Assembly: GCF_900188065.1 (NCBI RefSeq)
Contig: NZ_FZNQ01000001.1
Span: 1 to 64,000 of the forward strand
Length of the DNA: 64,000 nucleotides
Direction: 5' to 3'
From: Halorubrum vacuolatum
Lineage (GTDB): Archaea > Halobacteriota > Halobacteria > Halobacteriales > Haloferacaceae
The notes under the pieces are model-generated. The model saw only the letters and a program-made list of their open reading frames with translations, was not told the origin of the DNA and did no database searches. Made by a program: the position numbers and the translations under genes. Shown piece after piece: positions 1 to 64,000 of the stretch; positions within the stretch are counted from its first letter, which is position 1, and the number at the start of each line of letters is the position of its first letter.

Positions 1-86
1 TCCCGCCGTGCAGTCATCGGTGGTTTGCGTCATCTAGTGACGGCGCGTATCCCCGCCGTAAACGGCGAGGTTTTGCGCCTGCTCAT
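1..86 (+). mobile_element. Partial IS200/IS605-type element end with hairpin
   Basis: The stretch ends in an imperfect hairpin at 51-70 (CCCCGCCG, loop TAAA, CGGCGAGG, one mismatch). This resembles the GC-rich hairpin that follows tnpB in haloarchaeal IS200/IS605 (IS1341-type) elements. It abuts the point where an aspartoacylase-like reading frame stops abruptly at 83-86, which fits an insertion. No tnpB protein is readable in the 50 bases before the hairpin, so the element identity is inferred from the hairpin and the broken gene only. Confidence 0.4.
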
Positions 87-274
87 CCGATAAACACCGT
101 CGGTCCATCGTCGACACCGTTCACGATCGTCACCGGGATCTCGATCGCGTCCCCGAGGTAGGTCTCTGAGACCTCATACCGGAGGTGTCGCTTCTTCCCG
201 GGTGCGACCTCGCTCTCGAACCGGAACGGATCGGTCCGGCCAGGCGTCCGCGTTCCTGTGTCGTTTTCGGCCAT
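83..274 (-). pseudogene. Truncated aspartoacylase/succinylglutamate desuccinylase family N-terminus
   Basis: The frame begins MAENDTGTRTPGR and continues with a stretch typical of the start of AstE/AspA-family zinc carboxypeptidase-like proteins, including the segment DGPTVFI. In full-length homologues that segment leads directly into the first zinc-binding motif (HGDE or HGNE). Here a TGA follows one residue later and the downstream sequence is the hairpin region of a possible insertion element. About 63 residues remain, too few for any catalysis. It lies about 90 nt downstream of phnE on the same strand and may once have been cotranscribed with it. An upstream in-frame ATG exists at 283. 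Confidence 0.5.
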
Positions 275-364
275 ACAACCCACGGGCGGGCAGTCCTCTT
301 GAAGCCTCTCGTGGGCGGTCGTTGCGATCCCGTGGCGTTCCTCCGCGTTCAGGCGGAGACGGAG

Positions 365-1282
365 TCAATCTCGGGCAGCACGTCGGTCCGCGTCGAGTGC
401 ATCACGCAGGAGCGTGGCGACGGCCTCGACGGCAACGACGAGAACCAGAATGATCAGGATCGCCGCCATGACGCGCGTGTAGTTCCTGGCGTTGAACGCC
501 ATGATCAGCGGGTAGCCGATCCCGCCGGCGCCGACGATGCCGAGCACCGAACTCTTCCGGGCGTTAAGCTCGAGATAAAACAGCGTCCAGGCGACGTACG
601 CGGTCGTCACCTGTGGACGTCGGGCCGCCCACGTCGTCGCGAGGAGGCCCGCTCCGGTCGACATCACGGCTTCGACGGGCCGAGGGTCGATCTCCTCCAT
701 CTCGTCGGCGAACAGCCGACCGAGGTCACCGATCGTCCCCATGGCGATCGCGAGGACGCCGGCGACAGGTCCCAATCCGGCGAGGATCACGAACAACAAG
801 GCGTAGACCATACTCGGGACCGCCCGGATCGTCCCCAGGAGGAGGCGAAGGGGGCCGTGAACCGGTCTCGGTGTCACGTTGCCTGCCGCGAGGACGCCGA
901 GACAGAACGCCAGTGGCAGTCCGATCGCCGTTCCGACGGCCGCAATGGCGAGCGTTTCGATCGCCGCCCAGCCGAGCGCTGGCCCGTCCCCTTGGAACTC
1001 GGCGAGCAGTTCCGACGGGACGAGCATCTCCTCAAGCAGGACGGATTGCAAGTTTCCACGGTGCTCCCAGAGGTATCCGAGGTCGAACCCGAGCCAGGTG
1101 GCCGTGTAGACGACCGTTGCGAGGAGGCCGACGACGACGACGAGTCGCCGAAGCTGTCTTCGACGCCACGTGCGCTGGACCTGCTTGAGTTCGTGTTCGA
1201 CGTCCGGAGGGTCCTCGGAACGTGTGTGGGTCCCTTCGGATGGTGTATCGCCCCTGTCGGCCGCCTGTTCGTGATCAGCCAC
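365..1282 (-). CDS. phnE: Phosphonate/phosphate-type ABC transporter permease PhnE
   Basis: A 305-residue integral membrane permease. A basic, soluble N-terminus (about 45 residues) precedes roughly six membrane segments. The binding-protein-dependent permease loop lies in the middle, around the segment DEMEEIDPRPVEAV, followed by the GIVGAGGIGYPL motif that is characteristic of PhnE. The start chosen is GTG at 1282, which overlaps the end of phnC by 8 nt, the usual arrangement of coupled ABC genes; a longer frame exists upstream but runs inside phnC. It should form the channel for an organophosphonate or related phosphorus compound. No C-P lyase genes are visible here, so the substrate is uncertain. 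Confidence 0.85.
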   Translation of the reverse strand: MADHEQAADRGDTPSEGTHTRSEDPPDVEHELKQVQRTWRRRQLRRLVVVVGLLATVVYTATWLGFDLGYLWEHRGNLQSVLLEEMLVPSELLAEFQGDGPALGWAAIETLAIAAVGTAIGLPLAFCLGVLAAGNVTPRPVHGPLRLLLGTIRAVPSMVYALLFVILAGLGPVAGVLAIAMGTIGDLGRLFADEMEEIDPRPVEAVMSTGAGLLATTWAARRPQVTTAYVAWTLFYLELNARKSSVLGIVGAGGIGYPLIMAFNARNYTRVMAAILIILVLVVAVEAVATLLRDALDADRRAARD

Positions 1283-1979
1283 CGTCGTACACCTCGAGAA
1301 TGCGCTCTTGGCCGACGTCGGCAGCCGATGCATCGAGAACGAGACGGCCGTCGTCGAGGCCGAGGTACCGATCGGCGACCGCTCGGGCGAGTGCAGGCTG
1401 GTGGAGGCTGACCAGACCGACCAGCGACTCCTCCCTGACGACTTCGGCGAGCAACTCGAGGACCGTGCGACCGGTCTCGGGGTCAAGCGAGGCGACGGGT
1501 TCGTCCGCGAGCAGAACCCGTGGCTCCTGCTGGAGGGCCCGAGCGATCCCCACGCGTTGCTTTTCGCCACCGGAGAGATCCCCAACCCGGCGGTCGGCGT
1601 ACCCGCCGAGCCCGACCGCGTGGAGGCGTTCGATGGCCTGCCGTTTGGCGGTCGGTGCGTGCCACCCGACCAGTTCCCGCCAAGCCGGCTCTCGGCCGAG
1701 CCCGCCGTCGAGGACGTTCTCGAGGACGGACTTGCGCTCAAGGAGCGCCCCTTCCTGAAAGACCAAGGCGACGTCCGTCGGACCGAGTGGTCGCTCGTTG
1801 AGCGTGATAGTCCCTCGATCCGGTCGCTCGAGACCATCGAGACAGCGGAGTAACGTGGTCTTACCGGCCCCGGATCGACCGACGAGAACCGCCAACTCGC
1901 CGGGCTGGAGCGTCACGGAGACGGAACTGACCGCCCGGGCATCGTCGTATCGTTTCTTGAGGTCGGTGACGGTGAGCAT
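1275..1979 (-). CDS. phnC: Phosphonate-type ABC transporter ATP-binding protein PhnC
   Basis: A 234-residue ATPase with Walker A GRSGAGKT (residues 34-41), Q-loop FQ (about 73), signature LSGGE (135-139), Walker B VLLADE (155-160) and a switch His in SLHQP. This matches the PhnC subfamily and energises import through PhnE. The start is ATG 1979, preceded at about 10 nt by a GGAGG ribosome binding site (CCTCC at 1991-1995 on the plus strand). The open frame continues upstream through a 21-bp repeat, but no start codon there is as good. It lies between phnD and phnE in one leftward operon. Confidence 0.9.
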   Translation of the reverse strand: MLTVTDLKKRYDDARAVSSVSVTLQPGELAVLVGRSGAGKTTLLRCLDGLERPDRGTITLNERPLGPTDVALVFQEGALLERKSVLENVLDGGLGREPAWRELVGWHAPTAKRQAIERLHAVGLGGYADRRVGDLSGGEKQRVGIARALQQEPRVLLADEPVASLDPETGRTVLELLAEVVREESLVGLVSLHQPALARAVADRYLGLDDGRLVLDASAADVGQERILEVYDGG

Positions 1980-2000
1980 CGTTCGTGTCGCCTCCCTGTG

Positions 2001-2081
2001 GTCGGGTGCCGTTTCGAGGTCGCCGGGTTCCGTTTCGAGGTCCCCGGGTGCCGTTTCGAGGTCGCCGGCTACCGTATCGAA
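2001..2081. repeat. 21-bp tandem repeat, about 4 copies, between phnD and phnC
   Basis: Near-identical units containing GCCGTTTCGAGGTC recur at 2001-2018, 2019-2039, 2040-2060 and 2061-2081. Read leftward in the phnC frame they would encode repeats of GDLETAP, but they lie upstream of the best start codon, so they are probably untranslated spacer. The spacer between phnD and phnC would be only about 40 nt without them. Confidence 0.85.
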
Positions 2082-2100
2082 CGAGACGCGGCGGTGGGGA

Positions 2101-3042
2101 TCAGTCGGATTCGGCCTCGTCGAGCGTGTCGATATCGACGCCCATCTCGATCGCGATTTCGCGCGTCTGGTCGTAAAGGTCCGCGTCGAACTCCCCGTAC
2201 TCGTCGACGCGGTGGTCCTCGAGGTGCTCCTCGGGGGTGTCATGGAGTCGGTCGGCCACTGCCTCGCGGACCTCATCCGGTGTGTCGGGTGTCGCGACGA
2301 CGACGTCGAACGGGATCGGGTCACTCTCCCCGATGACCTCGAGATCGGCGTCGGTCTCGTCCGGCTCGGGATGCTCGAAGTCGCCGTAGGCGGCGGCAGC
2401 CACGTGGCCCTGTTCGAGTGCGGTCAGTGCGCTCCCGTGACCGCCGGCCCACTCGACCTCGACGTCCTCGGCTTCCGTGTTGACGTCGCCGGCGTCGATC
2501 CCTGCTTCACGAAGCGTGTACTGCGGGAAGATACCGCCGCTAGCCGAGAGCGGATCGACGAGGGCGAGCGTCTCACCGTCGAGGTCCTCGAGTGATTCGA
2601 TTCCGGTCTCAGCGCGGGTAACGATGTAGGTCCGGTAGGAGTCGCTCCCGTGCGACCAGTTGACCGCGAGCGGGTGGACGCCGTCCTCCTGCGCGAGGGC
2701 GAAGATCATCGGCGAGAGGTTCCCGATTTCGCTATGCCCCTGAACGACGCTCTCGACGGCAGCCGCGTAACTGGTCGTCTCCTGACCCGCCACGGCGTCG
2801 ACACCGTCGAACCCATCCTCAAGCCATTCGAACGTGCCGGCGTATTGCGTCTCGAGGTCCTCGAGGTCCTGAAACGGCGGCAACGCGAACCCGATCTCGC
2901 CGCCGGACCACTCGCCGACCGGATCGTCCGTGTCAAGGCCGGTGTCGTCGCCATTCGTCCCGTCATCGTTCCCACCGAGACAGCCAGCGACGCCCGTGAG
3001 AAGTGCGCCTCCGGCAACCCCAAGATAGCTTCGTCTGTTCAC
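2101..3042 (-). CDS. phnD: Phosphonate-type ABC transporter substrate-binding lipoprotein PhnD
   Basis: A secreted binding protein of about 313 residues. The N-terminus (NRRSYLGVAGG) has a hydrophobic core and a lipobox ending TGVAGC, so the protein is probably anchored by lipid at the outer face. An acidic Asp/Gly/Thr linker follows, then a PhnD/TauT-type periplasmic-binding fold with the segment ETLALVDPLSASGG, typical of PhnD proteins. GTG 3042 is chosen because it places the charged region directly before the hydrophobic core; an ATG at 3087 would add 15 residues. First gene of the phnD-phnC-phnE operon; it should deliver the phosphorus substrate to PhnE. Confidence 0.85.
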   Translation of the reverse strand: MNRRSYLGVAGGALLTGVAGCLGGNDDGTNGDDTGLDTDDPVGEWSGGEIGFALPPFQDLEDLETQYAGTFEWLEDGFDGVDAVAGQETTSYAAAVESVVQGHSEIGNLSPMIFALAQEDGVHPLAVNWSHGSDSYRTYIVTRAETGIESLEDLDGETLALVDPLSASGGIFPQYTLREAGIDAGDVNTEAEDVEVEWAGGHGSALTALEQGHVAAAAYGDFEHPEPDETDADLEVIGESDPIPFDVVVATPDTPDEVREAVADRLHDTPEEHLEDHRVDEYGEFDADLYDQTREIAIEMGVDIDTLDEAESD

Positions 3043-3201
3043 GCAGATGCCTCGGAACCACCCACAGATAACACCCACGAATATCATCCGTGAAGAAGCG
3101 TCTGTGATCGCATGCGGTCTGGACAGCGGAACGTCGACGGATCGAATCGACTGAAGCCCCCCGGACGCTGACCGTTGCTACCGTGGCCCCGTCGGTCCCT
3201 C

Positions 3202-3219
3202 CCCCGTTGGTCAACGGGG
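3202..3219. other. Perfect 8-bp inverted repeat in intergenic region
   Basis: CCCCGTTG, a 2-nt spacer, then CAACGGGG. It sits about 60 nt before the start of the membrane-protein gene at 3280 and about 160 nt upstream of the divergent phnD. It has no following T-run, so it looks more like an operator or a structural element than a terminator. Function is not shown by the sequence. Confidence 0.5.
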
Positions 3220-3279
3220 AACGGGCGTTCACCGACGATCCCCCGAGGGTTCTTATCGGAAAGCGCCGCCAGTCGGCCC

Positions 3280-3798
3280 ATGTCATCCATACGCCCGACC
3301 GGTGCCGGCTTCGATACGTCCCACGAGGATCGCCGAGGGGAGACGGACTCACCCCGCCTGAACGGCGAGGAGCAGTACCCGTCCCGTGCAGATCCGACGA
3401 CGCAGTCGGCAAGGATCGCCGAGTCCAACGTCCGCGAGCGGTTCAGCGGGAGACGGATCGCCGGCGGACGAGGCGGGGGATACCGATCCGCGGGAGCTTG
3501 GCGGCCGAACGCCGTCGCCCTCCTCGGGCTCGTGCTGGTCGTCGTCGGCTTCGTGGCCGTTCCGACGGTAGTCCTCATCGAGCGGCTGTCCACGGCGGTC
3601 AGCACGGGAGCGCTCGGGAACGGTGTCGGCCCGATGGGCGGTGTCACGACTGGGATCACATCGGCCGGGCAAATGCCGATCATTCACGGGCCGCTCAGGC
3701 TGCTGCGAAACGTCGCGCTCCTTGTCGCCGGACTCATCGCTGGCATCGGGGTCTCCGTGCTCGGACTCGTCACCCTTCGAGCGCTCATCCGGCGGTGA
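3280..3798 (+). CDS. Hypothetical haloarchaeal membrane protein (two TM segments)
   Basis: 172 residues from ATG 3280, an in-frame start that removes an unlikely arginine- and proline-rich leader. A charged cytoplasmic-like N-terminus of about 75 residues is followed by a hydrophobic segment (AVALLGLVLVVVGFVAVPTV), a Gly-rich loop of about 45 residues and a second hydrophobic segment near the C-terminus that ends in two arginines. I do not recognise a family. It is divergent from the phn operon and has its own spacing to the redoxin gene, so no operon partner is evident. Codon use and composition look like the neighbours, so it is probably a real gene. Confidence 0.55.
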   Translation: MSSIRPTGAGFDTSHEDRRGETDSPRLNGEEQYPSRADPTTQSARIAESNVRERFSGRRIAGGRGGGYRSAGAWRPNAVALLGLVLVVVGFVAVPTVVLIERLSTAVSTGALGNGVGPMGGVTTGITSAGQMPIIHGPLRLLRNVALLVAGLIAGIGVSVLGLVTLRALIRR

Positions 3799-3860
3799 CC
3801 GACGGCGCGTTCCGATCGATCGCTCGGAACGCCTTTCCGCACGGGGCCGGAAGGGGTGAT

Positions 3861-4439
3861 ATGGCGCTTATGGAATCCGACTCGGAACTCGAACGCGGCG
3901 ATATCGCTCCGTCCTTCGAGCTACCCGGCACGGACGGTGAGACGTACACGCTGGAGAACTTTACCGGGAAGGCTCTCCTCGTCGTCTTCACCTGTAACCA
4001 CTGTCCGTACGCGGTGGCGAAGTTCGACGTCCTCAACCGGCTTGCCGCCGAGTACGACGACCTCGACGTCGTCGGCATAAACCCGAACGACGCCGACGAA
4101 AAGGCGGACGATTCCTTCGAACGGATGCGTGAGTACGTCGCTGACGGTCGGATCGCCTACGACGCGTACCTTCGGGACGAAGACGGCGCGGTCGCCGCCG
4201 CCTACGGCGCGGTCTGTACGCCCGACCCGTTCCTCTTCGGTCGCGACGACGGGGGGACATGGCGGCTCCGATATCACGGTCGACTCGACGACGCGTTGAA
4301 TCCGGAGGAGGAGCCGACGGAGTCCTATATTCGGCCGGCGGTCGAGTCGGTCCGTGCCGGCGAGGAGGTCTCGATCCCGGACCGGCCCTCGCGGGGCTGT
4401 TCGATCAAGTGGCCGCCGGAAGCACCGACCGACAGCTGA
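3861..4439 (+). CDS. Thioredoxin-like redoxin (AhpC/TSA family)
   Basis: 192 residues. The N-terminus APSFELPGTDGETY is the usual opening of redoxin/peroxiredoxin folds, followed by the active-site motif FTCNHCPYA with a CxxC (Cys-Asn-His-Cys). The NHCPY form is seen in a class of redoxins annotated as thioredoxin-family proteins rather than true peroxidases. A third Cys lies in AVCTPDPFLF near the cis-Pro loop, and another near the C-terminus (RGCSIKW). Likely role: thiol-disulfide exchange or peroxide defence in the cytoplasm. GGAAGGGGTGAT precedes ATG 3861; ATG 3870 is an alternative. It is convergent with the gene at 4478. Confidence 0.8.
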   Translation: MALMESDSELERGDIAPSFELPGTDGETYTLENFTGKALLVVFTCNHCPYAVAKFDVLNRLAAEYDDLDVVGINPNDADEKADDSFERMREYVADGRIAYDAYLRDEDGAVAAAYGAVCTPDPFLFGRDDGGTWRLRYHGRLDDALNPEEEPTESYIRPAVESVRAGEEVSIPDRPSRGCSIKWPPEAPTDS

Positions 4440-4477
4440 AGGGCCCCGCGGACCGTTCCGGTTGGCGCCGAAAACGA

Positions 4478-4963
4478 TCAGTCGCCGCTTCCGTCGGCCC
4501 CGGCTCTTTTATCGCTGCCGTCCGCCTCGTTCCCATCCTCCAGCCGTTCGAGCGTCTCGTGGGCGTTCTCGACGGCGGCGTCCTTCTTCGCGGGATACGC
4601 CTCGACCTTCGCGCGGACGGTGATGCCGTCACCGAGCCGGATATCGCCCCCGAAGGCGGCCTGTTTGTCCAGCCGGAGAAAGAGCGCGCACTTCTCGTCG
4701 ATGCGCTCGTCGAGTTCCGCGAGCACGCGGTCGAGGCCTTCGAGGTCGGCGAGTCGGTCGAGGACGTGACGCATCCCGTCCGCGGTCTCGATCCTCGTGG
4801 AGAGGATGACGATCCGGTCGCCATGGTGGCCAACGTTCTCGACGCGATCGATGTCGGCGTCCTCCGGGAGCAACTCGCGAAGCGCCTGCTCGACACGCTT
4901 CTCGTCCTCCGTCGCGTACGCGAACGTGCGGAGGTCGACGTAGTGAAAGGGGATTCTGGGCAT
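4478..4963 (-). CDS. RNA-binding protein, COG1325 (archaeal exosome-associated family)
   Basis: 161 residues. The start PFHYVDLRTFAYATEDEKRVEQAL and the segment GHHGDRIVILSTRI are characteristic of the COG1325/DUF54 family of RNA-binding proteins that resemble ribosomal L5-type folds. A C-terminal acidic tail of about 30 residues (DGNEADGSDK) is a haloarchaeal extension. The predicted role is RNA binding in rRNA or exosome metabolism; exact function is not established from sequence. It is transcribed leftward, upstream of the small gene at 5042 on the same strand but separated from it. Confidence 0.8.
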   Translation of the reverse strand: MPRIPFHYVDLRTFAYATEDEKRVEQALRELLPEDADIDRVENVGHHGDRIVILSTRIETADGMRHVLDRLADLEGLDRVLAELDERIDEKCALFLRLDKQAAFGGDIRLGDGITVRAKVEAYPAKKDAAVENAHETLERLEDGNEADGSDKRAGADGSGD

Positions 4964-5041
4964 GATTGGTGAGTCCGGCCGTCCACGGTGCGTCGGCGGT
5001 AGGGTGCCGATCGATGGACGATCGATGGGGGGTCCGAGCGG

Positions 5042-5230
5042 TTATTCCTCGTCGTCGACGGCTTCAAGCGCGTCCTCGGGGATGCCGGTTTCCTGGCCGT
5101 CCTCAAAGCTCACGGTGTAAGTCGACTCGCCGAACATGGTCTCCATGACCTGCGTGATCGTCCCGGCATCACCGTCGTACTCGCTGTGTTTGTCGTGCAG
5201 GACGACCTCATCATCCTTCTCAAAGCTCAT
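5042..5230 (-). CDS. Small acidic KOW/SH3-like hypothetical protein
   Basis: 62 residues, starting MSFEKDDEVVLHDKHSEYDG and containing GTITQVMETMFGESTYTVSF. The pattern of a short basic or neutral strand, a Gly-Thr-Ile turn and YTVSFEDGQ resembles KOW or SH3-like barrels that track small ligands or RNA. An acidic tail, DALEAVDDEE, follows. The family is common in haloarchaea but has no assigned function. It precedes the COG1325 gene on the same strand with a 78-nt gap, so cotranscription is possible. The fold assignment is tentative. Confidence 0.65.
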   Translation of the reverse strand: MSFEKDDEVVLHDKHSEYDGDAGTITQVMETMFGESTYTVSFEDGQETGIPEDALEAVDDEE

Positions 5231-5424
5231 AGAATCCCGTTTCCGTGGAACGGTTAAAAGCGCGCGGATCCGGTCCCGAAAGCGCGCACGGGTTCAGCCA
5301 TGGGGTGGCGCAGCCACGGTTATAAAATCGAACGGGATCGGCCGCAGAGGGGTTGGACGGACACGACCGTCGACGAAACGAGGACGGGGCGTCGCATGCA
5401 TCGCGCCGGGCAGCGGTACTGAAC

Positions 5425-6012
5425 TCACCACACGAGCAAGAAGACGAGCGCGGCGAGTGCGATACCGAGCACGACGCCGACGGCGACGAGGACGAGGACG
5501 CTTTCGACGGTGACCGCGACGAGGATCGCGACGAGGATCGCGAGGAACGCGACCACGGCGGCGGGGATCCCGCCGTTCTCCACCAACCGGTCCATCGCAA
5601 CGGCAAGACGCTGGCTCAGCGGCGGTTCGGCGGGGCTCCGTTCGGGCGGCTTCGCGAACGTCTCGTCGACGACGACCTCCTCCGGGCCGCGTTCCGGCGG
5701 CGGCTCGATGGCGACGTCGACGTACGCGACGCCGGAGCCGTAGCCGGTTACCACCTTCAGCTTGCCACGAACGGGCTCCTCCACCTCGTCGGTGGCGATG
5801 TGGACCCGGCGGATCCCCTCGTCCTCGACGAAATGGTTCACCGCGGCGAGCGACGCGACCCGATCGAGATCGTCATCGAGGTGGAGATGCACGTGTGTCG
5901 AGCGGCCGAGGTTCTGCAGCTCGACGGAGAACGGCCTGCTCGTCGTGAACCGGTCCGGTGCCTGAATGGAATGGACGCCGTCCCCATTCAACTCGACGGA
6001 TAGGGTCGCCAC
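5425..6012 (-). CDS. Haloarchaeal membrane protein, two C-terminal TM helices (DUF7524-like)
   Basis: 195 residues. The N-terminal 120 residues look like a beta-rich soluble domain (LSVELNGDGVHSIQAPDRF, then FSVELQNLGRSTHVHLHLDD), similar to Ig-like haloarchaeal domains. A proline- and charge-rich linker (PPPERGPEEV) leads to two very hydrophobic segments (AAVVAFLAILVAILVAV and VLVLVAVGVVLGIALAALV). I recall the family as a haloarchaeal domain of unknown function but cannot confirm the number. The orientation suggests a soluble domain tethered to the membrane. No operon partner is evident on either side. Confidence 0.7.
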   Translation of the reverse strand: MATLSVELNGDGVHSIQAPDRFTTSRPFSVELQNLGRSTHVHLHLDDDLDRVASLAAVNHFVEDEGIRRVHIATDEVEEPVRGKLKVVTGYGSGVAYVDVAIEPPPERGPEEVVVDETFAKPPERSPAEPPLSQRLAVAMDRLVENGGIPAAVVAFLAILVAILVAVTVESVLVLVAVGVVLGIALAALVFLLVW

Positions 6013-6134
6013 AGGTGTCAGGTCGGACCCACGGTAGAAAAAGATTCAGTTCGATCCGGAAGACGGAGGGCTCCGAACGGCCGGAACGGTCTGGCGATTC
6101 GGGTCACCCGTCTCCGCTCAAGTCGGGTGACCGT

Positions 6135-6329
6135 TCAGGCGGTCGCCTCCTCCCGCATATCCGGTGGAAGGAGGTTCGGGATACCGTCTTCGATCGGGTA
6201 GGTCTCCCCGCACTCGGTGCAGGTGAGCGTTCCCTCGAGGATCTCCTCGTCATCTCGCTCGTCGACGTCGAGATCGAGGTCGTGTTTGTCGAGCGGGCAA
6301 CAGATGATGTCCATCAGCGACTCCTTCAT
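6135..6329 (-). CDS. Trm112-like methyltransferase activator
   Basis: 64 residues, MKESLMDIICCPLDKHDLDL, with a zinc-ribbon pattern CCPLDK...CTECGETYPIEDGIPNLLPP. The PIEDGIPNLL segment is diagnostic of the Trm112 family, which forms heterodimers with and stabilises several SAM-dependent methyltransferases acting on tRNA, rRNA and release factor. ATG 6329 gives the family length; an in-frame ATG at 6356 would add nine residues with no family match. It lies beside the diphthamide gene at 6400 on the same strand with a 70-nt gap, so the two may share a transcript from upstream. Confidence 0.85.
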   Translation of the reverse strand: MKESLMDIICCPLDKHDLDLDVDERDDEEILEGTLTCTECGETYPIEDGIPNLLPPDMREEATA

Positions 6330-6399
6330 GTCGCGGGATTGGCCGGGGGCCATCAAAAGCCTGCGGGTTGCCGGAGCGGGAAAGGCGACGGCGACCAGC

Positions 6400-7116
6400 T
6401 CAGACCAGCTCCGCGTCCGTGACCTCGAGGTGACCGCGGTCGCCCTCCCATACCCGTTCGTACGTCAGGTCGATCCGTCGAGCCATATGTGGCCCATCGA
6501 CGACGTACGTCTCGAACTCGCCGCCCTCCCCGAGCGGATGAACCCCGTACTCCTCGCGAAGCGCGAGCAGTTTCGCAAGCGTCTCGTGGTCGTATCGTCG
6601 CCCGAGCCAGGACTCGTCCAGTCCGTATGCGGCCACCTGCACGATCCGGATGTCGAACCCGGCGTCGATCATCGATTCGGCAAGTTCGACGGGGTTTTCA
6701 CCCCAAAGCGGGGCGAACAGGTCGATCCCCAGTCGGTCACACATCCCGCGGATACGGCTCGTCTGAAACTCGCTCTCGACGGCGCCCGCGGTCACGCCCG
6801 CGAGGTCGATCCCCTCCGCCGCGGCGATCTCCGTCAACGCCGCCTCCATCGGGACGAGCTCCGCGTCCCCCTGTGCGCCGGCGTCCTCGACGTCGGCGGC
6901 GCCGAAGTCTGCCGGCTCCACCTCGACGAGGTCGATCCCGATGCTTTCGGCGGCGAGCGGAGCGAGTCGGGTCGCCGGCGTGTGATACATATAGGAGTCG
7001 CCGGCGGGATGAACGGTCAACAGTCGAGTGACCGAAAGCCCCTCCTCCAGCGCCCGATACACCGCCCACGAGGAGTCCTTCCCGCCCGAAAAGAGTCCGA
7101 CCCAGTCTGCGGTCAT
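6400..7116 (-). CDS. dph6: Diphthine--ammonia ligase (Dph6/DUF71 PP-loop ATPase)
   Basis: 238 residues beginning MTADWVGLFSGGKDSSWAVY, with the PP-loop SGGKDS at about residues 10-15. Later, GVTAGAVESEFQTSRIRGMCDRLG and LFAPLWGENPVEL match the DUF71/Dph6 family, which adenylates diphthine and amidates it to diphthamide on elongation factor 2. ATG 7116 is chosen because the PP-loop starts within 10 residues of it; an ATG at 7152 adds an unlikely leader. The diphthine synthase gene dphB lies far away at 50360 in the same window, so the pathway genes are not clustered. It is divergent from the PLP enzyme at 7246. Confidence 0.9.
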   Translation of the reverse strand: MTADWVGLFSGGKDSSWAVYRALEEGLSVTRLLTVHPAGDSYMYHTPATRLAPLAAESIGIDLVEVEPADFGAADVEDAGAQGDAELVPMEAALTEIAAAEGIDLAGVTAGAVESEFQTSRIRGMCDRLGIDLFAPLWGENPVELAESMIDAGFDIRIVQVAAYGLDESWLGRRYDHETLAKLLALREEYGVHPLGEGGEFETYVVDGPHMARRIDLTYERVWEGDRGHLEVTDAELV

Positions 7117-7209
7117 ACACGATTTGAGCGGCCCGATGGGTAAAGCATCCACGATCGTCGGATCATCCCTCCGAGTTATACCGAGAACGGCCAGTTATTA
7201 CTCTAAAAT

Positions 7210-7220
7210 GATAAATTATT
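7210..7220 (+). promoter_or_regulatory. TATA-like promoter for the gene at 7246
   Basis: GATAAATTATT, an A/T-rich run in high-GC surroundings, ends 25 nt before ATG 7246. This is the distance expected for a leaderless haloarchaeal transcript. The A/T-rich stretch 7196-7221 also lies upstream of the divergent dph6 gene. Confidence 0.5.
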
Positions 7221-7245
7221 ACAGCCACGGCCGCGATCGGTCGAC

Positions 7246-8562
7246 ATGGACCGAAACGAAGTGGGGAGATCACCGTCCGAGAATCCGGAGTCGGAGGCCG
7301 AACACGGAAGCGAACTCGGCCGGAGGTCGGACGGCGAGCGGGGCTTGAACACGGTCGCCGTTTCGGCGGGCGAGGAGCCGTTCACCGTCGGGACCGAGGC
7401 CGGCGACGTCGTCTCGCCGATCCATCTCTCCTCGACGTTCGCGCTGCCGGGGCTCGACACGGGAATGAGCCTCGAAGACGTCGACCCCGACGCCGGCGAG
7501 TTCGTCTACTCGCGGCTCTCGAACCCGACCCGCCACCGATTGGAGACACGCCTCGCGGCGTTGGAGGGTGGCGAGCACGGACTGGCGTTCGCGTCGGGAA
7601 CCGCCGCCATCTTCACCACGTTGCTCGCGTCGCTCGAACCCGGCGACCACGTCGTCGCCTTCGAGGACCTCTATGCCGGCACCCGACGCATGCTCGATCG
7701 GGTCTTTTCGGAGCGATTGGGCGTGGCGATCTCCTACGTCGATGCGACCGAGACCGCGAACGTCGCCGACGCGGCCGACGAGGACACCGCTGTGATCTGG
7801 ATGGAGTCGCCGACGAACCCGCGGCTCGCGCTGTGTGACATCGCGGCGATCGCCGAGGTGGCCGACGAGGTCGGGGCGACCTTCGGCGTGGACAACACCT
7901 TCGCGAGCCCGGTCTTCCAGCAGCCGCTCGCGCTGGGAGCTGACGTCGTCGTTCACAGCACGACGAAGTACCTGAACGGACACTCCGACGCCGTCGCGGG
8001 GGCAGTCGTCACGAACGACGACGCGCTCGCCGAGGAGCTGACCTTCCTCCAGCAGGTCGGCGTCGGCGCGGCGAGCCCGCCGTTCGATAGCTATCTCGTC
8101 GGCCGTGGGATCAAGACGCTCGGGGCGCGGATGAGCCACCACGAGGCCAACGCGATGGCCGTCGCCGAGTACCTGGACTCCCGTCCGGAGGTGACGGCGG
8201 TGTACTATCCCGGGCTCGAAAGTCACCCGGACCACGATCTCGCCCGCGAGCAGATGTCGGGGTTCGGCGGCGTGCTCTCGTTCGAGATCGACGGCGAGAT
8301 CGACGACGCGAAACGGTTCCTCGAGGCGTTAGAGGAGTTCACGCTTGCCGTCTCGCTCGGCGGCGTCGAGAGCCTGATCGAACTCCCGGCCGGAATGACA
8401 CACGAGCCGATCCCCCGCGAGGAGCGTGAAGCGATCGGTATCACGGACACCCTGATGCGCGTCTCCGTCGGCATCGAGGACATCGACGACCTGATCGCCG
8501 ACCTTGACCGCGGCTTCGAGGCGATCGGTCGGACGGCGACGAAGGCTCACGGCGACGATTGA
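7246..8562 (+). CDS. Cystathionine gamma-synthase/lyase family PLP enzyme
   Basis: 438 residues. After an acidic 35-residue N-terminal extension the Cys/Met-metabolism PLP fold begins (LNTVAVSAGEEP). Conserved elements are VYSRLSNPTRHRLE, ALEGGEHGLAFASGTAAI, VIWMESPTNP, FGVDNTFASPV and the PLP lysine in VVHSTTKYLNGHSD; SLGGVESLIELPA near the C-terminus closes the active site. The family includes cystathionine gamma-synthase, beta- and gamma-lyases and O-acetylhomoserine sulfhydrylases, and the exact reaction cannot be decided here. It stands alone with its own promoter. Likely role: trans-sulfuration in Met/Cys metabolism. Confidence 0.88.
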   Translation: MDRNEVGRSPSENPESEAEHGSELGRRSDGERGLNTVAVSAGEEPFTVGTEAGDVVSPIHLSSTFALPGLDTGMSLEDVDPDAGEFVYSRLSNPTRHRLETRLAALEGGEHGLAFASGTAAIFTTLLASLEPGDHVVAFEDLYAGTRRMLDRVFSERLGVAISYVDATETANVADAADEDTAVIWMESPTNPRLALCDIAAIAEVADEVGATFGVDNTFASPVFQQPLALGADVVVHSTTKYLNGHSDAVAGAVVTNDDALAEELTFLQQVGVGAASPPFDSYLVGRGIKTLGARMSHHEANAMAVAEYLDSRPEVTAVYYPGLESHPDHDLAREQMSGFGGVLSFEIDGEIDDAKRFLEALEEFTLAVSLGGVESLIELPAGMTHEPIPREEREAIGITDTLMRVSVGIEDIDDLIADLDRGFEAIGRTATKAHGDD

Positions 8563-8584
8563 GCCGACCGAACTGGATCGTCCA

Positions 8585-9409
8585 TCAGTGGAGTTCCGCA
8601 CGAAGCGCGTCGTTCATCGCCCCGACCGGTGCCGTCTCTCCGGTCCAGATCTCGAAGGCCTCGACGCCCTGGTAGAGGAGCATCCACGCGCCGTCGACCG
8701 TCGTCGCGCCGGCCGCAGCCGCCTCGCGGAGGAGCCGCGTCTCGATCGGGGTATAAACGGCGTCGAGGACGGCGAGGTCCGCATGGAGGTGGTCGGCGGG
8801 AACCGGCGTCTCCGTGGGGGCCTCCATGCCGACGCTCGTCGCGTTAACGAGGACGTCGGCCGACGCGACGTGCTCACCGAGGTCCGAGAGTCCGCCACCG
8901 GTCGCGCCCGGGACGTCACGTGCCAGATCCTCGGCCCGTTCGGCGGTTCGGTTCGCGATGTGAACCGTCGCGCCAGCGTCCGCGAGCGCGAACGCGGCCG
9001 CCCGCCCCGCCCCGCCCGCGCCGACAACGACGGCATCGGTTCCCGAGAGCGCGACACCGTGGTGTTCGAAGGCCCGCGTGACGCCGGCGGCATCCGTGTT
9101 GTGGCCCCGCGGGCGGTCGCCCGCCCCGTCGCGAATCGGGCCGAAGTCGATCGTGTTGACGGCGCCGATCCGCTCGGCGAGCGGGTCGACGGCGACGGAC
9201 TCCAGCACGTCCTGTTTAAAAGGGATCGTCACATTCAATCCGGCGACGCCGAGCGTCGCAGCGCTCTCGACAGCCTCCCTAGCGGCGTCGGGGGCGGGCT
9301 CGAACGTGACGTAGCGGGCGTCGAGGCCGAGCGCGTCATAACCCGCCTCGTGCATCGGCGGCGACAACGAATGGCCGACCGGGTGGCCGATCAGTCCGTA
9401 GACGTCCAT
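8585..9409 (-). CDS. aroE: Shikimate dehydrogenase AroE
   Basis: 274 residues beginning [20 protein letters not shown]. The substrate-binding SLSP motif (residues 15-18), the catalytic Lys in [17 protein letters not shown], the NADP-binding loop [11 protein letters not shown] and the C-terminal [16 protein letters not shown] are all present and in order. It reduces 3-dehydroshikimate to shikimate in aromatic amino-acid synthesis. Length is normal for the family. It is convergent with the PLP enzyme gene (stop-to-stop gap 22 nt) and divergent from the antiporter at 9511. No other shikimate-pathway gene is nearby. Confidence 0.95.
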
Positions 9410-9510
9410 ATCGAAGCGACCGTTGCGGGCCTCTTAAATGACGGCATCGTGCCGCTCATCGGCGACGTGTCATCGCGACCATTTATACCTCCGGACGAGA
9501 ACGGTTCGGC

Positions 9511-10461
9511 GTGCCGCTCGGCTCGCCCGCAACCGAACTCCTCTTGCTTGCCGCGGGAGTCATCCTCTTGTATTTGGGCGCGGAGTCGCTTATAAAGGGC
9601 GCGGCGGATCTCGCGCTCGCCGTCGGGCTCAAAGCGTCGACCGTCGGCGTGACCGTCGTCGCGTTCGCCACGACCGCACCCGAGCTGTTCGTCGCCATCG
9701 TGGGTGCGGCCACCGTCTCGACCGATATCGGGCTCGGTGCGATCGTCGGCTCCAACATCGCCAACATCGGGCTGGTCCTCGGGATCGCCGCGCTCATCCG
9801 CCCGCTCGACGTCTCGGAGACGGTCCTCCGGAATCAGGTGCCGTTCATGGTGGTTGCCGCGCTGTTGCTCGTCGCGTTGGGCTGGAACGGTCGAATCGGT
9901 CGGCCGGAGGGGGTGGTGCTGCTCGTCGCGCTGGCGGGGTTCACCCTCGTCGTGATCCGCCGGATACAGCGAACCCAGTCCGGGATCACGGCCGCCGAAC
10001 GGGACGCGATGCCGGACGCCAGACCCCGTGACGTCGGGCTCGTCGTCGTCGGGCTCGTCGCCCTCGTCGCCGGGTCGCAGTGGCTGATCTCGGGCGGCCG
10101 AGGGCTCCTCTCGGCGGCTGGGTTTTCGGACCTCTTCATCGGATTGACCGTCCTCGCCATCGGCACGTCGCTGCCGGAGCTCGCCGCCAGCGTCGTCGCC
10201 GCCGTCCGCGACGAGACGAGCTTCAGCATCGGCAACGTCGTCGGGTCGAACATCTACAACGTCCTCGCGGTGATCGGCATCCTGGCGATACTCACACCGA
10301 TCCAGGTGAGCGCCGGCGTCCGTGCCTTCGAGTTCCCGGTGCTGGTCGCGATCACCGTTCTCGTCGTCGGCTTGATGATCCGCGGCGCGCGGCTCTCACG
10401 CCTCGACGGGTTCGTACTCATCGTCGCCTACGGCGTGTTCGTCTATCTGCTGTTTCCGTGA
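9511..10461 (+). CDS. Calcium/sodium antiporter (CaCA family, YrbG-like)
   Basis: 316 residues, about ten membrane segments. It carries the duplicated CaCA alpha-repeats: TTAPELFVAIVGA with VGSNIANIGLVLG in the first half, and IGTSLPELAASVVAA with VGSNIYNVLAVIG in the second half. The acidic residues in the PEL motifs are the cation ligands. It exchanges Ca2+ (or K+) for Na+ across the membrane, important in a high-salt cell. The start is GTG 9511. A cytoplasmic loop of about 30 residues between the halves is shorter than in mammalian exchangers. It is divergent from aroE. Confidence 0.9.
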   Translation: MPLGSPATELLLLAAGVILLYLGAESLIKGAADLALAVGLKASTVGVTVVAFATTAPELFVAIVGAATVSTDIGLGAIVGSNIANIGLVLGIAALIRPLDVSETVLRNQVPFMVVAALLLVALGWNGRIGRPEGVVLLVALAGFTLVVIRRIQRTQSGITAAERDAMPDARPRDVGLVVVGLVALVAGSQWLISGGRGLLSAAGFSDLFIGLTVLAIGTSLPELAASVVAAVRDETSFSIGNVVGSNIYNVLAVIGILAILTPIQVSAGVRAFEFPVLVAITVLVVGLMIRGARLSRLDGFVLIVAYGVFVYLLFP

Positions 10462-10557
10462 CGCCGCGGTGGGTTCCTCCTTTCACCCCGCTCATGTGGC
10501 CTGTTCGGAGTCAACCGCGAGCACTCGCCCCGGACCGATGCCTATTCGGCGGCCCGC

Positions 10558-12027
10558 GTGGACGGATCGACCGTGATCGCGATCGTCGTCAGTCGGGCGG
10601 ACGAGGCCTCCGAACACATCGGGGAGCGGCTGCTTGAAGCGGGGAGTTGGACGGAACACGAGGACCTCGACCGCCCGGAGGAGGTGGGCGGGGGGACCTA
10701 CTATCGCACGCGGGGGTTCGAGCTTCGGACGTTCGAGGAGCTACACATCTATCTCGACGATCCGAGCGTCGCCTTCGATGACCCGGCGTTACTCGTCTTC
10801 GTCTCCAGACATCGCGGGGAGACGGGGCCGCTTCTGACCGCACACGTCACCGGAAACTTCGGACCCGCCGAGTACGGCGGCGATCCCGGGGCGCTGGCGC
10901 ACGCACCGCCGGGCGCGGAGAAACGCGTCGTCGAGGCGCTCGCCGAGCACGCCCCGGATGGCTACGATGTCGGCATCGAATGCACCCATCACGGTCCGAC
11001 AGACGTGACGGTTCCGTCGATGTTCGTCGAGCTGGGGTCCGGCGAGTCGGAGTGGGCGGATCCGGCGGGCGCGCGGGCGGTCGCCCGGGCGGTGCTCGAG
11101 TTGGGTGGCGATCGAGAGGTGCAGGATGGAAACAAACACGGAGCCCGCGAAAACCCGTATGAACACGTACCGGCGGATCTCCGTGGCGAAGACGACGTTC
11201 CAAGGCACATCGTGGGCTTCGGGGGCGGTCATTACGCCCCACGGTTCACGCGGATCGTGCGGGAGACGGAGTGGGCCGTCGGCCACGTCGCCGCGGACTG
11301 GGCGCTCGCGGAGATGGGGCCGCCGGGGGAAAACGCGGCGTTGGTCGCGCGGGCGTTCGAACGGAGCAACGCCGAGTTGGCGGTGATCGAGGGCGACCGT
11401 CCCGCGCTCGCCGCGACGGTCGAGGACCTCGGGTATCGAGTCGTGAGCGAGACGTGGATCCGGGAGGTCGAGGATCGACCGCAGCGGCTCATCGCGACCC
11501 TTGAAGCCGAGCTGACTGCCGTGGATGAGGGATTGCGGTTCGGGGACGTCGTTCCCCCGGCCCACGGCACCGACCCGATCGAGGGCCTCCGTGTCCGAAC
11601 CCTCCCCGGCGACCTCCTCGCACGGGCACAGGGGATCGATGCGACGGCAACCCGCGCGGCCGTCGAGCGACACACGGTCGCCTTCGAGACGGAACAGGCG
11701 GGGACACGGGCGGCGGGCCGTGCGGTATTCCTCGCGACGGAAGCGGGAGGTGGTGAGGACGGCTGGTCGGACCCGATGCGTGCGCTTATCGTCGATCTCG
11801 CGACCGTCCTCGAAGACCGGTATGAGCGCGTCGAGGTCGACTTCGAGGGCGGCGTCGTCGTCGCCCGCGAGTCGGCGTTCGACCCCACGCTGGCTGCGGA
11901 GCGAGGGGTTCCGGAAGGGCCGGCGTTCGGTCGACTGTCGGCGGGCGAGTCGGTGGTCGTCGACGGGGAGCCGATCGAACCGGACGCGGTGACACGCGAG
12001 TCCGTCGATCGATTCCCGATCGGCTGA
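10558..12027 (+). CDS. dtdA: D-aminoacyl-tRNA deacylase DtdA (GEK1 type)
   Basis: 489 residues from GTG 10558. It matches the archaeal/plant GEK1 deacylase: VVSRADEASEHIGERL at the start, VTGNFGPAEYGG, IECTHHGPTDV, SMFVELGSGESEW, then HIVGFGGGHYAPRFT with putative metal-binding His residues. The C-terminal 140 residues form the haloarchaeal extension (DLATVLEDRYERVEVD). The enzyme removes D-amino acids mischarged on tRNA, protecting translation. It lies 96 nt after the antiporter gene and 106 nt before ftsZ1, and probably has its own promoter. Confidence 0.92.
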   Translation: MDGSTVIAIVVSRADEASEHIGERLLEAGSWTEHEDLDRPEEVGGGTYYRTRGFELRTFEELHIYLDDPSVAFDDPALLVFVSRHRGETGPLLTAHVTGNFGPAEYGGDPGALAHAPPGAEKRVVEALAEHAPDGYDVGIECTHHGPTDVTVPSMFVELGSGESEWADPAGARAVARAVLELGGDREVQDGNKHGARENPYEHVPADLRGEDDVPRHIVGFGGGHYAPRFTRIVRETEWAVGHVAADWALAEMGPPGENAALVARAFERSNAELAVIEGDRPALAATVEDLGYRVVSETWIREVEDRPQRLIATLEAELTAVDEGLRFGDVVPPAHGTDPIEGLRVRTLPGDLLARAQGIDATATRAAVERHTVAFETEQAGTRAAGRAVFLATEAGGGEDGWSDPMRALIVDLATVLEDRYERVEVDFEGGVVVARESAFDPTLAAERGVPEGPAFGRLSAGESVVVDGEPIEPDAVTRESVDRFPIG

Positions 12028-12097
12028 TCGAGTGAACCGTCGAAAACGCCCCTGTCGGCCCGTGAAACGCCGTCAGCCCCACGTCTGACGATGGGCA

Positions 12098-12109
12098 AAG
12101 ATAAATAGG
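12098..12109 (+). promoter_or_regulatory. TATA-like promoter of ftsZ1
   Basis: AAGATAAATAGG lies 25-36 nt before ATG 12134, the spacing of a leaderless haloarchaeal transcript. It is the only A/T-rich stretch in the 106-nt gap between dtdA and ftsZ1. Confidence 0.6.
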
Positions 12110-12133
12110 CGTGGGTCGCAACGATGCCACATA

Positions 12134-13270
12134 ATGGACTCCATCCTAGAGGATGCGATAGACGAGGCCGAGGAGGGAGCTGACGGATTCGGCGGACCGG
12201 ACGGCGACGCCGGCGGTCCCCCGCAAACGGGTATGATGACCGACGAGGAGCTACAGGACGTTTTAAAGGACCTCCAAACGAACATCACGGTGATCGGTTG
12301 CGGCGGGGCCGGCGGCAACACGGTCAACCGAATGGTCGAGGAGGGGATCCACGGCGCAAAGCTCGTCGCCGCGAACACCGACGTCCAGCACCTCGTCAAC
12401 ATCGAGGCGGACACGAAGATCCTGATGGGCCAGCAGAAGACCCAAGGTCGAGGGGCCGGCTCGCTCCCGCAGGTCGGCGAGGAGGCCGCCATCGAATCCC
12501 AAGAGGAGATCCAGGACGCCATCGACGGCTCGGACATGGTGTTCGTCACGGCCGGACTGGGCGGCGGCACGGGGACCGGCTCCGCGCCCGTCGTCGCGAA
12601 GGCCGCCCGCGACTCCGGCGCGCTGACCATCGCCATCGTCACCACGCCCTTTACCGCCGAGGGCGAGGTGCGCCGGACGAACGCCGAGGCCGGCCTCGAA
12701 CGGCTCCGTGACGTGAGCGACACCGTCATCGTCGTGCCGAACGACCGCCTACTCGATGCCGTCGGCAAGCTCCCCGTTCGACAGGCGTTCAAGGTCTCCG
12801 ATGAGGTGCTCATGCGCTCGGTGAAGGGGATCACCGAGCTGATCACCAAACCCGGCCTCGTCAATCTCGACTTCGCCGACGTGCGCACCGTGATGGAGAA
12901 GGGCGGCGTCGCGATGATCGGGCTCGGCGAGTCCGACTCCGACTCGAAGGCACAGGACTCCGTCAAGAGCGCGCTCCGATCGCCGCTTCTGGACGTCGAC
13001 ATTTCCGGGGCGAACTCCGCGCTCGTCAACGTCACCGGGGGGACCGACATGTCGATCGAGGAGGCCGAAGGGGTCGTCGAGGAGATCTACGACCGGATCG
13101 ACCCCGACGCGCGGATCATCTGGGGCACCTCCGTCGACGAGGAGCTGGAGGGCGAGATGCGGACGATGATCGTCGTCACCGGCGTCGACTCCCCGCAGAT
13201 CTACGGCCGTAACGAGGCCGCGGAGGCGCAGGCCGCCGCTCAGATGGAAGATATCGACTACGTCGAGTAG
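12134..13270 (+). CDS. ftsZ1: Cell-division GTPase FtsZ1
   Basis: 378 residues. After a 45-residue acidic N-terminal tail the FtsZ core begins ([17 protein letters not shown]). The GTP-binding tubulin signature [10 protein letters not shown], the AANTDVQ segment and the T7-loop region [11 protein letters not shown] with its catalytic Asp are intact. The C-terminus ends in an Ala/Glu-rich stretch without a bacterial-type conserved tail. The start and the [12 protein letters not shown] opening match haloarchaeal FtsZ1, which assembles at midcell and scaffolds the division ring. It is the first gene of a block with a small membrane protein, secE and spt5, an arrangement typical of haloarchaea. 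Confidence 0.97.
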
Positions 13271-13300
13271 ACGAGTCCTCGGGACGGGACGAGCCGCACA

Positions 13301-13381
13301 CGCTCCCCGCCACACCGACGCTCCCACCACACCGCGCCGCTCCCGCCACACCACTGCACCCGCCACACCGCCGCTCCCCTC
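13301..13381. repeat. Degenerate C-rich repeat between ftsZ1 and the next gene
   Basis: About four imperfect copies of a 15-19 bp unit containing CGCTCCCGCCACACC fill most of the 113-nt gap. On the opposite strand this is a run of short G-tracts. It ends immediately before ATG 13384. No coding frame in it is convincing. Confidence 0.65.
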
Positions 13382-13383
13382 CA

Positions 13384-13632
13384 ATGGTTCAACTGCCTTT
13401 CACGACCGACGCCGACCGCGACGCAGTGCCGACGATCGACCGACCGACACCGGATACCGATCGTGGCATTCCGGGGCGGGCGGAGGCCCCGCTCACCGCG
13501 TCCGTCACGCTCGTGGTCGCCGTCGCCATGGGGGCGGCCCTCGGCGACCCGCTCACGTGGAGTGATGCGGGGACGGCGCTCACGGCCGTCGCCGCAGGGC
13601 TGACGCTCACCTCCCTGCTCGGACGTGGGTAG
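13384..13632 (+). CDS. Small membrane protein between ftsZ1 and secE
   Basis: 82 residues, MVQLPFTTDADRDAVPTIDR, a polar N-terminus of about 35 residues followed by two hydrophobic stretches (PLTASVTLVVAVAMGAALG and ALTAVAAGLTLTSLLG). No family is recognised. The gene lies between ftsZ1 and secE on the same strand and is separated from secE by 58 nt, so it is probably cotranscribed. Its length, start and in-phase composition look real, but nothing in the sequence states its role. It could be a membrane partner of the division or Sec machinery, which is inference from position only. Confidence 0.55.
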   Translation: MVQLPFTTDADRDAVPTIDRPTPDTDRGIPGRAEAPLTASVTLVVAVAMGAALGDPLTWSDAGTALTAVAAGLTLTSLLGRG

Positions 13633-13690
13633 CCGTCGGGCGGGCGGCATCAAAAAGGTCAAACGGCTCCGCGTCAAAAACCCCGACAAC

Positions 13691-13867
13691 ATGAAAGTTC
13701 CCTACGACCTCAACAGCTACATTCGCGTGTTGAAACTGGCCAGCACGCCGAGCATGGACGAGTTTATGCAGGTCTCGAAGATCGCCGGCGCCGGCATCAT
13801 CCTCGTCGGGGTTATCGGCTTCCTCATCTTCGCGATCATGAGCCTCCTCCCGGGGGTCGGCGCCTGA
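13691..13867 (+). CDS. secE: Protein translocase subunit SecE (Sec61 gamma)
   Basis: 58 residues starting [20 protein letters not shown]. An amphipathic helix ([13 protein letters not shown]) leads to a single C-terminal membrane segment ([20 protein letters not shown]), the layout of archaeal SecE. It clamps the SecY channel. ATG 13691 gives the family length; an earlier in-frame ATG at 13625 would overlap the preceding gene. The TGA stop overlaps the ATG of spt5 (TGATG), so the two are translationally coupled, as in most archaea. Confidence 0.95.
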
Positions 13868-14319
13868 TGGGGATCTTCTCGGTGAAGACGACCGCGAGCC
13901 AGGAGCGGACGGTCGCCGACATGATCGCCGAAAAGGAGATGCCGGAGATACACGCCGTCATCGCCCCCGACCAACTCACGAGTTACGTGATGGTCGAGGC
14001 GTCGAACGGCAACGTCTTCGCGCGGATCCTCGATGAGATCCCCCACGCCCGCGGCGTCATCGAGGGGGCGAACGGCCCCGCCGAGAGCCCGTTCTCGGAG
14101 GTCGAACACTTCCTTTCGCCGACCCCCGACGTCGAGGGGATCGCCGAGGGCGACATCGTCGAGCTCATCGCCGGTCCATTTAAAGGCGAGAAGGCGCGCG
14201 TCCAGCGTATCGACGAGGGCAAAGATCAGGTGACCGTCGAGCTGTACGAGGCGACCGTCCCGATCCCGGTGACGGTCCGCGGCGATCAGATCCGCGTGCT
14301 CGACTCCGACGAGCGGTGA
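13867..14319 (+). CDS. spt5: Transcription elongation factor Spt5 (NusG family)
   Basis: 150 residues. The NGN domain occupies roughly residues 1-85 ([17 protein letters not shown], then [17 protein letters not shown]), and the KOW domain follows with [18 protein letters not shown], a highly conserved motif. Archaeal Spt5 pairs with Spt4 on RNA polymerase and promotes processive elongation and coupling to translation. The start overlaps the secE stop. The last residues, VLDSDER, end the operon; a 54-nt gap follows before the unrelated oxidoreductase. Confidence 0.97.
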
Positions 14320-14373
14320 GGACGGGCGGAAACACCACCCCGGCTTTTTATTCGCTCCCGCGTTCCACCCAGT

Positions 14374-15522
14374 ATGCACGCCGTCGTGATCGGAGGGGGG
14401 ATCGTGGGGGTGGCGACCGCACATGCCCTCGCGGAGCGCGAGGTTGCGGTCACGCTGCTCGAACGCGACGCGCTCGGAACCGGCAGCACGGCACGTTCTG
14501 CGGGCGGGATCCGGACGCAGTTCTCGACGCCGGTGAACGTTCGCCTCTCGCTCGCCAGCCTCCCGGTCTGGGAGACGTTCGAGGAACGGTTCGACGTCGA
14601 TATCGGCTTTCATCAGCACGGCTACCTCTTTTTGGCCCGGACGGACGCGACGGCCGCGCGGTTCGAGGAGGCGGTCGGCATGCAGCGAGGGCTCGGTGTC
14701 GACGTCGAGCTGCTTTCGCCGGCAGAGGCGGCAGCGATCTGTCCGGGCCTGCGGGCCGATCGCTTCGTGGCGGCGACATACAACCCCCGCGACGGCTACG
14801 CGGATCCCAATCTCGCGGTACAGGGGTTTGCGGCCGCCGCCCGCGAGCGGGGGGCCGAGTTGCGGACCGGCGTGGCGGTTCGGGACCTCCACCTCGAGGG
14901 TGGGCGGATCGTCGGCGTCGAGACCACGGAAGGACGGATCGACGCCGACATGGTGATCAACGCGGCGGGTGCGTGGGCGGGACACGTCGTCGACCCGGCC
15001 GGCCGATCGCTTCCGATCGCGCCGCGTCGACGCCAGATCGCGGTCGTCAAGCCGGGGAGGGGGATACCGGCTGACCTCCCCCTCACCATCGACATGGACG
15101 CGGGCTCGTATTTCCGGCCCGAGGGGGAGGACACCGCGCTGGTCGGCGGTCACGCCGCGTCCGAGGACCCGGACGTCGATCCCGACGCGTATCCCACGTC
15201 GATGAACTTCGAGGAGGCGGTCGGCGCGCTCGAACGCGCCGCCGACTACACGACCTACTTCGACGGGGACACCCGGCTCGTGCGGGGATGGGCCGGTCTC
15301 TATGCAGTCACGCCGGATCGGCACCCGATCATCGAGGAGACCGCCCCGGGATTATACACCGTCGCCGGCTTCTCCGGGCACGGGTTCCAGCACGCGCCCG
15401 CAGCCGCCCGGTGCATCGCGGAGATCGCCCTCGACGGCGAGGCCGCGATCGAGGGTGTCGAGTCGCTATCGAGCGACCGTTTCGAGGACGAGGACGGACC
15501 CGTCGAGCAGAACGTCGCCTGA
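14374..15522 (+). CDS. FAD-dependent oxidoreductase (DAO family, sarcosine/glycine-oxidase-like)
   Basis: 382 residues. The N-terminal Rossmann motif is VVIGGGIVGVATAHALAE, and the segment STARSAGGIRTQFSTPVN is typical of the DadA/SoxB-like DAO fold. C-terminal motifs GWAGLYAVTPDRHPIIEE and VAGFSGHGFQHAPAAAR match sarcosine oxidase beta-like and dimethylglycine dehydrogenase-like enzymes. It should oxidise a secondary or primary amine, but no subunit genes or folate domain are adjacent, so the substrate is unknown. It starts 54 nt after spt5. A TATA-like TTTTTATTC at 14345-14353 suggests independent transcription. Confidence 0.8.
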   Translation: MHAVVIGGGIVGVATAHALAEREVAVTLLERDALGTGSTARSAGGIRTQFSTPVNVRLSLASLPVWETFEERFDVDIGFHQHGYLFLARTDATAARFEEAVGMQRGLGVDVELLSPAEAAAICPGLRADRFVAATYNPRDGYADPNLAVQGFAAAARERGAELRTGVAVRDLHLEGGRIVGVETTEGRIDADMVINAAGAWAGHVVDPAGRSLPIAPRRRQIAVVKPGRGIPADLPLTIDMDAGSYFRPEGEDTALVGGHAASEDPDVDPDAYPTSMNFEEAVGALERAADYTTYFDGDTRLVRGWAGLYAVTPDRHPIIEETAPGLYTVAGFSGHGFQHAPAAARCIAEIALDGEAAIEGVESLSSDRFEDEDGPVEQNVA

Positions 15523-15576
15523 TCGGGCGGCGTCGATCCCGCCGCATTCGATGACACGACGTATCGACCCCGCCGT

Positions 15577-15584
15577 CTTTATTC
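15577..15584 (+). promoter_or_regulatory. TATA-like box for the aldo/keto reductase gene
   Basis: CTTTATTC ends 27 nt before ATG 15612, in the usual place for a haloarchaeal leaderless promoter. Confidence 0.5.
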
Positions 15585-15611
15585 GGATCCGTGTCCTCGG
15601 TCGGAGCAACG

Positions 15612-16763
15612 ATGGCGACCCGCGAGGCCCTCTGGAACTATCGCAACGAGTTCGGTGACGCGTTCGGGCGCACGTACTTCCGACGGTTCGGGCCCGGAGT
15701 GATAGCGAGCATCGGGCTCGGGACGTATCGTGGCGAGCCGACGGATGCGGTCGATGGCGGCCTTCGGAAAGCAGTCGGGCTCGCGATACGCTCCGGCGTC
15801 AACGTTCTCGATACCGCAAGCAACTACCGTCATGGGCGCTCCGAACGGGTCATCGGCGAGGTGTTGAGGAACTCGTCGATCGAACGCGACGCGGTCATCG
15901 TCTCGACGAAGGGTGGGTTCGTCCCCTTCGAGGGGGGCGAACCGATCGACCGCACCGCATTCCTTCGCGATCGGTTTCTGAACCCGGGGATCCTCGAGGT
16001 CGATGACCTCGCGGGCGGGTCACACGCGCTAGCGCCGACCTTTCTGGAGTGGTCGCTCGACCGATCGCTTGAACGACTGGGCGTCGCGACGGTCGACTGT
16101 TATTATCTGCACAATCCGGAGACACAGCTCGCGGTACGTTCACGCTCGGCCGTCTACGACGCGATCGAGGACGGCTTGGAGCTGTTGGAACGACGGCGAC
16201 TCGCGGGCGACGTGGGGTGTTATGGCATCGCGACGTGGGAGGCGTTCCGGGTGCCCGAAACCCACGACTCGTATCTCTCGTTGACCGAGATACTCGCCCG
16301 TGCCGAGGCCGTCGGCGAACGGATCGGACCGACCGACGATCACGGGTTCGAAGCGCTACAGCTGCCGTTCAACGTCCACATGGCGGACGCGTTCACCCGG
16401 GCGAATCAGCGACCACCGAAGAAGGCTGCGCGCCCGTCCGATGGATCCGATCGAAGGACAAAAGGGACCGATGATGAGCGCCTGTCAACGCTCGAGTTGG
16501 CCCACGAGGCGGACCTCTCGGTGTTCACCAGCGCGAGCCTCGCAGGGGGCGATCTCGCGCGGATCGATGCGATCCCGCCGGCGGTCGATCGGGAACTCGC
16601 CGGCGACACGCCGGCTCAGCGGGCGATCAACTTCGCACGAAGCGCTCCCGGCGTCACGTGTGCACTCGTCGGCACAGCGGACCGCGATCATCTCAGCGAG
16701 AACGTCGCGGGCGGAACATTCGATCCGATGGGCGCGAAGGCGTTCGACTCGGTGTTTGTGTGA
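15612..16763 (+). CDS. Aldo/keto reductase family protein
   Basis: 383 residues from ATG 15612. The AKR barrel shows SIGLGTYRG, LDTASNYRHGRSERVIG (the catalytic Asp and Tyr pair), VIVSTKGGFVP and SLERLGVATVDCYYLHNPETQ. The C-terminal AINFARSAPGVTCALVGTADRDHL binds NADP. The family reduces aldehydes, ketones and sugars; the substrate is not indicated. It is larger than typical AKRs (about 320) because of acidic or Ser/Thr-rich insertions around residues 270-295. A weaker in-frame ATG at 15591 would add seven residues. Confidence 0.82.
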   Translation: MATREALWNYRNEFGDAFGRTYFRRFGPGVIASIGLGTYRGEPTDAVDGGLRKAVGLAIRSGVNVLDTASNYRHGRSERVIGEVLRNSSIERDAVIVSTKGGFVPFEGGEPIDRTAFLRDRFLNPGILEVDDLAGGSHALAPTFLEWSLDRSLERLGVATVDCYYLHNPETQLAVRSRSAVYDAIEDGLELLERRRLAGDVGCYGIATWEAFRVPETHDSYLSLTEILARAEAVGERIGPTDDHGFEALQLPFNVHMADAFTRANQRPPKKAARPSDGSDRRTKGTDDERLSTLELAHEADLSVFTSASLAGGDLARIDAIPPAVDRELAGDTPAQRAINFARSAPGVTCALVGTADRDHLSENVAGGTFDPMGAKAFDSVFV

Positions 16764-16830
16764 CCGACACGAAGCGTCCCTCGTCCATGAGCACGCCACC
16801 GGGATCGGTTAAAAGAGGAGTAAACCCGAT

Positions 16831-17001
16831 CTATCGGAGTTCTTTGAACCGGAGCCCGCAGTCCGGACAGATCCGCACCGAAAAGACCTCATCGGGGTCG
16901 TTCTCCTTTTTCAGTCCGCGTTCACACGCGGCGCAGGTGAGCCGCTCGTAGTTGTCTTTATAGAGGTCGCCGTCGCGAAGCGCCTTCCGCGTTGATTTCA
17001 T
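16831..17001 (-). CDS. Zinc-finger micro-protein (HVO_0758-like)
   Basis: 56 residues, MKSTRKALRDGDLYKDNYER, with two CxxC pairs: LTCAACERGL and VRICPDCGLRF. It is very similar in layout to the small haloarchaeal zinc-finger proteins represented by HVO_0758 of Haloferax volcanii, which bind one zinc and affect growth and biofilm behaviour. Four Cys form the site and no DNA-binding helix is obvious. ATG 17001 fits the family length exactly. It is convergent with the aldo/keto reductase gene and has a TATA-like TTTATACC at 17026-17033 (reverse strand) upstream. Confidence 0.85.
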   Translation of the reverse strand: MKSTRKALRDGDLYKDNYERLTCAACERGLKKENDPDEVFSVRICPDCGLRFKELR

Positions 17002-17134
17002 ATGCGCGGATTGAACATCGGACGGTATAAAAACCCCGACCCTCGTCGGACGACCGTCCGACAGCGATGTGGTCGGGTACCCGAAAAGCGAGGCGGACCG
17101 AAACGACAAGGACGGTTCGGATAGAACGGCACGT

Positions 17135-17791
17135 ATGGCCACCCTCCTCGTCGTCGGCGGTAGCGGGTTTATCGGACGTGAGGTCTGTCGGCTTGCGGTC
17201 CGGGACGGACACGAGGTCCGGAGCATCTCACGTCGGGGCCCGCCAGCGGTCGATGCCCCGTGGACCGAGCAAGTCGCGTGGACGAGCGCGGACCTGTTCA
17301 GACCCGACGCGTGGCGAAGCCGTCTCGACGGCGTCGATATCGTGGTACACGCCGTCGGGACCATCACCGAAGCGCCGACGGACGGCGTCACGTTCGAGCG
17401 GATAAACGGCGATTCGGCGATCCTCACCGCGCTGGAAGCGGAACGGGCGGGTGTAGAGACGTTCGTCTTTCTCTCCTCGGCGGTGAAACCCCCCGGCGTC
17501 AGGCATGCGTATCTCTCCGCAAAACGACGCGCCGAGGCGGCTATTGCCGGGCTCTCCTTCGAGCACGTGACGCTTCGTCCCGGGCCGGTGTACGGCTCCG
17601 AACAACCGCACTTCCCGACATCCGTGAACACGATCCTCCGATTGGTCGGTTCGCTCACACCGCTTGCAGAGCGGCTCGGCGAGGCGCGGCCCCTCCCCGT
17701 CGAAACCGTCGCGCGGGCGGCCTATCGGAGCGCGCTCAATCCCGAGGAGACGCTTTTTGACGTCGAAGACATCCGACGGATCGGACAATGA
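17135..17791 (+). CDS. NAD-dependent epimerase/dehydratase-like (NDUFA9-type SDR)
   Basis: 218 residues from ATG 17135. The Rossmann motif is VVGGSGFIGREVCRLAV; the strand VDIVVHAVGTITEAP and the pair Tyr/Lys in YLSAKRRAEAAI mark an extended SDR. The segment LRPGPVYGSEQ is also typical of atypical SDRs of the NDUFA9/complex I-like group, which often bind NADP without obvious dehydrogenase activity. The protein is shorter than full epimerases (about 300). A possible start at 17069 adds 22 polar residues. It is 63 nt upstream of the MATE exporter and may be cotranscribed with it. Confidence 0.78.
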   Translation: MATLLVVGGSGFIGREVCRLAVRDGHEVRSISRRGPPAVDAPWTEQVAWTSADLFRPDAWRSRLDGVDIVVHAVGTITEAPTDGVTFERINGDSAILTALEAERAGVETFVFLSSAVKPPGVRHAYLSAKRRAEAAIAGLSFEHVTLRPGPVYGSEQPHFPTSVNTILRLVGSLTPLAERLGEARPLPVETVARAAYRSALNPEETLFDVEDIRRIGQ

Positions 17792-17853
17792 CAGCGGTGC
17801 CGAGTTCCGAACAGTTAGGCTTCCGGGCCCGCTGGTTCCGATACTGACTCCCC

Positions 17854-19350
17854 GTGGGTAACGACGACGCCCGGATCGATATGACGTCGGGGGCGATCCC
17901 CCCGAAGCTCTTCCACCTCGCGTGGCCGTTAGTGCTCGGCAACCTCTTACAGACACTATATAATCTTGCCGACATGTTTTGGGTCGGGAGGGTGAGCACG
18001 GACGCGGTCGCGGCCGTCTCGCTTATGTTCCCGCTCTCGTGGATGTTCGTCTCCACGGCGATGGGGCTCACGGCCGCGACCATCGCGCTCGTGAGCCAGC
18101 ATATCGGCGCGGACAACGATCGTCGCGCGGACGCCATCGTCGCCCAGACGTGTCTGCTCGCGACTATCGTCTCCGTCGCGCTGGCGATCCTCGGATTCGC
18201 GACCCGCCATTGGCTGCTCTTTTGGATCGGCGCCCGCGACGCCGTCTACGTCGAGGCGCTCGCGTACATCGAGGTGATCTTCTTGACGCTCCCGCTCACG
18301 TTCCTCTTTTTCGCCTTCCGATCCTCGTTGCAGGGCGCGGGCGACACGAAGACCGCGATGTGGCTCGTGGCGGTCTCCGCGGGACTCAATATCGTCATTG
18401 ACCCGTTTTTCATCCTCGGTTGGGGACCGTTCCCGGCGCTCGGTACGCAGGGTGCGGCGATCGCCACGTTCATCGCTCGACTGGTCGCCACCGCGATCGG
18501 TATCTGGATCCTGATCCGTGGCGACTGGGGCGTCAAACTCCACGTGAGCGACCTCAAACCGGACCCGGCGATCCTCCGCAGGCTGATCTCGATCGGCTAC
18601 CCTGCGACGCTCGACGGCTGGGCGCGGTCGTTCGCGGCGGTCGCGATGGCGGCGCTGGTCGCCCGGTTCGGCCCGGCGGCGACGGCGGCGTACGGGATCG
18701 GCGTTCGATTGATGTCCGTCTCCTGGACGGTCGCCGGCGCGGTCGGACAGGCGACGGCGACCGGGGTCGGCCAGAACCTCGGGGCGAACACGCCGGCCCG
18801 TGCGGCGTCGATCACCCGCACCGCGACGCTTGCGACGATGCTCCTCCTCGGCGCAGCCGGCGGGCTCGTCTGGCTGTTTCCGGCGACCGCAATGAGGATC
18901 TTCATCGACGATCCGGCGACGATCGCGGAGGGTGTCATCTTCCTCCGGATCGTCGCGCTCTCGTGGGCGTTCTTCGGCGGGTTGATGGTGATACAAGGTG
19001 CATTTCGTGGAGCGGGCCACACCAAAGCCGCGATGGCGCTCTCGATGCTCTCCCGGTGGATCTTCCGGATTCCGCTGGCCGCCGGGCTCGCGTTCGGGGC
19101 CGTCTCCATCACCGTGGGTGGCGTCTCGTTCGGTCCCTTTACCGTTCCGGAAGTCGATCTCGGCTACGTCGGATTCGGTTGGGGTCCGGAGGGCCTCTGG
19201 TGGGCGTACGCGACCGCCGCAGTCGCTTCGTTCGTTATCGGCGTACTGTGGTTCCTTCGTGGGACGTGGACTGAAGGGGTCGTCGATGGGAAGCATTCGG
19301 ATGAGGGAGTGCCACACGCCGTCGACGATCTCTCCGAGGACGACGATTGA
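17854..19350 (+). CDS. MATE family efflux transporter
   Basis: 498 residues from GTG 17854, about 12 membrane helices. The opening IPPKLFHLAWPLVLGNLLQTLYNLADMFWVGR and the repeated SLMFPLSW and ALMVIQGAFRGAGHTK segments are typical of MATE (MOP superfamily) exporters. It should use a Na+ or H+ gradient to expel cationic drugs or metabolites. Both halves of the pseudo-symmetric fold are present. Codon use is like the neighbours. A 49-residue gap exists in the C-terminal half around VSITVGGVSFGPFTVPEVDL, an insertion seen in some haloarchaeal members. Confidence 0.9.
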   Translation: MGNDDARIDMTSGAIPPKLFHLAWPLVLGNLLQTLYNLADMFWVGRVSTDAVAAVSLMFPLSWMFVSTAMGLTAATIALVSQHIGADNDRRADAIVAQTCLLATIVSVALAILGFATRHWLLFWIGARDAVYVEALAYIEVIFLTLPLTFLFFAFRSSLQGAGDTKTAMWLVAVSAGLNIVIDPFFILGWGPFPALGTQGAAIATFIARLVATAIGIWILIRGDWGVKLHVSDLKPDPAILRRLISIGYPATLDGWARSFAAVAMAALVARFGPAATAAYGIGVRLMSVSWTVAGAVGQATATGVGQNLGANTPARAASITRTATLATMLLLGAAGGLVWLFPATAMRIFIDDPATIAEGVIFLRIVALSWAFFGGLMVIQGAFRGAGHTKAAMALSMLSRWIFRIPLAAGLAFGAVSITVGGVSFGPFTVPEVDLGYVGFGWGPEGLWWAYATAAVASFVIGVLWFLRGTWTEGVVDGKHSDEGVPHAVDDLSEDDD

Positions 19351-19401
19351 GCGATCAGCCGGTGCGTGAGTGACTCGAGGTGACCGATCACAGGGATGGC
19401 G

Positions 19402-20700
19402 CTACCGCGGATCCTCCTCGGGAAGCGTCAGGACGTTCTCGCGTCCGAGACGGAAGCCGACGAGGTCACCCTCCTCGCGTAACCGCTTCGTGACCTGGCT
19501 GGTCTTCGCCGCCGTCCAGTCCAACTCCGCTGCGACCTGTTTCTGTTTCATCCGGCCCCCATGCGCCTCGATGAGCCGCATCACCTGCTCCTCGTTGCTC
19601 AACAGCTCCCGATCAACACCGGCGAACGGATCCGACTCGGTCGGCTCGGACGAGCCGTCCGCATTCGAGGGTTCCTTGGATTCGGGAGGGTCCTCGGATC
19701 CCTCGGTATCGGTTGTATCGGTGGTGTCTGTTATCTCTGTGGAGTTGGTTGTATTTTCGGTGTGCGTCGAACCCGCGGATTCGGTCGACCTGCCGGCCGC
19801 ATCCGTAGCCGTCCCATCGGCGTCGATTTCTACCGCCGTACCGTCCTCCTCGGGCGATACACCGACGGGGTCGTCCCCCCGGTCGGTCGTTTCCCGACCG
19901 GGGACGGTGAGTCGCCCGCTCGCGAGTCCGTAACCGAGTGCGACGGCGAGCAGGATCACGCCGAGGAAGGCGAGCGTCGTCGCCGAGAGTATATGGTCGC
20001 TCGCGATGGGACCGGGATCGGCGGGGTCCGTCCCGTCGTCCACCGCAGCGGGATCGAGCGTCACACGGGGTTCACCCTCCGAGAACGTCGTCGGGCCACG
20101 CCAGCTCACGGACGTCTCGCCGGTCTCCGTGGGCTCCGGGGTCGCCTCAATGAGGCCATACTCCCCGTCCCACGCGATCCGAAGCTCGGAAGCATCATCA
20201 AGGAACAACCCGTCGATCGCGTCCCCGATGACCAACCGATCGCCGTCGACGGCCGCGAAGTTCGACCAGCGGAACGTGTACCGCACGATCCCGTACTCAC
20301 GCGGCAACTCGACCCGTTCGGCGTCGATCCCAAATTCGGAAACCACCATTTCACGGTCGGTGAACTCGCTGGCATCCGCCGCAGTCGCATCCATCCGGTC
20401 GCCGAAGGGGTCGAGATAGGCGTCCGGATCCTCCTCGACATCCGCCCGCAAGTCGTCGAACGCCGCCTCTTCGTCCTCGGAATCGAGCCGAGTTCGGTAC
20501 TCGATGGTCCATACGGCGTCGCCGCCGGACTCGACTTCGATCGAAAGGATAACGTCGTCGAGATCGACTTCGTCTTCGACCTCTGCGGGCCCGAACACGC
20601 TCGCGTGATCGGCAGTTGCGGGGACGGCCGACACGGCAGTGCCCCCCATCAGAAGCGCGAGGAGGAGACAAACACAGAGGGCGGCCGACGAACCTTTCAC
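19402..20700 (-). CDS. Membrane-anchored HTH transcriptional regulator (haloarchaeal)
   Basis: 432 residues. A signal peptide (about 1-27) is followed by an extracellular domain of about 180 residues (DVILSIEVESGGDAVWTIEY), one membrane helix near residues 213-238 (LAFLGVILLAVALGYGLAS), a long Ser/Thr/Glu-rich cytoplasmic linker, and a C-terminal winged-helix domain (SNEEQVMRLIEAHGGRMKQK, then AAKTSQVTKRLREEGDLV). This architecture, an outside sensor with an inside HTH, recurs in haloarchaea (DUF7345/DUF7343-type) and implies a one-component transmembrane regulator. It is in the same orientation as, and 137 nt from, the secreted protein gene at 20838. Confidence 0.8.
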   Translation of the reverse strand: MKGSSAALCVCLLLALLMGGTAVSAVPATADHASVFGPAEVEDEVDLDDVILSIEVESGGDAVWTIEYRTRLDSEDEEAAFDDLRADVEEDPDAYLDPFGDRMDATAADASEFTDREMVVSEFGIDAERVELPREYGIVRYTFRWSNFAAVDGDRLVIGDAIDGLFLDDASELRIAWDGEYGLIEATPEPTETGETSVSWRGPTTFSEGEPRVTLDPAAVDDGTDPADPGPIASDHILSATTLAFLGVILLAVALGYGLASGRLTVPGRETTDRGDDPVGVSPEEDGTAVEIDADGTATDAAGRSTESAGSTHTENTTNSTEITDTTDTTDTEGSEDPPESKEPSNADGSSEPTESDPFAGVDRELLSNEEQVMRLIEAHGGRMKQKQVAAELDWTAAKTSQVTKRLREEGDLVGFRLGRENVLTLPEEDPR

Positions 20701-20837
20701 GTTCGACGGGCAGGGGAAGAACTAATAAAAGGCTTCGTACAGCGCCTGACGGGCGAGAGGACGAACCGATGATCGAGTCCGGTGGTCATTCGACGCCACC
20801 CCGATCACAGCCGTGAAAGATGGACGGCGGACGCCCC

Positions 20838-21833
20838 TCAGATCGGACCACTGCTCACCCCGCTTTCGCTGACCCCATTACCGGTAGGGCCGCCGCCGAT
20901 GTCATCCGGTGGACCACCGCCCCGATCATCGTCTGAGCTTCCACCGCCCCGATCATCGTCTGAGCTTCCACCGCCCCGATCATCGTCGGACCCGCTGGCG
21001 TTTTCAGGTGGCCCTTGGCTCACATTGTGCGCGCCGCGATCGTCGTCCGCGTCGGGGGATCCTGCACGATCGCTCGCGTTTTCAGGTGGTCCCTCTCCGC
21101 GTGTCTCGTTCGCCGTGGGCGGTCCCTCTCCGCGTGTCTCGTTCGCCGTGGGCGGTCCAGCGTGCTCCGGACGATCCGGCGGGCCGCCGACATTCGGACC
21201 GGCGATATCACGGGCGATCTCGGCGACTTCGGGCCCGGAAAGCTCGTTCGCCTGATTTCGGAGGGTGTCGATCCGCTCGGCATCTATCCCACGGGCCTCC
21301 AACCGTTCTTGTGGAACGTTCTCGGCGGCGCTCACGCTGCGGTTCGTCGTGCGCTCTATTGTCGTCGTCTCGGCTGCCAGTCTAGCCATTCGGGAGCGAT
21401 ACTCGCCTTCACTGATCTCGCCGGCCTCCCGCAACTCTCGGAGCTCCTCCTGTCGGGCCTCGATCTCGTCCAAGCGCTCCGCGTTTCGGTCCAGGCGTTC
21501 CGCGATAGCGTCCGCGCGCTCCTCCTCGCTTCGGTTTTCCCCGAGACTGTACTCGTAGGATCGTGACGCCACGTCGCCGTCGAGTTCTGCGGCTCCGACC
21601 CCGACGACACCGGAGAGCCGCTCACCGGGACTCGTGCGGGTGTCGTTCCCCTCGCGATGTTGTCCCCCGTCGTCGTTCTGTGCGGCGTTGTCGTCGGTCG
21701 CGGCCACGTCTGCGGACGGGACGTCCGTCTCGAACACGTCCGCGGCCGTGACGCCTCCGATAGCGGCCCCCCCGATGCCAAGGATCAACAGTCCGGCGAG
21801 GGCGACCGTCATCGTCGGCGTCAGTCGTCTCAT
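20838..21833 (-). CDS. Secreted Ser/Gly/Asp-rich protein with coiled coil and tandem repeats
   Basis: 331 residues. A signal peptide (MRRLTPTMTVALAGLLILGIGG) is followed by a charged coiled coil at about 100-150 (ADAIAERLDRNAERLDEIE and EELRELREAGEISEGEYRS), then a low-complexity C-terminus of tandem repeats: an 11-residue unit PPTANETRGEG twice and a 9-residue DDDRGGGSS-type unit three times. Several NxS/T sequons (NETR, NASD, NVSQ) suggest N-glycosylation. There is no lipobox or C-terminal membrane helix. It is probably exported to the cell surface or medium and stands upstream of the membrane HTH regulator on the same strand. Function unknown. Confidence 0.65.
   Translation of the reverse strand: MRRLTPTMTVALAGLLILGIGGAAIGGVTAADVFETDVPSADVAATDDNAAQNDDGGQHREGNDTRTSPGERLSGVVGVGAAELDGDVASRSYEYSLGENRSEEERADAIAERLDRNAERLDEIEARQEELRELREAGEISEGEYRSRMARLAAETTTIERTTNRSVSAAENVPQERLEARGIDAERIDTLRNQANELSGPEVAEIARDIAGPNVGGPPDRPEHAGPPTANETRGEGPPTANETRGEGPPENASDRAGSPDADDDRGAHNVSQGPPENASGSDDDRGGGSSDDDRGGGSSDDDRGGGPPDDIGGGPTGNGVSESGVSSGPI
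20914..20987. repeat. 27-bp tandem repeat inside the secreted-protein gene
   Basis: Unit CCACCGCCCCGATCATCGTC plus TGAGCTT at 20914-20940 and 20941-20967, with a partial third copy to 20987. In frame on the minus strand it encodes DDRGGGSSD repeats. The copies are almost identical at DNA level, so the duplication is recent or actively maintained. Confidence 0.85.
21088..21153. repeat. 33-bp perfect tandem repeat inside the secreted-protein gene
   Basis: Two identical 33-bp units (21088-21120 and 21121-21153), encoding PPTANETRGEG twice on the minus strand and thereby duplicating one N-glycosylation sequon. Confidence 0.9.
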
Positions 21834-21995
21834 ACACCCACATTGGCTTCCCGTTCACATATAAACTGATCACCTTCAATTCGGATTTATTCGGATCAAC
21901 GCCGTCGGTCAGAACCTGCTCAGTCTATCGATCCTGCTGCTTTCTGCACATGTTGCAGCACGTAGATTGATTCGTTTCCGAGTCCAGTGACGGGT

Positions 21996-22583
21996 ATGGA
22001 GCGGACACCGGATGGAACCCCGGTCGGGGTCGATGACCCGTACGAGGTCGCGGGCGTCTGTGACCACCTCACCGACGACGGCCGCTGCCGCTACGCGCTT
22101 GCATACGGCGGGAACGATCCCACGTTCACTGCGGCGCGGCGGCGGGACGACTATGCCTGTCACGTCGGCGAGGCGGGCCGCTGGCGTGCCTGTCCACACT
22201 ACCGATTCACGAGCGACGAAGCCGCCTGTTACCGCTGTGGGATCGAGGAGATGCGGATGGCACACGACGAGTCGCGTCCGCTGTTGGAGGAACACCATCT
22301 TCAGTACGGAGGTGCCTCATCGTCGACCGAACAGGATGCAAACGAAGCGTCCACGAGCGGCGCGGACAAAACCGACGACCTGGAGGACGATGCCGGCCCG
22401 CATGAGATCACGGTGACGCTCTGTCGTTGGTGTCACGCGAAGGTGCACAAATCCATCGCCCGGATCGACGACGACGCGAGCCCGACCCCGGAGGCGATAG
22501 CGGAACACGAACGACGGCGATCACGGGAACGTTCGGAGGCGTCGTTCACGAGCGCGAGCGAGCGATACGACCCGGATCGATAG
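21996..22583 (+). CDS. HNH-like zinc-finger protein (haloarchaeal DUF)
   Basis: 195 residues from ATG 21996 (GTG 21987 is an alternative). The N-terminal half holds a Cys-rich array: CDHLTDDGRC, YACHVG, RWRACPHYRF and AACYRCG. The C-terminal half has an HNH-nuclease-like core, EEHHLQYG followed after an acidic insert by VTLCRWCHAKVHKS. This resembles a haloarchaeal family with a degenerate HNH fold; whether it cleaves DNA is unproven. An acidic, low-complexity insert of about 45 residues separates the two halves. No restriction or toxin partner lies beside it. A TATA-like TAGATTGA is at 21963-21970. Confidence 0.65.
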   Translation: MERTPDGTPVGVDDPYEVAGVCDHLTDDGRCRYALAYGGNDPTFTAARRRDDYACHVGEAGRWRACPHYRFTSDEAACYRCGIEEMRMAHDESRPLLEEHHLQYGGASSSTEQDANEASTSGADKTDDLEDDAGPHEITVTLCRWCHAKVHKSIARIDDDASPTPEAIAEHERRRSRERSEASFTSASERYDPDR

Positions 22584-22641
22584 GCGGGTCCGCGTGAAAT
22601 CGGCGTGCCGGTGCGTGACCGTCTACGCGACGCGTGGCAGC

Positions 22642-23691
22642 CTACGCCGTCGCCATCGGCTCGACGGCCTCCGTTATCCGGGCGAGCGCCTCGTCGATAT
22701 CGGCGGCGTCGACATCCAAGTGGGTCGTGAAGCGGGTCGTATAGGTGTCGAACTCGCTGGCCCCGACGCCGACGGCATCGCACGCCTCCACGAGTTCCGT
22801 GGCGGTGATATCCGCATCCTCCGTGTGTGCGAGCACGATGTTGGTGTCCGGCGACGGCACCGAAAACCCGTCCAACTCGTCGAGTCCGGCGGCGAGCAGT
22901 GCCGCGTTCTCGTGATCCTCGGCGAGCCGATCGATGTTCTCCAACGAGAGCAGCCCGGGGGCGGCGATGATCCCCGCCTGCCGCATCCCGCCGCCGAGGA
23001 GCTTGCGGATCCGACGGGCCTCCTCGATGAACGCCTCCTCGCCCGCGAGGATCGATCCGACCGGCGCGCCGAGGCCCTTCGAGAGACAGAAGTTGACGGA
23101 ATCCACCCGTTCAAGCAGATCGGTGATAGGAACCTCAAGCGCGACCGCGGCGTTGAACACGCGGGCGCCATCGAGGTGGACCGGGACCCCGGCGTCGTGG
23201 GCGGGAGCGGCCGCTTCGTCGAGATGCGCCTTCGGAACGGCCACGCCCCCGCGATAGTTGTGTGTGTTTTCGAGCGTCAACAGACCGGTTCCGGGTCGAT
23301 GAAGGTCCTCCTCGACGATCCCCTCCTCGACGGCGTCGCCGGTCGGAACACAACGATCGCCGGCGTCGAGCGTACGGGGTTGGAGTCCCGAGATCCAGGA
23401 TGCACCCGCGACCTCCCACCGGTAGATGTGTGATTCTCGCTCAAGTAAGACTTCCTGACCCGGTTCCGTGTGAACGTTCACCGCGATCTGGTTGCCCATC
23501 GTCCCGGACGGGACGTAGAGTGCGGCCTCCATGCCGACCAACTCGGCCGCACGGCGCTCCAGTTCGTTGACGGTCGGGTCACCACGATGGACGTCATCAC
23601 CGACGTCGGCATTGCGGGCCGCCTCGCGCATCGCGTCGGAGGGTTTCGTGACGGTGTCGGAACGAAGATCGATGAACTCCTCGGTAGTCAT
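22642..23691 (-). CDS. Threonine aldolase (low-specificity, PLP)
   Basis: 349 residues from ATG 23691. The motifs IDLRSDTVTKPSDAMREA, ADVGDDVHRGDPTVNELE, ALYVPSGTMGNQIAV, ENTHNYRGG, VHLDGARVFNAAV and the PLP lysine in NFCLSKGLGAPVGS place it in the beta-eliminating lyase/threonine aldolase family. It cleaves threonine or allo-threonine to glycine and acetaldehyde. Length and motif order are normal. An earlier in-frame ATG at 23748 adds 19 residues with a tryptophan- and cysteine-containing leader and lies closer to the 21-bp repeat, so it is less likely. Confidence 0.93.
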   Translation of the reverse strand: MTTEEFIDLRSDTVTKPSDAMREAARNADVGDDVHRGDPTVNELERRAAELVGMEAALYVPSGTMGNQIAVNVHTEPGQEVLLERESHIYRWEVAGASWISGLQPRTLDAGDRCVPTGDAVEEGIVEEDLHRPGTGLLTLENTHNYRGGVAVPKAHLDEAAAPAHDAGVPVHLDGARVFNAAVALEVPITDLLERVDSVNFCLSKGLGAPVGSILAGEEAFIEEARRIRKLLGGGMRQAGIIAAPGLLSLENIDRLAEDHENAALLAAGLDELDGFSVPSPDTNIVLAHTEDADITATELVEACDAVGVGASEFDTYTTRFTTHLDVDAADIDEALARITEAVEPMATA

Positions 23692-23758
23692 TCGTGAGAC
23701 GATACACGTGCCCGCGGGAAATAGACTCGCTTCGGATCGCCACCACACTCCCGTCGGC

Positions 23759-23830
23759 CGTCGCCGCGCTCACGTCGACCGTCGCCGCGCTCACGTCGAC
23801 CATCACCGCCCTCACGTCAGCCGTCGCCGA
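23759..23830. repeat. 21-bp tandem repeat upstream of the aldolase gene
   Basis: Units CGTCGCCGCGCTCACGTCGAC at 23759-23779 and 23780-23800, a variant at 23801-23821 and a partial copy after it. It lies in the 222-nt gap between the divergent aldolase (minus) and M32 carboxypeptidase (plus) genes, so it sits within the promoter region of both. Confidence 0.85.
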
Positions 23831-23913
23831 AACATCATGAGGGCATCGCCGGAACGTCCCGAGAGCCCCGTCGTCTCCGCGCCCTTCATAAGGACGTGGG
23901 GATCAGATCCGAT

Positions 23914-25440
23914 ATGGCAACGGAAGCCACGGCTGACGACGCGACGGACGCTCCCGAAGCGTACGAGGCCCTCCTCGACCGTGCACGACGATGGAACGCG
24001 ATCGGAAGCGCCGCGGGCGTCCTCGGCTGGGACCAACAGGTGATGATGCCGGAAGGTGGCACGCCTGCCCGATCGAAACAGCTCTCGGCGCTCTCGTCGG
24101 TCAAACACGACATGCTCACCGCCGAGGAGACCGCCGACCTCCTCGAGGCGTTGGCCGACACCGATCTGAACGACGAGCGGGCGGCGGTCGTCCGCGAGAT
24201 CCGACGGAAACACGAGCGGGCTGCGGCGGTCCCGGTCGAGTTGGTCGAGGAGATCTCCGAGGCGAGTTCCGAGGCGCTTCCCGCCTGGGAGGAGGCGAAG
24301 GCGACGGACGATTTCGACCACTTCGCCCCCCATCTCGAAAGACACGTCGAACTCAAACGCGAGTACGCCGAGGCGATCGATCCCGACAGCGACCCGTATG
24401 CGGTGTTGTTTGCGGATTATGAACCCTGTCTGTCGATCGATCGGGCGGAGGCGATCCTCACGGAGCTTCGCGAGACGCTCGTCCCGATGATCGATGCGAT
24501 CCGTGACTCCGACGCCGATCTCGCCGTCGACACCTTCGAGGGGACGTTCCCGGTCGATGAACAGGAGGCGCTCTCGCGGGACGCGCTCGAACTGGTCGGC
24601 TATGATTTCTCTCGCGGTCGGCTCGATGTCTCCTCACACCCGTTCACCTCGGGGAACCAGTTCGATTGCCGCGTGACGACCCGCTTCGATGAATCGGATC
24701 CGCTCGGAGCGATCGGCTCGACGATCCACGAGTTCGGTCACGCCCAGTACAACCTCGGGCTGCCGAAGGACCACTGGGGAACGCCGCTCGGGGAATCCCG
24801 TGACCTCTCCGTTCACGAGTCGCAGTCGCGGCTCTGGGAGAATCACGTCGGACGGAGCAAGCCGTTCTGGGAGCTGTTCCTCCCGACGGTGAAGGATCGA
24901 TTCCCCCAAGTCGCCGATGCGACCGTACAGGACGCCTACGAGGCGGCGAATCAGGTGTACGAGGACAACCTTATTCGGGTCGAGGCGGACGAACTCACCT
25001 ATCACCTTCACATCATCGTGCGGTTCGAGATCGAACGCGACCTCGTCCGTGGGGACCTCGCCGTCGAGGACGTCCCGGAGGTCTGGAACGACAAGTACGA
25101 GGAGTACCTCGGCATTCGCCCGGAGACCGACGCGGAAGGCTGTCTACAGGACATCCACTGGAGCCACGGGAATTTCGGCTACTTCCCGACGTACTCGCTC
25201 GGCTCCGTGATGGCCGCACAGCTGTACGCCGCCGCCGAGGAGGCGATCGACGACCTCGAAGGCGCCATCGCCGAGGGCGACTTCGATCCGCTTCACGAGT
25301 GGCTCGCGGAGAACGTTCACCGGCACGGCTCCCGATATGAGACGAACGAACTCGTCGAGGAGGCGACCGGCAAGCCGTACACCGCGGACGCGTTCGTCGA
25401 GTACGTCGAGCGCAAGTACGGCGAGTTGTACGCCCTCTGA
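23914..25440 (+). CDS. Carboxypeptidase M32
   Basis: 508 residues. The thermolysin-like zinc site appears as STIHEFGHAQYNLG, with a downstream Glu in HESQSRLWENHVGRS. The N-terminal region (LGWDQQVMMPEGGTPARSKQ) and the SHPFTSGNQFDCRVTTRF segment are diagnostic of family M32. It removes C-terminal residues from peptides in the cytoplasm. ATG 23914 is chosen; the alternative at 23896 adds six residues. Length and motifs are normal. The gene end is 112 nt before a kinase gene that has a duplicated promoter. Confidence 0.95.
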   Translation: MATEATADDATDAPEAYEALLDRARRWNAIGSAAGVLGWDQQVMMPEGGTPARSKQLSALSSVKHDMLTAEETADLLEALADTDLNDERAAVVREIRRKHERAAAVPVELVEEISEASSEALPAWEEAKATDDFDHFAPHLERHVELKREYAEAIDPDSDPYAVLFADYEPCLSIDRAEAILTELRETLVPMIDAIRDSDADLAVDTFEGTFPVDEQEALSRDALELVGYDFSRGRLDVSSHPFTSGNQFDCRVTTRFDESDPLGAIGSTIHEFGHAQYNLGLPKDHWGTPLGESRDLSVHESQSRLWENHVGRSKPFWELFLPTVKDRFPQVADATVQDAYEAANQVYEDNLIRVEADELTYHLHIIVRFEIERDLVRGDLAVEDVPEVWNDKYEEYLGIRPETDAEGCLQDIHWSHGNFGYFPTYSLGSVMAAQLYAAAEEAIDDLEGAIAEGDFDPLHEWLAENVHRHGSRYETNELVEEATGKPYTADAFVEYVERKYGELYAL

Positions 25441-25445
25441 AACCA

Positions 25446-25511
25446 CCGACCGCTGCGGACACGGATCGTATATAAGCGCCGACCGCTGCGGACACGGATC
25501 GTATATAAGCG
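25446..25511 (+). repeat. Perfect 33-bp tandem duplication carrying a TATA box
   Basis: Two identical 33-bp copies (25446-25478 and 25479-25511), each containing TATATAAG (25469-25476 and 25502-25509). The second TATA lies about 43 nt before ATG 25552, which allows a short leader; the first is 33 nt further upstream. The duplication therefore gives the kinase gene two stacked candidate promoters, each with the same upstream element. It starts 5 nt after the carboxypeptidase stop. Confidence 0.9.
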
Positions 25512-25551
25512 GTATCCAAATCGTTTTGACTGCGGGTTGTTCTGTATATGC

Positions 25552-27987
25552 ATGGATCGCTCCCCGTGTATTCTCTATGTCTCCGGATCAGCGTCCAATG
25601 ACGGGCTTTCGGATCACCTACGGGAGCGACTTGGAGGGACCACGACTGGGGGAGACACCGAAGCGGCGACGATACACACCGTTACCACGGGCTCGGACGC
25701 CGCCGAACGGCTCCAAAACGACGCGTTCGACGCGATCGTCATCGAACACGACCCGCCGACGATGGACGGACTCGCCGTGCAGCAGTCCATTCGGGACGAG
25801 CCAGGAGAACTCCCGACAGTACTCGTTCCGAAGCGGGGTTCCGAGAAGCTCGCTGTAACGGCCTTTCGGCAAGGGATCACGGATTATGTTCCACGGGAGA
25901 ACGGCGATCGGCCGTTTGGAGACCGGCTCGCCGACCGGATCGGGGAGCTGGTCTCGAACGATCGGTCGACACCGTTCGAGCGACTCCCCGTCGGGGCCGC
26001 GATCTGGGACGACCAGTTGACGCTTCGTCGGACGAATTCGGAAGGGGAGACGCTGCTCGGACGGGATCGGCGCGCGCTTCGGGGCGAGTCGCTGTCGACG
26101 TTTTTGCTCGACACCGAGACCGGGGATAACCCGGAACAGCAGGTCGAGGGGGGTACACAGCAGGTCCTCCCGGACCGTGATGCGGTGTCCCGGGCCGACG
26201 GCGACCCGCTTGAGACGGTCGTCCCGACGCGAACGGCCGATGGACGCATACGCACCTACGAGTGGGTCCATCGGGGGCTGCTCGATGCGGAGGGGGATCT
26301 CGAGGCAGTGATCTCGACGTTCCGCGACGTGACGGCCCGAACCGAACGGGAGCGTCGCGTCAACGAGCTCCGAGATCGCCTCCGGAAGCTCTCATACACG
26401 ACGACGGTCACGGAGACGGTTGATGTCGCGGTCGATGCCGCCGCGGACGTCATGGAGGCGTCGTTGAGTGGGATCCACCTGGTGGATGCGGACGGGGAGC
26501 GCCTCTCGCTTGCGAGCGGTGTGGAGGAACTCACGGAGGTGTTCGAGACGACGCCGTCGTACGAGCGCGACAGCGCGCCGGGGACACGGGCGAGATTCGT
26601 CTGGGACGTCTTCGAGAGCGGGTCTCCGGCCCGGATGGACGACGTGGAGCACGATGAACGGATTCGAGAGGAGACGCCGGCACGAAGCGTACTCATTCAT
26701 CCCCTCGGCGAGCACGGCGTGTTCGTGATCTCCGCGCGGGAACCGAACGCGTTCGACGACACCGACGAGGCGCTCGCGGGGATCCTCTCACGAACGTTGA
26801 CGACGGCGATGAATCGCGTGAAACGCGAGGAACAACGCCGGACACGTGAACGCCGATTGAGCCGGTTACACGAGGCGACCCGCGACCTCATTGAGTCGGA
26901 GACGGAACGCGAGGTCGCCGCACAGACTGTGACGGCCGCCGAAGAGGTTCTCGGATTTCCGATCACGGTGGTGCGACTGTTTGATCCCGATGTGGGTGGA
27001 TTGATCCCCGTCGCCGAGAGCGACGCCGTGGAGGACGTGCTTCCGAAACGCGGGACGTTTAAACCGGACGACGGCAGCCTCAATTGGCGGGCATACGAGC
27101 GCGGTGAGGTGACGATACACGACGACATCGAGGAGACGTCAGCACTCGATACCGGAACGGGTCTTCGAAGCTTGTTGGTGCTTCCGCTTGGCTCGTACGG
27201 GACCATGTCGATCGGCGAGCTTGAGCCACGCGCCTTCGAGGAATCCGATATCTCGCTGGCACGGATCCTCGCGACGACCGTGGAGACCGTTCTCGAAGCC
27301 CACGAACGGAGAGCGGAACTCCTTCGTCAGCGCGACGAACTCGAAGCACAGAACGACCGGCTCGAACGCTTCGCGGACGTGTTGAGCCACGACCTCCGCA
27401 ATCCACTCAACGTCGCACGCGGGCGCTTACAACTCGCACGAGAGGGCTGCACGTGTGGGTTAGCCGATCAGTTCGAAGCGATCGACGACGCCCACGACCG
27501 AATGGAAACGCTGATCGAGCGGCTGTTGACGGTGGCGCGAGAGGGGGAAACGATCCTCGATACCGATCCGATCGAGCTCCGTGAGTTCGTTGCACGATGC
27601 TGGCGGACGGTCGACGCCGCCGATGCCGAGTTGGAGGTACAGACCGATCGGACCATCCACGCCGATCGCGTTCGACTCGGCCGGCTCTTCGAGAACTGCT
27701 TTCGAAATGCGATCGAACACGGGGTGCGTGAGGACGGAACCGTGAGGATCACCGTCGGTGATCTCCCGAACGACAACGGCTTCTACATCGAGGATGACGG
27801 TCCCGGAATTCCGGCGGACCGACGCGAGGAGGCGTTCGAGTTCGGCTACACGACGACCGGTGGTGGCACGGGGTTCGGGCTCGCGATCGTCGGCCAGATC
27901 GTCGCCGCACACGGCTGGGAGGTAACGCTCGTCGAGGGCACCGAGGGGGGCGCACGGTTCGAGTTCCGAACGGACCCGGGGTCGTGA
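25552..27987 (+). CDS. Multi-domain sensor histidine kinase
   Basis: 811 residues from ATG 25552. An N-terminal receiver-like domain (7-118) is followed by a PAS-like domain (about 130-260), two GAF-like domains (about 285-425 and 440-575), HisKA with phosphoacceptor His613 in VLSHDLRNPL, and HATPase with FENCFRNAIEHG (about 714) and EDDGPGIPADRREEAFEFGY. The receiver Asp appears to be replaced by Glu65 (IEHDPPTMDG). There are no membrane segments, so it is a cytoplasmic sensor. The kinase core is closely similar to the kinase at 28862. It has a duplicated TATA upstream. Signal and partner are unknown. Confidence 0.85.
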   Translation: MDRSPCILYVSGSASNDGLSDHLRERLGGTTTGGDTEAATIHTVTTGSDAAERLQNDAFDAIVIEHDPPTMDGLAVQQSIRDEPGELPTVLVPKRGSEKLAVTAFRQGITDYVPRENGDRPFGDRLADRIGELVSNDRSTPFERLPVGAAIWDDQLTLRRTNSEGETLLGRDRRALRGESLSTFLLDTETGDNPEQQVEGGTQQVLPDRDAVSRADGDPLETVVPTRTADGRIRTYEWVHRGLLDAEGDLEAVISTFRDVTARTERERRVNELRDRLRKLSYTTTVTETVDVAVDAAADVMEASLSGIHLVDADGERLSLASGVEELTEVFETTPSYERDSAPGTRARFVWDVFESGSPARMDDVEHDERIREETPARSVLIHPLGEHGVFVISAREPNAFDDTDEALAGILSRTLTTAMNRVKREEQRRTRERRLSRLHEATRDLIESETEREVAAQTVTAAEEVLGFPITVVRLFDPDVGGLIPVAESDAVEDVLPKRGTFKPDDGSLNWRAYERGEVTIHDDIEETSALDTGTGLRSLLVLPLGSYGTMSIGELEPRAFEESDISLARILATTVETVLEAHERRAELLRQRDELEAQNDRLERFADVLSHDLRNPLNVARGRLQLAREGCTCGLADQFEAIDDAHDRMETLIERLLTVAREGETILDTDPIELREFVARCWRTVDAADAELEVQTDRTIHADRVRLGRLFENCFRNAIEHGVREDGTVRITVGDLPNDNGFYIEDDGPGIPADRREEAFEFGYTTTGGGTGFGLAIVGQIVAAHGWEVTLVEGTEGGARFEFRTDPGS

Positions 27988-28109
27988 GCATCCACGCGGT
28001 ATCGCAGGTTTCGGGTGGCTCTCGAACGGCTATTCGTCCGAAGTTTATAAATGACTCAATTATTTAGTCAGACGGCCGGCGGATTTCAGCCGCATTGGAA
28101 CGCGATGGG

Positions 28110-28115
28110 GTTTAT
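28110..28115 (+). promoter_or_regulatory. TATA-like box before the DoxX gene
   Basis: TTTATA lies 43 nt before ATG 28158, after GGGG. A second TATA-like TTTATAAATG at 28045-28054 and a short inverted repeat TGACT...AGTCA (28053-28071) lie further upstream, so either could initiate the DoxX transcript. A GGAG precedes the ATG by about 10 nt, which suits a leadered transcript. Confidence 0.5.
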
Positions 28116-28157
28116 ACGTGCCTGCAGGCCGTTCGTTCAACCAGAGGGAGAAGACCC

Positions 28158-28721
28158 ATGTCAACGCAAGCGCGCAACGAGTTCGGCGGGGAGTTCGGTG
28201 GCATAGAGCTGTTCGGCAAGGCGCACTCGCTGTCGGCGCTGTTCATCGTGGCGCTGCGGGCCGTCATCGGCGGGATGATGCTGTTCGCGGGGCTCGGCAA
28301 GTACGCCTTCATAAGCGGGGAGGCGTTCGACGCCAGTGGCTACCTCGCGAACGTGGATCCGGCGAGTCCGGTGAGCGGGATCTACGCGTCGATGGCGGCG
28401 ACCCCGTGGTTCGTCGAGATGGCGAACGTACTCGTGCCGTTGACGCAGGTGCTGATCGGCCTCGCGCTCATCGCGGGCGTGTTCGTCCGGCTCGCCGCCT
28501 TCGGCGGGGCCCTCCAGATGTTCATGTTCTACCTGGGCAACTGGGAGGGACAGTGGCTCGCCGCGTTCGACTCGACGCTCATCTACGCGGTCGTCTTCCT
28601 GACGGTCGCGGCCTTCGGCGCTGGGCGCATCCTCGGGCTGGATGCCTACATCGAGCAGATCGAGATCGGCGGACGGCCGCTCGTCGAGCGGTTCCCCGTC
28701 GCCCGCTACCTCCTCGGGTGA
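28158..28721 (+). CDS. DoxX family membrane protein
   Basis: 187 residues from ATG 28158. Four hydrophobic segments are visible: ALFIVALRAVIGGMMLFAGL, NVLVPLTQVLIGLALIAGV, RLAAFGGALQMFMFYLGNWE and LIYAVVFLTVAAFGAGRIL. The FAGLGKY and QVLIGLALIAG segments match the DoxX/DoxD-like family, which often acts in redox or membrane-complex contexts. It lies between two related histidine kinases, the second facing it tail-to-tail, and its own promoter region separates it from the first. The neighbouring kinases may sense something it affects, but that is inference. Confidence 0.8.
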   Translation: MSTQARNEFGGEFGGIELFGKAHSLSALFIVALRAVIGGMMLFAGLGKYAFISGEAFDASGYLANVDPASPVSGIYASMAATPWFVEMANVLVPLTQVLIGLALIAGVFVRLAAFGGALQMFMFYLGNWEGQWLAAFDSTLIYAVVFLTVAAFGAGRILGLDAYIEQIEIGGRPLVERFPVARYLLG

Positions 28722-28769
28722 TTCCGGGCGACGCTCGCCGTTCCACGCCCGCGCGTGAAAAATAACCCG

Positions 28770-28841
28770 CACTGGCCGGTCAGAGTGCATTCGCACTGGC
28801 CGGTCAGAGTGCATTCGCACTGGCCGGTCAAAGTGCATTTT
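28770..28841. repeat. 24-bp tandem repeat, three copies, in a convergent intergenic region
   Basis: CACTGGCCGGTCAGAGTGCA plus TTCG at 28770-28793 and 28794-28817, with a slightly diverged third copy at 28818-28841 (AAAGTGCATTTT). Each unit holds TGGCCG and GTGCA palindromic elements. It lies between the ends of DoxX (28721) and the kinase gene (28862), so it could act as a bidirectional termination or boundary element. Confidence 0.9.
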
Positions 28842-28861
28842 CCGACGGCCGCTCGGCCGAG

Positions 28862-30148
28862 TTACTCGATGACGATCACGTCGCTGACCTCGAAGCGGGC
28901 ACCGCCGTCCCTCGCGTCGGTGACGGTGATCCGCCAGCCGTGTGCTTCGACGATGCCCTTCACGATCGAGAGGCCGAGACCGGCACCGGCCGTGCCGGTG
29001 GAAAAGCCGCTCTCGAAGATACGATCCCGGTCGTCCTCGGGGATGCCGGGACCGTCGTCCTCGATATAAAACCCATTGTCGGCTCTCAGGGCTCCGATCC
29101 GAATGGTCACGTCCGACCCGCCGTGTTCGACGGCGTTCCGAAAGCAGTTCTCGACGAGACGGGCGAGCCGGGAGGGATCCGCACGGAACCGAACGTCGTC
29201 ACCGACCGTCACCGTCGCCGAACCCGTTTCGACGGCACGCCAACAGTCATCGACGACGCTCGACAGTTGGACGGTTCGAAGGTCCTTCTCCTCGACGGTA
29301 TCGCCCTCGCGAGCCATCGTAAGAACGTCCTCGATAAGCCCCTCCATTCGATCGATCGCCCGGGCTGCCGCCTCGAGGTTCCCGGAGTCGGTCCGCTCGC
29401 GTTCCAAAGCGATCCGACCCTGTGCGACGTTAAGCGGGTTCCGGAGGTCGTGTGAGACGACGCTCGCGAAGTCATCGAGTCGGGCGACCTGCGCTGCGGT
29501 GCGTTCCCTGAGCAGTTCGGCTTCCAGCATCCTCGCGATCAGCTCCGCGAACATCGTCTCCGCGTCGGTGAACGCCTCCTCACGCGGATCGAATGAGACG
29601 AAACAGAGCGTTCCGTAGGGACGGTCATCGACGTACAGCGGCGTTCCGTGATAGCAACTGATCCCGTGATCCTGATAGACCGGATCGTCGCGAAGCCCCT
29701 GGGAGACAGCGTCGTGGATCGCGAGCGACGCCGTGCCGTCGATAACCCGGCGACAGTACGTTCCCGCGAGCGAAGAGGTCACTCCCGCTGGGAATTGGCC
29801 ATCGTCCGGATCGGTGCTTGCGATCGACCGCCAGTAATCGCCGTCCGGGTCGATCCGTGCCAGATAGCCGTTCTCGACCCCAAGGTACGCCCGACCGATC
29901 GCCATGGCCCGTTCGGCTTTGGTCTCGAAGGAGTCGTCTCCACGCATCACGGCGTACAGCCGCTCCCGGGCCTCCGCGGCGTTCGGCCGCTCGTCACCCT
30001 CACGGGGGTCGCCTCGTTCCTCGATGTCGAGAAGATGAGCGCCATCCCCCTGCTCGTCGGCCCCGGAACCACCATCGGTCCCACCGACGGTAGTGGTATC
30101 AGCGGGGTCAGATCGATCGGCGGCACCGTTGGGTTGGTCATCGCACAT
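28862..30148 (-). CDS. GAF-domain sensor histidine kinase
   Basis: 428 residues from ATG 30148. A Gly/Asp-rich disordered N-terminus of about 60 residues is followed by a GAF domain (about 85-220: YLARIDPDGDYWRSIAST, then TYCRRVIDG), HisKA with His233 in SVVSHDLRNPLNVAQGR, and HATPase with VENCFRNAVEHGGS and DNGFYIEDDGPGIPEDDRD. The kinase core is strongly similar to the kinase at 25552, pointing to local duplication or gene conversion. No membrane helices. The start codon lies inside a short inverted repeat at 30146-30163. Output partner not visible; no response-regulator gene is adjacent. Confidence 0.88.
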   Translation of the reverse strand: MCDDQPNGAADRSDPADTTTVGGTDGGSGADEQGDGAHLLDIEERGDPREGDERPNAAEARERLYAVMRGDDSFETKAERAMAIGRAYLGVENGYLARIDPDGDYWRSIASTDPDDGQFPAGVTSSLAGTYCRRVIDGTASLAIHDAVSQGLRDDPVYQDHGISCYHGTPLYVDDRPYGTLCFVSFDPREEAFTDAETMFAELIARMLEAELLRERTAAQVARLDDFASVVSHDLRNPLNVAQGRIALERERTDSGNLEAAARAIDRMEGLIEDVLTMAREGDTVEEKDLRTVQLSSVVDDCWRAVETGSATVTVGDDVRFRADPSRLARLVENCFRNAVEHGGSDVTIRIGALRADNGFYIEDDGPGIPEDDRDRIFESGFSTGTAGAGLGLSIVKGIVEAHGWRITVTDARDGGARFEVSDVIVIE

Positions 30149-30163
30149 TACTGTAAGGTAATG
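30146..30163. promoter_or_regulatory. Inverted repeat overlapping a kinase start codon
   Basis: CATTAC, 6-nt spacer, GTAATG. The CAT at 30146-30148 is the start codon of the minus-strand kinase, so the palindrome includes the initiation codon. It could be a repressor site or an mRNA hairpin hiding the start. Confidence 0.4.
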
Positions 30164-30284
30164 AACTCGCCGCACAAGCCTATCTCTGCCGATTCGTGCC
30201 ACACCGGCAGCCCAGCCGATCCGTGCCCCGTGAACGGTCGAGAAACACGGGCGCCCCGAGGGAACGAAGTCGGTACGGAGCCGA

Positions 30285-30788
30285 TCAGCGGCCTATTCGC
30301 CGCCACTCACGCAGGGTGAACCGGTCATGGACCGTTTCGGTATCGATCGTCCACTCGGCGTCGTCGAAGCGAGGATAGAACGTGTCGCCCTCGTACTCGC
30401 CGTGGACGTGGCTCAACACCATCCGATCGACGTGCGGCTGAAAGAGTTCGTAGATCGCCGCCCCGCCGAGAACGTATGCGACGTCTTCGCGTCCCTCCGC
30501 CCCGGCGGCGACGAACTCACGGGCCCGACCGATCGCCGTCTCGACGTCCGGAACGACGACCGCGTTCGGGTCGTCGACCGCACCGAGACTGCGACTGAGG
30601 ACGATCCGTTTCTCGCCGGGTGGATCCGCACGCATCGACTCGAAGGTTCGCCGGCCGAGTATCACCGGGGCATCCGCGACGCGAGCACGGTACTGTCGTT
30701 TATCGGCCGGAATGGAGGGCCACGGGAGTTCACCATCCAGACCGATGGCGTGGTTCTCCGCGAGCGCCGCGACGCTGACGAGTTGCAC
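30285..30788 (-). CDS. folA: Dihydrofolate reductase
   Basis: 167 residues from GTG 30788. The family motifs are [49 protein letters not shown] and the C-terminal [13 protein letters not shown]. It reduces dihydrofolate to tetrahydrofolate with NADPH. GTG is preferred because it begins the first strand ([16 protein letters not shown]) correctly; an ATG at 30827 would add 13 residues before it. Length is normal. It lies beside, and in the same orientation as, the kinase at 28862 with a 136-nt gap; no thymidylate synthase is adjacent. Confidence 0.93.
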
Positions 30789-30903
30789 AGCGTATCCACG
30801 TGACCAAGGAATATAAGCGCGGACCAAAAGCCGCTCTCGATCCGGAGCAGGGACAAAATCGAGAGGGGGCGGATTTATGTCGGACCGCGTCGGACATGAC
30901 AGT

Positions 30904-31188
30904 ATGGAAGAATCACGGCTCGGAACGATTCAAGAGACGGTACGGGGACGAACGACGAGAGCCCTCGGACGGGCGCGGTACGCCGCCATCGGCGGGGCGA
31001 TCGGTGGCGGGGTCGGCGGCCTCATCAGCCGCAACGCCGCGAGCACCGGAGCCGGCATCGGCGCGCTGATCGGGGCCATCGTCGGCGAGACACGGACCGA
31101 CGTGGATTCGCTGTTCGACGAGTTGGCCGAGACGGTCGGCGCGGCCAGATCCGGTGAGACGGACGAGCAGGACGAGGACGCCGTCTGA
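30904..31188 (+). CDS. Small glycine-zipper-like hypothetical protein
   Basis: 94 residues from ATG 30904, [16 protein letters not shown]. The centre is a Gly/Ala-rich stretch, [20 protein letters not shown], with the spacing of glycine zippers, followed by an acidic helix and tail. I do not recognise a family. The Gly zipper could pack into membranes or oligomerise. An ATG at 30877 would add nine residues. It is divergent from DHFR and convergent with TatCt, with a 120-nt gap on that side. Composition looks genuine. Confidence 0.5.
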
Positions 31189-31308
31189 TCGGCCCATCGC
31201 TGTCTGATCGGCCGATCGACGTCGACGACCGCACACAACGGAGCATCGGTGTACACCCGTTACTGTACGTCTTTTATACGAACAGCGATGGTGATCAAAA
31301 GGCGTCGT

Positions 31309-33564
31309 CTATCGTCCGATGAAATCGACGGGTGGCGAGAGGTTTCGCTTCCCGCCGAAGGTGAGGACAAAGAGGATCCCGAGGCCGACGCCATACGCCG
31401 CCATGATGGGAACCGTCATCAGGAACATGGTGACCACGTCCGCGGGCGTAAAGATCGCCGAGAACAGCAGGATTCCGACGGTCACCTCACGCCATCGCCC
31501 GCGGAAGGCCTGATACGGCATCCCGGCGTTGTTTAAAAGCACCATCAACACCGGGATGTCGGCGAGGAAGCCGATCCCGATGGTGGTGAAGATGACGAGC
31601 CAGAGGAAATCGCTCACCTGATAGGTGATGATCATGTCCGCGTTCGCGGCGTCCGTGACGAGCCAGCCGATGATCGCGGGGGCGATATAGCCGTAGCCGA
31701 GCGCGAAGCCGCCGACCAATCCCGCAAAGAGGGCTCCGGTCCAGAGGTAGACTTGTCGGATACGTCCGGCAACGAAGCCGCGTTCGCGGAGCGCGGGCCA
31801 CGCATAATATAAAAGCACCGGGAAGACCGCGATCAGCCCCAGTAGCACGGAGAATTTCACCATGAAGATAAGCGCCTCCACCGGATGAAGCGTGATGAGG
31901 CTGATCCCGCCGTCGACCTCCGCCGGGACACGAGCCTCGAGGTCGGACCGAACCGCAGCGAGCCCGCCGAGATACAGCCACGTGAACGCGAGCGCCATCA
32001 CGCCGCCGAAGACCACGAGGATCCGGAACGAGCGGGAGCGAAGCGAATCGAAGATGAACCGCAGGTCCTTGTAGTAGCCGCCGATGTCGTCCTCGGCGTC
32101 ATCGTCATCCGTCAGCTCCGAGAGGAACGAGGAGGACGCGCGGGACGCCCGATCGCCCATGTCGCCGCCGAGGAGCCCGGAATCACCGTCGGAGGCGGCC
32201 GCTCCCGAGCCGGCCGCTTCGTCGGCCGCGACCGTCTCATCGTTGCTGCCGGCCGCCGGCACCCCGTCGTCGCCGTCCTCGCTTGCGCCGTCCTCGGCGA
32301 TCGCATCGTAGCGGTCGAGGATCGCCTGCGCCTTCTCGGGGTCGTCCTCCTCCAGTGCCGCCCCCGCGAGCGCGACGGACTCGTCCTCGGTTAGCTCCGC
32401 GAACGCCGCTTCCGGCGCCGAGCGGATCCCCGCGGCGTCGAGTTCGCCGAGATCGATCGCGGTCGGATCGCCGTACTGGGAGCCGGCACTTGTCGTATCG
32501 AGGTCGGTGTAGACCGCCCATAGAGTCGCCAACAGGCCGAACGCGGCGGCCCACGCGACCCCGTAGAGCCCGACCGCGACGAGCGGGTCGAGCCCCAATC
32601 CCTCCCCGGCGGGAACGATCCGCCAGTCGCTGCCGGCCCACGCGAGGAGGTCGTTCGCGCCCGTCCGCCCACCGTACTCGTAGAACCCGTAGACGAGCGC
32701 GCCACCGAGCGCGGCGAGGCCGGCGACGATGTTCCAGTGGTTCCGAACCGCGGCCGCGACGTCGATCCGATCGGAGCTCCGTTTCGCCGTCACGACGACC
32801 TTCGCGAGGTAGAGGCTGAACCCGTAGAGGGCGATGAGCGGGAACGCCCACATCAGCTGGGTGAACGGGTCCGGCGGCGAAAAGAGCGCGCCGAAGACGA
32901 AGATGCCGACGACCGCGTATCGCCACTTGTCCCGGAACGTCTCGTACTGGACGATCTCGGCGTACGACAGGCCGGTGACGAGCAGCGGCATCTGCCCGGC
33001 CAGCCCGAACGACAGCGAGAGGAAGACGATGAACTCCGTCCACATCACGATCGAGTAGGTGGGTTGGAGTCCCGCCTCGAGGCCGAACCCGGCCAAAAAC
33101 GAGAACATGATGGGGAAGAACGCATAGACACCGTAAGCGACCCCGACGCCGAAGAGGCCGGTCGCGAGCAGGCCAATGAGCGCGAGTTTCCACCGCGGAA
33201 CCGGGGACTGCGGCCACATCCCGCGGCCGCGAAGCTCGTCGCGTGCGAAGTAGATGAGCGGCGGAATCGCCACGATGGCACCGATGATGAGCCCGATCTT
33301 CGCCTGAAGGAGGATCACCTCGAAGGGGGTCTGTGCGATGACCTCCGTCTGCTCGGCGATCTCCGGGGTCATGTTGGCCTCGGTGACCCCCTTTAGGAAG
33401 TCCCAGACGTAGATCCGGAGCGCCCAGAACGTCCCCAAAAAGCCCAGGAGGAAGACGATAAAGACCTTCTGGAGGTCCTTTTGGATCGACCGCAGAAACG
33501 CCTTCGCGGTCTCTCGACCGTCGGCGATGGTCCGTTGGGTATCCTCGTCGAGGGCGCTCGCCAT
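31309..33564 (-). CDS. tatCt: Twin-arginine translocase subunit TatCt (double-length TatC)
   Basis: 751 residues from ATG 33564. It is a tandem fusion of two TatC-like domains, the form found in haloarchaea. The first TatC domain covers about residues 20-260 (KVFIVFLLGFLGTFWALRIY, then GALFSPPDPFTQLMWAFPLI), followed by two extra membrane helices and an acidic Ala/Gly-rich linker (about 380-490), and a second TatC domain (about 505-750: ILLFSAIFTPADVVTMFLMT). The second domain keeps the F(S/T)PxD type element. It serves as the Tat receptor for folded proteins, a major export route in halophiles. It is divergent from the single TatC gene at 33731. Confidence 0.93.
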   Translation of the reverse strand: MASALDEDTQRTIADGRETAKAFLRSIQKDLQKVFIVFLLGFLGTFWALRIYVWDFLKGVTEANMTPEIAEQTEVIAQTPFEVILLQAKIGLIIGAIVAIPPLIYFARDELRGRGMWPQSPVPRWKLALIGLLATGLFGVGVAYGVYAFFPIMFSFLAGFGLEAGLQPTYSIVMWTEFIVFLSLSFGLAGQMPLLVTGLSYAEIVQYETFRDKWRYAVVGIFVFGALFSPPDPFTQLMWAFPLIALYGFSLYLAKVVVTAKRSSDRIDVAAAVRNHWNIVAGLAALGGALVYGFYEYGGRTGANDLLAWAGSDWRIVPAGEGLGLDPLVAVGLYGVAWAAAFGLLATLWAVYTDLDTTSAGSQYGDPTAIDLGELDAAGIRSAPEAAFAELTEDESVALAGAALEEDDPEKAQAILDRYDAIAEDGASEDGDDGVPAAGSNDETVAADEAAGSGAAASDGDSGLLGGDMGDRASRASSSFLSELTDDDDAEDDIGGYYKDLRFIFDSLRSRSFRILVVFGGVMALAFTWLYLGGLAAVRSDLEARVPAEVDGGISLITLHPVEALIFMVKFSVLLGLIAVFPVLLYYAWPALRERGFVAGRIRQVYLWTGALFAGLVGGFALGYGYIAPAIIGWLVTDAANADMIITYQVSDFLWLVIFTTIGIGFLADIPVLMVLLNNAGMPYQAFRGRWREVTVGILLFSAIFTPADVVTMFLMTVPIMAAYGVGLGILFVLTFGGKRNLSPPVDFIGR

Positions 33565-33730
33565 GCCCGATCCGAGGTCCGTCGGTGTTATCAACCTTTT
33601 CGACCGCGGCCGACCCGTCCGACGGGCCATCCGCCGCGATGAACTGCGAACGGGGAGCCATGGGTGACGGTCGAATTCTTCGAACGCATCCAAAAAGGCC
33701 TATAATGGCCGGGTGGCGAGTGAAAGACGA

Positions 33731-34915
33731 ATGGACGACTCCGACCGGTCGCGTGATGAGCCGTCGGAACCCGAAACGCCGGATGCCGGAGGTGTGGAGG
33801 TCAGCGACGGCGCCGACGCGGAGGCCACCGAAGACGACGTAGCCGACGACGGTGCGGAACGCGAGTCGGCGACCGATGCGGACGACGGGGGCGGCGAGCG
33901 ACCGATCTCGGGAGACGCCGAAGAGGCGGACGGCGAAGCTGTCGGAGTGGACGAGGACGACGAAGACGACAACGTAGACGACGAGGGCGACGAAGAAGCC
34001 GGAGACGGAGGCGACGAAGAAGAAACCGAAGACGACCAAGAAGCCGAAGACGACCAAGAAGCCGGAGACGACGACGAAGAAACCGAAGACGACCAAGAAG
34101 CCGAAGACGACCAAGAAGCCGGAGACGACGACGAAGAAACCGAAGACGACCAAGAAGCCGACGACGACGAGGACGACGTGTTCACCGGCATCGAGGGTCC
34201 CGAGGAGGACGAGGAGATGCCGCTCGCTCAGCACATCGAGGAGATGATGCGACGGCTCGGGATCGTCTTCCTCTTCGGCGGGCTTGCGACGCTCGTGGCG
34301 GTGACGGAATCGACCGCGTTGATCAACTACTTTTGGAACTATCACATTCCGGCGCCCACGGAAAATCGCCCGCGGCTGTACGGCCCGCTGGAACTGCCGC
34401 TCACCCGGTTAAAAGTGGCCGGGATCGCCGGCGTCGTCGTCGGGCTCCCGGCGTTCGTCTACCAGACATACCTGTTCATGAAACCAGGGCTCTACGAGAA
34501 CGAGCGACGCTACTACCTCGCGGCCGTCCCAACGAGTCTCGTCCTCGGGAGCGTCGGCGTCGCGTTCGCCCACTTCCTCGTGTTGCCCGCGATCTTCTCG
34601 TATTTCACCACCTACACCGAGGACGCGGCGGTGGTCGCCTTCGGGCTCGCGGAGACGTTCAACCTCATCGTCGTCATGCTCGCGTTCATGGCCATCGTCT
34701 TTCAGATCCCGCTTTTCATCATGCTCGCCATCATGATGAACCTCGTGACCCGGCAGTGGCTGGAGGACAAACGGCTCATCTTCTGGGGGGCGTTCCTCGG
34801 CATCGCGTTCATCTTCAGCCCCGACCCGACCGGGATGGCCCCGATCATCGTCACGCTCACGATGATCGTTTTATATGAAGGGACCCTCGCCGTCCTCCGA
34901 TGGACGGGGAACTGA
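33731..34915 (+). CDS. tatCo: Twin-arginine translocase subunit TatCo with acidic N-terminal extension
   Basis: 394 residues. The first 155 residues are an extremely acidic cytoplasmic extension, largely a tandem repeat of a 19-residue unit rich in Glu, Asp and Gln. The TatC domain then starts at PLAQHIEEMMRRLGIVFLFG and contains PTENRPRLYGPLE, LPAFVYQTYLFMKPGLYENE, and FIFSPDPTGMAPIIVTLTM. Six membrane helices are predicted. ATG 33731 is favoured; GTG 33713 is also in frame. It shares the 167-nt divergent promoter region with TatCt, so both receptors are likely co-regulated. Confidence 0.93.
   Translation: MDDSDRSRDEPSEPETPDAGGVEVSDGADAEATEDDVADDGAERESATDADDGGGERPISGDAEEADGEAVGVDEDDEDDNVDDEGDEEAGDGGDEEETEDDQEAEDDQEAGDDDEETEDDQEAEDDQEAGDDDEETEDDQEADDDEDDVFTGIEGPEEDEEMPLAQHIEEMMRRLGIVFLFGGLATLVAVTESTALINYFWNYHIPAPTENRPRLYGPLELPLTRLKVAGIAGVVVGLPAFVYQTYLFMKPGLYENERRYYLAAVPTSLVLGSVGVAFAHFLVLPAIFSYFTTYTEDAAVVAFGLAETFNLIVVMLAFMAIVFQIPLFIMLAIMMNLVTRQWLEDKRLIFWGAFLGIAFIFSPDPTGMAPIIVTLTMIVLYEGTLAVLRWTGN
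34019..34159. repeat. 57-bp tandem repeat in the TatCo acidic extension
   Basis: Two full units (34019-34075 and 34076-34132) and a partial third (to 34159), identical at DNA level. Each unit holds two internal copies of GACGACCAAGAAGCC. The repeat encodes EETEDDQEAEDDQEAGDDD, so expansion or contraction changes only the length of the acidic tail. Confidence 0.9.
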
Positions 34916-34988
34916 GCTGCCGCGGCCCGTCTCGTCCAATACCGCCGGTCGGCTCCCAACGCGACCGACCGGCCCCCGACGCGACTAT

Positions 34989-35456
34989 TTAACCCCCGTC
35001 GCCGTCCCGCTTCAGCGAGAGCGCCGTCCGGTCGAACGAGCAGACGAGTTCGTCCTCGCCGTCGACGATTTTGAAGGCCTCGACGCGCATCGTGACGACG
35101 CCGCGCTCGCCGTCGCTCGTCTCCCGTTTCTCCGTCACCGTCGACTGCGCGCGGATCGTATCGCCGTGAAAGACCGGGTTCGGATGTTCGACATCGTCAT
35201 ACGAGAGGTTGGCGACGATCGTTCCGTCGGTCGTTTCCGGGATCGACAGCCCCACCGCGAGCGCCATCGTATATAAGCCGTTGACGAGTCGCTCGCCGAA
35301 CTGTGTCCGGCCCGCGAAATCCGCATCGAGGTGTAACGGCTGCTGGTTCATGCTCAGATCACAGAAGCGCTGGTTGTCGGACTCGCTTATCGTCCGCCGC
35401 CGTTCGTGTTCGATCGTCTCACCGACCGTGAACTCCTCGTAGTAGAGACCAGTCAC
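34989..35456 (-). CDS. MaoC-family acyl-CoA hydratase (mesaconyl-CoA hydratase-like)
   Basis: 155 residues, a hot-dog fold. The opening GLYYEEFTVGETIEHERRRT and the segment MNQQPLHLDADFAGRTQFGE contain the hydratase motif; its usual acid residue aligns with Asn here, while the His is kept. FHGDTIRAQSTVTEKR follows. Similar haloarchaeal proteins include the mesaconyl-CoA hydratase of the methylaspartate cycle. The gene is divergent from a citrate-lyase-like gene at 35563 with a shared 106-nt region, a pairing that fits consecutive hydration and C-C cleavage of an acyl-CoA. The pathway assignment is inference. Confidence 0.8.
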   Translation of the reverse strand: MTGLYYEEFTVGETIEHERRRTISESDNQRFCDLSMNQQPLHLDADFAGRTQFGERLVNGLYTMALAVGLSIPETTDGTIVANLSYDDVEHPNPVFHGDTIRAQSTVTEKRETSDGERGVVTMRVEAFKIVDGEDELVCSFDRTALSLKRDGDGG

Positions 35457-35533
35457 GTCTGCGTCTCCCGCAGCGATTTAAAAAGTCTGTCGCCGACCAC
35501 GATCACCGACGACGCGGGCGGGTCGCCGTCGCT

Positions 35534-35541
35534 TTTATATT
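35534..35541 (+). promoter_or_regulatory. TATA-like box for the CitE-like gene
   Basis: TTTATATT ends 21 nt before ATG 35563, inside the divergent region shared with the MaoC gene; a leaderless transcript is expected. Confidence 0.55.
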
Positions 35542-35562
35542 CCGTCCGGCGAGCGAGTCGAT

Positions 35563-36483
35563 ATGACGCGACGAAGCCTCCTCTTTACCCCCGGCGACAG
35601 ACCGAAACTCCTGTGGAAGGCGGCCGACGCGGGCGCGGACGTGGTCTGTTTCGACCTCGAGGACGCGGTCGCACCGGGACGGAAGGCCGAGGCCCGCGAG
35701 ACGGTCCGTGAGGTCCTCGCCGATCCAGGCTTCACGACGGACGCCGAAGTCTGCGTTCGGCTCACGGCGGAGCCGGCGGACGACCTCGACGCGCTCGTCG
35801 GGGGATCACCCGGGGCGGGCGAGGACGCAGGATCATCCGGGGCGGGCGAGGACGCAGGATCATCCGGGGCGGGCGAAGACGGGGGGATCCGACTGGACGC
35901 CGTGATGCTCCCGAAAGTCGAGACGGCGAAGCGGATCGAAACGGTCGCAGCGATGTGTGCTGAGCGTGGGCTGGACGTCGTCGTCCTCGCGTTGATCGAG
36001 ACGGCCGCGGGCGTCCTGTCGGCCCCCGACATCGCTGACGCGGGGCCAACCGACGCGCTCCTGTTCGGCGCCGAGGACCTCGCCGCCGACCTCGGGGCGA
36101 CCCGAACCGCCGAGGGGACCGAGGTACTGTACGCCCGCGAGCGCGTCGTCGTCGCCGCCAGCGCCGCCGGGATCGACGCCATCGACACCGTCTACACCGA
36201 CTTCGAGGACACCGATGGGCTCCGTGAGGAGACCGCCTTCGCGGCGACGCTCGGGTACGACGGGAAGCTGGCGATCCACCCGGCGCAGGTCCCGGTTATC
36301 AACGACGCATACACGCCGACGGCGGAACGGGTCGCGTGGGCCGAGGCGGTGATCGAGGCGCGTGACGATGCAGCCGACGATGACCGGGCCGTCTTCGAGG
36401 TCGACGGCGAGATGATCGACGCCCCGTTGATCGCCCAAGCCGAACGGATACTCGATCGGGCGCAGGCCGCCGGGATTCGGTGA
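35563..36483 (+). CDS. HpcH/HpaI-family CoA lyase (CitE/malyl-CoA lyase-like)
   Basis: 306 residues. [17 protein letters not shown], the metal-binding [59 protein letters not shown] and the late [15 protein letters not shown] match citrate-lyase-beta-like enzymes that cleave or form malyl-CoA, beta-methylmalyl-CoA or citramalyl-CoA using Mg2+. A 27-residue Gly/Ser/Ala/Glu/Asp-rich insertion formed by a 27-bp tandem repeat interrupts the fold around residues 81-107, between two conserved strands. It is probably a surface loop. It is paired with the MaoC hydratase and followed by glutamate dehydrogenase. Confidence 0.85.
35803..35883. repeat. 27-bp tandem repeat in the CitE-like gene, three copies
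   Basis: Units GGATCATCCGGGGCGGGCGA plus GGACGCA at 35803-35829, 35830-35856 and 35857-35883, encoding [18 protein letters not shown] and GSSGAGEDG. It keeps the frame. The copies differ at only a few positions. Confidence 0.9.
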
Positions 36484-36524
36484 TCGGGTGCGGGTTCACC
36501 AAGGCGTCAGGCGGCCTCATCGAC

Positions 36525-36546
36525 ACAATTAACCCGACAGGTCGGG
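36525..36546 (+). promoter_or_regulatory. TATA-like element and perfect palindrome before gdh
   Basis: ACAATTAAC (36525-36533) lies 25-33 nt before ATG 36558. It is followed immediately by CCCGACAGGTCGGG (36533-36546), an inverted repeat of 6+6 bp with a 2-nt spacer. The palindrome covers the expected transcription start region, the position of a haloarchaeal repressor operator. Confidence 0.5.
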
Positions 36547-36557
36547 CTGGTTTCGGT

Positions 36558-37811
36558 ATGTCGGAACCGCAGAATCCGTTCGAGAGCCTCCGGGAGCAGG
36601 TCGCCGACGCCGCGACGTATCTCGACGTCGATCCGGGCGTCGTTCGGCGGCTCTCCACGCCCGAGCGGATCCTCGAGACCAACCTGACCATCGAACGCGA
36701 CGATGGCTCGTTGGAGACCGTTCGTGCGTACCGCTCACAGTTCAACGGCGACCGCGGCCCATATAAGGGCGGTATCAGGTATCACCCGAAGGTCACTCGT
36801 GAGGAGGTGAAGGCGCTGTCCGGCTGGATGGTATATAAATGCGCCGTGGTCGACATTCCGTACGGCGGTGGGAAAGGCGGAATCGCGATCGACCCGGCCG
36901 ACTACTCGGAAGCCGAACTGGAGCGGCTCACGCGCGCCTACGCGAAGGAACTCCGCCCTCTCATCGGTGAGGACACTGACATCCCCGCGCCGGACGTAAA
37001 CACCGGCCAGCGCGAGATGAACTGGATCAAAGACACGTACGAGGCGCTGGAGAACACGACCGCACCCGGCGTGATCACCGGAAAGGCGCTCGATTCCGGC
37101 GGCAGCGCGGGACGCGTCGAGGCCACCGGCCGGTCGGTCATGCTCACCGCCCGCGAGGTGTTCGACTGGCTCGGCGAGGACGTCTCGGACGCGACCGTCG
37201 CCGTGCAGGGCTACGGCAACGCCGGTTCCGTCGCCGCCACGCTGCTCGATGAACTCGGCGCGACGATCGTCGCCGTCTCCGACTCATCAGGCGGCGTGTA
37301 CGATCAGGCCGGGATCGATCCACAGGCGGTGAAACGGCACAAGGCCGAAACCGGCTCGGTGACTGGATTTGGGGACAACGAATCGCTGACGAACGAGGAG
37401 GTCCTGCTGCTCGACGTCGACCTCCTCATCCCGGCCGCGTTGGAGAACGCCATCGACCGTGAACTCGCAGGCGACGTTCGTGCGGACGTGATCGTCGAGG
37501 CGGCCAACGGCCCGCTTACGCCCGGTGCCGACGACGTCCTCGCCGACCGTGACGTGACGGTGGTGCCGGACATCATCGCGAACGCCGGCGGCGTGACGGT
37601 CTCGTACTTCGAGTGGGTGCAGAACCGCCAGCGGTTCAATTGGACCGAAGCGCGCGTAAACGACGAGCTCGAACGGGCCATTACGGAGGCGTTCTCGGGA
37701 CTCGTCGACTGCTATGAGGAACACGACGTCCCGAACCTCCGGATCGCGGCGTACGTCGTCGCCCTGCAGCGGGTGATCCGTGCGTACGAACAGGGCGGGA
37801 CGTGGCCGTAG
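36558..37811 (+). CDS. gdhB: Glutamate dehydrogenase (Glu/Leu/Phe/Val dehydrogenase family)
   Basis: 417 residues from ATG 36558. Conserved elements are [39 protein letters not shown] (catalytic Lys), [34 protein letters not shown] and the Rossmann [17 protein letters not shown]. The enzyme interconverts glutamate and 2-oxoglutarate with NAD(P). Length is normal. An earlier in-frame ATG at 36480 overlaps the CitE-like stop and adds 26 residues with no family match. It follows the CitE-like gene, so nitrogen and acyl-CoA metabolism may be linked here. Confidence 0.95.
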
Positions 37812-37868
37812 ACGGGGTGAAAGCCGCGGACCGATACGCCTATTTTGCTCGTCGTGTATCGTGTTAAC

Positions 37869-38285
37869 ATGAATGAGCGTCTGCTCGGCTGGTTCGGGGA
37901 AGCCGACGAGCGGACGCTCGATGCCGTCAGGGACGCTGAAACCATGCGGAACGCGGTCGACCGCGACGAACTCGCTCGGAAGATTCCATCGGGCTGGACC
38001 GTCCGATCCGACATCGTGCTGTATGGAAACGACACGCTCACCGACGTCCTCGTGTTCAGACACGATCGGACGCGTCAGGAGCTGATCGTCCTTCCGGAAT
38101 CGAACACCGACCCCAATGGGCCGGTGCGATTTTACCACCACGACCGGAACGCGGGCTACCGACGCGAGCTCCCCGTCAGGAAGCGCTCGCTCTCGTCCGG
38201 GCTGTCGTACGCGCTCGACCGGATCGAACGGTTCGAGCGGGTTTTCGACGGTCGAAGCGCAGCGCTTCCGGGTAACGGAATATAA
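37869..38285 (+). CDS. Hypothetical haloarchaeal protein
   Basis: 138 residues from ATG 37869, MNERLLGWFGEADERTLDAV. It is charged and soluble, with two predicted helices at the start and a beta-rich middle (VRSDIVLYGNDTLTDVLVF), then basic segments near the end. I do not recognise a family and see no cofactor motif. It lies 57 nt after glutamate dehydrogenase and convergent with the thioredoxin gene. The frame has a sensible start and composition, so I take it as real. A longer ATG-initiated form at 37845 is possible. Confidence 0.5.
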   Translation: MNERLLGWFGEADERTLDAVRDAETMRNAVDRDELARKIPSGWTVRSDIVLYGNDTLTDVLVFRHDRTRQELIVLPESNTDPNGPVRFYHHDRNAGYRRELPVRKRSLSSGLSYALDRIERFERVFDGRSAALPGNGI

Positions 38286-38319
38286 ATACGACTTAAAAGA
38301 GACGAACCGACGTCGCCGC

Positions 38320-38706
38320 TCAGGCGACCGTCTCGATCTCGGCTAACCGATCGGCGAGGAAGGTCGCGATCGGGACGTCTTCACTCTCGACGAACCGTAC
38401 GATCTCTTCGCCGTCGGGGGATTCGACGACCACGGTCGGGATGAACTCGATGTCGTATTCCTCGACACCGGGGCCCTCCTTTCGTCCGTCGACTTTGCTC
38501 ACCGCATAGCGTTCGATCCGGTCGGCAGGGACGCCGGCGGCTGCAAGCGCGGCGCCGAACGCCGGGAGCTGTTCTTGACAGTCGATACACCAATCGCCGC
38601 CCCAGACGTGAAAGACGTACGCCTCGGCATCGAGCGCGGCGAGCACGTCGTCATCGAAAGCGTCCGTATCGAGGTTCGGGTCCGGATCAAGCGTTTCGAG
38701 GGTCAT
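38320..38706 (-). CDS. Thioredoxin family protein
   Basis: 128 residues. The active site VFHVWGGDWCIDCQEQLPAF contains CxxC (Cys-Ile-Asp-Cys), followed by the cis-Pro segment DIEFIPTVVVESPDG. The N-terminal 20 residues are acidic. It would reduce disulfides in the cytoplasm. The gene is the last of a leftward series: L44e, S27e, aIF2alpha, Nop10, then this gene after an 84-nt gap. In many haloarchaea the place after Nop10 is taken by a PAC2 proteasome-assembly-like gene; a thioredoxin sits there instead. Confidence 0.88.
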   Translation of the reverse strand: MTLETLDPDPNLDTDAFDDDVLAALDAEAYVFHVWGGDWCIDCQEQLPAFGAALAAAGVPADRIERYAVSKVDGRKEGPGVEEYDIEFIPTVVVESPDGEEIVRFVESEDVPIATFLADRLAEIETVA

Positions 38707-38790
38707 ACCGACGGTAGGACGCCGGTGCTGTTAAAAGGCGCGTCGGGGGCAACGGTCGCATATGGCGGTGGCGTCCGGACGATACGAGCG

Positions 38791-38973
38791 TTACTCCCGA
38801 CGACGACGCCGCACTCGACGTCGATACTCGCCGTATCGGTCCGTGGGATCGAAGGGGGCGGGGGCGCTGTTTTCGGTCGCTGAACCGCATTCGGGACACT
38901 CCGCACGAAGCGTGTAGACGGGTCGGTCGTGGGCTGCGTTTGGGTCGGCACAGACGCGAATGTGTGAGCGCAT
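38791..38973 (-). CDS. nop10: H/ACA ribonucleoprotein subunit Nop10
   Basis: 60 residues, MRSHIRVCADPNAAHDRPVYTL, then a single CPECG pair, and the conserved APAPFDPTDRYGEYRRR. Nop10 stabilises the archaeal pseudouridine synthase Cbf5 in H/ACA guide RNPs that modify rRNA and tRNA. The N-terminal zinc site seems to be reduced, with only Cys8 where two would be expected before YTL; this is common in haloarchaeal members. It lies 32 nt after aIF2alpha on the same strand in the usual archaeal operon. Confidence 0.93.
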   Translation of the reverse strand: MRSHIRVCADPNAAHDRPVYTLRAECPECGSATENSAPAPFDPTDRYGEYRRRVRRRRRE

Positions 38974-39005
38974 GGGTCAAACGAGGAGTACGGGGAAAAG
39001 CGGGG

Positions 39006-39806
39006 TTACTCGTCGTCCTCGCGACGCTCACGGTGGAACTCGCCGGTCCCGCCCGCGGCCTCGATCGCCTTGCGGGCGCGGTCGGCGGCGGCTTCGAGTT
39101 CGGCCTCGGCGGTCTTGTAATCGGGCGCACGGACCTTGATCCGGTACTCGGGCGAGCCGACGTAGCCGACCTCCAACTCGACCTCCTCGGGGACTTCCCC
39201 GTTGCCCTCGGCGGCCGACAGCGCGGCCTTGATGTCGTCGACGCCGTCCGACGCTGCGGACGTGAGGTCGACGTAGCCGGTCACGTCGACGTAGGGGACG
39301 GAGACGTTCTCGCGGGCGGCGGCGACGATGGCCTCGACGGCCTCCTCGTCGATGTCGACGTCGGCGAGCGCCTCCTCGCCGTGGATCGCCGCCGTCTCGA
39401 ATGCGTCGTACAGCGAGTCGTACTCGACGAGCATGGCGTTCGCGACGCTCGTGTAGCGCTCGTCCTCGACGTCCTCGCCGAGCGCGATGAGCATCCAGTT
39501 GTCGGCCTTCCGCTCGTTCTTCCACGCCTGAATGGTCTCTTTTCGCTGGTGTTCGTTGACGTCCTTGATCGAGAGGTCGATCTGTTCGGAGGACTCCTGT
39601 ACCTCCAGAACCTTCGCGACGACCGTCTGTCCCTCACGGACGTGGTCGCGCACGTTCTTGATCCAGCCGGACGCGACCTCGCTGATGTGACAGAGACCGC
39701 GCTTGTTCTCGTACTGGTCGAGGTCGACGAAGACGCCGAAGTCGGCGATCTCATCGACCTCGCCAACGACCAGTTCGCCGGGTTCGGGCCATCCGCTGTA
39801 CTGCAT
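39006..39806 (-). CDS. eif2a: Translation initiation factor aIF2 subunit alpha
   Basis: 266 residues from ATG 39806. The N-terminal S1 domain (about 1-85) contains [20 protein letters not shown] and [20 protein letters not shown]; a helical middle domain (about 90-170) and a C-terminal alpha-beta domain (about 175-260: [19 protein letters not shown]) follow. It forms with beta and gamma the ternary complex that brings initiator tRNA to the ribosome. Start choice: earlier upstream ATG would run through S27e. Third gene in L44e-S27e-aIF2alpha-Nop10. Confidence 0.96.
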
Positions 39807-39823
39807 GACAGGGGGTGAGGCGG

Positions 39824-39997
39824 TTACCGTGCCTCGACGGTTTCGACGATCTCGCCGTGCAGCTCGGCCTCCCCGCCGGTCGGGGTCGCGAGCGTCGTGC
39901 CACAGACCGCACACGACACGACCGATGAGGCCTTGCCGAAGACGACCTGTTCGTTCTCACAGTCGCCACACGCGAGACGATAGAAGTTTCCGGCCAT
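39824..39997 (-). CDS. rps27e: Small ribosomal subunit protein eS27
   Basis: 57 residues, too short to stand out by length alone but certain by family: [20 protein letters not shown], then [17 protein letters not shown]. The two CxxC pairs bind one zinc, as in archaeal/eukaryotic S27e. It ends 17 nt before aIF2alpha and starts only 2 nt after the L44e stop, so the three are tightly coupled. Component of the 30S subunit. Confidence 0.95.
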
Positions 39998-39999
39998 GA

Positions 40000-40281
40000 T
40001 CACTCCTGGAAGGTGAGTCGGCCGGCGCGCCAGCCTTCGCGCATGTGGGCCTTCCCGCAGTCCGAGCAGCGGTACTTCAGGTGCGTCTTCTTCGTGGGTT
40101 TGTCCCCACCGGGCACCTTCGAGTACCCGCCCGCGTTGCCGATCGTCGCGAGCGCACGGCGTCGCTGTCGGGCGTCGCGCTTCAGGCCGGTCGCGCGGCC
40201 GGATCGGACCTTCTCGACCTCGTGTTCGTGGTGACCGTCACAGTTCGGACAGTAGGTGTTAAACCGACGTGGCATTTCCAT
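40000..40281 (-). CDS. rpl44e: Large ribosomal subunit protein eL44 (L44e)
   Basis: 93 residues beginning [21 protein letters not shown] zinc site is formed by CPNC and the late CSDC in [16 protein letters not shown]. The basic KSGR-type stretch and [14 protein letters not shown] match archaeal L44e. First gene of the L44e-S27e-aIF2alpha-Nop10 operon; a TTTTAAG-type TATA lies on the minus strand at about 40317-40323. An alternative ATG two codons later (40275) is also plausible. Confidence 0.96.
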
Positions 40282-40421
40282 GGATATCTACCTTGGCCGG
40301 GATTTGACGCCGACGCTTAAAACGGGTTTGGTCTGGCGCGGGTCGGTGAACCGGTCACACCGGAGCGCGAGGGTGTAGAAACCACCCGACGACGGTCGAC
40401 GGTGGAACGGTGACAAGCAGC

Positions 40422-41474
40422 CTAGAGTGTGTAGTCGTGCTCGCCGGTTTCGCTTTCCAAAAAGGCCGTCAAGAGGTCGATAGTCCCGGCGATGTCGTCG
40501 GCGTTCGCCGTTTCAGTGACCGTGTGGAGGTACCGCGTCGGGATCGAGATCGCCCCGACCGGCTTCGCGCCGTTCGACCGCTGGAAACCGGCGGTGTCGG
40601 TGCCGCCAGCGGGAAGCACCTCGTGTTGATGCTCGATTCCTTCAGTCTCCGCGACGCTGGTGAGTCGGCTGTGGACCTTCGGACTCGTGATCACGGAGGA
40701 GTCCTTCAGCTTGATCGCCGTCCCCGCGCCGAGCTCGGTCACGGCGTCGGCCTCCTTGCCGATCTGTGGCACATCGTTCGCGACGGTGACGTCCAGAGCG
40801 ATCGCGAGGTCGGGATCGATGTCGACGCCGAGCGCATGCGCGCCGCGAAGCCCCACTTCCTCCTGGACCGTCGCGGCGAAGTGGATCGTCACGTCCGGCT
40901 CCTCGATCCGGCGTGCCGCCTCGATCATCGCGAAGACGCAGACGCGGTCGTCGAGCGCCTTCCCGGTAATACAGTCGCCAAGGATAGTTGTCGTCTGATC
41001 GAGCGTGACGAGATCGCCGACGCTCACGAGTTCGGATACCTCCTCGCCCCCGCGCCCGAGGTCGATGAACAGGTCGGAGACCTCGTCGTTCCGCTCCCGC
41101 TGCTCGTCGGTGAGCGTGTGTGGGGGGACCGAGCCGATGACGCCCGTCAGATCCTCTTCGCCGTGAACCGTGACGCGCTGGGCCCGGAGCACCCGGGCAT
41201 CGAATCCACCGAGTGGGTCGACCTGAACGAAGCCATCCTCGGTGACGTGGCGAACCATGAACCCGATCTCGTCCATGTGGGCGGCGACGGCGACCGAGTA
41301 ATCCGCGTCGCCTTCGATGGTGGCGACGACGTTGCCCATCGCGTCGGTCTCGACGTGATCGGTCGTCTCCGAGAGTTCACGGCGAACGAGCCCGCGTACA
41401 CGGTCCTCATAGCCGGAGACCCCGCGGGCCTCGGTCAGTTCACGGAGCAGATCGTAATCGAACGCAAACGACAT
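40422..41474 (-). CDS. M42 family aminopeptidase (TET-type)
   Basis: 350 residues from ATG 41474. Metal-binding and catalytic residues are visible: His in VAAHMDEIGFMVRH, Asp in ITGKALDDRVC, the Glu-Glu pair in ATVQEEVGLRGA, Asp in AIALDVTVAND, and His in ISIPTRYLHTVTET. This is the co-catalytic dinuclear zinc or cobalt aminopeptidase family, which forms TET complexes that degrade peptides released by the proteasome. Length is normal. The stop is 141 nt downstream of L44e's start region in the same orientation; the two are probably independent. Confidence 0.93.
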   Translation of the reverse strand: MSFAFDYDLLRELTEARGVSGYEDRVRGLVRRELSETTDHVETDAMGNVVATIEGDADYSVAVAAHMDEIGFMVRHVTEDGFVQVDPLGGFDARVLRAQRVTVHGEEDLTGVIGSVPPHTLTDEQRERNDEVSDLFIDLGRGGEEVSELVSVGDLVTLDQTTTILGDCITGKALDDRVCVFAMIEAARRIEEPDVTIHFAATVQEEVGLRGAHALGVDIDPDLAIALDVTVANDVPQIGKEADAVTELGAGTAIKLKDSSVITSPKVHSRLTSVAETEGIEHQHEVLPAGGTDTAGFQRSNGAKPVGAISIPTRYLHTVTETANADDIAGTIDLLTAFLESETGEHDYTL

Positions 41475-41650
41475 TACCGGGGGCTTCGTTCGCGACCGTG
41501 AAGTAGCGACCGATCGGCCCTGCACCGACCGATCGGTGCTTCAACGCCTCGTTTCCCGCGAGGGGGTTCGAGGCGGATGAAACAAAGAACTCGATCGTTA
41601 TTTATTGCCGTTTCGCAACGCTTTTGCGGGCGCTCGCTGCACGTGAGGGC

Positions 41651-41908
41651 ATGACCGATGTCGAAGCCGAACTCCGCGAGCAGTTCATCGATGCCTTCGA
41701 GGGTGCCGACTATCCCGTGAACAACCAGATGGACCTCGTTCCCGCGCTCCCGAACGGTCCGGCCACGAAGTTCGAAGCCGGCGACGTGAGCCTGACTGCG
41801 ATGGAGATGGCCGCCAAACTCGGCAGCGAACAGGAGTTCCCCTACGACACCGTCGAGGAGCTGGTCGATGACATCATCGCGGGGCTCAAAGCAAAGGATA
41901 TCATCTAA
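41651..41908 (+). CDS. MTH865-like family protein
   Basis: 85 residues from ATG 41651 (GAGGGC precedes it). The opening EAELREQFIDAFEGADYPVN and the segment TAMEMAAKLGSEQEFPYDTVEEL, ending in DIIAGLKAKDII, match the small MTH865-type EF-hand-like family found in methanogens and halophiles. Function is not known; the fold is a helical bundle. It is divergent from the M42 peptidase with a 176-nt gap that holds a TATA-like GTTATTTATTG at 41597-41607. Confidence 0.8.
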   Translation: MTDVEAELREQFIDAFEGADYPVNNQMDLVPALPNGPATKFEAGDVSLTAMEMAAKLGSEQEFPYDTVEELVDDIIAGLKAKDII

Positions 41909-42024
41909 CACCCCGACCATCACGGTCCCACGACGCGACCCTCCTCTGATCCGATCCAAACGACAGCGACGACCACGGGCCGACACGTCGGGACTTTCAT
42001 GTACGTTCACCCCCTACGACGCGT

Positions 42025-42741
42025 GTGCTTGGCGAACTACTCGGTATCGTCCCCCCGTGGTTGCTGGTCGGGACGGTGATCGGGCTCGGTGCCTCCGTGG
42101 TGGTGGCCCTGCTTTTCGTGGTCGGCAACTGGATCTCACCGACACCGGCGGTCGGCGGGGCACACCGAGCGGATCGGTCCGGGACCCACGTCCCCGGGGA
42201 TGTCAGACGCATCCGCGAGATACGGGCCTACCTGACCGCGATCGACGAGCGGTTTCACGAGGACCACGAGGTCTCCGGGGTGCAGGTTCCGTTTTATCTC
42301 CCGGAACGGGGCGTCGCGATCACGTTCAATGCGCGGGAGTACTTCCGGTTGGAGCGTGATGGCGTGTTCGCGATCCTGTGTGAACACGAGATGCCCGGGC
42401 GCGGCCTCGGTCGACGGCTGCCGTTCGAGGTCAACGAGCCGGAGTGGCACGAACGGGAGACGACTGGTCGACGGACGAGTCGGTGGACGGACGACCGCCT
42501 CGGCGGCAACGCACAGTCGCGGCGGGCGATCGAGGATGCGTTCGATGTGCTCGGGTTGTCCTCGAACGCGACCGCCGCCGACGTCAGGAGGGCGTACCGC
42601 GAGCGCGTCAAGCGTGTCCACCCGGATCAAGGTGGGAACGAGGAGGAATTTAGGGAGCTTCAGGACGCCTACGCCACCGCGCGAAACTACGCTGAGGGCG
42701 GTACCCGCGCCGCGGAACCGACGGCGGGCTTCGGGCGGTGA
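42025..42741 (+). CDS. Membrane-anchored J-domain protein
   Basis: 238 residues from GTG 42025. A hydrophobic N-terminal helix (LLVGTVIGLGASVVVALLFVV) anchors the protein; a soluble middle domain of about 120 residues follows (VPFYLPERGVAITFNAREYF). The C-terminal 65 residues form a J-domain, with AFDVLGLSSNATAADVRRAY and the HPD motif in RVHPDQGGNEEEF. It should recruit and stimulate DnaK at the membrane. No DnaK gene is adjacent. Its GTGA overlap with the phosphoesterase shows translational coupling. Confidence 0.85.
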   Translation: MLGELLGIVPPWLLVGTVIGLGASVVVALLFVVGNWISPTPAVGGAHRADRSGTHVPGDVRRIREIRAYLTAIDERFHEDHEVSGVQVPFYLPERGVAITFNAREYFRLERDGVFAILCEHEMPGRGLGRRLPFEVNEPEWHERETTGRRTSRWTDDRLGGNAQSRRAIEDAFDVLGLSSNATAADVRRAYRERVKRVHPDQGGNEEEFRELQDAYATARNYAEGGTRAAEPTAGFGR

Positions 42742-43631
42742 CCGGGGACGATTCCGGCAGGACTCCCTCGCTCCCGGATGGAATCCGATTCCATGACCGC
42801 GCGGTCTTCATCGAGCACGCCGAAACGCTCGTCATCGCCGACACACACGTCGGACGGGATGCCGGTTCGGGCGTGACGCTGCCGCTCGGTGAACGGAGCG
42901 ACCTCCGCGAGCGACTCGGGCGACACCTCTCGCGGTTCCAGCCGACACGGGTGGTCATCGCGGGCGACGTGGTGCATCCGTTCGACGGCGGCTCCGAGGG
43001 GATCCAAGAGACGGTGGAGGCACTGATAAACGACTGTCGGGAAGCCGGCGCTCGTCCGATCCTCGTCGCCGGCAACCACGACGTCGCGCTCGCCTCCGTG
43101 TGGGATGGCCCTATCCACGACGAGTACGTGATCGGGGCGGCTGACGACGGTGAGAAGGGGCGTGACGGGGACAACGAGGAGCGTGACGGGAACGGTGAAG
43201 GGCGTGACGGGGACAACGAGGAGCGTGACGGGAACGGTGAAGGGCGTGACGGGTACGACGAGAAGCGACATGGCGGCAACGACGTGAGAAGCCGTGAAGA
43301 CACCGTGACCGTGATCTGCCATGGTCACGAGAAACCCTCGAGGGAGGGCGATCTATATCTGTGTGGGCATCTCCATCCCGCCATCGAGATCGAAGGTCAC
43401 CGTCGGCCGTGTTTCCTTTATCAATCGGGGAGTAAACCGAAGGGATCCGTCCTCGTCGTACCCGCGTTCAACCGCCTCGCGCCGGGGATCCGGCTCGATG
43501 GACGAGCCGATCCGGGCGTTTCCCTCCCGCTTTTAAATAACCTTGATCGGACGCGACCGATCGTATTCGATCCGGGACGGAGTGAACCGCTCGTCTTCCC
43601 GCCGCTCGGTAAACTCCGAACGTTTCTGTGA
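42738..43631 (+). CDS. Metallophosphoesterase (COG1407-like)
   Basis: 297 residues from GTG 42738, overlapping the J-domain stop by 4 nt. The calcineurin-type motifs are ADTHVGRDAG, IAGDVVHPFDG, VAGNHDVALA and CGHLHPAIEI, giving the dinuclear metal site. An acidic, Asp/Gly/Glu/Arg/Asn-rich insertion of about 36 residues (141-176), made of a 42-bp repeat, separates the NHD and GHLH motifs. COG1407 proteins are phosphoesterases of unknown substrate, often near DNA-repair helicases; here the partner is a J-protein. Confidence 0.85.
   Translation: MTGDDSGRTPSLPDGIRFHDRAVFIEHAETLVIADTHVGRDAGSGVTLPLGERSDLRERLGRHLSRFQPTRVVIAGDVVHPFDGGSEGIQETVEALINDCREAGARPILVAGNHDVALASVWDGPIHDEYVIGAADDGEKGRDGDNEERDGNGEGRDGDNEERDGNGEGRDGYDEKRHGGNDVRSREDTVTVICHGHEKPSREGDLYLCGHLHPAIEIEGHRRPCFLYQSGSKPKGSVLVVPAFNRLAPGIRLDGRADPGVSLPLLNNLDRTRPIVFDPGRSEPLVFPPLGKLRTFL
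43158..43265. repeat. 42-bp tandem repeat inside the phosphoesterase gene
   Basis: Units at 43158-43199 and 43200-43241 are identical, each beginning GGGCGTGACGGGGACAACGA; a partial third copy runs to about 43265. They encode GRDGDNEERDGNGE in frame. Each unit itself consists of two related 21-bp halves. Confidence 0.9.
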
Positions 43632-43723
43632 GGAGCCGCCATCGCGGCGGCCGAACCGAGCGACACTCGACCGCCACCCACGATTGTTAACATTACTCAA
43701 TTTCTTCACAGCGACATCTATTG

Positions 43724-43733
43724 TCATCGATGA
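43724..43733. other. Short palindrome upstream of the alcohol dehydrogenase gene
   Basis: TCATCGATGA, a perfect 10-bp palindrome 16 nt before ATG 43749, nested within GACAT (43713-43717) and ATGTC (43736-43740). It lies within the likely transcription start region and could be an operator; no TATA-like box is clear in this 117-nt gap apart from weak A/T stretches near 43690. Confidence 0.3.
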
Positions 43734-43748
43734 TCATGTCGCTCACGC

Positions 43749-44786
43749 ATGCAAGCAGCGAGACTTCACGAGTACACACACGAGATGAGCGAGGCGTTGC
43801 GCATCGAGGAGATCGACCGACCGAGCGCGACGGGAAATGAGGTCGTCGTCGAGGTAGAGGGCGCCGGCTGGTGTCAGACCGACAACCACGTGATCGAGGG
43901 GATGTGGGAACAGTACGTCCCACAGGAGCTCCCGATGACGCTCGGCCACGAGAACGCCGGAACGGTCGTCGAGACGGGAGATGCCGTCTCCGTCGTCGAG
44001 GAGGGCGAGCGGGTCATCTGCCATCCCGTCATGACCTGTGGGACCTGTCGACCATGTCGGCTCGGCGAGGACATGTACTGCGAGAACGTCGCGTTCCCCG
44101 GACTGACCCACGACGGGGGCTTCGCGGAGTATCTCCTCACGAACGAGCGGGCGGTGATCCCGCTCCCGGGCGAGGTTGACCCCGCGACTATCGCACCACA
44201 TGCGGACGCCGGGATCACGGCCTATCACGCCGCGAAGAAGGCCTCGAAGGAGCTCAATCCGGGCGATGTCGCCGTCGTCATCGGCGTCGGCGGGCTCGGC
44301 CACATCGGCGTCCAGTGTCTCGACGCGCTCACAGCGGCGGACATCGTCGCGCTCGACCTCAAGGAGTCCGCCCGCGACCTCGCGAGCGACCTCGGCGCAC
44401 GGTACACGTTGAACCCGGCGGAGGCGGACGTCGAATCGGAGATCGACGCGATCTCGAACGGGGCCGGTGCCCAGCAGATCATCGACTTCGTCGGGCGGGA
44501 TGAGACCACGGCGCTCGGACCGAAGATCGCCTCGCCCGGCGGCGACCATCACGTCGTCGGCTACGGCGGTCACGTCCACGAACCCGCACAGGCGTTCGTC
44601 AACGGCGAGTTCGCCTACCGCGGGACGCTGGTCGGCAAGTACACCGAGTTACAGGAGTTGGTCGCGCTCGTCGACCGAGGGGACGTCGACCTTCACACCA
44701 GCCAGTACGGCCTCGACGACGTGAACTCGGTGGCGGAGAAGCTGGAGCACGGCGAGATCGACGGCCGCGCCGTGATCGTCCCGTAA
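43749..44786 (+). CDS. Zinc-dependent alcohol dehydrogenase (MDR family)
   Basis: 345 residues. The catalytic zinc ligands are Cys in EGAGWCQTDNHV and the GHEN segment (LGHENAGTVVETG); the structural zinc site is MTCGTCRPCRLGEDMYC with four Cys. The cofactor loop is VVIGVGGLGHIGVQCL, typical of NAD-linked medium-chain dehydrogenases. It oxidises an alcohol or reduces an aldehyde; the substrate is unknown. Length is normal. It is followed on the same strand, 98 nt later, by the orphan E1-alpha gene, but cotranscription is not certain. Confidence 0.92.
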   Translation: MQAARLHEYTHEMSEALRIEEIDRPSATGNEVVVEVEGAGWCQTDNHVIEGMWEQYVPQELPMTLGHENAGTVVETGDAVSVVEEGERVICHPVMTCGTCRPCRLGEDMYCENVAFPGLTHDGGFAEYLLTNERAVIPLPGEVDPATIAPHADAGITAYHAAKKASKELNPGDVAVVIGVGGLGHIGVQCLDALTAADIVALDLKESARDLASDLGARYTLNPAEADVESEIDAISNGAGAQQIIDFVGRDETTALGPKIASPGGDHHVVGYGGHVHEPAQAFVNGEFAYRGTLVGKYTELQELVALVDRGDVDLHTSQYGLDDVNSVAEKLEHGEIDGRAVIVP

Positions 44787-44884
44787 GGGAGTCGAAACCT
44801 GCTCCGGCTCCAATCCCGGCCCCGTCCTCTCGGCGGATGGCCGACTCCGGCACCTCCTTGTGAATGGACCACACAAGGAAACAT

Positions 44885-46057
44885 ATGAGCGAAGACGAGG
44901 GTTCCGCGGCGATCACGGACCCGCTCACGGACGCCGACGTACGACGGGTCTTGGGGCCGAACGGCGAGATCCGTGCGGACGCGACCGTTCCCGATCTGGA
45001 TGACGAGACGCTCGTCGGGATCTACCGGGACATGGTGATCACCCGGCGATTCGACGAGCGCGCAGTCAGCCTTCAGCGACAGGGCCGGATCGGGACCTAC
45101 GCGCCGTGTGCGGGCCAGGAGGGGTCGGCGGTCGGGACGACCTACGCGCTCGCCGACCGCGACCTCATCAGCTACCAGTACCGGGAGCACGGCGCGGTCG
45201 TCGTCCGCGACCTTCTCGCGGAGTACCTCCCGTACTGGATGGGCCACGAGGCCGGCACCGAAGCGATCGCGGACGGGAACATCTTTCCGCTCAACATCGG
45301 CATCGCCGCCCACCTCCCCCACGCGGTCGGTGCCGCGTGGGCGTTCGACTACCGCGATGAGGATCGGGTGGTCGCCTGTCACTTCGGCGACGGCGCGACG
45401 AGCGAGGGCGACTTCCACGAGGCGTTGAACTTCGCCGGCGTCTTCGACACCCCGGTGGTCTTCTGCTGTCACAACAACGGCTGGGCCATCTCGATCCCGG
45501 AGTCACGCCAGACCGCGAGCGAGACGTTCGCGGGAAAAGCGACCGCCTATGGGTTCGAGGGGATCCGCGTCGACGGGATGGACCCGCTCGCGAGCTACGC
45601 TGCGATGACGGAGGCGGTCGAGCGCGCCCGGAAAACGAGCGAGCGGAGCGGGGACGGCGGAACGGGTGAGGCGGACGGCCCCGACGAACCGCCACGCCCC
45701 ACGTTGATCGAATTCGTCGAGTATCGATTCGGCGCGCACACGACCGCCGACGACCCGACCGCCTACCGCGACGCCGATGAGGTCGAACGGTGGCGCGCGA
45801 TCGATCCGATCGATCGGATGGAGGCGTTCCTCCGCCGAACCGGCCGGATCGACGACGGGGAGATCGAGGCAATCCGTGAGACCGCGGACGACATCGTCGC
45901 CGACGCCATCGATGCGGCCGAGGACGTCCGTGCCGACCCGGCGACCCTGTTCGATCACGCATACGAGGACCTCCCGCCGGAGCTACGTCGCCAGCGCGAC
46001 GACCTGCTCGCGGCGATCGATGAACACGGACACGAGGCGTTCCTGCGGGAGGAGTGA
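44885..46057 (+). CDS. 2-oxoacid dehydrogenase E1 component alpha subunit
   Basis: 390 residues from ATG 44885. Thiamine diphosphate motif: CHFGDGATSEGDFHEALNFA to CCHNNGWAISIPES. The LISYQYREHGAVVVRDLL and ADRDL segments, and the late ATLIEFVEYRFGAHTTADDP, match pyruvate/branched-chain dehydrogenase E1-alpha. No E1-beta, E2 or E3 gene is adjacent: the next gene is on the opposite strand. An acidic 15-residue insertion (GDGGTGEADGPDEPP) lies before TLIEFV. Partners, if any, must be elsewhere. Confidence 0.88.
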   Translation: MSEDEGSAAITDPLTDADVRRVLGPNGEIRADATVPDLDDETLVGIYRDMVITRRFDERAVSLQRQGRIGTYAPCAGQEGSAVGTTYALADRDLISYQYREHGAVVVRDLLAEYLPYWMGHEAGTEAIADGNIFPLNIGIAAHLPHAVGAAWAFDYRDEDRVVACHFGDGATSEGDFHEALNFAGVFDTPVVFCCHNNGWAISIPESRQTASETFAGKATAYGFEGIRVDGMDPLASYAAMTEAVERARKTSERSGDGGTGEADGPDEPPRPTLIEFVEYRFGAHTTADDPTAYRDADEVERWRAIDPIDRMEAFLRRTGRIDDGEIEAIRETADDIVADAIDAAEDVRADPATLFDHAYEDLPPELRRQRDDLLAAIDEHGHEAFLREE

Positions 46058-46092
46058 AAAGCGAGCAGCCAACGCCCGCGACGGCGACTTAT

Positions 46093-47451
46093 TTATAAAT
46101 ACTCGCCGGCCGCGTCGGCCGCCCGCCGACCGCTTTTCAGCGCGCCCTGGATGGCGGACCACTCGGTGTACTCGCCCGCGAGGACGACCGGGCCGTCCGG
46201 GGCGTCGGGGTCGGGCAGCGTGTCGTGGATCCCCGGTGGTTGTGCGAACTGTGCAAACGGGATACGGTCGGTGTCGACGACCTCAAGCCCTTCGAAGCCG
46301 CGCTCGGGATACCACCCCGAGAGGGCCGCGCGTGTGTCCTCACGCAGGTCCTCGTCATCCCGGTCAAGCGCCGCCTCCCCGAGGAACGTCGCCGCCAGCA
46401 GTGCTCGGTCGGCGGGCGCGTACTCCGGGGCGACCTCCGACATCGGCACGACGATGTTCGGGGACTCCTCGGCGGCGTTTAACAGGATTCGCTTACCCGT
46501 CTCGAACGCCGTCCCCTCCGGAAGCGTATACCACTGGGTGACGGTTCCGACCCCGGCCTCGGGCACCCGGTCGACCCCGGTCAGGCGACGTGCCTCGGGT
46601 GGGGTCGCCGCGACGACGACCGCGTCGCTGTCGGCGGTCGAACCGTCCGCGAGCGCGATCCGGACGCCGTCGGCCGGGCCGCCGGATCCGAGGCGGAAGC
46701 GACCGCGGATCCCCCCGCCCGCCCGGCCGCTCATCGGCCCGTCGCCGTCCCCCGCGTCGCCGATGTCTATCGCCTCCACGTCCTCGCCCGTTCGGATCTC
46801 GACGCCAGCGTCGCGAGCGCGCGCCTCAAGTTGTGCCGCGATGGCGGCCATCCCCTCGCGAGGGACCGCGATCGACCCGCGGCCCATCGCGCGGAAGGTG
46901 TACTCGAAGACGTGTTTCGAGGTCGAAAGCGATCGGTCGAGGGTGATCCCCCCGTAGAACGGCTCGACGAAATGTTCGATGTAGGAGTCGGCAAAGCCCC
47001 AGTCGCGGAGGTACTCGCGTATCGAGGTGTCGCGTCCGGTGAAAAAGTCGTCCTCCTCCCGTTTCGAGAGGTCGTATCGGAGCGCGAGGGTGCGCAGTTT
47101 GTCCGAGAACGACACCTCGTGGTTGAGCGCCGACTCGACGGCCCGACGCGGATCGCGGAGCGGGTCGGAGAGGACCGCCCGCGAGCCGGGTCGACAGATC
47201 GTCGCCCCCGGCGAGAAGCGTCGGAGGTCGAGTCCGTCGATGTCCAACTCGTCGGCGACCGCGGGGTAGCTCGTAAACAGCACCTGAAAGCCGCGATCGA
47301 GGGTGAACCCGTCGACCTCCCGGCTTCGAACCCGCCCACCGACGGTCGGTCGACGCTCGAAGAGGGTCACGCTCGCGCCCGCCTCCGCGAGGTGTGTCGC
47401 TGCCACGAGTCCCGCGAGGCCGCCGCCGACGACGTTGACGTCTCCGTTCAT
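46093..47451 (-). CDS. FAD-dependent amine-oxidase/desaturase-like oxidoreductase
   Basis: 452 residues from ATG 47451. The FAD site begins VNVVGGGLAGLVAATHLAEA, followed by VGGRVRSREVDGFTLDRGFQ, the amine-oxidase/phytoene-desaturase signature. The C-terminal VVLAGEYTEWSAIQGALKSG closes the FAD-binding fold. About 25 residues of acidic or Gly-rich insert (DAGDGDGPMSGRAGGG) lie midway. The substrate is not indicated: carotenoid-like or amine. No crt gene is adjacent. It is convergent with the E1-alpha gene. Confidence 0.85.
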   Translation of the reverse strand: MNGDVNVVGGGLAGLVAATHLAEAGASVTLFERRPTVGGRVRSREVDGFTLDRGFQVLFTSYPAVADELDIDGLDLRRFSPGATICRPGSRAVLSDPLRDPRRAVESALNHEVSFSDKLRTLALRYDLSKREEDDFFTGRDTSIREYLRDWGFADSYIEHFVEPFYGGITLDRSLSTSKHVFEYTFRAMGRGSIAVPREGMAAIAAQLEARARDAGVEIRTGEDVEAIDIGDAGDGDGPMSGRAGGGIRGRFRLGSGGPADGVRIALADGSTADSDAVVVAATPPEARRLTGVDRVPEAGVGTVTQWYTLPEGTAFETGKRILLNAAEESPNIVVPMSEVAPEYAPADRALLAATFLGEAALDRDDEDLREDTRAALSGWYPERGFEGLEVVDTDRIPFAQFAQPPGIHDTLPDPDAPDGPVVLAGEYTEWSAIQGALKSGRRAADAAGEYL

Positions 47452-47558
47452 ACGTCCACCTTCGGCCGGGGAGCTTATAAGCGACGGCGGAACAGCTTCC
47501 GTGCGCTCAGCGAACCCGGGAAGCGAAGCGATTAGTCGCCGCCGATATAAGCACCGAC

Positions 47559-48815
47559 ATGGAGACGACGGAGACCTTTCGCGGGCTGGAGAGCCGGTCG
47601 TCGGGACGGGTTCACGGGACTGCGGACCACCTCGAAACCCCGGACACGGATGCCCAGCTGGATCCAATTTATCACTACGACGGGATCGACCCGGAGACGC
47701 TCTTCGGGACCGAGAGCGTCCCGGTCGGGGTCGGTCAGTGGCGCTTCGAGCCGCTGTTACCGTTCCCGGCCGAGGTCGCGAACACCGCTGGGGAGGGGGC
47801 GACGCCGCTTGTACGGACGGATCGGCTGGCCGAGGAGTTGGACGTCGAGGCCGTCTACGTGAAAGACGAGGGACGCAACCCGACCGGGAGCGTCCTCGAC
47901 CGCGGGCTCTCGCTCGCGGTGACGGCAGTTACACGGCGGATCGCGACGGCCGGACGTGACGGCGGAGACGACGGCGACAACGAGGGCGACGGCGACACGG
48001 ACGCCGCCGATGTCGAGCCGCTGGTCTGTGCGAGCCCGGGCAACGCGGGGACGTCGATGGCCGCCTACGCCGGCCGTGCGGACCTCCGATCCTATTCGTT
48101 CGTCCCCTCACGCTCGGGGTTCGCGAACAAGTCGATGACGAACGTCCACGGCGGGAAGATGCGTGTCGTCGGTGGTCGGTACCCCGAGGCTGCCGCGGCC
48201 GTCGACGAGCAGCTCGCCACGGATTACACCGACCTGAACGAGTTCGCCACGCCGTACCGGCACGAGGGTATCAAGACGCTCGCGTTCGAGTTGGTCGCGG
48301 ACCTCGGTGGGGCGCCCGATGTCGTCGTCGTGCCGACGGCCACCGGCGAGGTGCTCGCGGGAGTTTATAAAGGGTTCGTCGAACTCGACCGGATCGACGC
48401 CATCGACGACGTGCCGCGGCTGATCGCCGCCCAGCCGGAGGGATGTGCGCCGATCGCGACCGCGCTCGAACGGGGGCTCACGGAGCCGGAGCCGTGGGCG
48501 ACGCCCGACACGATCTGCGGCGAACTCGAGGTTCCGAACCCGGCCGGCGGCGCGCGAGCGGTGGCGGCGATCGAGGAAAGCGACGGGGTCGCCGTCGCCG
48601 TTCCCGACGACGACATCCTCGCGAGCGCCGTCGCGGTCGCACAGAACGAGGTGCTGGAGATGGGGGCCGCAGGGGGGGCCGCGCCGGCAGGCGCGTGGGC
48701 GGCCGCCGAGGACGACTTCTTCGCGGGCGACGAGACGGTCGTGCTCGTGAACGTCGAGAGCGGCCTCAAGACCCCCGACGTGCTCAGGAGCCACCTGATG
48801 GCACAAGGGATATAA
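47559..48815 (+). CDS. Threonine-synthase-like protein lacking the PLP lysine
   Basis: 418 residues. The fold matches threonine synthase: GEGATPLVRTDRLAEEL, YVKDEGRNPTG, CASPGNAGTSMAAYAGRA, and the late PTATGEVLAGVYKG. At the PLP-binding position, the usual NPTGSFKDRG reads NPTGSVLDRG: the lysine that forms the Schiff base is Leu113 (codon CTC, 47895-47897). The Ser and Gly around it are kept. It therefore may not hold PLP covalently; it could be a regulatory or non-catalytic paralogue or have changed mechanism. A Gly/Asp-rich insert follows at about 129-150. Confidence 0.8.
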   Translation: METTETFRGLESRSSGRVHGTADHLETPDTDAQLDPIYHYDGIDPETLFGTESVPVGVGQWRFEPLLPFPAEVANTAGEGATPLVRTDRLAEELDVEAVYVKDEGRNPTGSVLDRGLSLAVTAVTRRIATAGRDGGDDGDNEGDGDTDAADVEPLVCASPGNAGTSMAAYAGRADLRSYSFVPSRSGFANKSMTNVHGGKMRVVGGRYPEAAAAVDEQLATDYTDLNEFATPYRHEGIKTLAFELVADLGGAPDVVVVPTATGEVLAGVYKGFVELDRIDAIDDVPRLIAAQPEGCAPIATALERGLTEPEPWATPDTICGELEVPNPAGGARAVAAIEESDGVAVAVPDDDILASAVAVAQNEVLEMGAAGGAAPAGAWAAAEDDFFAGDETVVLVNVESGLKTPDVLRSHLMAQGI

Positions 48816-48834
48816 AAGTCGTCCGTAGCCCAGC

Positions 48835-49065
48835 CTATCGCGCGTACAACTTCGTCCCCATCAGCGCCGCAAGCGACGTCCCGTCGTTGGGCGTGACGGC
48901 GACGTATGGCTGCTCGACGGGTCCGAAGACGTCGACGACGCGACCGACCGACGAGAGCGACTCGTCGACGACGCCACGGCCGATCGGTGGGGGGTCCTCG
49001 TCGCGGCCGATCCGCGCGATGGCGAGTCCCTGTGCCGTCCGAACGACGGTTCCGACCCGTTGCAT
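48835..49065 (-). CDS. gar1: H/ACA ribonucleoprotein subunit Gar1
   Basis: 76 residues from ATG 49065 (GTG 49071 overlapping the SRP19 stop is an alternative). MQRVGTVVRTAQGLAIARIG, the strand VGRVVDVFGPVEQPYVAVTP and ALMGTKLYAR match the six-stranded barrel of archaeal Gar1. With Cbf5, Nop10 and L7Ae it forms the guide-RNA pseudouridine synthase. Adjacent to SRP19, the usual haloarchaeal order. Nop10 is elsewhere in this window. Confidence 0.93.
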   Translation of the reverse strand: MQRVGTVVRTAQGLAIARIGRDEDPPPIGRGVVDESLSSVGRVVDVFGPVEQPYVAVTPNDGTSLAALMGTKLYAR

Positions 49066-49067
49066 CG

Positions 49068-49346
49068 TCACGCCCGGAGGACGCCGAGATAGGCGGCGAT
49101 CGCCTGCACGAGGTCGTTTTTCGCCGTGTCCTCGGTGCCCTGCACGATGACCGCTCCACGGGGTTCAAACTCGCGGGAGTAGGTCTTCTCGCGTTCGATC
49201 ACCGCATCGTAACCGACCTGCTGGACCGCCTTCGCGATCTCGTCGACGGTCGGGTCGGAGACGGCCAGATCCGCGGGGACGCGGCGGCCGTCCGACCGTG
49301 AGAGGTCCGCATCGAAGTACGCGGGATAGACGACGTTCTCGACCAT
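49068..49346 (-). CDS. srp19: Signal recognition particle protein SRP19
   Basis: 92 residues: [40 protein letters not shown] and [15 protein letters not shown] match SRP19. It binds 7S RNA helices 6 and 8 and prepares SRP54 binding, targeting nascent membrane proteins. The stop TGA overlaps a possible GTG start of gar1, so the pair is coupled. Length fits archaeal members. Confidence 0.95.
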
Positions 49347-49424
49347 ACCGGAGGAGCGAGCGCGCGGCCTAAGGCCGTTTCGACTGCGGACGCCCCGCGC
49401 GACGGACCGCGTCGCCCACGGGAG

Positions 49425-49799
49425 CTACGAGAGATGGGCGGTGACGTCCGTCGAGGAAACCATGCCGACGTAGTCGTCCTCGACGACCGGCAGGTGTTTG
49501 ACGCCATACATCGTCATCATCGCGGCGACCTCCTCCATGAGCAGGTCGGGCGTGACGGTTTCGACGTTCTCCGTCATGACGTCCGAGACGGCCGTCGTGG
49601 CGACGTCCTCGCCGTTTGCGACCGCGTCGATGATGTCCGTCTGGGTGATGATCGATCGCGATCCGGCCGTCACCACCAGCGCGCTGATGTTCTTTTCGCG
49701 CATCTTCCGCGCGGCGTCCTGGACGGACGCGTTCGGTTCGACCGTTTCGAGCGGCGTCGACATCACTTCGGCGACGCGGGTCCGCTTATCAGGATCCAT
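49425..49799 (-). CDS. CBS-domain pair protein 1
   Basis: 124 residues from ATG 49799: DPDKRTRVAEVMSTPLETVE, then a first CBS domain (ASVQDAARKMREKNISALVV) and a second (TPDLLMEEVAAMMTMYGVKH), ending GMVSSTDVTAHLS. CBS pairs sense adenine nucleotides or SAM. It shares its layout and C-terminal TDLTAHLxx motif with the CBS protein directly upstream at 49900, on the same strand, so the two are likely tandem duplicates with separate starts 100 nt apart. No fused output domain. Confidence 0.88.
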   Translation of the reverse strand: MDPDKRTRVAEVMSTPLETVEPNASVQDAARKMREKNISALVVTAGSRSIITQTDIIDAVANGEDVATTAVSDVMTENVETVTPDLLMEEVAAMMTMYGVKHLPVVEDDYVGMVSSTDVTAHLS

Positions 49800-49899
49800 A
49801 GCTCTTCGTTGCCACTGACGTACATGGTCCTTTCGGCGGGCCGAAGCGTTGCCGCGGAACACCGAACGCGAAAACGGCTCGCAAGGATGACGGAACGGG

Positions 49900-50286
49900 T
49901 TACAGCCCCGCCAGGTGGGCGGTGAGGTCCGTCGTCGAGAGCATCCCGATCACCTCGTCATCCGTCGTCGTAACCGGATAGTGGGAGTATCCCGCGGTCG
50001 TGAGCAGGTCGGCGACGTCCGAGAGGGTGTCCTGCGGGCCAACCGTCACGACATCGGTGGTCATGGCGTCGCCGACGGGAGTTTCGTCCTCCGGATCGTT
50101 TTCACGCACCAATCGAACGAAGTCCGTTGCGGTGAGGAGGCCGCGGAGCCGGTCGGCCGCGTCGACGACGAGGACTGATCCCACACCCGCCTCAAGCATG
50201 CGCCCCGCGGCGGTGGAGACGGTCGCGTCGTCATCGACGGTGTGCAACTCGTTCGACATCACCCGTGCGACGAAGACGTCGTCCAT
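49900..50286 (-). CDS. CBS-domain pair protein 2
   Basis: 128 residues from ATG 50286: MDDVFVARVMSNELHTVDDD, then two CBS domains (TVSTAAGRMLEAGVGSVLVV and TLSDVADLLTTAGYSHYPVT), ending MLSTTDLTAHLAGL. Very similar in length and pattern to the downstream CBS protein at 49425. It likely binds adenosyl ligands and may regulate a partner in trans. A TATA-like AGTATATTAA (50309-50318) on the minus strand lies about 25 nt from the start, so it is probably leaderless. Confidence 0.88.
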   Translation of the reverse strand: MDDVFVARVMSNELHTVDDDATVSTAAGRMLEAGVGSVLVVDAADRLRGLLTATDFVRLVRENDPEDETPVGDAMTTDVVTVGPQDTLSDVADLLTTAGYSHYPVTTTDDEVIGMLSTTDLTAHLAGL

Positions 50287-50308
50287 GTTGTTTGGTAACG
50301 TAGCGCAG

Positions 50309-50318
50309 TATATTAAGT
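50309..50318 (-). promoter_or_regulatory. TATA-like box for CBS gene 2
   Basis: On the minus strand the sequence reads TTAATATACT, 23-32 nt before ATG 50286; surrounding DNA is GC-rich. This position fits a leaderless haloarchaeal promoter. Confidence 0.55.
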
Positions 50319-50359
50319 TGGACGGCGATCGCCGTCGGGCCCCGCCGGTCACTCCCGGG

Positions 50360-51157
50360 TCAGGTCGGAAGGAGATACTCGGGGGCGCCGGCGAGTCCCG
50401 CGAGCGCCTCCGCTTCGACGTGATGGAGATCGCCAGGGATGACGAGGAGGTGCAGGGGATCGCCGAACGACCGGGTCGCGAGCGCGGAGAGCGTGTCGGC
50501 AGCCACGAGCGGCTCCGGCGATCCGGCGCGAGCGACGACGACGGCGAGGACGTCCTCCCAGCCGGCCGCGAGCAGCTCGGCCGCATTGTCGGCGGGCATA
50601 TACTCCTCGTGCTCGGGGTCCGGCCCCTTCGGGCCCATACCGACCTTGATATCGAGGTAGACGAGGGTGTGAAGTCCGCGCTCGCGGTTCGCCTCGATGG
50701 CATCGATCACGCTCGCCGGCACGCCGTCGCCGCCGTGGGCGTACGGGAACGGGAGCGTCACCGCCTTTCCGAACCGATAGTTCTGCAGACCCGTCAGCCC
50801 GGCCGCGGCCGTCTGGGCGGTGACGCCATGGATCACCCGTGTCTCGATCCCGCGTGCCTCCGCGCGCATCCGAAGGTCCGTGTGGGTCGTCGAGATCATG
50901 GTATCACCCGCGGTGAGAAACGCCGCATCGCCGGTTTCTGCGGCCGAGAGGATCGCCTCCGGGTCGCGCTCGACGCCCTCGCGCGAACGGACCTCGATCC
51001 GGACGTCGTGATGCCGCTCCAAGTCCGTGACGTCGGCGCCGACCAATCGGCTGGTGTAGAACTCCGCGAAGACCGAATCCGCCGCCCGGAGCGCCTCACG
51101 GCCCTCTACGGTGATCGAACGTTCATCATAGAGGCCGAGTCCGATGAAGGTGAGCAT
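50360..51157 (-). CDS. dphB: Diphthine synthase DphB
   Basis: 265 residues from ATG 51157. MLTFIGLGLYDERSITVEGR, AAFLTAGDTMISTTHTDLRM, RVIHGVTAQTAAAGLTGLQN and TLVYLDIKVGMGPKGPDPEH match the SAM-dependent tetrapyrrole-methylase-fold enzyme that trimethylates the histidine side chain on elongation factor 2. An ATG at 51229 would add a leader without family match. TATA-like GTTTTATTT on the minus strand lies at about 51178-51188. Dph6, the last enzyme of the pathway, is at 6400 in this window. Confidence 0.95.
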   Translation of the reverse strand: MLTFIGLGLYDERSITVEGREALRAADSVFAEFYTSRLVGADVTDLERHHDVRIEVRSREGVERDPEAILSAAETGDAAFLTAGDTMISTTHTDLRMRAEARGIETRVIHGVTAQTAAAGLTGLQNYRFGKAVTLPFPYAHGGDGVPASVIDAIEANRERGLHTLVYLDIKVGMGPKGPDPEHEEYMPADNAAELLAAGWEDVLAVVVARAGSPEPLVAADTLSALATRSFGDPLHLLVIPGDLHHVEAEALAGLAGAPEYLLPT

Positions 51158-51322
51158 ACCACCGATGGGATCCGCGGAAAAATAAAACACGTCGGGATCG
51201 TCGCGACCGGCTTGCAGTCGGCGGATCATTCACGATCGTTCCTTGTGAATCCATAGCAAGCCCTAAGAGGTGACCAACGTAACATCGATCCACTAGGCCT
51301 GCCCAGGGCCCAGACCCATAAT

Positions 51323-53218
51323 ATGACTGACGAAGAACTCATCTGGCGGATCTCGGGAGGATCCGGGGACGGGATCGCTTCCACGAGCCAGAACTTCGCG
51401 AAGGCCCTGATGCGATCGGGGCTCAACGTATTCACGCATCGGCACTATCCGTCGCGGATCCGTGGCGGCCACACCTACACGGAGATCCGTGCGGCCGCGG
51501 AACCGGTGAAATCACGGGGCGACGGCTACAACTTCCTGCTCGCGCTCGGCGACTCCTTCGCGCGGAACCCACAGGAGGAGGCGCTGTACGGGAACGAGGA
51601 GATCAAGCCGCTCTCGGAGAACCTCGATGAGCTCCGTGAGGGCGGCGTCATCGTCTACGACGCCGGGCTGCTCGACACCTCGGAGATCCCTGACTTCGAC
51701 GAGCGCGCCGAGGAGAACGGATGGCACGTCTATCCGCTCGACCTCCGTGGACTCGCCCGCGAGCAGGGCCGCGAAGTCATGCGAAACACCGCGGGTGTCG
51801 GCGCGACCTGTGCGCTCATCGGCATGGAACTCTCCTACGTCGAAGAGCTCATGCGCGATGCGATGCCCGAGAAGATCCTGGATCCGAACCTCGAGATCCT
51901 CAACATCGCCTACGAACAGGTGATCGACGAACACGATGTCGACGCCCACGACGTACAGATCCCCACGGGCGAACACGAGTCGGACCAGCTGCTCATGTCC
52001 GGCTCCGACGCCATCGCCTACGGCGCCATCGACGAAGGCTGTCGGTTCATCGCCGGCTACCCGATGACGCCGTGGACAGAGGTGTTCACGATCATGAGCC
52101 AGAACCTGCCCAAGCTGGGTGGGATCTCCGAACAGGTCGAAGACGAGATCGCCGCCGCAGCGCTCGCCGTCGGCGCATCGCACGCCGGCGTCAAGGCGAT
52201 GTCCGGCTCCTCCGGGGGCGGCTTCGCGCTCATGTCCGAGCCGCTCGGGCTCGCCGAGATGACCGAGACGCCCGTCGTGCTGTTGGAAGCCATGCGCGCG
52301 GGTCCCTCGACCGGGATGCCGACGAAACCGGAGCAGTCGGACCTCGAACACGTCCTCTACACCTCCCAAGGGGACTCCCAGCGCGTCGTCCTCGCGCCGG
52401 GGACCGTCGAGGAGGCCTACGAGCAGTCGCGGCTCGCGTTCCGGATCGCCTACGAGTACCAGATCCCGGTCGTCCTGCTGTACGACCAGAAGCTCGGCGG
52501 CGAGCTGATGAACGTGCCGCGTGACGCCTTCGATCGGGAGCCGAACCCCGAACTCTACCACACCCTCACCGAGGAGGAGCTGCCGGAGCAGCCTCACTCC
52601 GCCGACGGGAAGTTCCACCGGTACCAACACGACGTCGAAAACGGCGTCTCGCCCCGGTCGCTTCCCGGCCAGCAGGGCGGTCGCTACCTCGCGTCGGGTA
52701 ACGAACACGACCCGACGGGCCACATCAGCGAGTCGCCCGACAACCGGGTCGCCCAGATCGACCGCCGGGCCGAGAAGCTGGCGGCGATCCGCGCCGACCT
52801 CGACACCGAGTCGACACAGTCACACCACGGCCCGGAGGAGGCCGACTACGGGATCATGACGTTCGGCAGCCAGCAGGGAACCGTCGAGGAGGCGGTCGAC
52901 GTGCTCAACGCGGCCGGCCACTCGGTGAAGTCGCTCGGCGTTTCGGACATGTTGCCGTTCCCGAGCGAGGAGGTCGAGGCGTTCATCGAGAGCGTCGATG
53001 AGGTGCTCGTGGTCGAGATGACCGCGTCCGGACAGTTCCGTGGCCTCGTCCAGAAGAACCTTGGCCGACACGGCGAGAAGCTGTCGAGCCTATTGAAATA
53101 CAACGGAAACCCGTTCGAACCGGCCGAGATCGTCGACGGCTTCGAGGCCGTCATCATCGAGGACGGGACGGACGACCCCGCACATCAGACCACTTTCGTC
53201 CCAGCGGCAGGTGACTAA
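51323..53218 (+). CDS. korA: 2-oxoacid:ferredoxin oxidoreductase subunit alpha KorA
   Basis: 631 residues. The N-terminal gamma-like domain (about 1-195) opens LIWRISGGSGDGIASTSQNF and contains RHYPSRIRGGHTYTEI. The alpha domain follows (QLLMSGSDAIAYGAIDEGCR, FIAGYPMTPWTEVF and SGSSGGGFALMSEPLGLAEM), and the C-terminal part (about 500-631) binds CoA. This fused arrangement is typical of haloarchaeal KorA/PorA. With KorB it decarboxylates pyruvate or 2-oxoglutarate and reduces ferredoxin. Its stop is 2 nt before korB. Confidence 0.95.
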   Translation: MTDEELIWRISGGSGDGIASTSQNFAKALMRSGLNVFTHRHYPSRIRGGHTYTEIRAAAEPVKSRGDGYNFLLALGDSFARNPQEEALYGNEEIKPLSENLDELREGGVIVYDAGLLDTSEIPDFDERAEENGWHVYPLDLRGLAREQGREVMRNTAGVGATCALIGMELSYVEELMRDAMPEKILDPNLEILNIAYEQVIDEHDVDAHDVQIPTGEHESDQLLMSGSDAIAYGAIDEGCRFIAGYPMTPWTEVFTIMSQNLPKLGGISEQVEDEIAAAALAVGASHAGVKAMSGSSGGGFALMSEPLGLAEMTETPVVLLEAMRAGPSTGMPTKPEQSDLEHVLYTSQGDSQRVVLAPGTVEEAYEQSRLAFRIAYEYQIPVVLLYDQKLGGELMNVPRDAFDREPNPELYHTLTEEELPEQPHSADGKFHRYQHDVENGVSPRSLPGQQGGRYLASGNEHDPTGHISESPDNRVAQIDRRAEKLAAIRADLDTESTQSHHGPEEADYGIMTFGSQQGTVEEAVDVLNAAGHSVKSLGVSDMLPFPSEEVEAFIESVDEVLVVEMTASGQFRGLVQKNLGRHGEKLSSLLKYNGNPFEPAEIVDGFEAVIIEDGTDDPAHQTTFVPAAGD

Positions 53219-53220
53219 CA

Positions 53221-54159
53221 ATGAGCGCATTCTCAGCAATCAACGAGGAACGCGAGATCGACCGAGACGAGTACACCCCGAGCGTCGAACCACAGCCCAC
53301 GTGGTGTCCCGGCTGCGGTGACTTCAGCGTCCTGAAGGCGCTGAAGCAGGCGCTTCCGGAGGTCGGACGCACCCCGGAGGAAACGCTTCTGTGTACGGGG
53401 ATCGGCTGTTCCGGAAAACTGAACAGCTACCTCGACACCTACGGGTTCCACACCCTTCACGGACGCTCGCTACCCGTCGCCCGTGCGGCGAAGCTGGCGA
53501 ACCCCGGTCTCGAGGTCATCGCCGCCGGCGGTGACGGTGACGGCTATGGGATCGGTGCCGGCCACTTCATCCACAGCGCCCGGGAGAACCACGATATGAC
53601 CTACATCGTCTTCAACAACGAGATCTTCGGACTGACGAAGGGGCAGACCTCGCCCACCAGCCCGAAGGGGCACAAATCGAAGACGCAGCCGTCCGGCAGC
53701 GCCAAGCAGCCGCTCAAGCCGCTTTCGCTGGCGCTGAAAGCCGGGGCGTCCTACGTCGCTCGAACCGCGGCGGTCAACCCCAACCAGGCGAAGGAGATCC
53801 TCATCGAGGCCATCGAACACGACGGCTTCGCCCACGTCGACTTCCTGACGCAGTGCCCGACGTGGAACAAGGACGCACGCCAGTACGTCCCCTACATCGA
53901 CGTCAACGACTCCGACGAGTACGACTTCGATAGGACCGACAGCGTCGAGGCCGCACAGATGATGCACGAGACCGAACAGGCGCTCCACGAGGGGAAGGTG
54001 CTCACCGGACGCTACTACGTCGATGAGGACCGCCCGTCCTACGGGCAGGAGAAGCGTGCGCTCGGCGAGATGCCCGAGGAGCCGCTGGCGGAACGCTACT
54101 GGGACGACGACTACGAGTGGGAGCGGTCGTACGACCTGTTCCTCGACAAGCACGCCTGA
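53221..54159 (+). CDS. korB: 2-oxoacid:ferredoxin oxidoreductase subunit beta KorB
   Basis: 312 residues. The iron-sulfur/ThDP region WCPGCGDFSVLKALKQALPE, TGIGCSGKLNSYLDTYGFHT, AGGDGDGYGIGAGHFIHSAR (ThDP-binding GDG...NNE) and FGLTKGQTSPTSPKGHKSKT are all present. Pairs with KorA. An Lrp-type regulator follows 91 nt downstream. Length is normal. Confidence 0.96.
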   Translation: MSAFSAINEEREIDRDEYTPSVEPQPTWCPGCGDFSVLKALKQALPEVGRTPEETLLCTGIGCSGKLNSYLDTYGFHTLHGRSLPVARAAKLANPGLEVIAAGGDGDGYGIGAGHFIHSARENHDMTYIVFNNEIFGLTKGQTSPTSPKGHKSKTQPSGSAKQPLKPLSLALKAGASYVARTAAVNPNQAKEILIEAIEHDGFAHVDFLTQCPTWNKDARQYVPYIDVNDSDEYDFDRTDSVEAAQMMHETEQALHEGKVLTGRYYVDEDRPSYGQEKRALGEMPEEPLAERYWDDDYEWERSYDLFLDKHA

Positions 54160-54182
54160 TCGGGAGGTCGATCGGACAGCGA

Positions 54183-54203
54183 ACGGTCGCGGGTCGCGAC
54201 CGT
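54183..54203 (+). terminator. Strong hairpin between korB and lrp
   Basis: ACGGTCGCG, loop GGT, CGCGACCGT: a perfect 9-bp stem. It lies 24 nt after the korB stop and about 20 nt before a run of six T at 54223-54228. It could end korAB transcripts or act as an operator for the Lrp gene, whose start is 48 nt later. The two roles cannot be separated by eye. Confidence 0.5.
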
Positions 54204-54250
54204 GTTTACGGATTCGCAAGGTATTTTTTCTGCCCCGACAAGGAGTCTAT

Positions 54251-54679
54251 ATGAGTACCGTATCGACGGAGGAACGAATCCTCTCGGTGTTAGAGGAGGA
54301 CGCACAGGCCTCCTGTGGTGAGATCGCCGAACGGGCCGATGTCTCGAAGCCCACGGTCAGAAAGTACGTGAGCAAACTGGAGGAGGAGGGCGTCATCGTC
54401 GGCTACTCGGCGGATATCGATCCGAAGAAGCTCTCCTCACAGACGATCGCCATGGTCGGGATGGACGTCGACTCCGGACGCTACGTGGAGGCGACCCGTG
54501 CCATCAAAGCGCTCCCGGAGGTCGAGACCCTCTACACCTCCTCCGGGGATCATATGCTGATGGCCGAGGTGCGCGCGGCCGACGGCGACGAACTCGGCGA
54601 CGTCATCTCCGAGAAGCTCCTCGCGATCGACGGCGTCACCGCCGCACATCCCTCCTTCCTGCAGGAACGGCTGAAGTGA
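54251..54679 (+). CDS. Lrp/AsnC family transcriptional regulator
   Basis: 142 residues from ATG 54251, with AGGAG directly before. N-terminal winged HTH (about 5-55: ERILSVLEEDAQASCGEIAE then SKPTVRKYVSKLEEEGVIVG) and a C-terminal RAM/ASNC domain (about 65-140: QTIAMVGMDVDSGRY, then VETLYTSSGDHMLMAEVRA). Such proteins form octamers and sense amino acids or related metabolites. Its position after korAB suggests it regulates 2-oxoacid metabolism; TATA-like TATTTTTTC lies at 54222-54230. Confidence 0.93.
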   Translation: MSTVSTEERILSVLEEDAQASCGEIAERADVSKPTVRKYVSKLEEEGVIVGYSADIDPKKLSSQTIAMVGMDVDSGRYVEATRAIKALPEVETLYTSSGDHMLMAEVRAADGDELGDVISEKLLAIDGVTAAHPSFLQERLK

Positions 54680-54692
54680 GGCGGATCGTTGC

Positions 54693-56252
54693 TCACTCCT
54701 CAAACCGTGAGAGCGACGTCTGTGTCGCATCCGGCCCCGGCTCCTGAATGTCCGCCGACGAGTGACCTCGACCACGGCCCCGACGCGAGAGCGACGCGCG
54801 CCGCCGAACCTCCGGGTCGGCGAGCGCGCGTTTCGCGGCCGGTTCGATCGCATCGAACGCCTCCATTGCCCGCGTGCGAGCGGTCTCGTACGCGACGACC
54901 GGATACGGATAGTCCTCGCCGATTTCGATGCCACACGACTCCTGGACATGGATCGGCGTCCGCTCGGGTCGTTCGAGGTACCGGGTCGGAAGCGGAGTCA
55001 GCTCGGGGACCCACGTACGAACGAACGATCCGTCCGGGTCGTTCTCACGGACCTGTTTTCGGGGATTGTAGATCCGCCGCATATTGACGCCGACCATGCC
55101 CACCTGCGTCTGAAACTGGCTGTAGTTGATCGCCGGATCCGCATCGATGAGGTGATAATAGAACCAGTCGGCGCCGATCCGCCACGGCTGTCCGAGCAGG
55201 TCACAGAGGAACGAGGCACACATCGCCCGCATGCGGAAATTGAGCCAGCCGGTCTCGGCGAGACAGCGCATCGAGGCGTCGACCATCGGGTAGCCGGTCT
55301 CCCCACGCTTCCATGCCTCGATCAACGCGGCGTCCCGCTCCTCCTCCCGGAATCCCTCCATCGCTGGGTTGACCGCAGTGTCCATCCAGCCCGACCAGTC
55401 GGCGAGTTTCTGTGTGTAATGCCGGTTCCAGTAGAGCCGCGAGATGAACGCCTCCCGACCGCGACACGAGGGGGCATCCTCACGGACGGTCTGATATACC
55501 TCGCGGATGGAGAGGCAACCGAAGCGGAGGTATGGGGAGAGCCGGCTCGTCCCCTCCCACGCGTCCGTCGGCGAGGAGACGTTGCCGAGATACTCGGGAA
55601 GCCGATCGATGAACGCGTGGAGGCGTTCGAGGCCGGCCCGCCGCCCGCCGGCCGGAACCGACCGTTTCGTCGGGGTGAGGTCGTACCGGCCCTCCACCAC
55701 CGCGATCGAGACGCCGGTGTCGATGTCGGTGACGTCGAAACCGTCCGGATCCACCCGTCGCACGTCGCGCTCGAACCACCGTTCGACCGTCTCGCTCCAG
55801 CCGTCCCGCGTGTCCGCAGCGTCACGGACGAGGCCATCGTCGGCGATGAACCGCACGTCAAGCCGATCGGCGGCCGCGTCGTCGCGACGGAGTCCGTAGC
55901 GGCCCGTGGGTTCCGCGCCGGCGACGATATCCCAGCCGAGTCCGCTGAACTGCGAGAGCAGGTCGATCGGGGACCCCGACAGAAACGTCAACGACCCATC
56001 ATACGCGGTATATGCGCGATCGAGGTCCGCAAGCGATTCGTGGAGGAACCGACAGCGGGCATCACACGCCAGTCCATCGGTCCCGTAAAACCGGGGATCG
56101 AAGACGAACACCGGGCAGACGACATCGTACCGATCGGCGGCGAACGCCAGCGCGGGCGAATCGACCGTCCTGAGGTCGCGACGATGCCAGACGACACAGC
56201 CGTCATCGACCGTGGCGATCCGCTCCACCCACGACCCCGTGTCGTCGGTCAC
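54693..56252 (-). CDS. phr: Cryptochrome/DNA photolyase family protein
   Basis: 519 residues from GTG 56252 (GTG at 56228 also possible). The antenna-binding start is CVVWHRRDLRTVDSPALAFA; the FAD domain has RLYWNRHYTQKLADW, ETGYPMVDASMRCLAETGW, LNFRMRAMCASFLCDLL and INYSQFQTQVGMVGVNMRRI. NPRKQVRENDPDGSFVRTWV closes it. It repairs UV-induced pyrimidine dimers using light. The haloarchaeal C-terminal tail is extended and Arg/Ser-rich. It is convergent with lrp and divergent from the small gene at 56352. Confidence 0.9.
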   Translation of the reverse strand: MTDDTGSWVERIATVDDGCVVWHRRDLRTVDSPALAFAADRYDVVCPVFVFDPRFYGTDGLACDARCRFLHESLADLDRAYTAYDGSLTFLSGSPIDLLSQFSGLGWDIVAGAEPTGRYGLRRDDAAADRLDVRFIADDGLVRDAADTRDGWSETVERWFERDVRRVDPDGFDVTDIDTGVSIAVVEGRYDLTPTKRSVPAGGRRAGLERLHAFIDRLPEYLGNVSSPTDAWEGTSRLSPYLRFGCLSIREVYQTVREDAPSCRGREAFISRLYWNRHYTQKLADWSGWMDTAVNPAMEGFREEERDAALIEAWKRGETGYPMVDASMRCLAETGWLNFRMRAMCASFLCDLLGQPWRIGADWFYYHLIDADPAINYSQFQTQVGMVGVNMRRIYNPRKQVRENDPDGSFVRTWVPELTPLPTRYLERPERTPIHVQESCGIEIGEDYPYPVVAYETARTRAMEAFDAIEPAAKRALADPEVRRRASLSRRGRGRGHSSADIQEPGPDATQTSLSRFEE

Positions 56253-56351
56253 GTACGGATCTAGCGGCTGTGGCTCTTGAAGCCGTCGCCGGTGGCGAGA
56301 CGGTGCGTATCGACCTGTCGTGTTTATCCCCTCAGCGCGCATCTATCCCTC

Positions 56352-56609
56352 ATGACCGAGGAGATCAAGCTCTCGCGATTGGAAACGGAGTTGGAAACGC
56401 CGTCGTACCCGGCGGACCGCGAGGACCTCTCGAGGACCTACGCGGGGACGACGGTCTTGTATGCCGACGGCGAGGAGGACTTGGGCGAGTTGATCGATCG
56501 GGTCCCACAGTCGACGTTCGAGGACCCGGAGGATCTCTTTCTCGCCGTACAGAACGCGCTCCCGATCGAGGCGGTCGGTGAGCCGGGGCAGTCCGACGGC
56601 GACGCGTAA
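56352..56609 (+). CDS. Small haloarchaeal DUF5789-like protein
   Basis: 85 residues from ATG 56352, MTEEIKLSRLETELETPSYP. The segment LYADGEEDLGELIDRVPQST and DPEDLFLAVQNALPIEAVGEPG match the small haloarchaeal DUF5789/DUF2795-like proteins of unknown function. It is acidic and soluble. Divergent from the photolyase gene; a 72-nt gap precedes tfs, so cotranscription with tfs is less likely since tfs has a clear TATA box. Confidence 0.8.
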   Translation: MTEEIKLSRLETELETPSYPADREDLSRTYAGTTVLYADGEEDLGELIDRVPQSTFEDPEDLFLAVQNALPIEAVGEPGQSDGDA

Positions 56610-56652
56610 CTCGATTGGAGGGGGCGTCGACCCGACGAACAGGATCCAGCCG

Positions 56653-56660
56653 TTTATATG
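56653..56660 (+). promoter_or_regulatory. TATA box of tfs
   Basis: TTTATATG, ending 21 nt before ATG 56682: a well-placed haloarchaeal promoter for a leaderless transcript. Confidence 0.6.
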
Positions 56661-56681
56661 TGATCCGCCGCTGGATTCGCC

Positions 56682-57008
56682 ATGAAGTTCTGCGATGAGT
56701 GCGGCTCGATGATGAAGTCCGGCGAGGGTGCGGACCATTGGGTCTGTGGCTCCTGCGGCTATGAGGTCGGGAGGGAGGCCGATGAGACCGAGGACGCGTG
56801 GATCACCGACGCCCAGGAGGAGTCGGAGGTCATCGACGTCAGCGACGTGGAGGATACCGGCCTCCCAACGACGGACGCGCACTGCCCGAGCTGTGAGAAC
56901 GATCGGGCCTACTGGTACATGCAACAGATCCGGTCGGCCGACGAGTCCGAGACCAGGTTCTTCGTCTGCACCGCGTGCGAACACAAGTGGCGCGAGGACG
57001 ACCACTGA
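56682..57008 (+). CDS. tfs: Transcription factor S (TFS/RPB9-like)
   Basis: 108 residues. N-terminal zinc ribbon MKFCDECGSMM with CGSCGY, an acidic linker, and C-terminal ribbon CPSCENDRAYWYMQQIRSAD, then FFVCTACEHKW. The acidic pair in SADESET is the catalytic hairpin tip that stimulates RNA cleavage in backtracked polymerase. This fits archaeal TFS, the TFIIS homologue. The gap to the next gene is 60 nt. Confidence 0.94.
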   Translation: MKFCDECGSMMKSGEGADHWVCGSCGYEVGREADETEDAWITDAQEESEVIDVSDVEDTGLPTTDAHCPSCENDRAYWYMQQIRSADESETRFFVCTACEHKWREDDH

Positions 57009-57068
57009 GGGAACCGGCTACGAGGAGAAGCGACCGTTTTTAAATACGAACCGTGAGAACGCGTGACT

Positions 57069-57587
57069 ATGGAGCCCTCTCCACCTCGGGTACCGACGGA
57101 CCGTCTACAGGGGTGGAAGATCGTCTCCGAGGCTGTCGAACGGCCGTTTTCGGCCGGGCCCGTCTCCGTGATCGCCGGGACGGTCAGATATGAACCGACG
57201 GACACCGCGGAGCCGAGGCCGTTCTTTTTCGCGAGCCGGCTGTACATCCGTCCCGAGACCGGTCCGAACCCGATGCTGACGCGGCTCGTCGAGCGGGGCG
57301 CACGCGACGGTTTTCGGGAGCGGCTGGCCGAAAACGACATCGACGGCGTCGATCACCGACACACCCGCGAGCTCCCGATCGACGAACCGCCGGACACGAT
57401 GGCGACCGCCGACACGTTTCGGGGACGCTGCCTCGTCGATGGTGAGCCGGTTCCCGTGGAGGCGATGCTCGCTGTCTGGGAGGCCGAGGGGTACCTCCTT
57501 GCCGGCGGGGCCTATCCCCTCGTCGACGACGTGGACGGCGCACGCCGCAGGCTCCGGCGGATCGTTCGGGGTGTGCGATCCGAGTAG
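57069..57587 (+). CDS. Hypothetical haloarchaeal protein
   Basis: 172 residues from ATG 57069 (GTG 57063 also in frame). Mixed alpha/beta, soluble, with SVIAGTVRYEPTDTAEPRPF, then FFFASRLYIRPETGPNPMLT and MLAVWEAEGYLLAGGAYPLV. I do not recognise a family and see no catalytic motif. Conserved-looking internal pattern and normal acidic composition suggest a real gene. TATA-like TTTTTAAATACG at 57037-57048 precedes it. Confidence 0.6.
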   Translation: MEPSPPRVPTDRLQGWKIVSEAVERPFSAGPVSVIAGTVRYEPTDTAEPRPFFFASRLYIRPETGPNPMLTRLVERGARDGFRERLAENDIDGVDHRHTRELPIDEPPDTMATADTFRGRCLVDGEPVPVEAMLAVWEAEGYLLAGGAYPLVDDVDGARRRLRRIVRGVRSE

Positions 57588-57679
57588 CGCGTCATCCATC
57601 CCTCCTCGGTCCGACGCGTGTCGGCACACTTCGCCGCCGTGCCCGCGTTTAAGAGGATGACCGTCATTGCAGCGATGTC

Positions 57680-58168
57680 ATGCATCCACGCGCGGCGGAG
57701 TTCGCGGAACGGGTCGAAGAACGGTACGGGATCACGATCGACGTCTCGGAGTTCGACGAGGGGACGAAGACGGCCGCGGCGGCGGCGGAAGCCGTCGGCT
57801 GTGAGACGGCCGCAATCGCCTCAACGATCGTGGTTGCGCTCGCCGGCGGCGAGCGGGACGGCGAGTTAGTCGCCGGGATCACGAGCGGCGCGAACCGGCT
57901 CGATCTCGACGCGATCGCGACACACTTCGATGCCGACGCGGCCGAGATGGGTTCCCCGGAACGGATCCGTGAGACGGTCGGCTGGAGCATCGGCGGCGTT
58001 CCGCCCCTCTGTCATGAAACCACGATCCCGACCGTCTTCGACCCGACGCTTCTGGAATACGACGTGGTCTACGGCGCGGCGGGCACCCCGAGCGCGCTCT
58101 TTGCGATCGATCCGGAGACACTCGTCGACCTCGCGGACGCGAGCGTCGTCGACGTAACCGAGTCTTAA
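57680..58168 (+). CDS. YbaK/ProX-type aminoacyl-tRNA deacylase
   Basis: 162 residues, MHPRAAEFAERVEERYGITI. The deacylase fold shows KTAAAAAEAVGCETAAIAST, SGANRLDLDAIATHF and GWSIGGVPPLCHETTIPTVF with the conserved GxPP element, then VYGAAGTPSALFAIDP. YbaK/ProXp proteins hydrolyse mischarged Cys- or Ala-tRNAPro. No prolyl-tRNA synthetase is adjacent. A start at MHPRAAEF fits the family. Confidence 0.88.
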   Translation: MHPRAAEFAERVEERYGITIDVSEFDEGTKTAAAAAEAVGCETAAIASTIVVALAGGERDGELVAGITSGANRLDLDAIATHFDADAAEMGSPERIRETVGWSIGGVPPLCHETTIPTVFDPTLLEYDVVYGAAGTPSALFAIDPETLVDLADASVVDVTES

Positions 58169-58257
58169 CAACTCCATCAGTGAGATAATACACAAAATAA
58201 TAAAATAGACTAAAGAGATAATAACATATATGTGGGTGGCGCTTTTACATGGGATAG
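58169..58257 (+). promoter_or_regulatory. A/T-rich promoter region of the His-rich lipoprotein gene
   Basis: From about 58176 to 58232 the composition changes sharply to A/T (AATACACAAAATAATAAAAT and CTAAAGAGATAATAACATAT). A TATA-like CATATATG at 58225-58232 ends 25 nt before ATG 58258. The rest could be a regulator-binding or upstream activating region; no exact palindrome is apparent. It contrasts with every neighbouring intergenic region. Confidence 0.5.
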
Positions 58258-59199
58258 ATGCCACGGAACACCTCAGCACACGCCTCCCGCCGACGCGTGC
58301 TCTTCGGAACCGCCGGGCTCGCAACCGTCGCGCTCGCTGGCTGTGCCGACGAAGAGGACCCCGACCCGGAAGCGGATGACGATGGAGCCGAGGCCGATGA
58401 TTCGGACGACGACGGCGCGTCGCCCACCGCGGCGAGCGTGACCCTGCTCGTTGAAGGAGTCGGCGGTCACGACCACGACGACGACCATCATGATGATCAC
58501 GACCACGACGATCACAGCGACGACTATCATGATGATTATGGCGACGACCACCACGACGACTATCATGATGATCATGGCGACGACCACCACGACGACGACC
58601 ACCATGATGATCATGGCGGCGACCACCACGACGACGACCACCATGATGATCATGGCGACGACCACCACGACGACCACGACGGGGAACTCTCGGAGGACGA
58701 GATCGACCACGCCTGTGGCCACCTTGAGTTCGACGACCCGGAGCCGTTAGCGGGCGGTTCCTCCGTGGACGATGCGCCGGTTATCTCCTCGACACACGAG
58801 CCGTATGACGTGAGCATCGAAGGCGACTCGACATTCGTCGTGTTCGAAGCCGATGACGACGACGGTGATGATCATCACGACGACCATAGCGATGATCACC
58901 ATGACGACCACGGCGACGAACATCACGACGACCACGGCGACGAACATCACGACGACCACGGCGACGAACATCACGACGACCACGGCGACGAACATCACGA
59001 CGACCACGATGATCACGACCACGATCATGGCGACGGGGACATCTTCGGCTTTTTCACGACCAACGGGACTGCCTCGATTCACGAGGGGCACGTCCTGCAC
59101 GAGGAGGATGCCGTCGAAACCTGCGCCGAGATCGACCGCTATGTCGTCGCCGAAGCGGACCACGGTCGCGTCGTCGTCGAGTTGATCCCTGACGAGTAA
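58258..59199 (+). CDS. Histidine/aspartate-repeat Tat lipoprotein, putative metal-binding
   Basis: 313 residues. A Tat signal with twin arginine (SRRRVLFGTAGL) ends in a lipobox at Cys29 (ALAGC). An acidic spacer precedes a short beta strand (ASVTLLVEGVGG), then a first His/Asp tract of about 75 residues with repeats such as GDDHHDDDHHDDHG. A middle domain (ELSEDEIDHACGHLEFDDP, YDVSIEGDSTFVVFEADDD) separates a second tract of repeats of GDEHHDDH. The C-terminal part (IFGFFTTNGTASIHEGHV) contains one more Cys. It should be anchored outside the membrane and bind Zn, Ni, Cu or Co. No ABC transporter is adjacent. Confidence 0.75.
   Translation: MPRNTSAHASRRRVLFGTAGLATVALAGCADEEDPDPEADDDGAEADDSDDDGASPTAASVTLLVEGVGGHDHDDDHHDDHDHDDHSDDYHDDYGDDHHDDYHDDHGDDHHDDDHHDDHGGDHHDDDHHDDHGDDHHDDHDGELSEDEIDHACGHLEFDDPEPLAGGSSVDDAPVISSTHEPYDVSIEGDSTFVVFEADDDDGDDHHDDHSDDHHDDHGDEHHDDHGDEHHDDHGDEHHDDHGDEHHDDHDDHDHDHGDGDIFGFFTTNGTASIHEGHVLHEEDAVETCAEIDRYVVAEADHGRVVVELIPDE
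58466..58680. repeat. First His/Asp-coding tract (imperfect tandem repeats)
   Basis: Repeats built on CACCACGACGAC and CATGATGATCATGGCGACGA, with 24-36 bp periods. They encode HHDD and DDHGD units. The DNA-level copies are almost identical in 58555-58670. Confidence 0.8.
58864..59030. repeat. Second His/Asp-coding tract (24-bp repeat)
   Basis: A 24-bp unit, CACGACGACCACGGCGACGA plus ACAT, occurs in four near-identical copies from about 58902 to 59000, encoding HDDHGDEH. Flanked by less regular copies. Confidence 0.85.
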
Positions 59200-59229
59200 A
59201 TCGTCACGCCAGTCGCCGATCGCGTCGAC

Positions 59230-60030
59230 TCAGGCGAACGGATCGGTTCCCTGATCCGCGATCCAGCCGGTGATCGCGTCGTTGACCGCCGCGGACGCCT
59301 CCACACCGACGAGATGGCCGGCGCCGTCGATCGGATGGAACTCGCCACGGGGGAGTCCGGAGGCGAGCCACTCGCCCGCCCTGATCGGGCAGACCGCGTC
59401 CTCGCTGCCGTGGATCACGAGCGTCGGCGTCGTAATCCCGAAGAGGTGATTCGAACGATCGAACCGCCGGACCGCATCCCGCTGTGCAACGAAGGCCGCT
59501 CCTCTGGCATCCTCAGCGAGACGCCACTCGACGATCTGATCGAGCACGCCCTGCCGCTCGGTATAAAACGACGACGAGAGGAGCCGTTTCGTCGACCCCC
59601 GGACAGCCCGGTCGGTCGGCGGATCGGTTCGGAACGGCTCGGGAGCGAACGTCTCGCCGGTGGCGGCGCTTCCGATCACCGTCAGGGTGTTCGCCCGCGA
59701 AAATCGCTCCGCGTACGCGAGCGCCACCATACCACCCAGACCGTATCCGATAAGATGGGCGCCTCGAACGTCGGCATCCGAGAGGACGGCATCGAGATCG
59801 GCGGCGAACGTCTCAACGGTGTAGGGTCCGGGCGGCGTATCCGACCGACCGATGCCACGGGATTCAGGCGTCACAACCGTGTACGGTCCCGCAAGCGCGC
59901 CGTGTTGCCAGCTGAACGACCAGGGCCCGAAGCCGACATCGCCACAGAAAACCACCGCCTCATCACGCCCGACCGTCCCGTGGGCGACCTCATAACGGAT
60001 CGACACCCCGTTGTTGTCCGCGACTGGCAC
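59230..60030 (-). CDS. Alpha/beta hydrolase-fold protein with nucleophile Ser replaced by Gly
   Basis: 266 residues from ATG 60030. Fold: YEVAHGTVGRDEAVVFCGDV, VVTPESRGIGRSDTPPG and AHLIGYGLGGMVALAYAERF. The nucleophile elbow, normally GxSxG, is GYGLG, so position 97 is Gly (GGT). The acid in IHGSEDAVCPI and the late His in GAGHLVGVE are kept. It may be inactive or use another residue. Stop is convergent with the lipoprotein gene; only 9 nt separate its start from the alaS stop, so it is cotranscribed with alaS. Confidence 0.8.
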   Translation of the reverse strand: MPVADNNGVSIRYEVAHGTVGRDEAVVFCGDVGFGPWSFSWQHGALAGPYTVVTPESRGIGRSDTPPGPYTVETFAADLDAVLSDADVRGAHLIGYGLGGMVALAYAERFSRANTLTVIGSAATGETFAPEPFRTDPPTDRAVRGSTKRLLSSSFYTERQGVLDQIVEWRLAEDARGAAFVAQRDAVRRFDRSNHLFGITTPTLVIHGSEDAVCPIRAGEWLASGLPRGEFHPIDGAGHLVGVEASAAVNDAITGWIADQGTDPFA

Positions 60031-60039
60031 GGGAACGGA

Positions 60040-62820
60040 TCAGGCCTCCAGCATTCGTCGAAGGACGTCCGGCGCCGCCGCAAGCGCCTCATCGAGTCGC
60101 TCGACGTCCGGGCCACCACCCTGTGCGAAATCCGGTGGGCCACCGCCACCGCCGCCGACCCGGCCGGCGAGGTCGGAGACGACCGCACCGGCGTTGATCG
60201 ACACGTCCGCCGGAACGCCGACGACGAAGCTGGCCGAGCCGTTCGCACCGCTTCCGACGACCGCCACCGAACCGTCATCGACGTGGGCGTTCGCGGTCGC
60301 CCGTAGCTCGTCCGCGTCGCCGTCAAGCCGCTGGATCACGGCCGTCACATCCCCGAGAGCGACCTCGTCGACGTCCGCACCACCGGACGCTCTCGCCTCC
60401 GCGAGCTGTTCTTTCAACGAATCGATCTCCTTCCCGCGCGCCTTCCACTCCTCGAAGAACCGTTCGGCCGCCTCCGGCACATCGAGCGGGTCGACATCGA
60501 GTTCCGTCGCCGCATCGAAGAGTGCGTCCTCCGTGCGTTGGGTCGCCTCGATCGCGGCGTCGCCCGCAGCGAAGACGATCCGCTCGACGCCGTCCTGAAC
60601 GGGCTCCGTCTTCAGGAGCTTGATCGATCCGATGTCGCCGGTCCGATCGACGTGCGTGCCGGCACACGCCTGCACGTCGACATCGCCGACGTGGATCAAT
60701 CTGACGTTCGTTCCCGGCGGGACGCCACCCTGATACAGGTCGAAGCCGTGTTCGGCCTCCGCCTCGTGTCGATGTGGCCACTCCTGTGTGACCGCCACGT
60801 TGCGGCGAACCAGTTCGTTTGCGACCCGCTCGATCTCGCGAACGTCCTCCCTTGCGATCCGCTCGTAGTGTCTGACGTCGAGCCGGGAGGAGTTGAGCCC
60901 CTTCTGTGCGCCCGCCTGCCGGACGTGCCCGCCCAGCACCTCCCGTGCCGCGTGACCGATCAGGTGCGTGGCAGTGTGGTGGACGCGAAGCCGTTCACGA
61001 CGACCGCCGTCGACCCGGCCACGGACGAACTCGCCCTTCCCGGGGTCGGCATCGGTGTGATGGAGCACGACGCCATCGACCTCCTCGACGTCGACGACCT
61101 CGACGGCCGTTTCGCCGGCGGAGAGCTGCCCCCGATCCGCGGGCTGACCGCCACCCTCGGGGTAGAACATCGTCTGATCGAGCACGACGTCGTAGCCCTC
61201 ATCGCGCTCGAAGACGTCAAGGACGACCGCCTCGAACTCCGTTCTGCCCTGATCGTCGTAGTAGAGTTTCTCCGTCTCGGGGAGATCCGCGAGTCGCTCA
61301 TCGCGATCCGGTTCGGCGTCGGTCCCGTCGGTGACCCGTTCGTGACGATCGGCGACGAGCGCGTAGAAATCGTCCGGCACGTCGACGACGGCCCCGCGCT
61401 CGGCGGCGATCTCGGCGACCATGTCCGGTTGGATCCCGTGGGAATCGTACAGCTCCAACAGCTCCTCGGTTGGGATCGGATCGTCGGTGGCGGCATACTC
61501 GTCGGCGAGCTGTTCCACCTTTCTGGAGCCGCGTTCGAGCGTCTTACGATACTTCCGCTCCTCGGTTCGAACGATCTCGCGGATCGTATCGCGGTTCCCG
61601 TAGCCGAGCCGTTCCGCCTGCATGTCGACGAGCTCATCGAGCGGTGCGTCGACGCCCACGTCGTCGACGAGCCGTTTGGTCCGTCGGAGGACCATCCGGG
61701 CGAGATAGCCGGTCGCGACGTTCGAGGGGACGATCCCGTCGCCGAACATGTACGCGAGGGTACGCGAGTGGTCGGCGATAGCGTAGATGGTCTCAAGCGG
61801 CTCGATCAGTTCACGGAGACGATCGACATCGACGCCGAGTTTTTCGGCGACCTCGCCGCGTGCGTCCTCCACGTCATCGACGTCGTCGATATCGAGCCGC
61901 CCGGAGAGCTTCGCGGCCCGGTGGATCAGCTCACGCTCCTCGTCGGTGTGTTCGATCCCGGCGTTCTCCTTTAAAAAGTCGATCGCGTCGGGATAGATGG
62001 CCTCGTACACGGTCGCGGTCCCCTGACTCATCCACGTCCATCGCTCCAAGCCGTAGCCGGTGTCGACGATGTAGGTGTCCATAAACGAGTACGTGTTGCC
62101 GTCTTTCATCTCGTACTCGCCGTCGGGGTCCTGTTCCATACACATGAAAACGAGCGTGGCGAGCTCGGCCCCTTTATAGATGACCTCGATCGCGGGGCCG
62201 GCGTTGCCGCCGCCGACCCACGGATCCTCGAGGTAGGTGATCTCCTCGATGTTCGCGCCCATCGACTCGAAAAAGGCATCGCAGTACGCGACGGTCTCGT
62301 CCTTCCAGTAGACCTCCCCTTCGTAGGCGTAGTCGGCCTCGGCGTCCTCACGCGTATTAAACGCGTGATGCGCCATCATCTCGAAGGCCATCGTGTGCCT
62401 CCCGGTCTTGCCGACGTTGTCGATATCCTGCATCCGGATACAGGGTTGAGAGATGGTGAGCGGGTTCGCCGGCGGCGGGGTCTCACCGGAGGTGACGAGC
62501 GGCTGGAAGTCGTAGATCGACGCCTGCGTCAACAGGACGTCATCACGCCAGCGGTTCGCGGCCACCGGATACGGTTCGATCCGCTCGTGACCGTTCTCCT
62601 CGAAGAACGAGAGAAACGCCTCCCGCATCTCGGTGAGGCTGTATGCCTCCGGAAAGCCCGGGTCGTCGATGAAGCTGTAATCCTCACACGGCGGCTCACC
62701 ACACAGTTCACGGTCGGCATCCCGCGTCCAGAAATACACCCCACAGGAGGGACACTCCCGTCGAGTGAACCCTTCCTCCTCGAAGTAGTCGAGGCGGTAC
62801 TCCGCTTCGAGATCGCTCAT
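60040..62820 (-). CDS. alaS: Alanyl-tRNA synthetase
   Basis: 926 residues from ATG 62820. The archaeal type has an N-terminal zinc-like region ([20 protein letters not shown]), catalytic class II domain with [20 protein letters not shown] and [21 protein letters not shown], and the editing domain with [18 protein letters not shown] and the second site [17 protein letters not shown]. The C-terminal oligomerisation region is Gly-rich ([14 protein letters not shown]). Charges tRNA-Ala and removes mischarged Ser/Gly. Two earlier in-frame ATGs (62844, 62865) exist; [14 protein letters not shown] fits the family. A TATA-like CCCTTTTGG on the minus strand sits near 62850. Confidence 0.96.
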
Positions 62821-63127
62821 TACCGAGTACTGGCCCGTGTTCATCCAAAAGGGTTCCGGGGTCAACCGTCATCGTTCGGGGCCCGGGATCGTCCGAGTCG
62901 TCCGGATTCCTCCGCTATCGGATCCGCCCCACGGCAGCTCGGACACGGGAGGAGGGATCCGTCGGGTCCGTCCGTGGATCGGCTGGAGGGATCGATCACG
63001 TTTATCTGTCTGACAAGCGATAGGAACGGCGATGAGAGTCCGTCAAGAAAAGGCGAACAGAGTATGATAGCTCATCAACATTCGATGGACAGAAATATAT
63101 TCGAGACGGCCCTCATGATGGCCATAC
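62821..63127. other. Intergenic region between alaS and the sensor gene
   Basis: About 307 nt without a convincing gene. The promoter of alaS should lie at its left end, and a TATA-like AAATATATTC at 63093-63102 near its right end sits about 26-35 nt before GTG 63128. The segment between (62870-63000) is GC-rich and holds short GGATCC-type repeats. I see no tRNA or other RNA gene in it. Confidence 0.5.
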
Positions 63128-64000
63128 GTGGATCGGGAGCAGTCGGACGACCGTGACATGGTCGTTCTCGCGGCCGAGTCCGAGGCGGCGGTGGGCGGGG
63201 AGCTTGAGTCGGACGTTCGGCACGCGGATCCCCGATCGATCGAAGAAGGGTCGCTTCCGGACGCGGACGTGCTGATCGTCCTCGATCGAACGGGGCTCGA
63301 CCGGATCAAGGGCTCACATGCGGCGACGCCGATCGTGGCGTTCGTGGACGACCCGACCGATCCGATCGCGACCGATCCGATCGTCGACGCGGTGGCGACG
63401 AGCGCGCCCGAGCTGGCGGAGAGAACACGCTGGCTGGTTGCGAGATCGAATCGGGAGCAGCTGGTAAGCGATCCGGACACCGAGCCGTCGCGGATGGAGC
63501 GTCTCCAGGCCGGGGCCGCCAGGCTCGCGACGGCTCGGTCGCCGGAGGACGCCTACCGGATCGCCGTCGCCATCGCCGACGAGATCCTGTCGACACGCCA
63601 CAGCATCGCCGGCGTCGTTACCGACGGATGGATAGAGCCCGTCGCGGTCTCGACCGATGAGGACCCGGCAGACCGGAACCGCGTTCGGGTCGGCGAGGGT
63701 CTCGCCGGGGCGGTGATCGAGCGGAACGAGGCGATCGTGGCCGGCTCGGTCGATCACGAGGCGTACGGGTCGGCGCTCACCGTGCCGGTCGGTGAGGAGG
63801 GCATCTTACAGGTGGTCGCGGCGATGCCCGACGCCTTCGATGCACAGGACCTCGAACTCGCCGAACTTCTCGCATCCCATCTCGAGGAGACGTTGAGCCG
63901 TCTCCGGGTCGACGAGCGGCTCCGGGCCGAACGCGACCGACTCCGCGCGCTCTTCGAGAACATTCCCGACGCGGCGGTCGAGTACGGCTATGAGGACGGC
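63128..64000 (+). CDS. GAF/PAS sensor protein, 3' end outside the window
   Basis: The frame starts at GTG 63128 (in-frame ATG at 63158 is an alternative; an in-frame TGA at 63116 excludes earlier starts) and stays open to the last base (291 codons). A short degenerate receiver-like N-terminus (VVLAAESEAAVGGELESDVR, then VLIVLDRTGLDRIKG) is followed by a GAF-like domain (RLQAGAARLATARSPEDAYR, then ALTVPVGEEGILQVVAAMPD) and a helical linker with LRAERDRLRALFENIPDAAV, which is the opening of a PAS domain. The complete protein is probably a histidine kinase or Bat-like regulator. Confidence 0.7.
   Translation, partial: MDREQSDDRDMVVLAAESEAAVGGELESDVRHADPRSIEEGSLPDADVLIVLDRTGLDRIKGSHAATPIVAFVDDPTDPIATDPIVDAVATSAPELAERTRWLVARSNREQLVSDPDTEPSRMERLQAGAARLATARSPEDAYRIAVAIADEILSTRHSIAGVVTDGWIEPVAVSTDEDPADRNRVRVGEGLAGAVIERNEAIVAGSVDHEAYGSALTVPVGEEGILQVVAAMPDAFDAQDLELAELLASHLEETLSRLRVDERLRAERDRLRALFENIPDAAVEYGYEDG

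Follow-up and report, generated by a model that had tools for sequence, protein, structure and literature searches.

The window analyzed here, a 64,000-nucleotide stretch from Halorubrum vacuolatum, contains a gene for a 313-residue lipoprotein that is strikingly rich in His and Asp. Features of the gene and of the sequence directly upstream, all on the plus strand, are as follows.

58197–58224, plus strand: candidate metal-regulator operator ATAATA-N16-TAATAA, with 2 mismatches to TTATTA-N16-TAATAA, 33 nt before the ATG
58225–58231, plus strand: putative TATA-like box (catatat) immediately following the operator, from reading of the sequence
58258–59199, plus strand: gene of the His/Asp-rich Tat lipoprotein, 313 aa, assigned from the open reading frame and homologues at 11 loci
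58258–58344, plus strand: predicted twin-arginine signal peptide and lipobox, with Cys29 as the lipidated residue
58435–58467, plus strand: conserved N-terminal segment SVTLLVEGVGG, also found in L061, L050, L058 and other homologues
58465–58680, plus strand: His/Asp tract 1, residues 70–141, with 25 His and 37 Asp (composition, DNA repeats)
58681–58869, plus strand: N-terminal half of domain A, residues 142–204, with invariant HACxH (151–155) and TH (179–180) (16-sequence alignment)
58870–59028, plus strand: His/Asp tract 2, residues 205–257, with 21 His and 23 Asp, within a loop of domain A (alignment, composition, DNA repeats)
59029–59196, plus strand: C-terminal half of domain A, residues 258–313, with invariant Cys289 (16-sequence alignment)

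The signal peptide and lipobox, which read SRRRVLFGTAGLATVALAGC, have the form of a haloarchaeal Tat lipoprotein, and the protein ends in VVVELIPDE. It contains 54 His and 90 Asp residues, with 46 of the 54 His inside the two tracts, and its maximum of 21 His per 60 residues (median, 3) ranks third among the 572 predicted proteins of the loci examined, where the ranks above and just below are mostly taken by its own homologues. Both tracts are encoded by tandemly repeated DNA (a 39-bp unit in 5.3 copies; a 24-bp unit in 6.4 copies, 90% match), and structured segments lie at about residues 60–70, 142–204, and 258–313. The two HHDD-type tracts in a twin-arginine lipoprotein, the unusual His/Asp density, and the short structured domains around the tracts that were proposed in a preliminary description of this DNA thus agree with the reading frame, the signal, the lipobox, and the counts. 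Its remark on a sharply A/T-rich 5' region is likewise borne out (58169–58257 has 33% G+C vs. about 60–70% around it), its suggestion of a regulator site there gains support from the candidate operator, and its observation that no transporter adjoins the gene holds for the whole window and the following 16 kb.

With the tracts removed, residues 142–204 and 258–313 form a single domain of ~110 residues, named domain A, which on sequence grounds constitutes an undescribed domain family, in keeping with the earlier failure to recognize one. The window protein, with or without its tracts, has no Pfam match up to E=1, be it to PF01297 (the ZnuA/TroA cluster A-I substrate-binding proteins), ZinT, ZrgA/PA4063, or Pht, and none in NCBIfam; a PDB profile search with domain A returned chance matches only (best E=1), a viral-contig scan found no relative, and an AlphaFold prediction from an input of two sequences gave a pLDDT of 39.9, too low for a usable model. 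A sequence search (E<=0.01) placed domain A in 34 of 391 Halobacteria genomes, the weakest of these matches being doubtful, and a profile search of 393 genomes of the phylum confined it to the same order. Invariant among 16 aligned sequences are HACxH, D, TH, F, F, G, C, and Y, including two Cys; in the lipoprotein these residues, Cys153 and Cys289, could possibly form a disulfide. Tract 2 interrupts domain A within a loop that, in L058, L060, L063, and L056, is short or carries no tract, and the domain occurs in two forms, THxPYDV, mostly with long His/Asp tracts, and THVIWEV, with almost none. The preliminary description had counted on homologues that keep the frame to keep the His tracts as well; most znu-linked homologues do, but several frame proteins (201–229 aa, in L052, L056, L057, and L077) have 5–8 His in total. 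As some frame homologues lack tracts, it is the frame that defines the family, to which the tracts are an accessory feature. Large surface proteins of 889–951 aa (L049 5676–8345, L052 7815–10640, L054 8816–11605, and L056 8454–11309) also carry the domain, in two to four copies each; the first of them has a weak PGF-CTERM match.

The partner of the lipoprotein, given as unknown in the preliminary description, can now be named from its homologues. In the neighborhoods examined, genes for ZnuA, an ATPase, and an ABC-3 permease lie directly downstream of the homologues or nearby, and all 11–12 other homologues with His/Asp tracts are in or adjoining znu operons. A copy of domain A adjoins a ZnuA gene or lies within it in 21 of the 27 haloarchaeal genomes examined that carry the domain (six carry it without such linkage); given one to six ZnuA genes in a genome of 2–5 Mb, we estimate that the two would fall within 5 kb of each other by chance with a probability on the order of 1% per genome. 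Every linked operon also has ZnuA. ZnuA best matches AztC/AdcA, and the ABC ATPase best matches AztA. In four genomes, moreover, domain A and a His tract interrupt the PF01297 match at about profile position 100 (e.g., L063 and L064), which we take to be the site of the ZnuA His-rich loop.

A rearrangement parted the window lipoprotein from its own ZnuABC, which now lies on another contig. In Halorubrum sp. JWXQ-INN 858 (L061, the same as L022), ZnuABC, HTTM, and the lipoprotein are encoded in one stretch, in the order thioesterase, DUF393-like, permease, ATPase, ZnuA, HTTM-like, lipoprotein, YbaK-like, and, further on, oxoacid oxidoreductase (the flanking names being our reading of the sequences). 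By tblastn, the part to the left of the lipoprotein corresponds, with its order kept, to contig C65 (L091) of the window genome, with identities over the aligned part of 75% for ZnuA, 84% for the ATPase, and 93% for the permease, whereas the part from the lipoprotein onward corresponds to 49428–59199 of the window. Both breakpoints lie far from the ends of their contigs (C39, 488 kb; C65, 144 kb), so the separation is real. A second ZnuABC of the window genome, on contig C28 (L092), is preceded by a different His/Asp-rich lipoprotein (8205–9143) with two copies of domain B (DDHWHG...HGDHVHIIG), an undescribed His-containing domain of ~100 aa that has no Pfam match and only chance-level matches in a PDB profile search (best E=0.32). 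Domain B recurs in the His/Asp-rich lipoproteins of L074, L078, L049, L052, and L051 and is inserted in the ZnuA of L091, L050, and L092. In L049, ZnuABC and two surface proteins with domain A/B are immediately followed by genes of a CbiMNQO-type cobalt/nickel importer (14885–17618).

The separated genes still share a promoter element, the consensus TTATTA-N16-TAATAA, common to the upstream sequences of lipoprotein and znu genes. The first promoter pattern tried missed the window gene, which the N16 form matches with 2 mismatches; the distance from operator to start codon is 33 nt here, 32 nt for znuA, and 31–41 nt for the other members. Dinucleotide shuffles of the 89-bp upstream region yielded such a site anywhere with P=0.03 and at the 30–38 nt position with P=0.0035. 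A spacing of 16 is represented by 48 near-perfect pairs in the fetched loci vs. 0–2 at most other spacings, although further peaks at 13 and 19 stem from shifted TTATTATTA runs and smaller counts occur at 25–29. In 16 genomes, 21 exact copies of the pattern were found vs. one of a reversed control, and a site with at most one mismatch precedes 38 of 75 zinc-linked genes vs. 2 of 494 others in all loci (Fisher p about 1e-35, a value that is partly circular and overstates the independent evidence, because about 15 of the 75 had suggested the motif). In the 3.48-Mb window genome, operators with 0–1 mismatch occupy only four places, namely upstream of znuA#1, upstream of the lipoprotein-znuABC#2 operon, and in the COG0523/FAD-enzyme and NikR-like/COG0523 divergent promoters. 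Sites in other genomes precede znuA, domain A genes, COG0523 genes, NikR-like genes, and a conserved FAD enzyme, and no efflux gene was encountered among the genes that carry a site; at the one-mismatch level, unrelated genes are also preceded by sites in some genomes, as the control count predicts. Sites with 2 mismatches are not enriched genome-wide (28 vs. 39 in the reversed control), so the case for the window site draws on its position and the shuffle test rather than on the genome count alone.

The best candidate for the regulator is a predicted protein with a NikR_C domain (L092 13484–13894, minus strand; PF08753, E=2.7e-18) and an operator in its own promoter, which is shared with a divergent gene for a ZigA-like COG0523 GTPase (13995–15203, plus strand) on C28; similar NikR-like/COG0523 arrangements are found in L131/L159 and L130/L173. 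NikR is classically a nickel sensor. The candidate falls under three NCBIfam NikR cut-offs (82 bits vs. 111, 82 vs. 105, and 72 vs. 83), and the COG0523 proteins of L092 score 331–417 bits with ZigA, below its cut-off of 600, vs. 118–140 with CobW; the window genome has two such ZigA-like GTPases downstream of TTATTA-N16-TAATAA. Most genomes have a core NikR-like orthologue, at about 50% identity, that lacks an N16 site at the usual place. In L132–L150, core NikR-like orthologues follow a TTAATA-N16-(T/A)TTATTA-like sequence that ends about 1 nt before the start codon and is possibly an autoregulatory site of a different form.

We consider it likely that the window protein is an accessory zinc-binding lipoprotein of the haloarchaeal ZnuABC importer and a member of a zinc-starvation regulon. 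After export by the Tat pathway and anchoring on the outside of the membrane, it would bind Zn2+ both through its disordered His/Asp tracts and at the putative His site of folded domain A. The tracts would enrich Zn2+ close to the membrane, from where domain A would deliver it to ZnuA, increasing what is locally available to the importer when zinc is limiting. The inverted repeat TTATTA-N16-TAATAA would be bound by a repressor in its metal-loaded state, most likely a ribbon-helix-helix protein of the NikR family, and the lipoprotein gene would be turned on together with znuABC and the ZigA-like COG0523 GTPases when zinc is scarce. The znuA1C1B1 operon of H. volcanii, studied as a putative zinc importer, is transcribed from 4 nt before its ATG (PMC8155600); by analogy, the operator would end near -30 and overlap the BRE/TATA region, which would suit a repressor. 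The preliminary description had proposed a possible extracellular metal sponge, of which the extracytoplasmic location and a metal-handling role are supported, whereas the passive role gives way to that of a capture-and-delivery accessory for zinc import, which probably fits better.

Although the domain family is new, functional analogues are known, and the capture and transfer steps proposed above are modeled on two of them, PhtD and ZrgA. PhtD, a surface His-rich protein encoded with the zinc-binding AdcAII, has been shown to pass Zn2+ to it (PMC3842936); unlike the window protein with its HHDD-type tracts, it is bacterial, carries HxxHxH triads in a folded repeat, and is devoid of domain A. 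ZrgA (V. cholerae ZrgABCDE; P. aeruginosa PA4063) is the secreted zinc-binding protein of a zinc importer operon and has a long disordered His/Asp/Glu loop in a beta-containing, ferredoxin-like fold with a conserved disulfide, the loop adding dispensable low-affinity sites (PMC9820375). Tract 2, placed by alignment inside a domain with two invariant Cys, matches this pattern of a His-rich loop and a conserved Cys pair; nevertheless, no sequence similarity and no common HACxH motif were detected between the two proteins, and ZrgA is periplasmic whereas the window protein is a predicted Tat lipoprotein. ZinT and the ZinT-like domain of AdcA provide an extracytoplasmic accessory protein that feeds ZnuA and is also found fused to a ZnuA-type binding protein (PMC3842936), but the window protein matches no Pfam family and fusion of domain A is at the His loop instead of the C terminus. 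ZepA of Anabaena is likewise an exported zinc-handling protein under a zinc regulator, but it is Zur-regulated, has a PEP-CTERM two-domain fold, and is reported by its authors to have no archaeal homologues (PMC10957091); an NCBIfam search found no PEP-CTERM match in the window protein. The ZnuA His-rich loop occupies the same place in the pathway and would be the insertion point of domain A in the four fusion genomes, whereas here the counterpart is, in most cases, a lipoprotein of its own that contains a folded domain. As for regulation, NikR sites (GTATGA-N16-TCATAC) also consist of hexamer half-sites 16 bp apart (PMC7055735), and the NikR_C gene described above has a site in its divergent promoter; here, however, the half-site is TTATTA, the regulon is of zinc type, and binding by the NikR-like protein is predicted.

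Among other explanations, the most credible, albeit an unlikely one, is that replication slippage produced the tracts, which would have no function of their own, and that domain A alone carries the function, as the tandem repeats in the DNA, the tract-poor homologues, and the dispensability in vivo of the ZrgA His-rich loop (PMC9820375) would allow. Both tract positions are nevertheless His/Asp-rich in most of the 11–12 znu-linked homologues while the repeat units differ, which suggests selection on composition. Many of the tract-poor domain A proteins have the operator or a ZnuA gene nearby, so a metal-uptake role would survive without the tracts. It is also unlikely that the same architecture imports nickel or cobalt, with the ABC system, lipoprotein, and COG0523 proteins serving nickel or B12 metabolism and a true NikR in control. 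Such a system would accord with the NikR_C domain of the candidate regulator, an operator geometry equal to that of NikR (PMC7055735), CbiL near L092 16869–17657, and the CbiMNQO genes downstream in L049; on the other side stand COG0523 scores far higher with ZigA than with CobW or HypB, the best matches of ZnuA and the ATPase to zinc families (AztC, AdcA, and AztA), the position of the NikR-like proteins below the NikR equivalog cut-offs, and the growth defect at high zinc that follows deletion of an H. volcanii sRNA that lowers znuA1C1B1 expression (PMC8155600).

That domain A is itself the substrate-binding protein, docking directly on ZnuB, appears improbable: ZrgA, a substrate-binding protein of unrelated fold that has a conserved disulfide and a loop rich in His, sets a precedent (PMC9820375), yet ZnuA is present in every linked operon, and where fused to it, domain A would act with ZnuA and not in its stead. 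Very improbable is a passive extracytoplasmic buffer or detoxifying sponge that does not supply the importer, an idea that the dense ligands and variable length of the tracts might inspire, but against which speak a promoter element common to importers and metallochaperones, the lack of efflux genes among the site-bearing genes, and the fusion of domain A into the importer's binding protein.

The control of zinc uptake in archaea is poorly known. Archaeal genomes have been reported to be without a recognizable Zur, and the sole archaeal zinc-regulator prediction found is the DtxR-like ZntR of Methanosarcina (PMC2770081). In the open-access literature, no earlier report of a haloarchaeal zinc regulon was found, nor one of a NikR-type zinc regulator in haloarchaea. 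In this regard, the conserved promoter element provides a testable haloarchaeal zinc regulon, the analysis names a candidate sensor, and a putative function is assigned to unannotated, strikingly His/Asp-rich surface proteins. The pairing of a disordered His-rich collector with a ZnuA receptor suggests independent use of this arrangement in a hypersaline archaeal setting. A broader proposal, to which we give an even chance, is that a NikR-family repressor at TTATTA-N16-TAATAA replaces Zur in a haloarchaeal zinc-starvation regulon that also deploys zinc-capture domains A and B as His/Asp-rich lipoproteins, multi-domain surface proteins, and ZnuA His-loop insertions.

Further genes are associated with the operator. 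A conserved FAD/NAD-binding enzyme (GGGIHGTYLAQRLL) occurs with COG0523 under the operator in L092 (6448–7713), L171, L173, L176, and L177. In the window itself, a 2-mismatch operator at 7195–7222, between 6400–7152 (minus strand) and 7246–8562 (plus strand), may be due to chance. Lastly, NitT/TauT-like ABC substrate-binding lipoproteins in L113 (468–1496, minus strand) and L117 (502–1497, minus strand) have an exact operator at the start codon, and their substrate is possibly a metal complex.
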